Part shown: positions 1 through 38,477 of the stretch, in pieces | How positions within the stretch are numbered: position 1 is the first letter of the stretch | How the letters are laid out: each line of letters starts with the position of its first letter | Origin: a virus | Virus record (IMG/VR): IMGVR_UViG_3300037486_000104 | Span: 1 to 38,477 of that record | Length of the DNA stretch: 38,477 nt | Direction: 5' to 3' (one strand) | Position numbers and translations under genes: made by a program | The notes under the pieces: model-generated | Told to the model about the DNA's origin: nothing | The model's input: the letters and a program-made list of their open reading frames with translations, nothing else | Database searches by the model: none

Positions 1-1
1 G

Positions 2-172
2 AGCACCATCGAACTGGCGCAGACTGCCGTTTCCGTCGCACCCTGGCTGATGTACTCACCGGCTATCACCGGCGTCGTCAACCTGGTCGGCGGACACGTC
101 AACAGCGGCAAGCTGCAAGCCTATCTGTTGTGGGAACCCGCTTCACCGGGGGCCTACGTCAAGGCAGCGTAG
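2..172 (+). CDS. C-terminal part of a phage hypothetical protein (5' end outside window)
   Basis: The frame beginning at base 2 is open to a TAG at 170-172 and gives the last 56 residues of a protein that starts left of the window. No function can be assigned from this fragment alone. The C-terminus (WEPASPGAYVKAA) resembles the C-terminus of the protein at 1177-1713 (YEPLAPGATITAAP), and the preceding 25 or so residues align loosely, so the two may be diverged copies of one small virion protein. Judged by eye only; the reading frame is more certain than the relationship. Confidence 0.6.
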   Translation, partial: STIELAQTAVSVAPWLMYSPAITGVVNLVGGHVNSGKLQAYLLWEPASPGAYVKAA

Positions 173-231
173 TTGGTGCGGGAGCCGGGTTAGTGTCCTC
201 TCCACTGGCCCGGCTCGCGAGGAGCAAACAC

Positions 232-480
232 ATGAGACAAGTCTTCTCTGTAGCGCCGGGCGTCATCTGGATTTGCGTCATTCTCGCGCTTACACTTGGC
301 GCAGACTGGCTTTCGACATATTTCGGGGGCGTTGCTTGGGTAGCACCCGTCGCCGGGTTGCTCGTAGCTGTCATCGTGCCTGTCCTCAAGGTCTTGGCAC
401 AGGGCGACATGACGCCGACCGCGCGTGCGTTGGACGAAGTGAAGGCACCGCCGAGCAAACTCAAGCGTTGGCTTTTGTAA
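232..480 (+). CDS. Small two-span membrane protein, holin-like
   Basis: An 82-residue protein starting at ATG 232 behind a good ribosome site (gaggagc, about 8 bases upstream). A longer GTG start at 130 would overlap the previous gene and has no ribosome site, so it is not used. Two hydrophobic segments are visible (about residues 9-26 and 32-52), followed by a short basic and acidic tail ending in KLKRWLL. Size, two spans and charged C-terminus fit a class II holin-like protein, but no endolysin gene is adjacent, so the role is not proven. It could also be another small phage membrane protein. Confidence 0.7.
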   Translation: MRQVFSVAPGVIWICVILALTLGADWLSTYFGGVAWVAPVAGLLVAVIVPVLKVLAQGDMTPTARALDEVKAPPSKLKRWLL

Positions 481-503
481 TATCATATTGACCGGAGGCA
501 CGT

Positions 504-797
504 ATGCCACGACCGCGTAAGGCGCAGCCTGAGACAGCCGAGACCGGCGCTCAGGCTGTTGTTTTTCAAGAGGACATTCCCGCAGATACCCTGGTCGCGC
601 CGTTAGCGCCAACCGAAGCGCCCGAACCCGTCGCCGCGTTCTACAGCGTCGGCGTGCGCAACCGCTGCCCGTGGGCCACCGTGCGCAGCGCCAGCACAGA
701 TTGGGGGCGCACACCGACCATCATCCGGGCCGACGATGCGCGTCTGAACGAACTGCAACGCTGCGAATGGCTGCTGGTCGCGCCTGTGGAGGCTTGA
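504..797 (+). CDS. Hypothetical phage protein, 97 residues
   Basis: Starts at ATG 504 after the ribosome site ggaggcac. The first 45 residues are low-complexity and rich in Pro, Ala and Glu, suggesting a flexible arm. The C-terminal half (from about residue 47, FYSVGVRNRCPWATVRSAS) looks folded. It sits between a membrane protein and a virion-like gene with almost no spacing, so it is probably cotranscribed with the structural genes. I do not recognise the family. Confidence 0.65.
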   Translation: MPRPRKAQPETAETGAQAVVFQEDIPADTLVAPLAPTEAPEPVAAFYSVGVRNRCPWATVRSASTDWGRTPTIIRADDARLNELQRCEWLLVAPVEA

Positions 798-798
798 T

Positions 799-1101
799 AT
801 GGCAACAGGTTCTTGGAGCGCATATTCGACACCGACACATACCGCGCCGACCATCGCGGCGCTGACGACCGCGGCGCTCGCGGCGAACGCCAGCCGCACC
901 TACGCGCTGTTTATCAACGACGCGGATGAGGCAATCTATCTCGGCCTCGGCACGGCGGCGGTGATGAACAAGGGCATCCGGCTCAACGCCAACGGCGGAT
1001 CATACGAAATGTCGGCGGCGCTCGGCAATCTGTACGCCGGCGCGGTCAACGCCATCTGCGCGAGTGGTGGCAAGCTCTTACTCGTCACCGAGGCGACGTA
1101 G
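799..1101 (+). CDS. Small phage virion-associated protein
   Basis: A 100-residue protein starting at ATG 799, one base after the previous stop, with GGAGG in the end of the upstream gene as ribosome site. The segment ANASRTYALFINDADEAIYL followed by GIRLNANGGSYEM and GNLYAGAVNAIC is a pattern I recognise from small beta-rich proteins in phage structural operons. The exact position in the virion (decoration or fibre-associated) is unknown. The assignment as virion-associated rests on this resemblance and on context. Confidence 0.65.
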   Translation: MATGSWSAYSTPTHTAPTIAALTTAALAANASRTYALFINDADEAIYLGLGTAAVMNKGIRLNANGGSYEMSAALGNLYAGAVNAICASGGKLLLVTEAT

Positions 1102-1176
1102 CAGGGCGCTACAGGCCCGCCACGCCGCGCTACGGGCTAACGGGTAGCTTTACTCAAGGGAGATCGGAGACAGCCT

Positions 1177-1713
1177 ATGCCACTCGACAACCCACTTGCC
1201 TCAACCGTCGCAGGCACGAAGAATGACTTTGTAGACGCACCGAACGCGACCGCGGTCACGGCGATCAATCTGGCCGTGGCGCGCCAGGTCGCACGCTGCA
1301 CCGCGGCCAAGACGCAGGCCGCAGTCGCCTCAGCCAACCTGTTCACCATCGCGGGCGGCCCGGTGCGGCTCCTGGCCCTGATCGGGCAGATCACCAGCGG
1401 CATCGAAAACACACCCAACGCCTGCAAGCTCACGCACACGCCCACGGGCGGCGCGGCGGTCGATCTCTGCGGCACGTTTGACGTGGACACGGCGGCAGAA
1501 CGCAAGGTGCTGGCACTTGACGGCGTGAAGGTGACGGCCCTGGTACTCAGCGCGGATACTGGCGTGGTCATCGCATCGGCGCTGCACATGCCCATCATCC
1601 TGACGGCTGGCACGTTGGCGCTCGCGGCTGTGGCATCGTCTACGGGCGCAATTTCCTGGTATGTGGAATACGAACCGCTTGCACCGGGGGCCACGATCAC
1701 GGCGGCTCCTTAA
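1177..1713 (+). CDS. Hypothetical phage structural protein, 178 residues
   Basis: Starts at ATG 1177, preceded by gggagatcggaga. The protein has no signal peptide or membrane span and is rich in Ala, Thr and Val with few charges, like beta-sandwich virion proteins. Its C-terminal 40 residues resemble the partial protein at the left edge of the window. It is the last gene before a hairpin and a new promoter, so it probably closes the first transcription unit. No specific family recognised. Confidence 0.6.
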   Translation: MPLDNPLASTVAGTKNDFVDAPNATAVTAINLAVARQVARCTAAKTQAAVASANLFTIAGGPVRLLALIGQITSGIENTPNACKLTHTPTGGAAVDLCGTFDVDTAAERKVLALDGVKVTALVLSADTGVVIASALHMPIILTAGTLALAAVASSTGAISWYVEYEPLAPGATITAAP

Positions 1714-1720
1714 ACACAAA

Positions 1721-1751
1721 AGGCACCAGCGCCGCGATTACGCTGATGCCT
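1721..1751. terminator. Hairpin after the first gene block, possible terminator
   Basis: Arms aggcaccagcg (1721-1731) and cgctgatgcct (1741-1751) pair at 10 of 11 positions with one C-A mismatch around a 9-base loop, 8 bases after the stop codon at 1711-1713. There is no T-run downstream on the + strand. On the - strand the hairpin is followed by TTTTGTGTTT, so as an intrinsic terminator it would work better for leftward transcription. It separates the upstream genes from the CHAT-like unit. Confidence 0.4.
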
Positions 1752-1885
1752 CGACCGGATGACAGCAGTCAACCAGCGGTGAGCACGCCGATTGGCTCGT
1801 CATAAATACTAACGCAGCAGACGGCGTAATGATACGCGCAATACTTGCCGACTGCGTAGGAGGTTCCCGGTCACGCTCACGCTCA

Positions 1886-1894
1886 TGGTATAAT
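1886..1894 (+). promoter_or_regulatory. Extended -10 promoter for the membrane/CHAT-like gene pair
   Basis: TGgTATAAT is a perfect extended -10 element 30 bases upstream of ATG 1924. No -35 hexamer is visible at 17 bases, which is acceptable for extended -10 promoters. The nearly identical TGGTACAAT occurs upstream of the gene at 14378. The roughly 210-base gap 1714-1923 holds only this promoter and the hairpin. Confidence 0.6.
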
Positions 1895-1923
1895 GTCGCA
1901 TCGCAGCTAACGAGGTGAGCACT

Positions 1924-2283
1924 ATGGATCAACCACACCGCCCTAATCGGGCGGCGCGCATCTGGCATACTTGGCAATCGCTCGGCGTCCGGCGCGACGT
2001 GGGCGTCATTATGCTGATTATGGGCTTGGGACGTTTGGGCCTATATCGCACGACATCTTCGGCTAACTTCTTGTCATTGGAGGTGTACGGCATCCTGCTG
2101 GTCGGCATGGGCCTGCTGGTCATCATTTCAAAGCCCTGGCGCACAAAGCTATGGGCACGCATCATTGCCATTTTGGGCGCGGCGTTACTGTTCGGCATGG
2201 CCGCGGACGTGGGTGTCATAAGCGTTACGGCGCTGCTGGAAGTCTGGCTAGGCTACCTGTTGGCGGAGGAGGCGCTGCTATGA
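1924..2283 (+). CDS. Multi-spanning (about four TM) membrane protein, partner of the CHAT-like gene
   Basis: A 119-residue protein starting at ATG 1924 with gaggtg as ribosome site; a GTG at 1915 would lie inside that site. Four hydrophobic segments can be seen: about residues 26-41, 52-70, 77-95 and 99-117, with basic residues in the N-terminal 25 and in the loop KPWRTKLWAR, suggesting the N-terminus faces the cytoplasm. It has its own promoter and its stop overlaps the next start (ATGA 2280-2283), so the two products are translationally coupled and probably work together. No known family recognised. A pore-forming effector, receptor or holin-like partner are all possible. Confidence 0.75.
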   Translation: MDQPHRPNRAARIWHTWQSLGVRRDVGVIMLIMGLGRLGLYRTTSSANFLSLEVYGILLVGMGLLVIISKPWRTKLWARIIAILGAALLFGMAADVGVISVTALLEVWLGYLLAEEALL

Positions 2284-3071
2284 CTTCCGAGTTCGTCAAC
2301 GTCGCAACGCTGGTTGGCCTGGGCCTGATTGTCATTCTGCTGTTCCTGTTCACGACGGGGCGCATCGGCAGCCGGGATCGACTGGCAAACGGCCTGGGAC
2401 ACGAGGTTGAAAGGCTCAATTCAACTGTCGATACCCTGCTCAAGCGCAACGACGATTTGCTGGTGGAGATCGCCAAGCTGCGCACCGAACTGGAAAAGAC
2501 ACAAGGCGAGTTGCGCGTGGCATTGGAGCGCATCACCTTGTTGGACGGCAAGGCGAGTCTACCTGGCACGACCGGACGACCGGCCAAGCCGCTCCTGCTG
2601 GTGCAGTGCAATAAAATTTTTGGCGACGACGACGCCCAGGCGATTCGGCGGGTGGGCATCCCATTCCACCGCTTGCAAGAGTGTACGTCTCAGAAGTTCG
2701 ATTCCTATCTGCAAGACTTTCGGGAGGATAAGGCGTCACCCTGGTTCGTACAGATCAGCGCACACATGGGCGTGGATGGCGTCGAATTTACGGATGGCGT
2801 CAAGGGCGTACAGTGGCTCAGTCAGCGGATTCGTGACGTGCGGGTGTTAGTCTTGGCGGGCTGTGAGAACGAGGAAGTGGGGCGGCAATTGGTGGGCCTG
2901 GCACAATATGTCGTCGTCATTTACGAGTCTATTAGCAGCCGGGACGCGCAGTCATTTTCATTCTCATTCTGGCGGGCCATCAATGAGGAACTGGGGCCGC
3001 GTGAGGCATTTCGGCGGGCGCTGATAGAATGTCCACAGACGAGTGAGTACATACAAATGAGAGGGGGCTAA
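2280..3071 (+). CDS. Membrane-anchored coiled-coil protein with CHAT/caspase-like protease domain
   Basis: 263 residues, starting at ATG 2280 with GGCGGAGGAGG upstream; the longer in-frame ORF lies inside the previous gene and is rejected. Order: one transmembrane helix (about 8-27), a heptad-rich coiled coil (about 34-88), a Gly/Pro linker (90-102), then an alpha/beta domain (104-255). That domain has the hallmarks of CHAT/caspase-like peptidases: His162 in QISAHMGVDG, a second hydrophobic strand with Cys195 in VLVLAGCENEEVG, and a C-terminal part (YVVVIYESISSRDAQSFSFSFWRAI, in two pieces, then GPREAFRRAL) matching the usual CHAT ending. Known CHAT proteins are cysteine proteases in bacterial defence and cell-death systems. 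The domain call is by motif only; activity is inferred. The only closely coupled partner is the membrane protein upstream. Confidence 0.72.
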   Translation: MTSEFVNVATLVGLGLIVILLFLFTTGRIGSRDRLANGLGHEVERLNSTVDTLLKRNDDLLVEIAKLRTELEKTQGELRVALERITLLDGKASLPGTTGRPAKPLLLVQCNKIFGDDDAQAIRRVGIPFHRLQECTSQKFDSYLQDFREDKASPWFVQISAHMGVDGVEFTDGVKGVQWLSQRIRDVRVLVLAGCENEEVGRQLVGLAQYVVVIYESISSRDAQSFSFSFWRAINEELGPREAFRRALIECPQTSEYIQMRGG

Positions 3072-3073
3072 AT

Positions 3074-3136
3074 ATGTTGCCACGGCTCACGGGCGAACAT
3101 CTGGCGGTCAGCGTGTACGGGCTGATGACGGGGTGA
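3074..3136 (+). CDS. Possible 20-residue small ORF
   Basis: ATG 3074 to TGA 3134-3136, encoding MLPRLTGEHLAVSVYGLMTG, placed between the CHAT-like gene and the next large gene with a purine-rich stretch (gagggggc) upstream. It fills the gap with tight spacing, which supports translation as a leader or coupling peptide, but it is very short and has no recognisable motif. It may be only a translational bridge. Confidence 0.3.
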   Translation: MLPRLTGEHLAVSVYGLMTG

Positions 3137-3140
3137 GGGT

Positions 3141-4508
3141 ATGGCAAATTGGTCTGCTGACTTTCTCGAACGCAATCCCGACCTCGCCGGGAAGACTTTG
3201 ACGCGGCACCGCCACGGCATCACGGCGGCGCTGAATGCGAGTGAAAGTGTTTCCCACTTCGTCGGCAGTCCGGCGCATTATCAGGATGGCAACGGCGCCT
3301 GGCAGCCGCTCGATACCGCGCTACAGTTGATCGGCACCGAGTATGGTGCGCCGGGTCTGGCAACGCGCATCAGCCTCGATGGGGCGGTGCGCATCGCCGG
3401 CCAGACGCATGGCCACCGCTCCACGCGCGTCGGCATCCTCACGCCGGCGACTATGAGTTTTGTCGGCTACCGCACGATTCCCAACGGCGCGGTTTCCGGC
3501 AACCAGATCATTGCGGAGAACGGCATCTGGAAGCGCGTGTTGACGCTGACCGAGCGCGGGGTGCGTGAGGAGATCGTCATCGCTGAGAAGCCCAGTATCC
3601 CCGGCGTCAAGCTCACGGACTGGCTGGTGTTGGAAACGGCGATCCAGGGCAGCAGTTTCCCGGACGGCTGGCTCGATGAGTTTGAGGCGAGCGAGATGCG
3701 CTTCCCGCCGCCGCGCGCGCACGACAGTAGCGTGGAGCAGCCTGATACTCCCGCTGAGTGCAAACGTTATGCGCGCACCGTGGGTAACATCCAGTATCTC
3801 TATACCGGCGTGCCGGTCGCCTGGCTCGCGGATGCCGTCTACCCAGTCACCATCGACCCCGATTTTGCCGCGGATAGCGCCGATGTCGAGGTGTACGGCG
3901 GCCCTGCAGCCTATGCGACCGCGCGCAGCACAAGCACCGGCTACATCGATGATACAACCATGCGCGTCGGCCAGACCCGGTCGGGGACGTGGTCTGTGTG
4001 GCGCGCGCTGCTGCTCTTCGACACCAGCGCCATCCCTGATGGCGACATCATCTCGCAAGTCAATCTAAAACTAACCTGCACCGATGACCAGTCTGGCGCC
4101 GCCGATTTCGACGTCCAAATCGCAAAACAGGATTGGTCAGCGCAGAATCCGGTGGACGCGGGCAACCGGGAGGCGGCTTACGACAACTGCCTGGCCGCCA
4201 CCGCTGATGACGCCATATGGCGTAACACGAACGCCATCAGTACCAACACGGAATACACGTCTGGCAATCTCGCGACTGCCTGGCCCAGCAAAACCGGCGT
4301 CACCTATTATTCGTTGCGTTCCAGCCGCGATTATGACAACAACACGCCGGGCGGTGCTGAATATATCGCAATCGCCGCGCAGGATCACGGGACGGCGGGC
4401 TACCGGCCCCTGTTGGCGATCACGCACGCGGCACCGCCAGGGCATCCCGCCATGCGTCGCATGATGAACGTACCCTACGTTGTAGGAGGCAGGTCTTACT
4501 ATGGCTGA
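3141..4508 (+). CDS. Phage adhesin/fibre-like protein with C-terminal jelly-roll-like domain
   Basis: 455 residues from ATG 3141, behind gtgaggg. The N-terminal 70 residues contain HYQDGNGAWQPLDTAL, a pattern seen in large secreted repeat and toxin-scaffold proteins where a substrate-facing module begins. The middle contains PVAWLADAVYPVTIDPDF, also typical of such extracellular scaffolds. From about residue 285, WRALLLFDTSAIPDGDIISQ resembles DNRLRE/carbohydrate-binding-type beta-sandwich domains (FDTS..IP.G..I). No signal peptide is seen, consistent with a virion protein rather than a secreted one. Likely a tail-associated receptor-binding or decorating protein; precise role inferred. Confidence 0.6.
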   Translation: MANWSADFLERNPDLAGKTLTRHRHGITAALNASESVSHFVGSPAHYQDGNGAWQPLDTALQLIGTEYGAPGLATRISLDGAVRIAGQTHGHRSTRVGILTPATMSFVGYRTIPNGAVSGNQIIAENGIWKRVLTLTERGVREEIVIAEKPSIPGVKLTDWLVLETAIQGSSFPDGWLDEFEASEMRFPPPRAHDSSVEQPDTPAECKRYARTVGNIQYLYTGVPVAWLADAVYPVTIDPDFAADSADVEVYGGPAAYATARSTSTGYIDDTTMRVGQTRSGTWSVWRALLLFDTSAIPDGDIISQVNLKLTCTDDQSGAADFDVQIAKQDWSAQNPVDAGNREAAYDNCLAATADDAIWRNTNAISTNTEYTSGNLATAWPSKTGVTYYSLRSSRDYDNNTPGGAEYIAIAAQDHGTAGYRPLLAITHAAPPGHPAMRRMMNVPYVVGGRSYYG

Positions 4509-7350
4509 AGTCACCGCTTTTAGAAATAATGCAACGAACTATCCGGTATACGGCGCTCCCTGGACGGTGGTCTTTCCGCTGCTCGACGCTGACGGAGATC
4601 CTGTCACCGGCGCGACCTGTGATAGCGAGCGCTCGCTCAACGGCGAGACCGGGGCGGATTGCACCAATGAGGGCACAGAAATCGCGTTCACGACGACGGC
4701 CAACAAAGGCATGTACTATCTGACGCTGACTGCGGCGGAGATGACTGCTGATATTGTCTCTGTGATCGTGGCGTCTGCCACGTCGAAAGCAACACCGATT
4801 GTGCTGTACCCGCGCAAGCTGGTGACATTGGCGAGCGGCACCTCAGCCGGTGGCGATACGGGCTATATCACGCTGGCAAACGGCACGGTCACGTATGACG
4901 ACCAATTCAACGGCTGCCTCTGCGTGGCGGTCATTGATTCCGTGACCGAGGCGCGCATTTTGCAGGACTGCACCGCCTCGAATCAGCAATGCACCGTGAC
5001 GCCAGCCTGGAATACTGCACCGGATAACAATGATACCTATATCATCTACCTGCCAGAAGGCAGGCAAGTGCCCACGAGCAACGTCATTCGCATAACCGGC
5101 ACAGCGCAGACGGCGCGCGACATCGGCGCATCTGTGCTACTCAGCACTGGCACGGGCACCGGGCAACTCGACTTTACGTCCGGCGTGGTCAAGGCAAATC
5201 TGGTGCAGATTTTGGCGGCGGCAGTCACCGGCACGGCGGCGCAGATCGTGGCCGCGTTTACCAAGTTCTTCGACAAGGCGAGTCCGACCGGCACGGTCAA
5301 CAGTCTACCGGATGCGGTCGCAGGTGCAACGAACGGCTTGTTTATAGCCGGGACGAACGCCGCGACGACCGTGACCACGGCATTGACGACCACTTTCACC
5401 GGCAATCTGACCGGTTCGGTGGGGACTGTGGCGACCAACGGCATCACGGCGACCTCTCTCGCCGCCGACGCCATCAATGCTGCGTCAATCAAAGCGGCTG
5501 CGATCACCAACGCTAAATTTGCGGCGGGCGCTATCGACGCCGCGGCGATTGCGGACGCGGCGATTGACAATGCGACATTTGCAGCCGATGTAGGTTCGAC
5601 GGCGCTGGCAACCAACATGATCGCAAAAGCCGCAGAGAAGACAGTCGGGGTGGGCGGCTTGAGTCTGACGGCCATCCCGTGGAATACGGACTGGGATGCT
5701 GAGGTGGAAAGCGAAGCCAATGACGCCCTGGTCGCCAATAACCTGGATCATCTCGTCAAGGTCGCCAAAGATACCAACTGGGCGACCACCGTCACGAAAG
5801 AGAGCGTCATCGACCTGATGACCTCAAAGAGCAGCGCGCAGACCTTTGACCGGGCTACCGACACCCTAGAAGCCATACGCGACGCGGTAACGATCGTCAG
5901 CGCGGGCGTGGCGGCTACCATCCAGGCGACGCAGAACACCGAGACCACCGGCACACTGGTAGGTGGCACGTATGCGCTGACCTACCTCTCCAACGCCACT
6001 TACTACATTCTCGCGCCGGTCACGCCGGCTGTAGGCGGCTATGGCCTGAATGCTTTCCTGACCTTTGGCGCAGTCAGCGGGCAATACATCAACTCGGTCA
6101 CGATCCGCGGCTACTTCGCAGCCGGGCCGGGGCGCTTCTGTCATATCGGGGCCTATAACTACCTCACGTCCAGCATTGACATCCTGAGTGATACGACCAG
6201 CCGCATGAACAATGCCTCGGCCAATGCGACCTACGCCTACTCGCTGCTGAGCGCGCATCAGAAATCGGACGGCGAAGTCAAGATTTACTTCCTCTCGCCG
6301 TCCGTGACGACCGGCGACCGCCTCAACATCGATCAATGTCTGGTCAACGTCAACACAGCTGGCGCATCGGCCTCCGACATCGCCGCAGCCGTTAAACAAA
6401 CCATGATCACGCTGTACTACCCGGAAGGCGTCTGGATCGACACCACGGTCGGCGGCGGGGTGGCTGGCACAACGCTGGGCGTCAACGGCCTGCGCACGAA
6501 TCCCTGTAGCACCTACGCTGACGCCATCATAATTGCCGCCGCGCTGAACCTGCGGCAGTTGCGCCTCAAGACCGGCTCGTCAATCGAGCTAACGCAGAGC
6601 CACGCGCAATGGCAAATCTACGGCGGCACGGTGGCGCTCGCCGGGCAAGTCATCACCAGCGCGCACTTCGAGAACTGCGTGCTCTCTGGCACTTCCTCCG
6701 GAACGGGCATAGACTTCTTTGACTGCCACTTCACCGGCACGGCGACGGGCGGCGGCGGCGATTACTACCGCTGCGGCTTCGGCGTCGTGACGTTCACCAT
6801 GATCGCGAGCAGTCTCTACAACTTCGTCAATTGCTTTGATGACGACCCGGACACGGCGACGAGTCCGATCTTCGTCTTTGCCGCCTCCGCCGTAGTGGGT
6901 GCGCGCAACTGGCGCGGCGCATTCCAGGCTAACGGCATGGCGAGCACCAACAAGCTAACGCTCGACGGCGCGGGGCGGCTGGTCATCGGCAGCACCTCCG
7001 AACACGGCGCGATCACCATCCGGGGCTTCTTCTCGCCTGTCACGGGCGGCGATGGCCTGCACTCGGAGGCCGAGTTCGTGGCGCACGGCGGCAGCATCAC
7101 GCAGACCTCGCGCTTCGATACCACCAACGTTTCCGACGCCGCGTTGATGCGCGACTGGACGGCCGTCACCGGCACCGTACCAGATCGCTCGACACTGAAC
7201 GCCCTACGCTTCCTGCGCAACAAACGCAGTATCGCAGCAGGCACGCTCACCGTCACCAAAGAAGACGACACGACCGCGGCTTGGACAGCCGCGGTCACCA
7301 CCAGCGCCGCGGCGGAACCCGTCACGGCTATCGATCCAGCCGGGCCTTGA
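4501..7350 (+). CDS. Large tail fibre / receptor-binding-like protein
   Basis: 949 residues, starting at ATG 4501 and overlapping the previous gene by 8 bases, with aggaggcagg as ribosome site. Residues 1-110 (WTVVFPLLDADGDPVTGAT, later KGMYYLTLTAAEMTAD) form a beta-domain common at the N-terminus of phage fibres. Residues 110-200 form a second beta-domain. Residues about 310-380 are an Ala/Asn/Ile-rich repetitive stalk (AADAINAASIKAAAI). The C-terminal 300 residues contain regularly spaced short strands and Gly/Ser/Thr turns (for example VALAGQVITSAHFENCVLSG) consistent with a beta-helix. Likely a trimeric fibre binding the host surface; family membership is by appearance. Confidence 0.65.
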   Translation: MAEVTAFRNNATNYPVYGAPWTVVFPLLDADGDPVTGATCDSERSLNGETGADCTNEGTEIAFTTTANKGMYYLTLTAAEMTADIVSVIVASATSKATPIVLYPRKLVTLASGTSAGGDTGYITLANGTVTYDDQFNGCLCVAVIDSVTEARILQDCTASNQQCTVTPAWNTAPDNNDTYIIYLPEGRQVPTSNVIRITGTAQTARDIGASVLLSTGTGTGQLDFTSGVVKANLVQILAAAVTGTAAQIVAAFTKFFDKASPTGTVNSLPDAVAGATNGLFIAGTNAATTVTTALTTTFTGNLTGSVGTVATNGITATSLAADAINAASIKAAAITNAKFAAGAIDAAAIADAAIDNATFAADVGSTALATNMIAKAAEKTVGVGGLSLTAIPWNTDWDAEVESEANDALVANNLDHLVKVAKDTNWATTVTKESVIDLMTSKSSAQTFDRATDTLEAIRDAVTIVSAGVAATIQATQNTETTGTLVGGTYALTYLSNATYYILAPVTPAVGGYGLNAFLTFGAVSGQYINSVTIRGYFAAGPGRFCHIGAYNYLTSSIDILSDTTSRMNNASANATYAYSLLSAHQKSDGEVKIYFLSPSVTTGDRLNIDQCLVNVNTAGASASDIAAAVKQTMITLYYPEGVWIDTTVGGGVAGTTLGVNGLRTNPCSTYADAIIIAAALNLRQLRLKTGSSIELTQSHAQWQIYGGTVALAGQVITSAHFENCVLSGTSSGTGIDFFDCHFTGTATGGGGDYYRCGFGVVTFTMIASSLYNFVNCFDDDPDTATSPIFVFAASAVVGARNWRGAFQANGMASTNKLTLDGAGRLVIGSTSEHGAITIRGFFSPVTGGDGLHSEAEFVAHGGSITQTSRFDTTNVSDAALMRDWTAVTGTVPDRSTLNALRFLRNKRSIAAGTLTVTKEDDTTAAWTAAVTTSAAAEPVTAIDPAGP

Positions 7351-7371
7351 CCCGCTTAGGAGAAGAAGATC

Positions 7372-7857
7372 ATGGCAGCAGCAGTCTCTATCCGAGTGTA
7401 CACCGGTGCAGATGCAGGCACCGAAAGCTCCGCCGTTACCGGCATCGATCTGATCAGCGCCGATAACGCCACCAACAGCACGGCCAACCGTGCAGCTTAC
7501 CCGATCACCGCGGGCACGCGCTCCTACGAGAAGTGGATCAGGGCCTACGTGGACGCAGCCGCGGACAACTACGTGAGCACCTTCCAGTTGTGGGGCGACG
7601 GCGTAGTGCAGGCTTCGACAGTGCTCTACGTGGGCAAGACGGCGACCGGCGTCACGCCGACGACCACGACCAGCACCGTCGCGACCAACGATTGGGTGAC
7701 GTACACCAGCACCAGCAAGTTCGCCTGGCACGCCACGAACATGACCGGCGTGGGCAGCAAGTCCGATGCGGCAGTGTACCAAATTTCTGTTTCTGGGGAC
7801 GCCGCAGCCGGAAACTGGACTCAGGAAACGCTGAATTATTCCTTCAACGAGGCATAA
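7372..7857 (+). CDS. Phage structural protein, 161 residues, probably fibre-associated
   Basis: ATG 7372 preceded by taggagaagaag. The protein is Thr/Ser/Ala-rich with no membrane span and contains ISADNATNSTANR and EKWIRAYVDAAADNYVSTF, looking like a compact beta-sandwich exposed on the virion. Follows the large fibre gene in the same operon with a 21-base gap. Exact family not recognised. Confidence 0.6.
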   Translation: MAAAVSIRVYTGADAGTESSAVTGIDLISADNATNSTANRAAYPITAGTRSYEKWIRAYVDAAADNYVSTFQLWGDGVVQASTVLYVGKTATGVTPTTTTSTVATNDWVTYTSTSKFAWHATNMTGVGSKSDAAVYQISVSGDAAAGNWTQETLNYSFNEA

Positions 7858-7902
7858 TTCATTGCGTCATGATGCAACCTGATTGCACAAGGGGGCAATC
7901 CC

Positions 7903-9231
7903 ATGCACCTACCACAAACCACCGTCTTCGGCGTTGCCACGCTCCAGAATTGGAGCGACTTGGCGTTATGGGAACTATTCCTGAACGACCACCCCGACCT
8001 CAAATGTATCATCGAGATCGGGACGTATGCGGGCGGCCTGTCGTTGTACTTGCAGCAGCAGGCCGCAGCGCGCGGGTTGCGCTTTGCGACCTGTGACAAC
8101 GAGCGTTATCCGAGCGCGGCCATCGAGAAACTGGGTAGCAACTTCATCCAGGCCGACGCCCTGACCGATGCCACGATCCACGCGGTAGTGGCCGATCCCG
8201 GCAACCATCCCCTGCTGATTTACTGCGACGGCGGCGACAAGCCCGCCGAGTTCGCGCACTTCGTGCCACTCCTGCAATCGGGCGACTTCATCGGCGTTCA
8301 CGACTATGGCAGTGAGTTCACGGACGCCGACGCGCACCCCTTTGCCGACCTGCTCAGGCCCGCCGCCGTCGAGCGCCATTGCCAAGCCAATAGCTTGACG
8401 CGTTTCTACCGGCGCATCGCCCAAGACGGCTGGGGCAGCATTGGCGTGGGCGTGCGTATCTCCAAATATCCTGAACCGGCCTTTTTCTGCGCGTGGACGG
8501 CCCTACTCACGGGCGGCCTGCGCAGCGAGGACACGGTACTTTTGCCAGCTACGCATATGCCCGCGCATTGGGCCGCCGATGCCCTGGTGCGCGAGTTCAT
8601 CAAGTCCGGGCGCGATACCCTGCTCTTGGTGGACGACGACATGACCTTCACGCCGGACACGCTCAAGACGTTGCGCGAGCACGAAGCCAACTGGCAATAT
8701 GATATTATCACCGCCGTTGCCACGCATCGCTCCTGGCCGCCGACGCCGGTCATCATGCAATTGCAGGAGCAACCCAGCGGCCCGGAAGCGCGCAAAGGCG
8801 AGTTCTTCAAGACGGTCACCGATTGGCAGCCTGGCGAGGTTGTACCCGTGGACGCTTGCGGACTGGCCTTTACGCTGATTCGTCGCAACGTGCTGACCGA
8901 GATGGCTGATAAAGCCTATAACCTCGATCTAAATTACTGGTTCCACTACGGCCCTGGCAACGAATCCGACGACATCCCGTTTTGTCGCCGGGCACGCAAC
9001 ATGGGCTTCCGGCTTGGCGTCGATACGTCTATCGAGCTTGGACATATCGCCGCCGTGCCCCTGACCGCCGAAAACTGGCGTGGCTTCCAGGCCCAGCGCG
9101 CCTTAGTACAAGAGGGCTACCGGGCCGATGTGGACGGCGACCGCCTGGCCGCGGTCTTGCGCGAGGCGCTGCCCAACCTGACCGAGCATAAGGCCGACGC
9201 CGAAAAGCTCTTGGAGGTGATTCGTGCCTGA
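7903..9231 (+). CDS. Fusion of SAM-dependent methyltransferase-like and GT-A glycosyltransferase-like domains
   Basis: 442 residues from ATG 7903, with gggggcaat upstream. The N-terminal half (about 30-185) has a Rossmann methyltransferase layout of the CmcI / class I type: motif I at residues 36-45 (IIEIGTYAGG), a following acidic strand (CDNE, 64-67), and HDYGSEF near residue 133. The C-terminal half has GT-A features: LLLVDDDMTFTPDTL with the DDD at 244-246, a predicted metal and sugar-nucleotide site, and VDACGLAFTLIRRNVL about 65 residues later, typical of GT2-type enzymes. The fusion suggests a two-step sugar modification. It lies among fibre genes, so a virion glycan target is plausible. 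Substrate unknown. Confidence 0.65.
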   Translation: MHLPQTTVFGVATLQNWSDLALWELFLNDHPDLKCIIEIGTYAGGLSLYLQQQAAARGLRFATCDNERYPSAAIEKLGSNFIQADALTDATIHAVVADPGNHPLLIYCDGGDKPAEFAHFVPLLQSGDFIGVHDYGSEFTDADAHPFADLLRPAAVERHCQANSLTRFYRRIAQDGWGSIGVGVRISKYPEPAFFCAWTALLTGGLRSEDTVLLPATHMPAHWAADALVREFIKSGRDTLLLVDDDMTFTPDTLKTLREHEANWQYDIITAVATHRSWPPTPVIMQLQEQPSGPEARKGEFFKTVTDWQPGEVVPVDACGLAFTLIRRNVLTEMADKAYNLDLNYWFHYGPGNESDDIPFCRRARNMGFRLGVDTSIELGHIAAVPLTAENWRGFQAQRALVQEGYRADVDGDRLAAVLREALPNLTEHKADAEKLLEVIRA

Positions 9232-9592
9232 GTACATCTACGATATCGCCATCGAAGCGCCAGGCGGCCAGGTCAAGATCGACTGGGGCAACGCGCCCGG
9301 TTGGATGGAGACGCAGCGCGTCTTACTCGACACGGCGGAGCGGGTCAGCCTATTGCCCAAAGACCCGGCTGTAGGACTGCCCTTGATCTCGACGCAACTG
9401 CAACCCGGCCAGCGGTGGGTGCTGTTCAGTCGCGTGTACGGCCAGGTGACGGGTGGCAAACAGGTGCGCTTGTACTGCATCGGTTGGCAGCAGACCGTGG
9501 GCGGTAAGAGCATCAAGGCGCTAACCTGGGTCTATCCAAACGGCGTCATTGAGAACGGCAACGAGCCGACTTACTGGCTCAACTTTCTTTAG
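9224..9592 (+). CDS. Hypothetical phage protein, 122 residues
   Basis: GTG start at 9224, eight bases inside the end of the previous gene, with the near-perfect ribosome site GGAGGTGATT; this decides the start. The product is beta-rich (WVLFSRVYGQVTGGKQVRLYC in two pieces) without membrane spans. Tight coupling to the methyltransferase-glycosyltransferase gene suggests a functional link, either as a small accessory or a virion protein. Family not recognised. Confidence 0.6.
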   Translation: MPEYIYDIAIEAPGGQVKIDWGNAPGWMETQRVLLDTAERVSLLPKDPAVGLPLISTQLQPGQRWVLFSRVYGQVTGGKQVRLYCIGWQQTVGGKSIKALTWVYPNGVIENGNEPTYWLNFL

Positions 9593-9631
9593 CCAAAGGC
9601 GCGGCAATCCCATGTCGCGCTGAGGTACGCT

Positions 9632-9703
9632 ATGGCAACGAATCCAATCGCAGAGCAATTTAACAACCGAATAGTCGCGGCTGTTCTGGACGGACAGCCA
9701 TGA
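9632..9703 (+). CDS. 23-residue small ORF coupled to the giant repeat gene
   Basis: ATG 9632 to TGA 9701-9703 encodes MATNPIAEQFNNRIVAAVL plus DGQP. It is preceded by tgaggtac and its stop overlaps the ATG of the 1304-residue gene (ATGA at 9700-9703). The overlap supports real translation and coupling. Function unknown. Confidence 0.5.
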   Translation: MATNPIAEQFNNRIVAAVLDGQP

Positions 9704-12700
9704 GCGCGGGCTTATTCGATCTGCTTGGCCTTGGCCTGGGTCTGGGCGTACCACAGGTAGTCGGCTCATTTACCGCCGATGCGATCCTGCAACGGGCGCG
9801 CAGTGGCTCGGTGACCGCCAATGCGATAATTGCGAAGACGCAGACGGGAAGCATCGCAGGTTCGGCGGTCGTGCTCGGCACTATCTCAAGCAGCGTAAGC
9901 GCCAGCGCCGTCCTGGCAAAGAGTCAAGCGGACAGCATCATGGCCTCCGCGGTTATTGTCAAGGCGGGCAGCGGCTCGGTAAGCGCCGCCGCCGTTGTCG
10001 GCAAGGCGCAGGCGGGTAGTCTCACAAGTGCGGCCATTATCCAAAGCGCTGTCTCAAGCAGCGTCACCGCCAATGCCATACTGGTAAAGAGTCAAGCCGA
10101 CAGCTTTACGGCTGACGCGATTATCATTAAGGCGGGCAGCGGATCAGTCACTACCGACGCGATTATCGTCAAGGGTCAATCATCTAGCGTAACCGCAAGC
10201 GCCACGATCCTTGCGGACAAAACTTCCAGCGTCACGGCGGATGCCGTACTCCAAACGAGCAGGGCCGCGAGTATCACGGCGGACGCCATTCTCCTGCACG
10301 GTCAAACAGATAGCGTAACTGTCGAAGCGGTCATCAGCAAGGCCAAGTCTGCCAGCTTTACAGGCGCTGCGATCCTGTTGCGGGAGCGCAGCGGGTCAAT
10401 CACTGCCGACGCGGTTTTGGTCAAGGCGCAGGCGACAAGCCTGACCGCCGCTGCCGTAATCCAACAAACGAGTGCCATCCAACTCACGGTAGATGCCATA
10501 ATCGTCAAGGGGCAATCCGCCAGCATAGTGGCAAGCGCCACGATCCTCGCGGGTAAAACTGCCAGTGTCACAGCGGATGCCGTACTCGTAACAGGCAAGG
10601 CCGCCAGCGTCACGGCCAGCGCCGTCCTACTCCGAGAACGAACGGGCAGCGTCACAGCCGCGGCGATTATCAATAAGGCCCAGTCATCCAGTGTCACCGG
10701 CGACGCGATTCTACTTCGGGAGCGCGGCGGCTCGGTAACCACCAATGCCGTTTTGGTCAAGGTACAAGCGGCGAGCTTTACCGCTTCTGCAATCATCCAA
10801 CAATCTGGCAGCGCCCAAACCGCAGCGGATGCCGTAATCATCAAGGCGCAAGCCACTGGCATCGCAGCCAGCGCGATTATCTTGCGGGCGGCAACAACTA
10901 GCATTACGGCTGATGCGGTACTGAGCAAAGCACAAGCCGCCAGCATCACAGCGGATGCGATTATCATTCTCGGTCGGACTGGTTTGCTGACTGGCGCAGC
11001 CGTAATCGTGCGGGCGCAGGCAGCGGCCCTTACCGCCGACGCGACAATTCAGAACGCTCTCGCAAGCAGCATCACGGCCAACGCGGTTATCCAGCGCGCT
11101 CGTGCAGGCACCTTTACAACTGACGCCATTCTTCAGACGTTACGCAGCGGCAGCGTCTCCGCCAACGCGACGATCTTCAAGGCGCAGGTTCAAAGCGTCA
11201 CGGCGGATGCCTATATCGTTACCATAGGCGCGCAGGCGATCTCCGCCGATGCCATAATCCAGCAGGAGCGCACTTCCAGCGTCACCGCCGACGCCTACCT
11301 CGTTTGGACAAGCGCGGCCAGTCTGACCACTGACGCAATTTTGCTCAAGGTGTCAGCCGGAAGCATCACCGGCGCGGCGATCATCCAACAGGGTAGGGCG
11401 TCAAGCATCACGGCGAATGCCACGCTAAAATCCGTAAGCGCAAACAGCATCACGGCGGATGCGATTATCATTGGCGCTCAGGCAGCCGCGTTTAGCGCCG
11501 ACGCCATAATCCTGCTACTCCGGTCGAGTAGCCTTACCGCCAATGCTATTGTTCAGAGTCGCGCAGACCGTGCCATAAGCGCGGACGGCATCATTCAACA
11601 GGCGCGTTCGACCAGCATCACGGCGGACGCCGTTATTGACAAGGCTGGTTCCGGGTCGCTGATCGCCGATGCCGTGATACAAGGCGCACAAACTGGCGCT
11701 GTAACCGCGGATGCCGTACTTCGCAGGGAACAGACAGGCAGCATCACCGCCGATGCCGTAATCGGACAATCTCGCTCAGGCACCTTTACAACCGACGCCA
11801 TTCTCCAGGCATTGCGCAGCGGCAGCATCACCGCCGACGCGACAATCGTCAAGGCGCAGGCCCAAAGCCTTACGGCGGACGCCTATATAGTCACCATAGG
11901 CGCGCAGGCGATCTCCGCCGATGCCATAATCCAGCAGGCGCGCACTTCCAGCGTCACCGCCGACGCCTATATCATTTGGACAAGCGCGGCCAGTCTAACC
12001 GCGGATGCAGTCTTGCTCAAGGCGCATGTCGGGGCCATTACCGGCGCGGCGGTCATTCAACGGAGTCGGGCGTCCAGCATCACGGCTGACGCCACACTAA
12101 AGTCTGTAAGCGCAAGTAGTGTCACGGCGAACGCCGTTATCAGCGAAGGTCAGGCAACGGCGCTAACCGCCGATGCCATAATCCTGCTACTCCGTTCGGG
12201 TGGCGTCACTACCGATGCCGTTGTTCAGAGCCGCGTAGACCGCGTCATAAGCGCGGATAGTATCATTCAGCGGACGGTATCACTCAGTGTCACGGCGAAC
12301 GCCGTTATCAGCAAGGCGGGTTCCGGGGCGCTGACTACCGACGCCGTAATCGGTCAATCACGGGCCAGTTCCTTTACAACCGACGCAATCCTGCTCAGGC
12401 AGCGTAGCGGTCAAGCCAGCATTGACGCCACGATCTTCCGCGCACAGAGCGGCAGCGTCACCGCCGATGCGTATATCAGCACGGCGGGCTGGCAAACAAT
12501 CACCGCCAACGCGACGATTCAGCGCGAGCGCACAGGCACAGTCACCGCGGACGCGTTTATCATTACGGCGCAAGCGGGGAGCCTGACAGCCGATGCCGTG
12601 GTGCAGGTCGGGCGTACTGCCTCGGTCGGCGCGAACGCTGTTATCCAGAATTCACGTACCGGACAGATCACGGCGCAAGCGATAATCCAGGCGGCGGGCA

Positions 12701-13614
12701 GTTCCAGCGTCGGCGTGGATGCCGTCATTCGCCAGGCGCAGAGCGGCTCCTTCACAAGCGACGCGGTTCTAACGGCAACACGCACCGGGCAAGTCACGGC
12801 GCAAGCAATCATCGTCCAAGCGCGCGCCGATAGTATCACGGCGAACGCCATTCTCAGCAGGACGCGCACCGGCAGCGTCACAACCGACGCCGTCCTGCTA
12901 CGGACGCAGGCCAGCACCTTTACAGCCGACGCCTATATCATCACGACTGGTGGACAGTCTATCACGGTTTCCGCCGTCATCTTGCGCGAGCGTACAGCAA
13001 ACGTCGCGGTGGGCGCATTCATCGTCACGCCGCGCACGGGCAGCATCACCGCCGACGCGCTGGTGTTGGTCGGGCGCTCAGGTAGCGTCACCGCCCAGGC
13101 AATCGTACAACAAGCCAATACCGGCAGCGTCGCGGCGCAGGCGGCAATCCAGACGACACGCGCGGGCAGCATCACAACCAGCGCCCTCCTGCAACAAACA
13201 CGAGCCGGGAGCGTCGTCGTCAGTGCCTTCCTGCAAACGTTGCGACTTGCCAGCATCACGGCACAGGCCGTGGTCAAGGCGACTCAGGCAGGTGCAGTCA
13301 CAGCCGCGGCCAGCATCGCCCAACCGCGGGCGAGCACTCTTAGCGCAAATGCCTACATCGTCTACTCCGGCGAGCGCGTGTTGCTGGCTGATGCGACGAT
13401 CTTGCGGGAACAAACCGCAAGTCTGACGGCTCAAGCGGTCATCAAGGCGACAGCAAGCGGCAGCATCACAGCGGGCGCCTACATTCTGAGCGGCATCATA
13501 CCGGAATGTCGCCTGTTTGACATCGAAGCGGAAGAACGCTTCTTTGACATAACTGAAGAACGCTTCTTTGACGTTGAGGCGGAAGACCGCTTCTTCGACA
13601 TAGACTGCGGCTAG
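9700..13614 (+). CDS. 1304-residue repeat protein (89 tandem 14-residue repeats), likely fibre shaft
   Basis: Starts at ATG 9700 coupled to the small upstream ORF. Residues 1-21 form a short hydrophobic Gly/Leu cap. Residues 22-1267 are exactly 89 repeats of 14 residues with consensus xS[VI]TADA[VI][IL]xxxxx. No indel disturbs the phase wherever I checked. The C-terminal 37 residues carry a different short repeat (RLFDIEAEE, RFFDITEE, RFFDVEAED, RFFDIDCG). Alternating small and beta-branched residues with a Gly/Ser turn suggest a beta-solenoid or beta-roll fibre. The next gene looks like a fibre-tail adaptor, which supports a fibre role. No catalytic motif is seen. Function is inferred from architecture and context. 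Confidence 0.7.
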   Translation: MSAGLFDLLGLGLGLGVPQVVGSFTADAILQRARSGSVTANAIIAKTQTGSIAGSAVVLGTISSSVSASAVLAKSQADSIMASAVIVKAGSGSVSAAAVVGKAQAGSLTSAAIIQSAVSSSVTANAILVKSQADSFTADAIIIKAGSGSVTTDAIIVKGQSSSVTASATILADKTSSVTADAVLQTSRAASITADAILLHGQTDSVTVEAVISKAKSASFTGAAILLRERSGSITADAVLVKAQATSLTAAAVIQQTSAIQLTVDAIIVKGQSASIVASATILAGKTASVTADAVLVTGKAASVTASAVLLRERTGSVTAAAIINKAQSSSVTGDAILLRERGGSVTTNAVLVKVQAASFTASAIIQQSGSAQTAADAVIIKAQATGIAASAIILRAATTSITADAVLSKAQAASITADAIIILGRTGLLTGAAVIVRAQAAALTADATIQNALASSITANAVIQRARAGTFTTDAILQTLRSGSVSANATIFKAQVQSVTADAYIVTIGAQAISADAIIQQERTSSVTADAYLVWTSAASLTTDAILLKVSAGSITGAAIIQQGRASSITANATLKSVSANSITADAIIIGAQAAAFSADAIILLLRSSSLTANAIVQSRADRAISADGIIQQARSTSITADAVIDKAGSGSLIADAVIQGAQTGAVTADAVLRREQTGSITADAVIGQSRSGTFTTDAILQALRSGSITADATIVKAQAQSLTADAYIVTIGAQAISADAIIQQARTSSVTADAYIIWTSAASLTADAVLLKAHVGAITGAAVIQRSRASSITADATLKSVSASSVTANAVISEGQATALTADAIILLLRSGGVTTDAVVQSRVDRVISADSIIQRTVSLSVTANAVISKAGSGALTTDAVIGQSRASSFTTDAILLRQRSGQASIDATIFRAQSGSVTADAYISTAGWQTITANATIQRERTGTVTADAFIITAQAGSLTADAVVQVGRTASVGANAVIQNSRTGQITAQAIIQAAGSSSVGVDAVIRQAQSGSFTSDAVLTATRTGQVTAQAIIVQARADSITANAILSRTRTGSVTTDAVLLRTQASTFTADAYIITTGGQSITVSAVILRERTANVAVGAFIVTPRTGSITADALVLVGRSGSVTAQAIVQQANTGSVAAQAAIQTTRAGSITTSALLQQTRAGSVVVSAFLQTLRLASITAQAVVKATQAGAVTAAASIAQPRASTLSANAYIVYSGERVLLADATILREQTASLTAQAVIKATASGSITAGAYILSGIIPECRLFDIEAEERFFDITEERFFDVEAEDRFFDIDCG
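9763..13500 (+). repeat. 42-bp coding repeat array, 89 units
   Basis: The 3738-bp stretch codes for 89 in-phase 14-residue repeats. Units differ in sequence but keep length. The most conserved DNA core is close to agcatcacggcggatgcc. It will be a recombination hotspot and a likely site of length variation or assembly error. Confidence 0.9.
11107..12450 (+). repeat. 672-bp higher-order tandem duplication inside the repeat gene
   Basis: Sixteen 14-residue units (11107-11778) are duplicated as the next sixteen (11779-12450). Both copies begin with G-T-F-T-T-D-A-I-L-Q and pass through YIVTIGAQAISADAIIQQ and then ATLKSVSA. A further diverged copy starts at 12367 (SSFTTDAILLRQRS). This shows growth by block duplication as well as by single units. 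Confidence 0.75.
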
Positions 13615-13627
13615 ACTAAGGTGTACT

Positions 13628-13903
13628 ATGGCAAGCAAACGAACCGTCACTAAAGACCCACAAGCCATCCTGGACTACGGTTTCAGGTACGTCGGGTGGC
13701 TCGGCATCGACACAATCACGGCATCGACGTGGACGGTGCCAACCGGCTTGACGAAAGTCTCGGATTCCTTCACTACCACGACGGCCACCATCTGGCTCAG
13801 TGGCGGCGCGGTCGGTGAGCAATATCAGGTTGTCAATAAAATCGTCACGGTCGGCCAGCGCACCGATGAGCGAACGCTCGTCGTCAACATCGAGCAAAAG
13901 TAG
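13628..13903 (+). CDS. Fibre-tail adaptor-like protein
   Basis: 91 residues from ATG 13628 (aaggtg upstream). The pattern DPQAILDYGFRYVGWLG, then TASTWTVPTGLT, TTATIWLSGGAVGEQYQVV and GQRTDERTLVV, matches my memory of the family annotated as phage fibre-tail adaptor proteins: a small beta-sandwich of about 90-110 residues with this Trp-Leu, TIW and RTDER signature. It directly follows the repeat fibre, so it probably joins a fibre to the tail or neck. Confidence 0.65.
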   Translation: MASKRTVTKDPQAILDYGFRYVGWLGIDTITASTWTVPTGLTKVSDSFTTTTATIWLSGGAVGEQYQVVNKIVTVGQRTDERTLVVNIEQK

Positions 13904-13910
13904 GTGGCCT

Positions 13911-14273
13911 ATGTCCTTTACCTATCTACCCGGTCTAAGCAATGACACGTCACGTATCCGCGTGACAATTGGCGACACCACGGAGGGCGCGGGCATCCGG
14001 CCCGGCCAGGCCAACTTCAGCGACGAAGAACTGGCGGGCCTGATTATCATTCACGGCAACTGGCAGGCCGCGGCGATTGCGGCGGTCAACGCGGCGCGCG
14101 CCCAGTGGGCGGTCAAGGCGAGTTCGATCAGCATGGGCGATTATTCAGAGAGCAGGCAGCAGGTCGCTAATCTGACTGCTTTGTCAAAGGAGCTTTCGAC
14201 GGCGTTACCTGGGCAATGGACAGGCATGGGCTTGGGCGCAAGCACGGCTGCAAATCCGGCAGTTATCGGATAA
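13911..14273 (+). CDS. Head-tail connector-like (neck) protein
   Basis: 120 residues from ATG 13911; the longer frame start at 13800 overlaps the previous gene and lacks a ribosome site. The N-terminal DTSRIRVTIGDT followed by FSDEELAGLI and then an Ala-rich helix (AAAIAAVNAARAQWAVKA) is the usual layout of gp6-type head-tail connector proteins, which form a ring below the portal. Its position between fibre and head-closure-like genes supports this. Confidence 0.6.
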   Translation: MSFTYLPGLSNDTSRIRVTIGDTTEGAGIRPGQANFSDEELAGLIIIHGNWQAAAIAAVNAARAQWAVKASSISMGDYSESRQQVANLTALSKELSTALPGQWTGMGLGASTAANPAVIG

Positions 14274-14287
14274 CGCTTGCGTATGTG

Positions 14288-14296
14288 TGGTACAAT
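14288..14296 (+). promoter_or_regulatory. Extended -10 promoter, TGGTACAAT
   Basis: The extended -10 element TGgTACAAT lies 81 bases upstream of ATG 14378 in a 104-base gap, with no -35 hexamer at normal spacing. It closely matches the element at 1886-1894 (shared core TGGTAYAATG), which suggests the same polymerase form reads both. Confidence 0.45.
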
Positions 14297-14377
14297 GATT
14301 ACAGCAAATCAGACCGATCAGTGCGGGGAATCGGCATCTTCGACCGAGCATCTAAGTTCTAACGTCATTGGAGCAGC

Positions 14378-15088
14378 ATGAGTAAGCCAACCAATGCCAA
14401 AGCGAAAGCATCGCGCGGAGGCACCATGCCGCCGCCCGATGAGCCAACCGGCCCGACACCAGAACCGGGCGGGCCTATTGCGCCGGTTGAGCCGGACGCA
14501 CCACAGGAGTTACCAGACATGCCAGAAGATTCCACTTGGGCGGAAACCGTAGAGCAGGCGAACTCGCAGAATCTCAAGCGGTTTGTCGATGAATGGGCGG
14601 AGGTCTCGCACAACAAGGCGAGCCAGCAGGCGGGGCTTCAGGATCAGGTCAACAGCCTTTTCCTGAAATGGGCGATGGACGCGCAGGGCATCACCAACCG
14701 TGCGGCCAATGACGGCGCGAGTGTCAGCACGGCGATCAACAGCGCAATGGCGCTGGCGTCGGCGCGCGGCAGCGATCAGGCTGCGGCGATGCAGGGCTTG
14801 GTTTTGGCCGCAGCCCTCGGTCAGCAAATTTCCGCCAACAAGATGTCGGCGGAAGTGGCGAGCGCGGATGTCATCGCGAAGAAGGCCATCGACGCGGCTA
14901 TCGCAGCCGTGCCAGGCACAGGGGCACCGGCACAGGGCACGACCGGCGTGGCGCAAGGCGGCGTGCAGACGGTCGGCGCGGTCGCCAGCGAAGCGATCAT
15001 GGCGCAGATCACGAAGTTGGCCGAGGTCGTCAACGTCCTGACCTTGAAAGTCGCGGCTCTGGAAGTCAACCCGGCTCCGACCGGCTGA
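14378..15088 (+). CDS. Hypothetical protein with Pro-rich N-terminus and Ala-rich helical body
   Basis: 236 residues from ATG 14378 (ggagc upstream). Residues about 14-46 are Pro/Glu-rich and disordered. Residues 55-180 are Ala/Gln/Asn-rich and predicted helical (QQAGLQDQVNSLFLKWAMDA, INSAMALASARGSDQAAAMQ). The C-terminus has an amphipathic helix (LAEVVNVLTLKVAALEV). It has its own promoter upstream and a strong terminator downstream, so it is a single-gene unit, which is unusual here and suggests separately controlled, perhaps high, expression. Family not recognised. Scaffold, decoration or secreted protein are possibilities. Confidence 0.6.
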   Translation: MSKPTNAKAKASRGGTMPPPDEPTGPTPEPGGPIAPVEPDAPQELPDMPEDSTWAETVEQANSQNLKRFVDEWAEVSHNKASQQAGLQDQVNSLFLKWAMDAQGITNRAANDGASVSTAINSAMALASARGSDQAAAMQGLVLAAALGQQISANKMSAEVASADVIAKKAIDAAIAAVPGTGAPAQGTTGVAQGGVQTVGAVASEAIMAQITKLAEVVNVLTLKVAALEVNPAPTG

Positions 15089-15164
15089 TAGACGACGCGC
15101 CGGGTGGCCCGCACCACCCGGCGAGGATGAAGCATGGAAACCGTCGAATTCGTTGACGAAATGA

Positions 15165-15202
15165 AACAAAAGGCGAGACAATTTCTCGTCTCGCCTTTTG
15201 TT
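15165..15202. terminator. Strong, probably bidirectional intrinsic terminator
   Basis: A perfect 15-bp inverted repeat: aacaaaaggcgagac (15165-15179) and gtctcgccttttgtt (15188-15202) with an 8-base loop. The stem base is A/T-rich, giving CCTTTTGTT at the 3' side on both strands. It ends the unit of the gene at 14378. The gap 15089-15308 otherwise holds only a weak promoter candidate. Confidence 0.8.
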
Positions 15203-15249
15203 ACCGGGCCGGGCCTAGCCGGGGCCAGCCACGCCGAACCTGACCAAAC

Positions 15250-15278
15250 CTGTCCACGCCATGTAAGACAAGTATAAG
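15250..15278 (+). promoter_or_regulatory. Weak candidate promoter after the terminator
   Basis: TATAAG at 15273-15278 with a poor -35 (ctgtcc, 15250-15255) at 17 bases. Transcription must restart somewhere after the terminator to read 15309 onward. This is the best -10-like site I see, but the match is weak. Confidence 0.25.
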
Positions 15279-15308
15279 CGAAGTTGGGTGATTAGTCAAG
15301 GATCGAAA

Positions 15309-15710
15309 ATGGAAGTCGTAGAACACGTCAGCGAAATGATGGATCATAGCTGCACCGTTCAACAAGCATCCGTTGTCAGTGGCGGTTATGGTCACAACAC
15401 CTTCGACTATGTTTCACCAACCGCGACGACGCTGCTGGTGGATTGTCATTACTCGCCGGGTGGCGTGCGCGAGATCATCTCTGCACGCACGGCAGGCGTG
15501 GACATTCAGACACATTCGCTCTGGATGAAATACGCCGACGCGCCGACTACGCTGACCGTGCCCGGCGCGACGCTCAATCATCGCATCACTACCATCGTGC
15601 GGCTCGACACCGGCGCGAGCGTGGACGCCGGGCCGTTCGACATCACGGACATCGTGGACATGGCGGGCAAGCACCAGTTGCTCAGGCTGATGCTCAAGAG
15701 GATCGCGTAG
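15309..15710 (+). CDS. Head-closure / head-tail adaptor-like protein
   Basis: 133 residues. ATG 15309 has aagga five bases upstream and is preferred to the in-frame GTG at 15288. The product is a small beta-barrel-like protein with CTVQQASVVSGGYGHNTFDY at the start and FDITDIVDMAGKHQLLRLML at the end, the usual look of head-closure (stopper) proteins. It precedes an HK97 gp10-like gene and a tail-terminator-like gene, the standard order of a siphovirus neck module. Confidence 0.6.
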   Translation: MEVVEHVSEMMDHSCTVQQASVVSGGYGHNTFDYVSPTATTLLVDCHYSPGGVREIISARTAGVDIQTHSLWMKYADAPTTLTVPGATLNHRITTIVRLDTGASVDAGPFDITDIVDMAGKHQLLRLMLKRIA

Positions 15711-16358
15711 ATGCTCGACACTATCTTGGGCCGCGACTGGATTGTGGAGTTTTTCAATCCAAACCACGTACCGGCTGGCAGCAGAAAGGGCGGACAATTC
15801 GCGTCCGTGGGTAACTCTATAGCTACCCCAGAAACAAGTTATAGTGAGGATCAGGCTTATTTGGAAGCGGCGAATTTGGATCAGGGAGAAGTCGAGGCGC
15901 TATAGGCGTGGTCGGGCGATGATCACTACAGTTCCGTATTGGAGGATAAGATGAATTACTTGTCGCCTGCTTTGGCGACGGGCTTACAGAAGATGCCTAC
16001 ATATCACGGGCCACTAGCACGCTGGCAAGCTGACATGCCTAAGTTACGGGTCGGTAGTAAATTTACTTTACCGGCATTGGCATCATTTGCACGACCAGGT
16101 AGTTCGTTAGAAAACCAACGCGGCCAGTACGAGCCTGTAAAGTTGATTATCGAAAATGGTACGGGGAAACGTATCTTACTTTCATGGCGTGATCAAGAAC
16201 GCGAGGTGGTGCTACCGAGAGGAACCGAATTTCAGGTTATGGCTATCGAAGACAGGATAATGCCAGAATATATACCGGGAGCTAATCGCAAGCAACGCGT
16301 CTTTACCTTGCGCCAACTCAATACCGTTGAAATTACTACAAAGGCATTGGCGAGATAA
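15711..16358 (+). pseudogene. ADP-ribosyltransferase-like protein interrupted by in-frame TAG (15903-15905)
   Basis: Two ORFs in the same frame, 15711-15905 (64 residues) and 15951-16358 (135 residues, with its own site ggagga), read as one 215-residue protein if TAG 15903-15905 is decoded. The N-terminus carries a tag (NPNHVPAGSRKGGQFAS, residues 16-32). Sequence on both sides of the stop fits one ART fold: GEVEAL, then AWSGDDHYSSVL, then YHGPLARW with candidate Arg24 (numbered from 15951), SFARPGSS (45-52) and the Glu-x-Glu motif E83-R-E85 in QEREVVLPRGTEF. R-S-E ADP-ribosyltransferases modify host proteins using NAD. The second ORF contains all visible motifs and could be translated alone. 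Other genes here end in TAG, so a reassigned code is unlikely. Confidence 0.65.
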
Positions 16359-16362
16359 CACG

Positions 16363-16845
16363 ATGAAGACAACGGCGACGATCCGGGTATCATTCAACAC
16401 GGCGCTCGCGAAAGCGATGGGCGAGAGCTTCACGACCGAGGTCGCCGCGGAGTTTGGCGATCAGGTCTTGGCGCGGGCGAAGCACAACGTTTCGCCGGGC
16501 GTCGGCCCAGGAATCCATCCGCACGTCAGTGAACATTTCGACACAGGCACGCTGATGGAAAACATATTTGCAGACATCGCAAAGACTGCGAATGGCGTGA
16601 CGATGCACGTCTGGACACCTATCGAGTACGGACTTTGGAATGAGGCCGGATGGACTACCACGACAGGCCGCTTCATACGCTATCCCTGGCTCAGCGTTGC
16701 GGTCTCTGATGTGCAAAAGGAGCTTTCTTCGATTATCCGAGCAAAGGCGGACGTGGCTTTCGCTGGAGGCGCACGTGGCGGCGCGATAGCGATTCGTAAG
16801 GGTTCTAATACGTGGGACTATCTCCGAGGGTCAAGTCGGAAGTAG
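16363..16845 (+). CDS. HK97 gp10-like neck/tail-completion protein
   Basis: 160 residues from ATG 16363, four bases after the ART stop; the frame is open upstream to 16327 but that start is inside the ART gene. HPHVSEHFDTGTLMENIF followed by PIEYGLWNEAGWTTTTGRFI and FIRYPWLSVAV is the family pattern of HK97 gp10-type proteins (tonic helix, then YAxxxEFG-like motif, then PWL.PA-like motif). The role is in joining tail to head. The 3' end overlaps the convergent homing endonuclease by 15 bases. Confidence 0.7.
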   Translation: MKTTATIRVSFNTALAKAMGESFTTEVAAEFGDQVLARAKHNVSPGVGPGIHPHVSEHFDTGTLMENIFADIAKTANGVTMHVWTPIEYGLWNEAGWTTTTGRFIRYPWLSVAVSDVQKELSSIIRAKADVAFAGGARGGAIAIRKGSNTWDYLRGSSRK

Positions 16846-17706
16846 TTCCTTCCATACTTTACCGTTTTTGATGGCACAAATATGACGACACGAAACACCG
16901 TACTGCTTTGCGAGACTTTTTCCGGTTTGGCCCTCGGCCAACAACCGGCGAATCTCAATTACATCAACCGCTTTCAATTTGGCAAAGTGACACCCTTCAC
17001 CGGCGTGACGCTGATTCGTCAACTGATTCAGGCGTTCTGGTATAAGTTCTGGACAAAGCACGTGTTTCCAAATATTGCCATTGCGGATTTTACCGATAGT
17101 AGTTGGGTACACATTGAAATCGCGGGCAAGGTCATAAATCGTATCGCCGAGCACCAACCGGCGCTTGATTTCAGCGACCTTATCTTCATCGAGCTTTGCT
17201 ACGGGAGATTTAGAACCGGTATGCGCGGCGATTTGTTGGGGAGTACGTTTCGTTCCAGCAGGAGTTCCGGCCCGTGGCGCGATATTGTAACCATATTCCG
17301 GTTCCGCGCTTCGCAGTTTGTCTATCCAGTATTGCTCGCGTTCGGTAAGATGTTCCTGGTCGGATTCCTCAAGAATGATAAACTTGAAGGCGTCTCGACC
17401 ATACCTGTTCCAGTCGCCCTGCAATCGCGTGCAGGGATTTCTGCCGTGCCACAGATCGCTGCGATGATTGCGCCAACGTTTTACAATGTCGGTGGAACCT
17501 CCGACATAACGCATATCTGTGATAAGATTGCGAATCATGTAGACACCACAAACAGGCTTGCGGGCAAGATCGGCAGCCTTGAGATTGATACCAGTTTGCT
17601 TGTTGGCGCAGGACACGTTACAAAAGCGCCGTCTTTTGAAATTGAAAGAATCTTCACTGACACGTTGCGACAATTCGGCATGGCAGTATTCGCAAACTTT
17701 AGGCAT
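16831..17706 (-). CDS. Free-standing GIY-YIG homing endonuclease
   Basis: 291 residues on the - strand. An N-terminal zinc-finger-like set of Cys5, Cys8, Cys29 and Cys33 precedes the GIY-YIG nuclease domain: GVY at 54-56, YVG at 67-69, Arg-rich KRWRNHR (76-82), catalytic Glu124 in TEREQYWID, and Asn141 in YNIAP. Two C-terminal helix-turn-helix repeats of the intron-encoded nuclease type follow (about 171-216 and 243-287), each ending in NGxxWK. It has a consensus promoter and the ribosome site AAGGAGT. It lies between two intact neck genes, so it is an intergenic (free-standing) mobile gene that would cut cognate DNA lacking it. It is transcribed against the late operon. Confidence 0.9.
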   Translation of the reverse strand: MPKVCEYCHAELSQRVSEDSFNFKRRRFCNVSCANKQTGINLKAADLARKPVCGVYMIRNLITDMRYVGGSTDIVKRWRNHRSDLWHGRNPCTRLQGDWNRYGRDAFKFIILEESDQEHLTEREQYWIDKLRSAEPEYGYNIAPRAGTPAGTKRTPQQIAAHTGSKSPVAKLDEDKVAEIKRRLVLGDTIYDLARDFNVYPTTIGKIRNGNIWKHVLCPELIPERLNQLTNQRHAGEGCHFAKLKAVDVIEIRRLLAEGQTGKSLAKQYGVSCRHICAIKNGKVWKELLPT

Positions 17707-17729
17707 AACGTAAACTCCTTACATACGGT

Positions 17730-17758
17730 ATTTTATACGAATCTGACTCATTTGTCAA
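17730..17758 (-). promoter_or_regulatory. Sigma70-type promoter of the homing endonuclease
   Basis: On the - strand, TTGACA (17753-17758) and TAAAAT (17730-17735) are separated by 17 bases, 24 bases upstream of the start codon. The ribosome site AAGGAGT is at 17714-17720. This lets the nuclease be expressed independently of the late genes. Confidence 0.75.
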
Positions 17759-17777
17759 TTGCGGGACACGTGATGCC

Positions 17778-18197
17778 ATGATAGACGAAACGGCTACTTT
17801 GATTGCCTATCTGCTGACGGTTAATGGCGTGACGACGCAAGTTTCCACCCGCGTGTTTGGGCCACCCGGCCTACCGATTGGATACGCTGGCGCGACTAAG
17901 GCTCTGGTAATTATGCCTGATGGCGGAAGTCAGCCAACCGATATGCCAATTATGACAATGCCTTTTCAGGTGCGCTGCTATGGGCCGACACCTACCGCGG
18001 CGCATGAGGTATACGCGGCAGTGCATGATGCTTTGCACAACTGCGGGCCGATACAGGTAACGGTTGGCGCAACGAAGGTAGTATTGGCTCGCAGTCAACG
18101 TCTATCTGGCCCGGTGTATCTGCCCGAATTAGAGACGGGGTGGCAGATGTGGCTGGCGCGCTACGGCGCGATCCTCAGCGACAGGACGGTGACATGA
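17778..18197 (+). CDS. Tail-terminator / tail-completion-like protein
   Basis: 139 residues from ATG 17778. The N-terminus MIDETATLIAYLLTVNGVTT and the middle MPFQVRCYGPTPTAAHEVYA followed by VHDAL match the usual layout of phage tail-terminator / minor capsid proteins of the DUF3168 type (short helix, strand, then Q.RcYg..p..A...a..v). It probably forms the ring that ends tail-tube assembly. The stop overlaps the next gene by ATGA (18194-18197). Confidence 0.6.
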   Translation: MIDETATLIAYLLTVNGVTTQVSTRVFGPPGLPIGYAGATKALVIMPDGGSQPTDMPIMTMPFQVRCYGPTPTAAHEVYAAVHDALHNCGPIQVTVGATKVVLARSQRLSGPVYLPELETGWQMWLARYGAILSDRTVT

Positions 18198-18708
18198 GCG
18201 TCCTATCGCGCGTCCTGGGCGACGAATGGGTTGTGCAGTTCGGCAATCCCTACCATGAACCCGCGGGCACAACCAAAGGCGGGCGTTTCGCCAAGGCTCC
18301 CGCAGGCGCGCCAATAGCCGTTGGCTCACAAATCGCGGCGGGTATCCATCGCATTTGGATGGAACATCCTGTTTACGGAAAGGAAACCGTAGGCGAATTT
18401 CTTGACCGACACGAAATCAAAGTGCATGAAGACGGCACGGTAACACTTTATCATGCTCGGCCCAAGACGGCGGTTTTCGACACTCTCCGGGAAGGCAGCT
18501 ATCTCGAAAAAGACCCGGAAGCGGCTCGGCATTACGCGGCGCGAGATCGCGGTTTGAAGCCGGTCAGATTGAGGTGCTGGAGATTCGTATTCCCGTTGAC
18601 GCTATCGAGCCGGGCGTTTTCATTACGACGCGAGCGCCCTTTGAGGTAAAAGACGCCAAGCGCGTAAAGCCATCTCGCAAGAAGGCAACAGAGGATTGGA
18701 CGCCATGA
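18194..18708 (+). pseudogene. Second tagged ADP-ribosyltransferase-like protein, frameshifted near 18540
   Basis: ATG 18194 overlaps the previous stop. The N-terminus shares a tag with the ART gene at 15711: LGDEWVVQFGNPYHEPAG and KGGRFAK, 16 of 27 positions identical. The C-terminal domain has DGTVTLYHARPKTAV and YLEKDPEAARHYAAR, typical of ART-like folds (YH motif, then later acidic-Ala-Tyr helix). In the present frame the protein ends with an unrelated basic tail at 18649. Frame -1 carries the natural continuation (FEAGQIEVLEIRIPVDAIEP, then GVFITTRAPFEV) to TGA 18706-18708, which overlaps the next ATG as ATGA. A one-base loss near 18540-18550, or an assembly error, explains this best. Confidence 0.65.
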
Positions 18709-19187
18709 CCTGGCTTTCCTTTGGCGAGCGCACCTATCATCCCGGCAGCCTACGGCTTGACATTCGGCCCGTGGCGGACATCATGGGAGATGGATTGCGG
18801 CTCCCATTCGCGGATCGCAGTTTCGACGGCGTGGAATGCTACCACGTCCTCGAACACCTGCTACCGTGGGACGGCGCGCGGCTGCTGGCGGAAATGGCGC
18901 GCGTCACGCAACCCGGTTGCCCGGTCGAGGTCGCCGTGCCGGATATGCAGAAATGCGCCAATGCCCTGGTACACGGACACACGAGCGTGCTTGATATCAT
19001 TTTTAGCCCGCGGGCGGAACTGGCGCTGTGTCATCGTATGGGTTACACGCCGACCCTACTGGCGCAGGCCATGTTGAAGCACCTGCGCGGCGTAGACTTC
19101 TTGCCGCAGCGGGCGGAAGACGTTTTGGAGATTCGCTTGGTGGGTTATTCACCAGAAGGAGATCACTCAGATGATCCCTCTCAGTAA
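18705..19187 (+). CDS. Short class I SAM-dependent methyltransferase-like protein
   Basis: 160 residues from ATG 18705, chosen because it overlaps the natural stop of the preceding gene as ATGA. DGLRLPFADRSFDGVECYHV followed by LEHL (HVLEH at 47-51) is the motif II/III block of Methyltransf_11-type enzymes. The usual glycine-rich motif I at the N-terminus is absent or reduced to LRLDIRPVADIMGDG, so the domain is unusually short. It opens a sugar-modification cassette and may methylate a sugar or act with the partner enzymes. Confidence 0.65.
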   Translation: MTWLSFGERTYHPGSLRLDIRPVADIMGDGLRLPFADRSFDGVECYHVLEHLLPWDGARLLAEMARVTQPGCPVEVAVPDMQKCANALVHGHTSVLDIIFSPRAELALCHRMGYTPTLLAQAMLKHLRGVDFLPQRAEDVLEIRLVGYSPEGDHSDDPSQ

Positions 19188-20253
19188 ACCGCACTTCTTC
19201 GGTCGCGAGGTCGAATACGTCACGACCGCATTGGCCCAGCGCCAGCTTTCGGGTGGCGCGTATGTCGCGGCGCTCGAAGACGCCTTTGCGCACTTCATCA
19301 ACGCCAAGCACGCCATTTCCTGTTCGACAGGCACGGCGGCGCTGCACCTGCTGTTACGGGCACTCTGCGTCGGGCCGGGGGATGAGGTGATCGTACCGAG
19401 TTTGACCTATATCGCCACGGCCAACGCCGTGACCTACTGCGGCGCAACGCCGGTCTTTGCGGACGTTGACCCGCTGACCTGGACACTTGACCCGGACGCC
19501 GCGGCGGCGGTCATCACGCCGCGCACGGTCGGCATCCTGGCGGTGCATCTCTACGGCGTACCTGCGCCGCTCGACAAACTGACGTGGCTGGCCCACCAGC
19601 ATAGCCTGTGGCTGGCCGAGGACGCCGCGGAGGCGCACGGCTCGGTGTATCAGGACAAGCCCATCGGCAGCACGGCATTGGGCGCAGCGGCATTTTCATT
19701 CTTCGGAAGCAAGACTTTAGCGTGTGGCGAAGGCGGCATGGTCACGACGAACAACGCACGCCTGGCCGATGCCATGCGGCGCTTGCGCGGACAAGGTGTT
19801 GATCCGACGCGCAAATACTGGCATACTGAGCTTGGCTACAACTACCGCTTGCCCGAACTCAGCGCGGCGGTGGCGCTCGGTCAAGTCGAGACGGCAGCGC
19901 AACACGTCGCGGCGCGGGCGCGACTTTGGCAAGAGTATCAGGAACGCTTGCCGCAAGCGGACTGGCAACGCGCACCGGCCAACACGCAGGAATGTCGCTG
20001 GCTGGCGGCCCTACGTGTACCCAAACGTGACAAGGCCATGCGCGCCTTAGCGCAAGCGGGCATCGAAACCCGTCCGGCCTTTCCGCCCTTGCATACGCAG
20101 CCAGTCTACGCCATACCTGAAAGCAAGGCTTACGCATCTCAGCCGGTGGCTGAGGACATCGCGGCGCATGGCCTGTGCTTGCCGCTGCACGTTGGCCTGA
20201 GCGTGCAGGACATGGCGACGATTTGCCGGGAGGTAACGCCGTGGCTCGCATAA
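19171..20253 (+). CDS. DegT/DnrJ/EryC1/StrS-family PLP-dependent sugar aminotransferase
   Basis: 360 residues from ATG 19171, overlapping the previous gene by 17 bases with aaggagat upstream. Family signatures are clear: LSGGAYVAALEDAFA near the start, CSTGTAALHLLL (PLP phosphate site), PSLTYIATANAV, LAEDAAEAHG (Asp151 contacts the PLP ring) and FSFFGSKTLACGEGGM with the Schiff-base Lys181. Length is normal for the family. These enzymes transfer an amino group to a nucleotide-linked keto-sugar (for example perosamine-type sugars). An acyltransferase and glycosyltransferases follow, so an N-acylated amino sugar could be made and attached. No dehydratase is in the window, so the substrate would come from the host. 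Confidence 0.9.
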   Translation: MIPLSKPHFFGREVEYVTTALAQRQLSGGAYVAALEDAFAHFINAKHAISCSTGTAALHLLLRALCVGPGDEVIVPSLTYIATANAVTYCGATPVFADVDPLTWTLDPDAAAAVITPRTVGILAVHLYGVPAPLDKLTWLAHQHSLWLAEDAAEAHGSVYQDKPIGSTALGAAAFSFFGSKTLACGEGGMVTTNNARLADAMRRLRGQGVDPTRKYWHTELGYNYRLPELSAAVALGQVETAAQHVAARARLWQEYQERLPQADWQRAPANTQECRWLAALRVPKRDKAMRALAQAGIETRPAFPPLHTQPVYAIPESKAYASQPVAEDIAAHGLCLPLHVGLSVQDMATICREVTPWLA

Positions 20254-20951
20254 CCCTGACGTCGGCCTTCCGCAACAGCAGCGACTACTTGCCGCGCTAC
20301 TTCGCACAGATCGAGGGGCTGCGCGCGGGCCTGGAGGGGCGCGGCGACACGCTTGACTTGGCGCTGATTTACGGCGATTGCGTGGATCACACCGCCGAGG
20401 CGCTGTATTACATGGCCGCGGCCAGCGGTTGCACGGCGGCTATCGCGGAGCACTCACACGGTGGCAGGCACTTGGGTAGCATCATCACGCCGATGCGCTT
20501 GCGCGCCTTGGCGGGTGTGGGAAACGCCATGCTGGAATTGGTGCCGGACGAGGCCGACGCGCTGCTGTACGTCGAAAGTGACTTGATCTGGACAGCCGCC
20601 GACCTGCTGGCGCTGCTGGACGATCTGCAAACACCGCAGGTCAACCTGGCCTTCCCGATGGTCATGGCGAGCGGCGAACACCGTTTCTATGATACCTGGG
20701 CCTATCGCATCGGTACGGCATCCTTCCAGCGGTATTGGCCGTATCACAAGGCATTAGCGGACGGTGTGCCGGGCGACCTGGTTGAACTCAGCGGCGCGGG
20801 ATCATGCGCGGCGGTGCGTGGCGATACCGTACCAACCATTAAGCAGATCGGCTTCCAAGCCTGGGGGGTATGGCCGGAGCTTGTCAAAACCCTGGGGCAG
20901 GTTGGGTACCGAGCGTGGCTAGACCCGCGGGTAACAATATGGCACCCATAG
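20241..20951 (+). CDS. GT-A-type glycosyltransferase
   Basis: 236 residues from GTG 20241, with the ribosome site GGGAGGTAA and a 13-base overlap with the aminotransferase gene; this is preferred to the upstream frame start at 20175. [18 protein letters not shown] is a GT2-like first strand and helix, [15 protein letters not shown] a second, and [10 protein letters not shown] (ESD at 112-114) a likely metal-binding DxD-type motif. The C-terminus has [14 protein letters not shown], similar to the acceptor loop of related enzymes. Substrate unknown. Confidence 0.7.
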
Positions 20952-20962
20952 GAGAGAATCTC

Positions 20963-21529
20963 GTGCAAGATTCCACTACCACAACCGGCAACGTGCCGGT
21001 GACCATTGGCGGCAACGGCAGCATCCGCTACACCTTCGCGGAGTTTGGCGAGGGCGCGGAGATCTTCGACTGGTGCGTGGTGCTCAATCCCGAACTGATT
21101 CACATCGGGCCGCACACCAGGGTGGACAGCATGGTGAAATTGGAAGGCGGGCACGGCGCGGGCCTGTTCATCGGCGCACACGTGCATATCTGCTCATTCT
21201 GCCATATCAATACGGGCGGCGGCACGGTCTACATCGGCAACTATGCCGGCATCGCGTCCGGCGCGAAGATTCTCGGCGGCACGAATCTACCCGACGCGCC
21301 GAGTATGTCCGCGGCGGCTCCGCCTGAGATGCAGCACGTTGCGCGCATGGGCACGGGCATCGGCGCATACGCCTTCATCGGCGCGAACGCCGTGGTCATG
21401 CCGGGCATCACCATCGGGGAGGGCGCAGTCGTCGGAGCCGGTTCGGTGGTCACCAAGAACATCGCGCCGTGGACGATTGTAGCGGGCAATCCCGCCCGGC
21501 AAATCGGGGAGCGCAGCCATGACTGGTAA
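20963..21529 (+). CDS. Left-handed beta-helix (hexapeptide) acyltransferase
   Basis: 188 residues from GTG 20963, chosen because aggagaga lies just upstream; ATG 20939 lacks a ribosome site and overlaps the previous gene. Repeated hexapeptide turns are visible from about residue 50 on ([52 protein letters not shown]), ending with the family-typical [16 protein letters not shown]. Such enzymes acetylate amino or hydroxy sugars. Placed next to an aminotransferase, it probably N-acylates an amino sugar. Confidence 0.88.
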
Positions 21530-22547
21530 GCCAGAGCGTCCACCACTCAAGCTGGTCTGGATACCGGCCATTGCCGACGAAGCGGTCGGCTACGGCAAAA
21601 TCTCCGCCTATCTGCCGCGCTACGTCAACGCCGCGGGCGCGGAGAGCGTCGGCTATCGGGCCTATGATTGGGACTGGCGCATCGCGGTCGGCGGGCCGCG
21701 GGCTTACCTCATGGGCCGCGGGACGCACATCATCGAGGATTTTATCTATCACACCATGTTCGAGGCGCGCCCGATCCCGCCTGACTATCTCGGCGTGCTC
21801 AATCGCAGTCGGGCGATCTGGGTGCCCTCAACCTGGGTGCGCGACTTGTTCATCGAGGGCGGCGTGACGCGACCGATCTTCGTATCCGGTTACGGCGTCA
21901 ACAAGGACTACTTTCACGCCAAGTATGATATGCATCGGGAAGACGAACCATACACCTTCCTGTGGTGTGGCACGGCGCTAGGCGACGGCGAGAACATCGG
22001 TGACCGCAAGGGGGGCGAACTGGTGTGGCAGGCGTTTCGCAAGCTCAATCTACCGGACAGCCGCTTGATTCTCAAGGCCGGCGCTACCAGCGCGGTCAGG
22101 CGCATCGTGGGCGATGACCGCATCATGCTCTCGACGGGCAATTTACCGGAGGCGGATTACGCCATGCTGTTAGCGTCCGCTGACTGTTTTGTGTACCCAT
22201 CGCGCGGCGAGGGGTTTGGACTCCAACCGCTCGAAGCGCTGGCGATAGGGTTGCCGGTAATCGCACCGGCATATTCTGGCATGGCCGACTTTATCAAGTC
22301 GGATACGGCAATCGTCCTGCCCGTGCGGGGCGAAGTACATGCGCATCTGTACAGCAACATCTATAATCTGGAATGTGCTTGGGCCGAGCTAAGTCTGGAT
22401 GATGTATGCGACCGGATGCGTTGGGCTTACGACCATCGCGAGGAAGCCAAAGCTATCGGCTGCCGGGCCGCGGCTTGGGTCGCCAAACGTTGGACGTGGC
22501 AAGCGGCTGGCAAGCGTGCTTACAAGGCGCTGCTGGCTATCAAGTAA
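21519..22547 (+). CDS. GT4-family (GT-B) glycosyltransferase
   Basis: 342 residues from ATG 21519, overlapping the acyltransferase by 11 bases. The C-terminal domain shows the GT4 signature: [20 protein letters not shown] with the EX7E pair Glu231 and Glu239, then [28 protein letters not shown] and TGNLPEADY match the donor-binding region. The N-terminal domain has [17 protein letters not shown] in the glycine-loop position. It probably transfers the modified sugar to a virion or surface acceptor. It is the last gene before the tail-tube gene, so the cassette lies inside the structural operon. Confidence 0.9.
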
Positions 22548-22559
22548 TGGAGGCCACAA

Positions 22560-23078
22560 ATGGCTATTAGTTCCAACACCCCAACCCGCCTGATGTTGGA
22601 CGCGGGCGATCTGTTCGTCAACTCGACGGATGTCGGCGCAACCAAAAGCGGCGGCTCGTTCGTTGTCGAGCAGGACATCTACTTCCCGGAACTTGCGGGC
22701 GCGAAGGGCGCACTCGCGGGCACCGGCACGGTCGTCAAGGAATCGGCTACGCTGGCGATCACCCTAGTCGAAATCACGATGGCGAACCTGATTATCGCCA
22801 TCCCGACGCTGGCCTCGGCTTCGGACGCTACCAGCGAATACACGACCACGCCGGATGTCGGGCCTATCGGCTCGGCGTCACACGTGACCGTGATCTGGCA
22901 GGGCCACACCACCAACGTCAAGCACGTGCAGTTGATCCTGTACAACGCCCTGGCCGAAGGTGGCTTGACCCTGAACCTGGAAGACGGCGCTGAGACGGCA
23001 TACGAGATCACCTTCCGCTCGTATACCGGCGTCGGCAATCCCAAAGGCCGCAACTGGAAGATGTCTTTGGAGCGCTAA
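22560..23078 (+). CDS. Major tail (tube) protein-like
   Basis: 172 residues from ATG 22560 with atggaggcc as ribosome site. The protein is beta-rich, ends with NPKGRNWKMSLER, and contains LMLDAGDLFVNSTDVGATKS and a long repeated-strand centre, matching the plan of siphovirus tail-tube proteins. It sits just before the tail-assembly chaperone pair and tape measure, the fixed position for the tube gene. Confidence 0.65.
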   Translation: MAISSNTPTRLMLDAGDLFVNSTDVGATKSGGSFVVEQDIYFPELAGAKGALAGTGTVVKESATLAITLVEITMANLIIAIPTLASASDATSEYTTTPDVGPIGSASHVTVIWQGHTTNVKHVQLILYNALAEGGLTLNLEDGAETAYEITFRSYTGVGNPKGRNWKMSLER

Positions 23079-23098
23079 CCCAGAAAGGATGTCATCCG

Positions 23099-23710
23099 AT
23101 GACACAGAAGACTCTCAATACGGACGCGTTGCTGCTCGAACCGCCGCGCATCGTCGCGCCGGACGGCAGCAACGCGATCCTGATCGACTACACTCAGGAA
23201 GACGTGGTGCGCCTAGTGCGCACCCTGCAGGAATTGCAGAGCGCACCGCAGAGCACCATCCCGCTTAAGCTGGCCGACCTGCTGGTCGGCCTGTGCGTTG
23301 ATCCCATCGTAGGCGCGCGCGTCATCGACCAGTTGCCGCTACCACGCCTGATGGATGTGATCGGCTGGTTACAGACCGCCGAAACCAGCGCCTTCATCGC
23401 GCCGTCCGCACCGGACGGCGAGGTGACCATCCAAGGCCAAACCTACGCGATCCGTATTCTCAGCGTGGGCATGTTACGGCGCACGGCGGCCCTGGAAACG
23501 GCGGAACCAGGCGACTTGGCGGATATGGTCGGCCGCAATGCCGAGGTCATGGTGAGCATGATCGACGGCCTGACCCTGGATGAGTGGCAGAAGCTTCCGC
23601 GGCGACAGACCGCCGCCGTGGAACGCTATTTTGCCGAACTCATGCAGGAGCAGGCCACGACAGCCGCACCCGCCGCTGACCCAAAACCAAAGCGCGTCAA
23701 TCGGCGTTGA
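23099..23710 (+). CDS. Tail-assembly chaperone (lambda G-like)
   Basis: 203 residues from ATG 23099 (agaaaggatg upstream). The protein is alpha-helical and acidic to neutral, with a Pro/Lys-rich end (AADPKPKRVNRR). It lies between the tube and tape-measure genes, like gpG of lambda and its equivalents, which coat the tape measure during tail assembly. A C_CCA_AAA slippery site near the 3' end and a second ORF in the -1 frame fit the conserved G/G-T programmed frameshift. Confidence 0.75.
   Translation: MTQKTLNTDALLLEPPRIVAPDGSNAILIDYTQEDVVRLVRTLQELQSAPQSTIPLKLADLLVGLCVDPIVGARVIDQLPLPRLMDVIGWLQTAETSAFIAPSAPDGEVTIQGQTYAIRILSVGMLRRTAALETAEPGDLADMVGRNAEVMVSMIDGLTLDEWQKLPRRQTAAVERYFAELMQEQATTAAPAADPKPKRVNRR
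23680..23686 (+). promoter_or_regulatory. Programmed -1 frameshift slippery heptamer C_CCA_AAA
   Basis: In the chaperone frame the codons are CCA AAA, preceded by C, giving the X_XXY_YYZ pattern. A -1 slip gives CCC AAA and then ACC AAA GCG, with no stop until the end of the second ORF. It lies 24 bases before the 0-frame stop. I did not compute a downstream pseudoknot or stem. Confidence 0.7.
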
Positions 23711-24036
23711 CAGGACTCAACGCCCGTTTGGCGCGCTTTTATGGTTGGACAGACAGCAATCTGATGCGGATGCCGTGGCGGCGCTTGCTGGCTTACTCAG
23801 CGCACATTCCGCTACTACAAACTGAGGAACAACTGGTATGGCTGATGCTCCAACATGGCGACCCGCAGAAGACGCAACGCCAACTCAGGAACCAACTGAC
23901 CGCAAGCGCACCCAGTCAAGCGCCCAAGGCGACGGATGGGGCGTTAGCGGAATGGCTGATAAATCCCTATCTGCGGCAGAGCATCGAGATCGTGGAGACG
24001 TTGCCGACACCGACGCCGACACCGCCAACGGCATGA
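23686..24036 (+). CDS. Tail-assembly chaperone extension (lambda T-like), made by -1 frameshift
   Basis: This -1 frame segment runs on from AAA 23684-23686 and adds 116 residues, giving a fusion of about 312 residues. It contains ARFYGWTDSNLMRMPWRRLLAYSAHIPLL (in pieces) and ends in a Pro/Thr-rich tail. An independent TTG at 23707 overlaps the upstream stop but has no ribosome site, so frameshifting is the better explanation. Such G-T fusions recruit tube subunits during tail assembly. Confidence 0.7.
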   Translation, partial: TKARQSALTGLNARLARFYGWTDSNLMRMPWRRLLAYSAHIPLLQTEEQLVWLMLQHGDPQKTQRQLRNQLTASAPSQAPKATDGALAEWLINPYLRQSIEIVETLPTPTPTPPTA

Positions 24037-24290
24037 CGCGGGTGCATTGTCCGTGGTGCGCCCGCACGCTGTTCTGGTCGCACTTGCCGTGGGTCGCCTG
24101 TACGTCAGACGATCCATTGGCGGTAATTTCCATTCGTTGCACGCGCAAATGGCGCTGTGGACGCATCGTGGCCCTACGCATCCTGGCCGTGCCGCACACG
24201 GTTTTTGAGAGCGAAGCCGCCCGCCTAGCCACTATCGACGCGCTGGAAACTGCCATCGCGTTGAAGGACGGCGAGCCATGTTCGAGGTAG
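24033..24290 (+). CDS. Small zinc-ribbon (Com-like) protein
   Basis: 85 residues from ATG 24033, coupled to the chaperone extension by ATGA; the longer frame start at 23838 is a shadow. Cys6-x2-Cys9 (CPWC) and Cys36 and Cys42 (RCTRKWRC) form a likely zinc site resembling Mu Com-type zinc ribbons, followed by an Ala/Glu helix. It overlaps the tape-measure start by 13 bases. Com proteins bind mRNA near DNA-modification genes; no such gene is adjacent, so the Com role is uncertain. Confidence 0.55.
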   Translation: MTRVHCPWCARTLFWSHLPWVACTSDDPLAVISIRCTRKWRCGRIVALRILAVPHTVFESEAARLATIDALETAIALKDGEPCSR

Positions 24291-27200
24291 CACAACTTAG
24301 CGCCAGTCTTGGACTGGATGCTTCGCAGTACAATCAAGGATTGGATGCCGCCGAAGGCAAGGCCAAGAGTTTCGGCGCATCATTTACTGCATCCTTACAA
24401 CGCATCGGTGAGACGGCACTTGGCGTCTCGCTGGCGAGCATCCCGACATCGCTGATGCAGATGCCCAAGCAGATGGCGACCATGGCCTTCGAGGCCATCG
24501 CGTCCTACGAGAAACTCACCTTATCCCTAGAATCATTAGCCGCTAAAGAAATTCGCGCCGCCGACACGACCGTGAGCCTGGAACAGGCCATGACGCTCGC
24601 TAAGACGCAAGTCATCGATACCGTCAAATGGGTGGAAGCGCTCGCCGTCAAATCGCCTTTCACGGCTGAGGGCGTCGCGCAGGCATTTCGTATGGCGCAG
24701 GCGTATGGCTTTACCGCTACTGAGGCTAAGCGGCTGAATCAGGCGATGATCGACTTCGCATCCGGCACGGGCGCGGGCGAATCCTCGATGCAGCGCATTG
24801 CGATGGTACTGGGCCAGATCAAGGCCGCGGGGCGACTACTCGGCCAGGACATGATGCAGTTGACGAGCGTGGGTTTGCCGTTAGTGCAAATTCTCGCGGA
24901 TCACTTCAAGGTCACGACTGCCGAAATCGTCAAAATGCGCGAGCAAGGCCTGATTCCGGCCAAAGACGCCATCGAAGCCATTACGGTCTACATGGAGACC
25001 AACTTTGCAGGCGCGGCTGAACGCCAGGCGACTTCCTGGGCGGGCCTGGTGTCCACCATTTCCGATCTCAAGGCCATCGGTCTGCGCGAGATTTTCACAC
25101 CCGCTTTTCAGGAAGTGCAACCCTACGTCCAGAAGTTCGTGGACTTGCTTTCCTCAGAAGCCTTCCATAGCAAGCTGCGCGACATCGGCAAAGTCATCGG
25201 TCAGGATATTGCTGGCGCAATTGCTGGCGCACAAGCGGCATTCCAGGTGCTCGGCCAGATTTGGACGAGCATCATGGCCGCCATGCAGGCTGCCATCGGG
25301 CCATTTATCAATACGGTTATCAGTGGTTTCCAAACATTACTGGCCAGCATCGGGCCAATTATCAGCGGCATCGGTCAGGCCATCGGCCAGATTTTCGGCA
25401 TCACACTCACACCAGCCGCACAGAAGCAGGCCGCAACCGCGCAGAAGCAGGCCACAACCGCGGCGGTCGCAGGTGCTAAGACCGTCGCTGCCGCACAAGT
25501 CGCGGGTGCCAAGACCGTTGCGGCTACACAAGTGGCGGGCGTCAAACAGGTAGGCGGCGCGTGGGATGCCGTCAACAAAGCCAATGAGGAAAGCGGCAAG
25601 AAGATTATCGACAACATTGCCAGTTTTGTCGATAAGGCGCAGGCGGCGGCTAAATCGTTGCTAAATATGGGCGGCGGCATCGAGGACATTACCAAACCGG
25701 GTGCAAACGGGCCATTTGAGAAACTCTATCAGGCACTCGATGTCGCCAAGCTGGGTGGGGACAGCCCGTATGCGAAGGCTTTGGGGCTAACCAAAGAAGA
25801 CGCAATCCGCATCTCCAAAGATTTTCAATCTGGCTTGTTTACCGAAGAAGTCAAAAAACTGATAGACATGCCGATGCTGGCCTCAGCGGTACAGTTACAG
25901 GCAACCGCCGAGAAGTCCAAGCAACTCTTTATAGCAGAGGTCGCGAAGATTGCCGGTGTTGCACCAACGGTTGTGCAGACATTCCTGAACGGTGGCACCA
26001 CCAGCGGGGGCGGCTTAACTCCAGAAACTACAGCGGTCGTGACCAAGCAAGCCGCGGCTATCGGCAAGGCACTGGTCGAAGATTCACAGTGGCGCGATGT
26101 AGGCAAGGGCTTGATCGGCAAAGTTGCCGAGGGCGCAGGCGGTGATCCGGCGCAGAATCCGCTTACACTAGCGGTAAAGGATGTCATTGTCGGCGCATTC
26201 AATACCGCCAAGCTAAGATTTGATGAACTTGTAACCGCTTTCAGCACAGGCGGATTGACGGCAGTCGGCCAAAAACTAATCGACCAATACAGTCAGGCGT
26301 TTGCAGACTTGCTGGCCTACATTCAGACCAATGTGCCGATTTGGGCGGCGCAAGTCAAGGCCAAGTTGTTGGATGTGCTATTCGGGCCAGAAGTCTTCAC
26401 CGTGGCTGACTCCGCTGAGGGTGGCGGGCCTAGTCGTAGTGGCGGCCTGGTCGCCGCGGTTGAAAAACAGATCACGGCGCTGCTGACTTACATCCAAACC
26501 AACGCGCCAATCTGGGCAGGCCAGGTCAAAGCCAAGCTACTCGACATACTATTCGGGCCGGAGGTAATGACGGTAGCGGACTCGGCGGAAGGCGGTGCCC
26601 CTACGCGCAGCGGCGGTTTAGTCGCCGCCGTAGAGAAACAGATCGCGGCACTACTGGCCTATATCCAGATCAACGCACCAATCTGGGCAGGCCAGGTCAA
26701 AGCCAAGCTACTCGACATACTATTCGGGCCGGAGGTAATGACGGTAGCGGACTCGGCGGAAGGCGGTGCCCCTACGCGCAGTGGTGGCCTGGTCGCCGCG
26801 GTTGACGCGCAAATCGCGGCCCTGCTGACCTACATCCAAACCAATGTACCAATTTGGGCGGCGCAGGTCAAAGACCAACTCGGCCAACTATGGGCCGGAT
26901 TGCCGGATGGCGTACAAGCTGTAATAGGCGCATTAGCTGGTTTGGCGGCGCTCATTGGCGCGGCATCGATTGTGCAAGTTGTGCTTGCCATTGCAAGCAG
27001 CTTTGCAACACTATTGCTGGCAATCAATCCCGTAACGCTCGCTATTGGAGCGTTGATACTGGCGTTTATGGGCCTGGGAGCATATTTCGCTACACAACCC
27101 GCGCAGTTTCAGGAATTGATAACTATTCTGACCTCAATATTCGGCCCCACCATCGAGCGCATTCAACTCGCAATTGGCACGTTAGGCGCACAATTTGAAA

Positions 27201-30200
27201 CCTTGAAACCTAAATTGACGGAGCTTGGTGTTGCATTTGGCGAGTTGGTCAAGGCACTGGAACCCATCGGCGTAGTAGTGGCCGCTGTTATTGCTATCAT
27301 CGTCAAGTTGATCGGGGAGGTGCTAGGGCAGGTAATTGCCAATGCGGGTGTAATTTTTGGCGGACTACTTGACGTGGTAACTAACGTTATGGGGGGCATC
27401 ACAGACATTATCACTATTGCTGTGGCGGTGATTTCGGGAATCTTCTCCGGTGACTGGGAAAAGGCGAATACAGCCCTCAAGGCCAGCTATACAAGTCTGG
27501 ATGAACACATCCTTGGCATCGTCAAAGGCATCGTGACGGCCATCGAGGGCCTGGTCAAGTCGATATGGGATGCGATCTCAAATCTGATAAATGATCTCAC
27601 GGGCACGAATTTGCCAAAATGGGACGAGTTCAAGGAAGGGGTAGTAAAGGCATTCGAGCAATTGGCTACGGGCGTCAACGACAAAGTGAGCAAAGTTCGC
27701 AAGGCGATTGATAACATTGTCGATGCAATCCAAAACGCGATTTCCAACCCGACGCAGTTGCTCTACAACGTCGGGCGCGACATCATCGCTGGCTTGGCGC
27801 AGGGCATCATCGACATGAAGGATCATCTGCTGAAGCGGGCGCAGGAGCTTTTCGACGGGCTGCCGGTGTGGGCGCGCAAGCTGTTGGGCATCGCCTCACC
27901 GTCAAAAGTGTTTGAGGTGATTGGGCAAGAAGCTATGGCAGGCTTTGCCATTGGCCTAACGGCGGGTGCTGTGCCCGTGCTCGGCAGCATCACCAACACA
28001 ATCCAGGCGATCATTGCGGCGTTCGCGGAACTGGCGGGATGGGCGGCCTCGCCAAATAGCGGCTTTGCGAGCGCCAAGGCGGTGCTTGAACCATTGAACG
28101 ACATGCTGACCGCTCTCCAGGGCGTCCTTGAGGGGCTGGATGCTTTGGCGGACTTTGTGCCACGGACAAACATTGCGGCGAAGCTCCCGACACTTTTTGA
28201 GAGTATAAAGACCATCGTGCGCGGTTTTGCCGATATGTCCGGCTGGGCGGCTGATCCGGCGCACGGATTCTGGGGAGCAAAGGCGGTGCTGAAACCGCTG
28301 AGCGAGATGCTCGAAGGCTTGCCGTCGATTTTGGATACCGTGGCGGCTATAGCGGCCTATGATACGAAGCTGGCAAAGACGCAGGCGGGGGTGGCGTATG
28401 TAGTCGAGGCGATCCAGGTGATTATCGGTAAGCTGGCGGAGTTGAATCGAAAATTGGTGCCAGCCGAACTAACCGATGCGCTGGATTTGGCGCGTGTGCT
28501 TGGGCAACTGGCCGAGGGCCTGGCAGCCGTGCCAACGCTGCTAGAAGTAATCAATGGCGCACTGAACCTGAGCGAGCGCCTGCTGTCGGGCTTCGTACTT
28601 CCAAATGTGGCGCAATTGCGGCGGGTAGGCGAGTTTATTGCCCAACTGGTAACGGAAGTAGGTAAGGCAGCCGCGCTGGCAGATGAGGAACTGCGGGCGG
28701 CAGCCGTCCAGCTTGCAAACAGCGTAGGGCCGGTGCTGGCTATCATAGGCGACGCATTGGGCGTACTGGCAGACATGCGAAGCTACATCATCGTGCCAAA
28801 TTTGAACATATTGCGTTGGCAGGTGTTCCAAATCAGCTTCTTTATCATGTTTTTGGTCGATAGCCTGGGCGCACTTGGCAGGGACATTCACGATCTGGTA
28901 TATTCTGGCGCGCAAAAGTTACTTGAGGTGACGGGGCCAGCGTTGGCGGCTGTCAAAATGGCGTTTGAGTTGTTGGACAGCGTTCGCGACTTCCTGGTGA
29001 TTCCCGATATGAACCTCCTACGCTGGCAGGTATTCCAGATCACATGGTTCATCAAATATCTGGTCGACAACCTTGGTGTCTTCGGCAAGGATATGAGCGA
29101 TCTGGTATTGGGCGGCGCTCGGCGTTTTGAAGAAGTCGCCTTACCAGCGTTGGCGGCTGTCAAAATGGCATTGGATTTGTTGGCTGATGTGCGCGAGTTC
29201 GTCGCCATCCCAGACATGAAGGTATTAAGCTGGCAGGTATTCCAAATCACGGCATTTATCAAATACCTAGTCGATAGCCTAGGCGTCTTCGGCAAGGACA
29301 TAAGTTCCCTGGTGTACGCCGGTGCCCAACTACTTATCGAGGTGGCAGGGCCAGCGTTGGCATTGGTAAAAACGGCACTGGAAGCCATCGCCGCAGTGCG
29401 GGATTACGTACCGGTGCCCAGCCTCAACGCGGTGGATGTGAGCCTCCAACAACTGGCGACGTTCATTAAGCGGGTGGTGAATCTACTGGGCGCGGCCTCC
29501 GCGCTGATCACCGACGAGCTAATGACTGCGGCGCAAAAGCTGGCGACCGCGGCCGGGCCAGCGTTAGGACTTATCAAGACGGGCATCGACGCGCTAACAG
29601 CGATCAAGGATTATGTGCTGCTGCCCACTCTCAACTCGGTAGACAAAAGCCTCCAGCAATTGGTAACGTTTATCCAGAGGGTGGTCAACCTACTGGGTAC
29701 GGCCACCCCGCTGATTACCGGAAAGCTGCTGGAAGCGGCGCAGAAGCTGGCGACCGCGGCGGGGCCTGCATTGGGACTTATCAAGACGGGCATCGACGCG
29801 CTGGTGGCAATCAAGGACTACGTGCTACTACCCAGCCTCAACGCGGTGGACGAAAGCCTCAAGCAACTCGTGACGTTCATTCAGAGGGTGGTCAACCTAC
29901 TGGGCACGGCTACCCCGCTGATTACCGATGTGCTGATAACAGCGGCGCAGAAGTTGGCGACCGCAGCGGGGCCGGCGTTAGGGCTTATCAAGACGGGCAT
30001 CGATGCGCTAACAGCGATCAAGGATTATGTACTGCTACCCAGCCTCAACGCGGTGGACGAAAGTCTCAAGCAACTCGTGACGTTCATTCAGCGGGTAGTC
30101 AACCTGTTGGGCACGGCCACCCCGCTGATTACCGATGCACTCATGACCGCGGCGCAAAAGCTGGCAACCGCAGCAGGGCCTGCGTTAGGACTTATCAAAA

Positions 30201-31597
30201 CGGGCATCGACGCACTGGTGTCAATCAAGGACTACGTACTGCTGCCCAGTCTCGACGCAGTGGACGAAAAACTACAACAGCTTGCGGAATTCGTGCAGCG
30301 GGTGGTGAACTCACTCGGCGTAACGGCGGCGCTAATCAGCGACAAAATGCTGGAAGCGGCACAAAAGTTGGCGACCGGTGCAGGGCCGGTACTCGGTATC
30401 GTGAAGTCGGCTGTCGATGCGCTGACGGCAATCAAGGATTATGTCTCGCCAGCGGCGCTGGCTTTCGACACCTTCATGACCGATATGGGCCAGTTGATTA
30501 TTCGGCTCAGCACGTGGGCGGCCGGTAATCTAACTGAGGCACTTGTCAAGGCCGCACAGAATTTCGGCGCGGCAACGGCAACGCTATTTAGCGGGCTGGG
30601 CGGTGCGTTTACCACCTTGACCAGCGTGCAGGAGTATGTCGGGCCGACCGAAGATGCACTGAACCGTTTCATGGCGGACGTTTTTGCACTGGTAAACAAG
30701 ATAGCGATATGGGCGGCGGGCAATCTGACCGAGGAATCAGCCAAAGCAGCAGGTTTATTCGGTGATGCCACAGGTGGCTTGTTCGGCGGACTCGCGGATG
30801 CTGTAAGCGTCTTCAAGGATTTGCAGAGCTACATTCCGGTGCTCAACAGCCGCATCCAGGGCTTCCTGGATTCGGTGACCTACGCCTATGGCCTAATCGA
30901 GGACTATGCGTCTCACGCTGGCGTACAGGCCGCTACAGCGGCAACTACGGCGTTTGCCACGGCTGCTGGTGGGGTGTTCGGGATGCTGGGCACGGCGCTG
31001 GGCGTCGTCAAACAACTCACAGATGGCGCGGCAAGTTCGGCGCTGACCTTCAAAATCCGCATGGCCGATCTAATCGAGCGCATCGCAGGCACGCTGAGCG
31101 CCTGGCGCGCATATGTGGCAAAGGAGAATCTGGTAAGCTGGCTACCGACCGCGACGGAGTTTGGCACGGCGCTCGAACAGGTCTTTGGTGTGCTGGAACG
31201 CGCGCTGAATCTGTTCACAGCACTGGGCGAGCATGGCTTACCGAGTATGGCGCAGTTCCAGGATTTCATCGACTACGTGGCCAAGATCATGCAGTCGATT
31301 GCTGGAGGTCTGGGCGGCGGCGGGGATGCCGAGAGCCTGGGCGCGGGGTTGGGCAGCGCCATTGGGCACGGCATGGCGCTAGGGCTGGCCGGGGCAACCG
31401 CCGAGGTGCAGGCGGCGGCGCGCCAGTTGGCGCTGGCGGTGGAGCCGGGGCTACTGGGCGGCAGCTATACGGTGACGAGCGAGCGGCGCATCGTCGTGGA
31501 GTTCACGGGGCAGGCGGGCGGCGGCGTGCCGCTCAATCCGGCGCAGTTCGAATTGCTAAAAAACGAACTCGCCTACGCAATAAGAATTGGAGCTTAG
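24278..31597 (+). CDS. Tail tape-measure protein, 2439 residues
   Basis: Starts at ATG 24278 with aaggacgg upstream. The N-terminus (ASLGLDASQYNQGLDAAEGK and KSFGASFTASLQRIGE) is a standard tape-measure opening. The centre holds three full 57-residue repeats, a hydrophobic stretch of several possible membrane segments (about 880-1070), and LGIASPSKVFEVIGQ (from 1203) with GFAIGL, a motif often seen in tape measures. From residue 1502 there are eight 69-residue helical repeats. The C-terminus ends in EFTGQAGGGVPLNPAQFELL. Tape length sets tail length; at 1.5 angstrom per residue this would give a tail near 360 nm (inference). It fixes the virion as long-tailed. Confidence 0.93.
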   Translation: MFEVAQLSASLGLDASQYNQGLDAAEGKAKSFGASFTASLQRIGETALGVSLASIPTSLMQMPKQMATMAFEAIASYEKLTLSLESLAAKEIRAADTTVSLEQAMTLAKTQVIDTVKWVEALAVKSPFTAEGVAQAFRMAQAYGFTATEAKRLNQAMIDFASGTGAGESSMQRIAMVLGQIKAAGRLLGQDMMQLTSVGLPLVQILADHFKVTTAEIVKMREQGLIPAKDAIEAITVYMETNFAGAAERQATSWAGLVSTISDLKAIGLREIFTPAFQEVQPYVQKFVDLLSSEAFHSKLRDIGKVIGQDIAGAIAGAQAAFQVLGQIWTSIMAAMQAAIGPFINTVISGFQTLLASIGPIISGIGQAIGQIFGITLTPAAQKQAATAQKQATTAAVAGAKTVAAAQVAGAKTVAATQVAGVKQVGGAWDAVNKANEESGKKIIDNIASFVDKAQAAAKSLLNMGGGIEDITKPGANGPFEKLYQALDVAKLGGDSPYAKALGLTKEDAIRISKDFQSGLFTEEVKKLIDMPMLASAVQLQATAEKSKQLFIAEVAKIAGVAPTVVQTFLNGGTTSGGGLTPETTAVVTKQAAAIGKALVEDSQWRDVGKGLIGKVAEGAGGDPAQNPLTLAVKDVIVGAFNTAKLRFDELVTAFSTGGLTAVGQKLIDQYSQAFADLLAYIQTNVPIWAAQVKAKLLDVLFGPEVFTVADSAEGGGPSRSGGLVAAVEKQITALLTYIQTNAPIWAGQVKAKLLDILFGPEVMTVADSAEGGAPTRSGGLVAAVEKQIAALLAYIQINAPIWAGQVKAKLLDILFGPEVMTVADSAEGGAPTRSGGLVAAVDAQIAALLTYIQTNVPIWAAQVKDQLGQLWAGLPDGVQAVIGALAGLAALIGAASIVQVVLAIASSFATLLLAINPVTLAIGALILAFMGLGAYFATQPAQFQELITILTSIFGPTIERIQLAIGTLGAQFETLKPKLTELGVAFGELVKALEPIGVVVAAVIAIIVKLIGEVLGQVIANAGVIFGGLLDVVTNVMGGITDIITIAVAVISGIFSGDWEKANTALKASYTSLDEHILGIVKGIVTAIEGLVKSIWDAISNLINDLTGTNLPKWDEFKEGVVKAFEQLATGVNDKVSKVRKAIDNIVDAIQNAISNPTQLLYNVGRDIIAGLAQGIIDMKDHLLKRAQELFDGLPVWARKLLGIASPSKVFEVIGQEAMAGFAIGLTAGAVPVLGSITNTIQAIIAAFAELAGWAASPNSGFASAKAVLEPLNDMLTALQGVLEGLDALADFVPRTNIAAKLPTLFESIKTIVRGFADMSGWAADPAHGFWGAKAVLKPLSEMLEGLPSILDTVAAIAAYDTKLAKTQAGVAYVVEAIQVIIGKLAELNRKLVPAELTDALDLARVLGQLAEGLAAVPTLLEVINGALNLSERLLSGFVLPNVAQLRRVGEFIAQLVTEVGKAAALADEELRAAAVQLANSVGPVLAIIGDALGVLADMRSYIIVPNLNILRWQVFQISFFIMFLVDSLGALGRDIHDLVYSGAQKLLEVTGPALAAVKMAFELLDSVRDFLVIPDMNLLRWQVFQITWFIKYLVDNLGVFGKDMSDLVLGGARRFEEVALPALAAVKMALDLLADVREFVAIPDMKVLSWQVFQITAFIKYLVDSLGVFGKDISSLVYAGAQLLIEVAGPALALVKTALEAIAAVRDYVPVPSLNAVDVSLQQLATFIKRVVNLLGAASALITDELMTAAQKLATAAGPALGLIKTGIDALTAIKDYVLLPTLNSVDKSLQQLVTFIQRVVNLLGTATPLITGKLLEAAQKLATAAGPALGLIKTGIDALVAIKDYVLLPSLNAVDESLKQLVTFIQRVVNLLGTATPLITDVLITAAQKLATAAGPALGLIKTGIDALTAIKDYVLLPSLNAVDESLKQLVTFIQRVVNLLGTATPLITDALMTAAQKLATAAGPALGLIKTGIDALVSIKDYVLLPSLDAVDEKLQQLAEFVQRVVNSLGVTAALISDKMLEAAQKLATGAGPVLGIVKSAVDALTAIKDYVSPAALAFDTFMTDMGQLIIRLSTWAAGNLTEALVKAAQNFGAATATLFSGLGGAFTTLTSVQEYVGPTEDALNRFMADVFALVNKIAIWAAGNLTEESAKAAGLFGDATGGLFGGLADAVSVFKDLQSYIPVLNSRIQGFLDSVTYAYGLIEDYASHAGVQAATAATTAFATAAGGVFGMLGTALGVVKQLTDGAASSALTFKIRMADLIERIAGTLSAWRAYVAKENLVSWLPTATEFGTALEQVFGVLERALNLFTALGEHGLPSMAQFQDFIDYVAKIMQSIAGGLGGGGDAESLGAGLGSAIGHGMALGLAGATAEVQAAARQLALAVEPGLLGGSYTVTSERRIVVEFTGQAGGGVPLNPAQFELLKNELAYAIRIGA
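26315..26827 (+). repeat. Three tandem 171-bp (57-residue) repeats in the tape-measure gene
   Basis: Units begin at 26315, 26486 and 26657, each starting with YIQ-N-(V/A)PIWA and containing AKLLD(I/V)LFGPEV and SGGLVAAV; a partial fourth begins at 26828. The stretch 26507-26610 is identical to 26678-26781 (104 bases), showing a recent duplication. Confidence 0.85.
28781..30436 (+). repeat. Eight 207-bp (69-residue) repeats in the tape-measure gene
   Basis: Units start at 28781 and every 207 bases to 30230. Three earlier units are a diverged type (RWQVFQI...KYLVDSLG) and five later ones are close to each other (LNAVDESLKQLVTFIQRVVN, AAQKLATAAGPALGLIKTGI). A still more diverged unit precedes them. 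They are helical and give the tape measure steps of 69 residues. Confidence 0.85.
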
Positions 31598-31628
31598 ACG
31601 CCATGCTGCATACTATTCGGAGATTTTG

Positions 31629-32489
31629 ATGAGCATGGTCACGGTGATCGTGCCCAGCCGCAACGAGCAATTCATGACGGCAACGCTGCGCGACGTGCTG
31701 GCGAACGCGCGCGGCGACATCGCCGTGTATGCCATGCTCGACGGCTACGATTTACCAGCGCAGGAGGTCATTGACGATGCGCGGCTGACCTATCTACACC
31801 TACCGACGCAAAGCTACACCCAGAAGCGCCATGCCATCAACTGGGCGGTCGAACTGGCGGCGGGGCCGTACATCATGGCGCTGGATGCGCACTGTCTGGT
31901 GGCTGAGGGTTTCGACGTGGTACTGGCGGAGAACTACGAGCCGGATAGCGTGATGATCCCGCGCCGACACCGGCTGGACGCGGAAAACTGGTGCTTGCAG
32001 ACGCAAAGCGACGACCGACCGCCGATTGACTACGAGCATACCATGTTCCCGCTAAAGTTCAGCCCGGTGGGGCTGCACGGCTTCCGTTGGGATGCGCGCA
32101 CGCACGAGCGTGCCGAGATCCCAATTGACGAGACGATGCACTTCCAGGGTAGCTGCTGGTTTATGAGCAAAAGCTGGTTTGCACGCTGCGGTTTCATGCA
32201 GATCGAAGGATATTCGGGGTGGGGTCAGGAGGCGGAGGAAATCGGGCTGAGCACCTGGTATCACGGCGGGCGAGTGCTGACCAATAAGAAGACCTATTAC
32301 GCCCACCTGCACAAGGGGCCGAAGTACGGGCGGGGCTACTATATGAGCAATGCGTCAGTCCACGCCTGCAACGCCTACGCCTATAACCTGTGGGTGCACG
32401 AGCGGCGCGCGTTCTTCGAGAAGTTTGTGGAGCGGTTCTGGCAGATACCTGGGTGGCCTAGCGACTGGGAGCGGCGGTTGTATGGCTGA
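31629..32489 (+). CDS. GT2-type glycosyltransferase
   Basis: 286 residues. ATG 31629 with cggaga upstream is preferred to the in-frame 31587 start, which lies inside the tape-measure gene. VTVIVPSRNEQFMTATLRDV opens a GT-A fold, PYIMALDAHCLVAEGF carries the DAH (86-88) in the DxD/metal position, and QGSCWFMSKSWF and GWGQEAEEIGL form the acceptor and catalytic side. It is a clear paralogue of the N-terminal domain of the protein at 34311-35960. Confidence 0.8.
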   Translation: MSMVTVIVPSRNEQFMTATLRDVLANARGDIAVYAMLDGYDLPAQEVIDDARLTYLHLPTQSYTQKRHAINWAVELAAGPYIMALDAHCLVAEGFDVVLAENYEPDSVMIPRRHRLDAENWCLQTQSDDRPPIDYEHTMFPLKFSPVGLHGFRWDARTHERAEIPIDETMHFQGSCWFMSKSWFARCGFMQIEGYSGWGQEAEEIGLSTWYHGGRVLTNKKTYYAHLHKGPKYGRGYYMSNASVHACNAYAYNLWVHERRAFFEKFVERFWQIPGWPSDWERRLYG

Positions 32490-32512
32490 TCTCACACCCA
32501 AATGGAGGATAC

Positions 32513-33013
32513 GTGGAACACCGCACCGATGACGTGATGGTGGCAAGCCATATCCCGCTACTGACGCGCTGTTTCGACAAAAGCACGGGGCCGGTGCTTG
32601 AATTGGGCACGGGCTATTTTTCGACGCTGCTACTGCATTGGCTGGCGACGGTTGCCAAGCGACACGTCTACTCCTATGAAAGCCGAGGCGGGTGGTTCGA
32701 GCGTGCACAACGCTGGCAGAGCGAGTACCATCATATCCGCAAGTGCGAATCATGGGCTGCGGTGGATCTGACTGAGTATCATTGGGGCCTGGCGTTCGTG
32801 GACCACTCGCCGAACCTGCGGCGGCTGACCGAGATCGCCAGACTGCGCTATCTGGCAGACATGATCGTAATCCATGACACCGAGCCGACGTGGGATGCGC
32901 AGTACGGCTACAGCGCGATCTGGCCGCTGTTCCAGTGGCGCTACGATTATACTGGACTGTATCCGAGCACAAGCGTGGTGAGCAACTTCAGGGAGTTGGA
33001 CGATGTACGGTGA
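32513..33013 (+). CDS. Class I SAM-dependent methyltransferase-like protein
   Basis: 166 residues from GTG 32513 with ggaggatac upstream. Motif I is VLELGTGYFS (28-37), followed by VYSYESRGGWF as the acidic ribose-binding strand and LAFVDHSPNLR near motif IV. HDTEPTW follows. This is the layout of small sugar O-methyltransferases. It lies between two glycosyltransferase genes, so the target is probably a sugar. Overlaps the next gene by 11 bases. Confidence 0.72.
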   Translation: MEHRTDDVMVASHIPLLTRCFDKSTGPVLELGTGYFSTLLLHWLATVAKRHVYSYESRGGWFERAQRWQSEYHHIRKCESWAAVDLTEYHWGLAFVDHSPNLRRLTEIARLRYLADMIVIHDTEPTWDAQYGYSAIWPLFQWRYDYTGLYPSTSVVSNFRELDDVR

Positions 33014-33785
33014 GCCGTTAGTTTCGGTGGTGATTGCAATCTACAACAGCCACGAAATCGTACTGCGGCAGGCTATGTGGCTGGCGCGCATGGGGTTGAC
33101 CTCAGACGTAGAATTCATCTTCGTGGATGACGGAAGCATTCCGCCACTTGACGAATGCGCGTATCGACTCCCAGGGCTGCGCATCATGCACACCGGCAAC
33201 ACGCTGGCGTGGACGCAGGGGTTGGCGCGCAACCTGGGGGCGGAGGAGGCGCGCGGCGAGACCTTGCTGATGACCGACATTGACCATATCCTGAGCCGGG
33301 CGGCCATTGAGGCGGCGTGCCATTATCAGGGTCCTAAAATGATCTTTCGCCGGCAGATCGGCATCCTCGACGCGCAAGGCTATCTGCGGCAGGATCGGGC
33401 GACGTTGGCGGAGTGGGGCTATGTGGGGGACAAGCTCGACGCTTCAGTACACGGCAACACGTGGGCCATGCCGCGGCGCGACTTCCTGGCACTCGGCGGC
33501 TATGAGCGGGCGACATGCGAGCGGGGTTATCACCCGGCCAGCCGCCAGGGCGACGATTGCTATTTCAACAGCAAGTGGAACAAAGCGCATCGGGGCGAGA
33601 CGCTGCACACGGGGTCGGACATCTACTTGTTCCCGCTGGGGCGTTTCAACGTGACCGGCGAATTGAATCCTTTCGGATTATTTCATGGTTTGCATCAGCG
33701 GGAGGAACGGGCCTGGAAGGGGCAGGAGGTGCAACCTGGCGCATTTCCAGTGTCATCACTAGGCAGCGAGGCGGCGTATGAGTGA
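33003..33785 (+). CDS. GT2-type glycosyltransferase
   Basis: 260 residues from ATG 33003, overlapping the methyltransferase by 11 bases (aacttcagggag upstream). Canonical GT2 motifs: VVIAIYNSHEIVLRQA, FVDDGSIPP (VDDGS at 41-45), LLMTDIDHIL (TDID at 91-94 as DxD), NTWAMPRRDFLALGGYE and RQGDDCYF. The 3' end overlaps the end of the convergent HTH gene by 91 bases. Substrate unknown. Confidence 0.88.
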   Translation: MYGEPLVSVVIAIYNSHEIVLRQAMWLARMGLTSDVEFIFVDDGSIPPLDECAYRLPGLRIMHTGNTLAWTQGLARNLGAEEARGETLLMTDIDHILSRAAIEAACHYQGPKMIFRRQIGILDAQGYLRQDRATLAEWGYVGDKLDASVHGNTWAMPRRDFLALGGYERATCERGYHPASRQGDDCYFNSKWNKAHRGETLHTGSDIYLFPLGRFNVTGELNPFGLFHGLHQREERAWKGQEVQPGAFPVSSLGSEAAYE

Positions 33786-33985
33786 ACTGGCGACGGAGTG
33801 GCGCGTGGCCGACCTTTGGGATAGCCGGGGGGCCGAGGAATAGCATTGAAAGCATTTAGCTCAGCGTCGGTGATCACCCACCGTCCACCGACCTTGCTAC
33901 CCAGCCGGCCCTGCTGGCAGAACTTGCGTAGCAGGGCCGTGGACACACCAAGGAGAAGAGCGGCTTGGGGAATAGACATCATCAT
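33695..33985 (-). CDS. Excisionase/MerR-type helix-turn-helix DNA-binding protein
   Basis: 96 residues on the - strand. ATG 33985-33983 overlaps the upstream stop as ATGA, which fixes the start, although two further Met codons follow at once. IPQAALLLGVSTALLRKFCQ followed by GRLGSKVGGRWVITDAELNAF is a clear HTH_17/excisionase-type domain (about residues 4-48). The remaining 45 residues are Pro/Ser-rich and run antisense into the glycosyltransferase gene, an unusually long tail for this family. It is the second gene of a leftward unit with a consensus promoter and tandem repeats, so autoregulation is likely. Confidence 0.78.
   Translation of the reverse strand: MMMSIPQAALLLGVSTALLRKFCQQGRLGSKVGGRWVITDAELNAFNAIPRPPGYPKGRPRATPSPVHSYAASLPSDDTGNAPGCTSCPFQARSSR
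33778..33843 (+). CDS. 21-residue ORF at the junction with the leftward unit
   Basis: ATG 33778 overlaps the end of the glycosyltransferase gene by 8 bases and reads MSELATEWRVADLWDSRGAE plus a final E to TAG 33841-33843. It starts like an operon gene but stops almost at once where the leftward genes begin. It may be the remnant of a gene cut by insertion of that unit, or chance. Confidence 0.25.
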   Translation: MSELATEWRVADLWDSRGAEE

Positions 33986-34194
33986 GATTTGGCTGCATCC
34001 CGACTTTTCAGGAAAGCGACCCACGTGTCATGCATGGCTGCGCTGGCCGCCTGATATTCTGGATTGGTTTCCAGGCCAACCTTGTGCAGATCGGGGAAAA
34101 GCTGATCGTGAATATTCCACAAAGTGGTTCGGGCTGCGACGTGAGCAGCGTATAGCGCATCGGTCTGGGTGGTCTGAGTGGTAGGAGTCTTCAT
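33982..34194 (-). CDS. 70-residue protein, first gene of the leftward regulatory unit
   Basis: The - strand ATG at 34194 follows the ribosome site GGAAAGGAAAC. The Thr/Gln-rich N-terminus (MKTPTTQTTQTDALYAAHVA) precedes a helical body (AARTTLWNIHDQLFPDL; YQAASAAMHDTWVAFLKSRD). There is no known motif. The stop overlaps the start of the HTH gene (ATGA), so the two are coupled. It could be a co-regulator or antitoxin-sized partner. Function unknown. Confidence 0.65.
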   Translation of the reverse strand: MKTPTTQTTQTDALYAAHVAARTTLWNIHDQLFPDLHKVGLETNPEYQAASAAMHDTWVAFLKSRDAAKS

Positions 34195-34211
34195 GGTAGT
34201 TTCCTTTCCGG

Positions 34212-34239
34212 TACTAGAATTCTGTTACTAGAATTCTGT
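34212..34239 (-). repeat. Perfect 14-bp tandem repeat, likely operator of the leftward unit
   Basis: tactagaattctgt occurs twice with no gap (34212-34225 and 34226-34239), each with the palindromic core AGAATTCT. It lies just downstream of the leftward transcription start and upstream of the ribosome site. Two sites 14 bp apart suit binding of a small HTH dimer, perhaps the product of the downstream gene. Confidence 0.65.
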
Positions 34240-34253
34240 TTCGATCTTTTTAT

Positions 34254-34282
34254 ACTATAGCATAACTGCAACAGTTTGTCAA
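34254..34282 (-). promoter_or_regulatory. Near-consensus sigma70 promoter of the leftward unit
   Basis: On the - strand TTGACA (34277-34282), a 17-base spacer and TATAGT (34254-34259), with an extended -10 TG at 34261-34262. This is the strongest promoter in the window. It points away from the late operon. Confidence 0.85.
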
Positions 34283-34310
34283 GGTATCTACTGAAACGTT
34301 AAGGTGCAAA

Positions 34311-35960
34311 ATGCGAGATTTAGCCATACTCATTCCAAGCCGCAATGAGATGTTCCTGGCGCGCACCATCCAAGACATCCTGGAGCATAGCGAGGCCGAT
34401 ACCGAAATCCTGGCCGGGCTTGACGGCGCGTGGGCCGAGCCACCCATCGAGGATCATCCTAGAGTGACGCTGCTGCACGTCTCGGAGAGCATCGGCCAGC
34501 GGGCCATGACCAACCAACTTTGCAGACTGACCACGGCAAAGTACGTGATGAAAACGGATGCGCATTGCGCCTTCGATCAAGGCTTTGACCGCAAGCTGCT
34601 CGACAAGATGCAAGATGACATCACAATGGTTCCAATTATGAGGAATTTATGGGCCTTTAATTGGGTGTGTCCGAACGGGCATACGCGTTACCAGGGGCCA
34701 TCGGGGCCGTGCGCGGAATGCGGCGCGCCGACAGAGATGGACGTGGTGTGGATCCCGAAGCGCAACCCGCAGAGCACAGCCTATCGCTTCGACAGCACGA
34801 TGCATTTTCAATACTGGAATGAGTTCGGCAAGCGGCAGACCGGCGACCTGACTGAGACGCTTTCAATTCAGGGCAGTTGCTTCATGGTGACACGCGAGCG
34901 GTACTGGGCACTCGATTTGTGCTCCGAGGCGTTTCACTCCTGGGGACAACAAGGGGTGGAAGTGGCCTGCAAGACGTGGCTCTCTGGAGGGCGGGTGCTG
35001 GTGAACCGGACGACCTGGTATTCCCATCTTTTTAGGACTCAGGGCGGGGATTTCTCATTTCCGTATGAATTACCACAGCGCGAGGTGGACGAAAACCGAG
35101 AGCTATCCCGTGTGCTGTTCCAGCGCGACGGCTGGCCCGGTGCGATCCACCCGTTCCAATGGCTGATCGACAAGTTTCAACCACCCGATTGGGTGACGAC
35201 GCCAGTGCCAGCGGAACCCAGCGCGGTTAAGGTTGAGGCTAAGGCAGCGCCGGCTGTGGCCGGCGAGGTTGAGCCAACGAAAGGCATCCTCTTCTACACC
35301 GACAACGCCCTGAACATGCGGCTGGCGCGCTTGTGCCGCGCCACCATCGCGGCGGCGGGCTTGCCGATCACCAGCGTGACGCTCAAGCCGACGAACTTCG
35401 GGCGCAACATCGTGCTGGCGGAGGAGCGCGGCTATCGCACGCTGTTTCGGCAGATAGAGATCGGGTTAGCTGCGATGACTGAGGATATCGTGTACTTTTG
35501 CGAACACGACGATCTTTATCATTCGGCGCACTTTGAATTCACGCCACCGGACGACAAGACGTTCTACTACAACGGCAACTGGTGGCAGGTGCGCCTGAGC
35601 GACGGGTTGGCGGTACATTACGATCTGACGCCATTGGCGGGACTGGTGGCATATCGTGAGCCGCTGTTAACGCACTTTCGGGAGCGCAATGCGCTGATCG
35701 CCGAGAAGGGCTTCGGCTATTGGATGGGCTTCGAGCCGATGACGCACGGTCGGGTCAAGTGGCAGAACTGGTATGGCTTCGAGGTCTTTCAGCCGAATAC
35801 GCCGAACGTGGATTTGGCGCACCGGGGCAACCTGACGACGAAGCGTTTCACACAGGAGCGTTTCATCCGCAAGCCGAAATTCTGGGACGTGGCGGACAGC
35901 GCGCACGTGCCAGGCTGGCCGCAACTGGCGGCGCTGCTGGCACCGCTGCACGGCGCATAA
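34311..35960 (+). CDS. Two-domain glycosyltransferase with zinc-binding insert
   Basis: 549 residues from ATG 34311 (taaggtgc upstream). Residues 1-290 are a GT2-type domain paralogous to the gene at 31629: LAILIPSRNEMFLARTI, KYVMKTDAHCAFDQGF (DAH 83-85), IQGSCFMVTRERYW and SWGQQGVEVA. An insert with Cys120, His124, Cys134 and Cys137 looks like a zinc knuckle. An Ala/Pro/Glu linker (about 293-325) leads to a second domain with VYFCEHDDLYH (EHDD at 398-401), another GT-A-like metal motif. It is directly upstream of the Ser-Pro-rich tail protein, its most obvious neighbour and a possible substrate (inference). Confidence 0.78.
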   Translation: MRDLAILIPSRNEMFLARTIQDILEHSEADTEILAGLDGAWAEPPIEDHPRVTLLHVSESIGQRAMTNQLCRLTTAKYVMKTDAHCAFDQGFDRKLLDKMQDDITMVPIMRNLWAFNWVCPNGHTRYQGPSGPCAECGAPTEMDVVWIPKRNPQSTAYRFDSTMHFQYWNEFGKRQTGDLTETLSIQGSCFMVTRERYWALDLCSEAFHSWGQQGVEVACKTWLSGGRVLVNRTTWYSHLFRTQGGDFSFPYELPQREVDENRELSRVLFQRDGWPGAIHPFQWLIDKFQPPDWVTTPVPAEPSAVKVEAKAAPAVAGEVEPTKGILFYTDNALNMRLARLCRATIAAAGLPITSVTLKPTNFGRNIVLAEERGYRTLFRQIEIGLAAMTEDIVYFCEHDDLYHSAHFEFTPPDDKTFYYNGNWWQVRLSDGLAVHYDLTPLAGLVAYREPLLTHFRERNALIAEKGFGYWMGFEPMTHGRVKWQNWYGFEVFQPNTPNVDLAHRGNLTTKRFTQERFIRKPKFWDVADSAHVPGWPQLAALLAPLHGA

Positions 35961-35969
35961 GGACGACCC

Positions 35970-38477
35970 ATGTTAGCGTATGTTTCATCATCAAGCGCGG
36001 TGCAAGAGAGCACTGCCAACTCGCTGACGGTCACCGCGCCGGCCAGCATCCAGAACAATGATATTCTGATCGGGATGCTGCGCGTGTACACCGCGGACGG
36101 CAGCGCCAGTGGCACGTTACCCGCGGGCTGGACGCAGATTACAACAGCCGCACCGAATACCTATCGCTACTACATCGTCGGTTGGAAGCGGGCGGCCAGC
36201 GAAAGCGGCAACTATGCCTTTGGCATGGCGAGCGACAGCATCGGCATCGCGACGATTTCGGTGTTTCGGGGCGGTAAGTTGTCGGGGTCGGTGGTAGACG
36301 TCTACTCAAATACCGCCTACATCACCGATAATACGACGATGCGCGCGGCGCAAGTCACCACGACCGTTGACAATGCCATGCTGTGGGCGGTCGGCTGCTC
36401 GGCGGACGGCCCAACATCGACAACGCCACCGGGCAGCATGACGGAGAGCGCCGATCTGTACTCCGCCACTAACGCGCAAGCCATTGCCGCGGCCTATGTA
36501 TTGCAGGCGTCGGCGGGCGCATCGGGCAACAAGGATTTCACGCTCTCGACCAGCAATACCAATAAACACGCGTTCCTGATCGCCCTGTTGCCTGAGTCGC
36601 CTTCGGCTAGCCGGTCACCGTCAAGCTCAATCTCGCCATCGCAATCGCCGAGCCAGTCACCCTCACGGTCACCAAGTCAGTCACCAAGCCGGTCGCCATC
36701 CCAGTCGCCGTCGCAATCGCCGAGCCAGTCGCCGTCGAGCTCAATTTCACCGTCGCGGTCGCCGAGCCAGTCGCCGAGCCAGTCGCCGTCAAGCTCGATT
36801 TCACCATCCCAGTCACCATCCCAGTCGCCTAGTCGGTCGCCGTCGCAGTCGCCGTCGCAGTCGCCGAGTGTTTCACCTTCGACGTCGGTCAGTCCGAGCG
36901 AGTCGCCCAGTGTTTCTCCGTCAGCGAGTGCGTCACCATCTGCAGTGCAATCGTCTTCCGTTTCGCCCTCGCAGTCACCGAGCGAATCGCCGTCAGCGAG
37001 CGAGTCGCCATCCGAGTCGCCAAGCATTAGCCCTTCGACATCAGTATCGCCGTCGCAATCGCCGAGCGAGTCGCCAAGCGTTAGCCCTTCGGCGTCGATG
37101 TCTCCGTCGATGTCTCCGTCGATGTCGCCGTCGCAGTCGCCCAGCGTCAGCCCTTCAGCGTCGGTGTCACCATCCCAGTCGCCGAGCCGCAGTCCGTCCA
37201 GTTCCGTTTCGCCGTCACAATCGCCCAGCCAGTCGCCGTCGCAGTCACCATCGCAGTCGCCCAGCCGCAGTCCGTCCAGTTCCGTTTCGCCGTCACAATC
37301 GCCCAGCCAGTCGCCGTCGCAGTCACCATCGCAGTCGCCCAGCCGCAGCCCGTCAAGCTCAATTTCGCCCAGCCGCAGCCCCTCTGGTAGCCGCAGCCCC
37401 TCTGGTAGCCGCAGCCCTTCGGCGTCGGTATCGCCATCGATAGCCGTAGAGGTTCAGGCGCTCACGTTCTCGCTGACCGTCGCCGGTACGGAGCGCATTA
37501 CGCTATTGCAGCAGGGGAGTTTTCAATGGGTGGATGTGGCGGGCAGCCAGGTGGACACACTGCGTTTCACCATTGATGATGTGACGAACAGTTTCACGGC
37601 GGTGGAGTGGCAGGAGGTGATCTTTAGGGTAGACAACGTGGTGGAATTCGGCGGCTATGTCGTCAAAGCGCAGCCAACGCTGGTGGCCAACGGCAACCAT
37701 CGCGCCTGGGCGTTGACATGCGAGAGCTACGCGACACGCCTGAAACGCGCGCCACTGATTCGAGACACCTGGACAAACACCACGACAAAGGCGATCATCG
37801 CGGCGGCTTTCACCGCAACGGGCTTGACGGAATTTAACGTTAGCACCTATGTGGCGACTGGCCCGACGCTGACGACTTACACTGCTAACGGCGAGAGACT
37901 CGACAGCCTACTGGATCGCCTGAAGGCGCTGGCATCCGAGGATGCTGGCACGGATTGGGAGTGGCAAATTCGTGCGGATAAAAGGCTCTATTTCCGGGCG
38001 GCCAGCGCCGATGTCGCGCCATTCGGACTGGCGACGGCGACGACCGCCGACTGGGTGAACGATTTTCCGGTACTTACCCTGCCCACGCTGAACCGGGATG
38101 CCAGCCTGATCTACAATCGCATCACGGTGCGCGGTGGCACAGCACCCTCGGCGGAGATCACGGACACGTTCACCGGCAACGGCAGCACGGTGTTGTTCAC
38201 GTTGACTACGCAGCCGATCCGCGACATCGTGCGCATCACCGTCGCGGGCACGCTGAAAAGCCACGGCGTAGACTGGTATGACAGTTTTGGCGGCAGTTAT
38301 GATGTGCTAGTCAACTACACCGCAGGTACGATCCGCTTCCCGGATGCCAGCCCACCGGCTGGCGGTGCGGCGCTGGTCGTGGTCTATCGCAACGACACGG
38401 CCGTGGTAGCCACGGCGCAAAGCAACGCCAGTTACACGCAGTACGGCAATCTGTGGTTCGACAAAGAGGTTTCGGAT
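35970..38477 (+). CDS. Tail-hub-like protein with long Ser-Pro linker (3' end outside window)
   Basis: ATG 35970 with aaggacg upstream opens a frame with no stop to the last base, giving at least 836 residues. Residues 1-207 are a beta-rich domain (LTVTAPASIQNNDILIGMLR, later FLIALLPESP) seen in phage proteins that display modules. Residues 208-490 are almost pure Ser-Pro repeats. After that comes a domain starting VQALTFSLTVAGTERITLLQ, with WQEVIFRVDNVVEFGGYV and later YNRITVRGG, similar to distal tail / baseplate hub proteins that begin after the tape measure. The tail-hub assignment comes from position and this pattern. The Ser-Pro segment is a likely flexible and glycosylatable linker. 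Confidence 0.72.
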   Translation, partial: MLAYVSSSSAVQESTANSLTVTAPASIQNNDILIGMLRVYTADGSASGTLPAGWTQITTAAPNTYRYYIVGWKRAASESGNYAFGMASDSIGIATISVFRGGKLSGSVVDVYSNTAYITDNTTMRAAQVTTTVDNAMLWAVGCSADGPTSTTPPGSMTESADLYSATNAQAIAAAYVLQASAGASGNKDFTLSTSNTNKHAFLIALLPESPSASRSPSSSISPSQSPSQSPSRSPSQSPSRSPSQSPSQSPSQSPSSSISPSRSPSQSPSQSPSSSISPSQSPSQSPSRSPSQSPSQSPSVSPSTSVSPSESPSVSPSASASPSAVQSSSVSPSQSPSESPSASESPSESPSISPSTSVSPSQSPSESPSVSPSASMSPSMSPSMSPSQSPSVSPSASVSPSQSPSRSPSSSVSPSQSPSQSPSQSPSQSPSRSPSSSVSPSQSPSQSPSQSPSQSPSRSPSSSISPSRSPSGSRSPSGSRSPSASVSPSIAVEVQALTFSLTVAGTERITLLQQGSFQWVDVAGSQVDTLRFTIDDVTNSFTAVEWQEVIFRVDNVVEFGGYVVKAQPTLVANGNHRAWALTCESYATRLKRAPLIRDTWTNTTTKAIIAAAFTATGLTEFNVSTYVATGPTLTTYTANGERLDSLLDRLKALASEDAGTDWEWQIRADKRLYFRAASADVAPFGLATATTADWVNDFPVLTLPTLNRDASLIYNRITVRGGTAPSAEITDTFTGNGSTVLFTLTTQPIRDIVRITVAGTLKSHGVDWYDSFGGSYDVLVNYTAGTIRFPDASPPAGGAALVVVYRNDTAVVATAQSNASYTQYGNLWFDKEVSD
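36591..37439 (+). repeat. Ser-Pro low-complexity coding repeat, with a perfect 78-bp duplication
   Basis: The coding repeat is based on tcgccgtcgcag-like hexamer units (SPSQSP, SPSVSP, SPSRSP). Within it 37185-37262 and 37263-37340 are identical, so recent slippage or recombination has occurred. The antisense frame reads Gly-Asp repeats and is not a gene. Confidence 0.9.

Follow-up and report, generated by a model that had tools for sequence, protein, structure and literature searches.

What is the role of a phage protein built almost wholly of one short repeat, and to what might it be attached? The question is raised by an uncultured tailed phage represented by a 38.5-kb virus record (G000, IMGVR_UViG_3300037486_000104), all 38,477 nucleotides of which form the window analysed here. 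Its gene at 9700-13614 (+ strand) encodes a protein of 1304 aa, hereafter the array protein, with orthologues in two other virus contigs, L005 and L037. We propose that it forms the shaft, or rope, of a long fibre fixed to the head-tail junction through the adjoining Gp77-type adaptor, a reading to which we assign a probability of roughly two in three.

Architecture of the array protein

The open reading frame divides into 22 N-terminal residues (9700-9765, +), 89 in-phase units of 14 residues (9766-13503, +) and a C-terminal tail of 36 residues (13504-13611, +). The original observation of 89 phase-locked units holds exactly: residues 23-1268, i.e. 1246 of the 1304, are consecutive 14-mers with no insertion or deletion between them. 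Identity at a lag of 14 residues is 0.343, whereas none of 2000 shuffles exceeded 0.149. The units follow the consensus S-[VI]-T-A-D-A-[VI]-I-Q-K-A-R-A-G. Column 8 is I, L or V in 89/89 units, column 6 is alanine in 87/89, and column 2 is V, I, L or F, again in 87/89. Columns 7 and, partly, 9 are likewise hydrophobic, and charged residues are absent from columns 2, 4, 6 and 8. The short hydrophobic N-terminus, MSAGLFDLLGLGLGLGVPQVVG, already noted as a cap, is kept in both orthologues, with MSEGLLDLLGLGLGLGVPQEVG as the L037 version; we propose that it may act as a distal coupling peptide.

The orthologue in L005, a 107.5-kb virus contig, has 86 units and the same ends. It is exactly 42 residues shorter, the loss lying around units 17-21. 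That of L037 (a 104-kb virus contig, genome G002) has 56 units, one of them 17 residues long. A distant relative in the 51-kb contig L060 (868 aa, L060 5320-7926) carries an SFTADAxI array with spacings of 12-18, and its N-terminal domain and acidic C-terminus differ from the ends of the window protein; gp77 was not found in this contig. Counting units in related genomes, as had been advised, therefore gives a series of 89, 86 and 56, which supports a long shaft whose length follows unit number. The claim that units never vary in length stands for the window and L005 but fails for L037 and L060. Since L060 keeps SFTADAxI at variable spacing, the conserved part would be the strand core, strict phasing being a feature of the window lineage.

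Outside this group, the window, L037 and L060 arrays and the neighbouring 122-aa gene had no tblastn match among annotated phages, and scans of GTDB genomes gave no relative.

Age and growth of the array

Over 9700-13614, no 42-bp array is picked up by Tandem Repeats Finder. Units share on average 36% identity in protein and 48% in DNA, the latter made up of 55% at codon positions 1+2 and 34% at third positions; the repeat thus exists at the protein level. The missing 42-bp DNA array and the low third-position identity together rule out both recent slippage and an assembly artefact as its origin. Relative to the L005 orthologue, dN/dS is 0.26, and unit columns 6 and 8 have received no nonsynonymous change. 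These comparisons indicate that the array is old and under purifying, protein-level constraint.

Units 49-59 (11782-12243, +) resemble units 33-43 (11110-11571, +) at an offset of 16 units, an internal segmental duplication indicating that the array has grown partly through block duplication. Identity at lag 28 is slightly above that at lag 14, but within the window array only units 1-30 show a strong odd/even signal, and the L037 array has none. We therefore reject a structural repeat of two units (28 residues) and take the signal to reflect duplication history. Antisense open reading frames across the array, such as 10302-10967, were put down to its codon pattern.

A Gp77-type adaptor adjoins the array

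The gene following the array had been described as fibre-tail adaptor-like, and it is one by homology: 13628-13903 (+) encodes a Gp77-type fibre-tail adaptor of 91 aa, matching PF23148 at E 5.9e-25 (above the curated cut-off), PDB 8jou_D at E 0.0047 and phrog_4137. Beside it lies a gene for a 120-aa protein (13911-14273, +) of phrog_1732, a family of unknown function. The family PF23148 (Gp77) takes its name from the fibre-tail adaptor of podophage GP4.

A module of the GP4 fiber I type would be expected to carry five fibres on a 15-fold adaptor ring at the neck, and fiber I reportedly includes a 'rope' protein. The window resembles fiber I of Ralstonia podophage GP4 (Gp80, PF23140, plus rope plus Gp77, PF23148; PDB 8JOU) in that a Gp77-type adaptor is encoded next to an array whose tail carries ExR repeats. 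It differs in having no detectable Gp80, a period of 14 residues instead of about 20, an array protein exceeding that of the podophage four- to fivefold in length and, unlike the podophage, a long tape-measure gene as in siphophages. (This tape-measure gene, of 2439 aa, has 69-residue, 207-bp tandem repeats of its own at 28925-30389, with higher-order 414-bp pairs.)

GP4-like podophages share the order Gp80 - array - (lyase) - Gp77, which in BcepIL02 reads Gp80 - array with ExR tail - Gp77 - tail fibre; in Sphingobium phage Lacusarx the array gene of the same trio likewise lies between Gp80 and Gp77. The module corresponds to gp55-57 in BcepIL02, a Burkholderia phage, and to gp193-195 in Lacusarx. 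The Gp80 of BcepMigl, a relative of BcepIL02, matches PDB 8jou_a at 2.5e-59. Entry 8jou holds 10 chains of Gp80 and 3 of Gp77, numbers that might correspond to a single fibre for every three adaptors. Neither the array, nor the tail as sequence or profile, nor the profile of the podophage arrays retrieved a relative in sequence searches of PDB, and the rope chain of GP4 was thus not found. The Gp77 domain was present in 8/8 records tested and Gp80 in 5/8 of the same search, including Lacusarx, whereas the window, G001 and G002 gave no hit to Gp80 (PF23140), the latter two being the 107- and 104-kb relatives and all three possibly fragments. We therefore regard the window module as working like GP4 fiber I without filing it as one.

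Two fusions place Gp77 at the neck: with a phage head-completion protein in L008 (636-1304) and with an Ad1 head-tail adaptor in L024 (1501-2274). In the window, neck and tail-terminator genes lie a few kb downstream of gp77. In mycobacteriophages and some Gordonia phages, gp77 instead lies among minor-tail and lysis genes, and we therefore hold the neck location with reserve; attachment at the neck or collar, rather than at the tail tip, is the more likely arrangement.

The C-terminal tail as a putative connector

For comparison, loci were fetched together with an adjoining Gp77-type gene. In most of them, the gene directly upstream of gp77 encodes a short-period array closed by three to five ExR repeats. 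Most periods are of 20 residues and the others of 21-24, with a periodicity of z 11-32 versus shuffles in most cases, compared with z <= 2.3 for control open reading frames of the window. Periodicity is weak in L016, Lacusarx, BcepMigl and Itty13, and the tails of L022 and L024-L026 are too divergent for the ExR pattern. Array and xVxAEDR-type tail occur together beside gp77 in Burkholderia, Microcystis and Sphingobium phages and in many uncultured ones. Even in Gordonia phage Vasanti, where the order is reversed and gp77 is followed by a protein with an N-terminal AEDR repeat and the array behind it, the motif still lies beside gp77. A literature search on the PAEDR motif yielded no related paper.

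The L037 tail, CRIYDVPAEDRIFEVAAEDRTYDVAAEDRIYEVQCG, shows the canonical form of the repeat. Aligned with it, the window tail, ECRLFDIEAEERFFDITEERFFDVEAEDRFFDIDCG, reads as a divergent copy of this widespread C-terminal xVxAEDR repeat. The RFFD-repeat C-terminus described originally is thus present as a 36-residue tail, under a different interpretation. With its array gene, xVxAEDR-type connector tail and adjoining gp77, the window resembles the Gp77-anchored modules.

Two gp77 modules lie in the 104-kb phage genome that includes L037, at L037 8477-14347 and L055 7689-12039, and each continues with very similar genes of the 212-aa type and of about 800 aa. In this genome (G002), one module has the 14-residue array and the other an unrelated 24-residue array, yet their AEDR tails are near-identical, that of the second (module B) in six copies. 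As judged from sequence, this is a module duplication with array exchange. Such modularity suggests that the tail may be the Gp77 connector and the array an exchangeable shaft.

Neighbouring genes

A conserved open reading frame of 23 codons, MATNPIAEQFNNRIVAAVLDGQP (9632-9703, +), precedes the array; its stop overlaps the array start (ATGA), a possible case of translational coupling, and the same frame is found in L005 and L037. Directly upstream of the array, a 122-aa protein (9224-9592, +) is kept in L005, L037 and L060 (29% identity), as is a 161-aa protein further upstream (7372-7857, +; 36% identity in L060). These two are our best candidates for partner proteins. A relation of the 161-aa protein to the Gp80-like set was rejected (hhalign probability 0.1%). 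The 949-aa protein (4501-7350, +), a candidate distal adhesin, has a homologue (45% over 448 aa) in the L037 genome, where it lies upstream within the second of the two Gp77 modules.

Elsewhere in the window, 18696-22547 and 31587-35960 hold genes of sugar or surface-polysaccharide type within the virion-structure block: a DegT aminotransferase (PF01041), a glycosyltransferase of family 2 and an acetyltransferase-like hexapeptide protein. Near the contig end, 36692-37417 is low-complexity DNA with nested 12-, 18-, 36-, 54- and 78-bp repeats.

Predicted structure: rod or rope

The repeats of YadA-like trimeric adhesin heads are likewise 14 residues long. The Pfam YadA head model did not match the protein, a scan up to E 0.1 giving only a sub-threshold GYF_2.

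Structure prediction, the check originally advised, agrees with a β-rich repeat. AF2 folded 8 units, with 21 natural rows, into an all-β model of pLDDT 93.3 and pTM 0.85, the five models of the run spanning 71 to 93. For the C-terminal 13 units, pLDDT was about 75 across the array but fell below 50 in the tail. Superposed on the SufB/D β-helix, the 8-unit model scores Z 5.8 (2.7 Å over 106 residues) and the 13-unit model Z 12.1 (3.2 Å over 179 residues). The best fold matches of the models are the bacterial parallel β-helix or solenoid proteins SufB/SufD, HxuA, CsgA and FapC, which have no sequence relation to the array and share only a common arrangement with it; Foldseek against PDB and BFVD gave nothing at E <= 0.001.

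AF2 is prone to confident, unrealistic solenoids on repeats; where the repeats had diverged, methods were found to agree (PMC11795689). Because the units have diverged to 36% identity and columns 2, 4, 6 and 8 are free of charge, we consider a β-solenoid of one unit per turn likely despite this bias, if unproven and moderately supported. The array would measure 42.7 nm as a solenoid, against about 411 nm fully extended; a solenoid shaft of about 43 nm is plausible. The β-solenoid shaft of ~43 nm foreseen originally thus gains from two AF2 fragments resembling a parallel β-helix, but the preference of AF2 for solenoids keeps an extended, decorated rope a live rival.

Such a rope would be an extended chain donating each S-I-T-A-D-A-I-I strand to a partner, for instance the 122-aa or 161-aa product, as a beads-on-a-string fibre like GP4 fiber I that could reach several hundred nm at full extension. 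The flanking of the equivalent podophage and Lacusarx array genes by Gp80 and Gp77, the 10 Gp80 and 3 Gp77 copies in 8jou, the retention of both small upstream proteins even in L060 and the variable spacing there, from 12 to 18, all speak for it. Yet near-perfect phasing over 89 and 86 units exceeds what a flexible linker needs, and hydrophobic residues at column 7 and partly 9 would suit a strand with packing on both of its faces. The window lineage yielded no Gp80, and AF2 gives a self-contained β fold. Altogether, we consider the rope unlikely, though worth keeping in view.

Shafts in which three chains form a triple β-helix or β-prism are common in phage tail fibres, and an intertwined homo-oligomer of the array protein would also accord with the 3 Gp77 chains per set of Gp80 chains in 8jou and with the alternating I2-A4-A6-I8 pattern, which includes small residues. 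The sequence does not demand three chains, however, and no known trimeric fibre family turned up when PDB and Pfam were scanned by sequence. We hold this arrangement to be rather improbable. A non-structural or internal role, e.g. as a scaffold or head-packaged protein, is very improbable: nothing speaks for it directly, and although some neighbours in other phages are annotated 'head protein', the proteins so named are Gp80, whose structure as a fibre protein has been solved; the linkage to gp77 and the modularity of the AEDR tail point elsewhere.

A model for the proposed fibre

The preferred reading, a shaft anchored through Gp77, builds on what the sequences themselves hold: the array, purifying selection on it, its variable number of units, the xVxAEDR tail and the order array-tail-Gp77. 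The original view of a structural fibre protein with a Gp77-type adaptor has strong support from gene order, from the homologues and from the tail motif held in common. Each 14-residue unit would provide one S-I-T-A-D-A-I-I β strand, and the units would probably stack, one β-solenoid coil each, so that reach scales with unit number, to about 43 nm for 89 coils. The strands of the tail would dock onto the Gp77 collar ring, leaving the C-terminus proximal to the phage and the hydrophobic N-terminus distal, where it may carry or contact adhesin-like proteins encoded upstream (949, 161 and 122 aa).

Comparable fibres have been described. Anabaena myophage A-1(L) carries a 15-fold ring at its neck, on which five fibres about 100 nm long are anchored; these bead chains, which we liken to ours from their description, consist of about 14 repeated gp81 trimers and not of one tandem-repeat chain (PMC10966104). 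In LSH1, gp34-gp36 form a separate three-gene structural module in which gp35 matches 8JOU_g and the C-terminal end of gp34 is a poorly predicted β-helical region; unlike in the window, a 14-residue array is not reported (PMC13243795).

Within this setting, the window array is unusually long and best read as the shaft of a Gp77-anchored neck fibre. Tentatively, and at somewhat less than even odds, we envisage a plug-in neck-fibre system common to tailed phages of several morphologies. A small Gp77 socket would receive a short xVxAEDR plug borne on otherwise unrelated, swappable arrays (14-residue here, 20-24 elsewhere), and in the present lineage the Gp80 bead chain would give way to a solenoid formed by a single chain, with up to 89 coils, whose number of units sets the reach.

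The combination of array, xVxAEDR tail and gp77 offers a sequence handle by which fibre genes at present labelled 'hypothetical' or 'head protein' across many phages could be named. It also suggests a modular anchor of socket-and-plug design to which exchangeable shafts may be fitted. Should reach be set by unit number, the orthologues with 56, 86 and 89 units would be a natural length series on the tuning of fibre length.

Follow-up and report, generated by a model that had tools for sequence, protein, structure and literature searches.

A leader and glycine-rich tag common to two interrupted phage genes recurs across virus contigs at the border between head proteins and effector domains

The window, by which we mean the whole stretch of 38,477 nucleotides analysed here (virus record IMGVR_UViG_3300037486_000104), carries two genes on the + strand, starting at 15711 and 18194, that begin with a similar peptide and lie amid late, virion genes. 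Gene 1 is preceded by a gene for a head-completion-like protein (15309..15710, +; a weak Phage_HCP match, E=0.038) and followed by a Neck1 or tail-completion gene (16363..16845, +; phrog_5, E=6e-6). A GIY-YIG homing endonuclease gene (16831..17706, −; E=5e-13) separates the latter from the tail terminator gene upstream of gene 2 (17778..18197, +; PF12691, E=2e-5; phrog_123, E=2e-6), and a methyltransferase gene (18706..19187, +) lies downstream of gene 2.

The common peptide, a leader plus tag, reads MLDTILGRDWIVEFFNPNHVPAGSRKGGQFAS in gene 1 (15711..15806, +; GC3 0.69, as in the phage's own genes) and MSVLSRVLGDEWVVQFGNPYHEPAGTTKGGRFAK in gene 2 (18194..18295, +; GC3 0.74). The two are identical at 17 of 31 aligned residues, and score 102 in an ungapped BLOSUM62 alignment, where 5,000 shuffles averaged 19 and reached 46 at most. 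This bears out the first-pass annotation in its claim of an N-terminal tag common to both genes; its further claim that the regions beyond the tag differ is also borne out, the sequences there being unrelated. The tag observation is real and larger in extent than first described. A hidden Markov model (HMM) of the tag matched gene 2 at E=6e-10 and gene 1, whose site was part of the training set, at E=6e-13. The consensus of the tag is N..H.P(A/G)G...GGQFA, and the six leaders found in three related phages follow the pattern M..(L)..(I/V)(L/F)G..W...(F/L).N..H...G...GG.F. Codons differ at 10 of the 17 residues common to both window leaders (58 of 93 nucleotides identical), so that conservation is at the level of the peptide and not of the DNA.

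Neither gene is intact, which corrects the first description. The listed frame of gene 1 (15711..15905, +) stops after 64 codons at an in-frame TAG (15903-15905), and its ADP-ribosyltransferase (ART)-like part lies beyond, in the same frame (15906..16358, +), with a foreign-looking composition (GC3 0.47). A recoded TAG was rejected, since this codon ends ordinary genes (6 of 23 checked) and no tRNA gene was found. The interrupted frames of both genes were kept unjoined and their pieces searched separately. Gene 1 was weakly predicted to encode an ART, family-level support being confined to a C-terminal E-x-E-like segment, DQEREVVLPRGTEFQVMAIE (16191..16250, +), which matched XopAI in NCBIfam (E=3e-4) and in the PDB (E=0.005) and which hhalign matched over 20 columns (E=2e-5) to ARTs that bear the tag in other phages. 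The match of gene 1 to PF03496 (E=0.2, 11.4 bits) is under the curated Pfam cut-off of 23.4, the R and S-T-S motifs of the ART signature are non-canonical by eye, and a poor fold model of the ART-like part (pLDDT 50) gave no PDB match at E<=0.001.

The open frame of gene 2 as it stands (18194..18649, +) departs from that of its homologue in locus L119 past approximately 18550, where the homologue is a single open frame. The remaining tail would lie in another frame (18550..18708, +), which overlaps the methyltransferase gene by an ATGA and resembles the C-terminus of the homologue by eye, although a tblastn comparison of this tail with the homologue gave no significant match. A programmed -1 frameshift was rejected, because no slippery heptamer is visible and the homologue frame is continuous. 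Gene 2 had likewise been proposed to be ART-like, a part of that claim that found no support: it matched nothing in family and PDB collections, and no ART family, solved ART or fold was matched by it or by its homologue, whose fold model reached a pLDDT of 45. A relatedness search of the virus contigs returned no relatives of either window effector. The L119 segment (43% identity, E=2e-16) belongs to a polyprotein with five effector segments, in which this effector family stands behind a second, related junction motif that is likewise preceded by MuF and portal. With both frames interrupted, neither gene can deliver a full effector in the genome as assembled, and both copies resemble cassettes in the course of decay.

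A sister phage (L039/G002), 95% identical to the window, is exactly without both genes. Window positions 15709 and 16363 are adjacent in it (L039, 10401|10402), which leaves 15711..16362 as the first missing segment, and its Neck1 gene lies directly 3' of the head-completion gene; 18197 and 18706 are also adjacent (12234-12236), 18198..18705 being the second missing segment, and the methyltransferase gene there adjoins the tail terminator. The sister has tagged genes of its own in slots corresponding to 19157..19163 (MIERIFGKRWLHDLFNSRHEPGGSSIGGQFAR...) and 799..802 (MGLLDTILGKSWVAHFFNPNHVRAGSPTGGQFTS...) of the window. Tagged genes are precise presence/absence units in slots that vary among relatives, and the earlier statement that each follows a neck gene holds for the window, with its head-completion-like and tail terminator genes, but not for the sister or for locus L007, where other slots are used. 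In G002, the same leader and tag (MTDTLLDRVLGADWTTDLYNAAHQPAGSRKGGQFAK) continues the reading frame of a minor-head-like protein with a Cys motif, encoded near portal and terminase, and GGAGG stands six bases 5' of the internal Met. The Cys motif of this head-like protein resembles that of MuF, but the Pfam MuF model (PF04233) gave no match to the protein, and a homologue search returned only itself (the stored pieces of the sister phage were joined by script, for searching only).

Such mobility between sister phages, together with the homing endonuclease gene between the two tagged genes, could suggest that the tag is a feature of the DNA, a recombination or homing target translated by chance. 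We regard this as the least credible of the explanations: the endonuclease gene is kept in the sister that is without both genes, and a DNA recombination site is ruled out by the codon differences described above. Silent-site composition changes after the tag, the leader being phage-like and the effector foreign (leader plus tag have a GC3 of 0.70 and the effector parts one of 0.47; Fisher p=2e-5, and p=0.011 at fourfold sites only). This change also bears on the idea that the two genes, which lie 2.5 kb from each other in a single phage and have an N-terminus in common, are diverged duplicates of one gene in which the tag is residual homology. That idea is very improbable and already contradicted, as the downstream parts are unrelated and unlike the leader in composition, and in other phages the tag stands at the front of many families with no relation to one another.

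In virus contigs the tag was found at 69 distinct sites in 53 loci. A tight DNA pattern of it retrieved more than 50 loci, nearly all in virus contigs, and the reversed pattern had no matches against approximately 70 for the forward one. In 257 Gb of cellular genomes the pattern occurred on a single contig, itself a virus-like fragment, so that the tag is not one confined to cytoplasmic proteins, the finding that had been named as contrary to a role in virions. Positions left free by the pattern are nevertheless conserved, namely a Q (58/69), an S (54/69) and an F or Y before the N (41/69). The domains 3' of the tag include Zeta toxin, ART-PolyVal, DRAT, Nudix, GNAT, topoisomerase IB, FAD oxidoreductase, zinc peptidase and peptidoglycan-binding domains, while internal tags are preceded by portal domains (L008, L003, L026, L082 and L033), MuF or head morphogenesis domains (L004 and L032) or an S78 prohead protease domain (L056), and up to three tags occur in one protein of 2,084 residues. 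The question raised in the first-pass annotation, whether the tag adjoins toxin domains of different kinds in a head-gene setting, thus has a largely positive answer in the virus contigs (Zeta, Nudix and ART; portal and MuF). At approximately 29 of the 69 sites a stop codon or the contig end lies at most 60 codons upstream, and most of those tags are therefore N-terminal. A test of the nearness of tag to portal gave p<1/20,000 over all 17 records, kin included, but p=0.15 once the related group is reduced to one representative, for which reason it is not used as evidence. A tblastn search of cultured phages for the tag returned nothing convincing, which leaves it with no characterised example.

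We propose, with a probability of roughly 0.55, that the tag is a peptide placed at the module boundary of head-borne effectors and probably signals their loading, with a function similar to that of the capsid-targeting sequence (CTS) of phage T4 but no relation to it in sequence. The leader and Gly-rich tag would form the resident part, native to the phage lineage, of a two-part gene, and foreign effector domains would be exchanged behind it. The tag marks the border that separates proteins of the head interior (portal, MuF-type minor head protein and prohead protease) from effector domains. Standalone effectors, including both of the window, would most likely use leader and tag to enter the prohead and most likely be ejected together with the DNA. 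We infer that loading is due to the tag itself, which would bind a component of the head, and that the effectors are active in the newly infected host; the tag would then be a capsid-targeting sequence evolved independently of that of T4.

In T4, the CTS of IPI, IPII and IPIII comprises approximately 10 residues with a gp21 cleavage site, CTS fusions load and deliver foreign proteins, the cargo differs among related phages, and Alt is an ejected ADP-ribosyltransferase (PMC9026906). Both are short N-terminal peptides common to proteins with different mature domains, although the window tag has approximately 32 residues and is also found internally behind portal and MuF. Its Gly/Ser/Pro-rich sequence, its internal and at times repeated position between domains, where targeting would not require it, and its presence behind a prohead protease domain in L056 would also suit a flexible linker or maturation-protease site with no targeting role, left as a vestige or propeptide in standalone proteins. 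We consider this improbable, because the near-fixed N, H, P, G and GGQF and the lineage-specific hydrophobic leader with its G..W exceed what a linker requires, and conservation ahead of standalone effectors demands explanation. Moreover, the T4 gp21 rule (L/I-x-E) fits one of six leaders, that of gene 1 (IVE), and none of the other five by inspection.

A stronger alternative, though still unlikely in our judgement, is that the fusion of head protein, tag and effector is the active form and the standalone frames are orphan cassettes, that is, displaced and unpackaged C-terminal modules that serve as a swap reservoir or decay, the leader being the kept end of a structural gene. For polymorphic toxins, orphan modules are an established phenomenon (PMC3482391, PMC3150448). 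The interruption of both window copies fits displacement, as does the leader inside a head-like gene of the sister phage. So does a standalone frame in L026 that has a second copy of the C-terminal tail of the portal and of the tag, together with a related effector (57% identity, E=2e-55; 80% nucleotide identity over 256 bp). On the other hand, standalone copies in the lineage agree in the position of their start codon, which in most cases has a Shine-Dalgarno-like sequence, and occupy frame-tight slots of the late operon; within this lineage it is the peptide that is conserved and not a recombining DNA, and the many N-terminal tags elsewhere also argue against mere displacement.

Close to the loading-signal reading are the polyvalent proteins of phages (Iyer 2017, PMC5512222) and the packaged NAD/ADPr enzymes (PMC9503650). 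Their effector domains (ART, Zeta, Nudix, zincin and 2H) either share a polypeptide with MuF, portal or protease or are encoded among virion genes, and are predicted to be injected, their packaging being deduced from fusion or neighbourhood. The window genes resemble them in their late, virion setting and in the gene 2 domain related to the L119 polyprotein; however, those polypeptides have 2-15 domains, whereas the window proteins consist of the tag and one short effector part. No common boundary or N-terminal motif was seen in the passages that term searches retrieved from these papers, and the word "linker" is absent from PMC5512222. Whether a phage effector is packaged is usually guessed from its gene neighbours or from a fusion with a head protein. 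A peptide that marks head-borne effectors would make them, standalone ones included, findable by sequence, would indicate where and when families of unknown function act, and could serve to load reporters of choice into heads of phages other than T4. Between phages 95% identical, effectors are also seen to be exchanged on a resident handle. A bolder version, to which we give somewhat less than even odds, is that a small set of peptides (this tag and GGPGSGNxGHxGRPGxxGGS) forms a phage-wide, portable loading code that would suffice for packaging and injection in tailed phages unrelated to T4. Any effector domain could acquire such a peptide, whether as part of a portal or MuF fusion or by itself as an N-terminus.

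Conserved boundary peptides ahead of variable effectors are also familiar from contact-dependent and Rhs toxins, with junction motifs such as VENN and pre-toxin boundaries, which have another sequence and another carrier than the tag and are delivered by another route. MuF polymorphic toxins (Jamet 2017, PMC5576092, in whose main text the word "motif" is absent) similarly combine a head protein with an exchangeable C-terminal toxin. The window genes differ from these in having neither a MuF domain nor room for a downstream immunity gene: the next gene begins 4 bases past the end of the gene 1 frame, and that after gene 2 overlaps its other-frame tail. In L026, a small Cys-rich open reading frame lies downstream of each fusion, where an immunity gene could be placed.

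The 38,477-base record holds late genes of a tailed phage, among which head completion (weak), Neck1, tail terminator, major tail protein and tape measure were identified, and two of its ORFs, gene 1 (start 15711, +; N-terminus MLDTILGRDWIVEFFNPNHVPAGSRKGGQFAS) and gene 2 (start 18194, +; MSVLSRVLGDEWVVQFGNPYHEPAGTTKGGRFAK), do share the N-terminal tag that the first-pass annotation attributed to them. Their N-termini are identical at 17/31 residues, with an alignment score of 102 (5,000 shuffles: mean 19, maximum 46), and since 10 of the 17 common residues have different codons, the peptide has been retained while the DNA drifted. The description of both as ADP-ribosyltransferases (ARTs) fared less well. 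For gene 1 it is tentative, the match being limited to a C-terminal E-x-E-like stretch resembling XopAI and the ARTs of other tagged phage proteins and lying below the Pfam cut-off; for gene 2, family and structure searches gave it no support. Gene 1 is interrupted by an in-frame TAG (15903-15905), beyond which the effector part continues in the same frame; TAG is an ordinary stop in this phage (it ends 6 of 23 genes checked), and a search for tRNA genes found none. In gene 2 the reading frame shifts near 18550; the tail, read in the other frame, ends by overlapping the following gene at ATGA, whereas the gene 2 homologue in the virus contig L119 has a continuous frame across the equivalent point. 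These apparent interruptions may be real lesions or assembly errors.

A search of virus contigs with NPxHxPAGxxxGGxFA as a DNA pattern gave 33 stretches, while a looser pattern gave 70, reduced to 69 distinct tag sites in 53 loci; the reversed control gave 0 matches, compared with about 70 for the forward pattern. Positions left free in the pattern are nevertheless conserved (Q in 58/69, S in 54/69, F/Y preceding N in 41/69). Bacterial and archaeal genomes totalling 257 Gb gave a match to a tight version of the pattern in a single contig, a 6.8-kb fragment whose genes look phage-like; among the sequences compared, the tag recurs as a motif of viruses. That contig (L085 1-1686) is assigned to a Thermoplasmatales MAG, and its tagged protein resembles a nucleotidyltransferase. 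At 20 of the 69 sites the tag lies at least 200 codons inside an open frame; at 29 an upstream stop codon or contig end is at most 60 codons away, and in most of these the tag is thus N-terminal.

Upstream of internal tags stand portal proteins (L003, L008, L026, L033, L082), MuF-type head proteins (L004, L032) and, once, a prohead protease. Downstream, the anticipated fusion to varied effector domains was found: Zeta toxin (4), Nudix (2), PI3/4-kinase-like (2), S78 protease (2), peptidoglycan-binding (2), and single cases of ART-PolyVal, DRAT, topoisomerase IB, FAD oxidoreductase, GNAT and zinc peptidase. One record (IMGVR_UViG_3300033482_000002, 25-37 kb; G023 is a near-copy) has 12 tags on one strand, in consecutive ORFs with a lineage-specific leader such as MIIVPNSYGS or MFLVPNSWGS. 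The arrangement at L026 3645-7448 resembles two toxin-immunity pairs: a portal-tag-effector fusion and then a standalone tag-effector, each followed by a small Cys-rich ORF, the two ORFs being similar. Upstream of these, at 2707-3183, a third related effector bears the variant motif KHPRSKDGTFRTKG.

A sister phage (G002, 107.5 kb), collinear with ours at about 95% identity, lacks both tagged genes exactly, 15709|16363 and 18197|18706 being adjacent there. Its own tagged genes occupy a slot after the methyltransferase gene (MIERIFGKRWLHDLFNSRHEPGGSSIGGQFAR) and one at window position about 800 (MGLLDTILGKSWVAHFFNPNHVRAGSPTGGQFTS). In the more distant L007, where identity is 61% for the head-completion protein and 64% for the tail terminator, a tagged gene precedes the head-completion gene, a methyltransferase gene follows it, and the tail terminator has no tagged gene behind it. 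The placement of each gene after a neck gene therefore holds in the window and is no rule. The sister phage also has the same leader and tag fused in frame after a minor-head-like protein with a Cys motif, whose gene lies near those for terminase and a Mu-type portal (PF06074, E=1e-22); because GGAGG, a strong Shine-Dalgarno-like sequence, lies six bases upstream of an internal Met (G002 57360, −), this gene may yield both the fusion and a standalone tagged protein.

Base composition changes at the module boundary. Genes of the window phage have a GC3 of 0.74 +/- 0.05, and in gene 1, gene 2 and one sister tagged gene taken together GC3 was 0.70 in leader and tag versus 0.47 in the effector parts (Fisher p=2e-5; fourfold sites 0.69 versus 0.50, p=0.011), which indicates a resident handle and recently arrived effectors in these three genes. 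The other sister standalone gene has no such break (0.67 versus 0.65).

A second junction motif of the same kind, GGPGSGNxGHxGRPGxxGGS, divides domains of head-associated polyproteins and also heads standalone ARTs. Between the domains of a 788-aa protein encoded beside the sister head-like gene (G002 58852-61218, −), GGPGSGNYGHAGRPG..GGS or a close variant of it occurs three times; this motif accounts for 89 stretches in virus contigs (loci L094-L173), with up to ten copies in IMGVR_UViG_3300025934_000015. Six N-parts preceding it were tested, five being MuF and one portal, and PF03496 ARTs directly follow it (E down to 7e-26). The gene 2 domain matches a segment of the five-motif L119 polyprotein (43% identity, E=2e-16) and the sister head-fused effector matches one from L173 (39%, E=5e-20); judging from these matches, the two motifs have effector families in common behind them.

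We propose that leader and tag would be the constant end of head-borne effectors, attached covalently in some phages through portal, MuF or protease; in standalone effectors the tag would probably bring the protein to the prohead, to be ejected later with the DNA. This loading is inferred, with T4 as the precedent: PMC9026906 reports that a stretch of IPIII about 10 residues long is enough there to target and deliver foreign proteins. The main alternative is that standalone tagged copies are displaced cassettes, of the kind known among polymorphic toxins, as the standalone ORF of L026, a copy of the portal C-terminal tail with tag and related effector, and the broken state of both window genes would favor, although the conserved start position of standalone tagged genes, their Shine-Dalgarno-like sequences and conservation at the peptide level speak against it. 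Tag-driven loading and displacement could both be true. Head-packaged polyvalent and MuF effectors are already known from PMC5512222, PMC5576092 and PMC9503650, passages of which mention no such boundary motif, and full-text searches of an incomplete open-access collection found no paper with either motif core.

Between Neck1 and the tail terminator, a GIY-YIG homing endonuclease lies on the opposite strand (16831-17706, −); it is also present in the sister phage, and L007 has a diverged copy with an extra gene adjoining. Within the late operon, DegT-type aminotransferase, glycosyltransferase-like and methyltransferase genes cluster at 19171-22547, with the tail terminator on one side and the major tail protein on the other. 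Long internal direct repeats occur at 9700-13614 (a 1,304-aa protein) and about 29340-30440 (the tape-measure gene), regions that give offset repeat matches in the sister phage.
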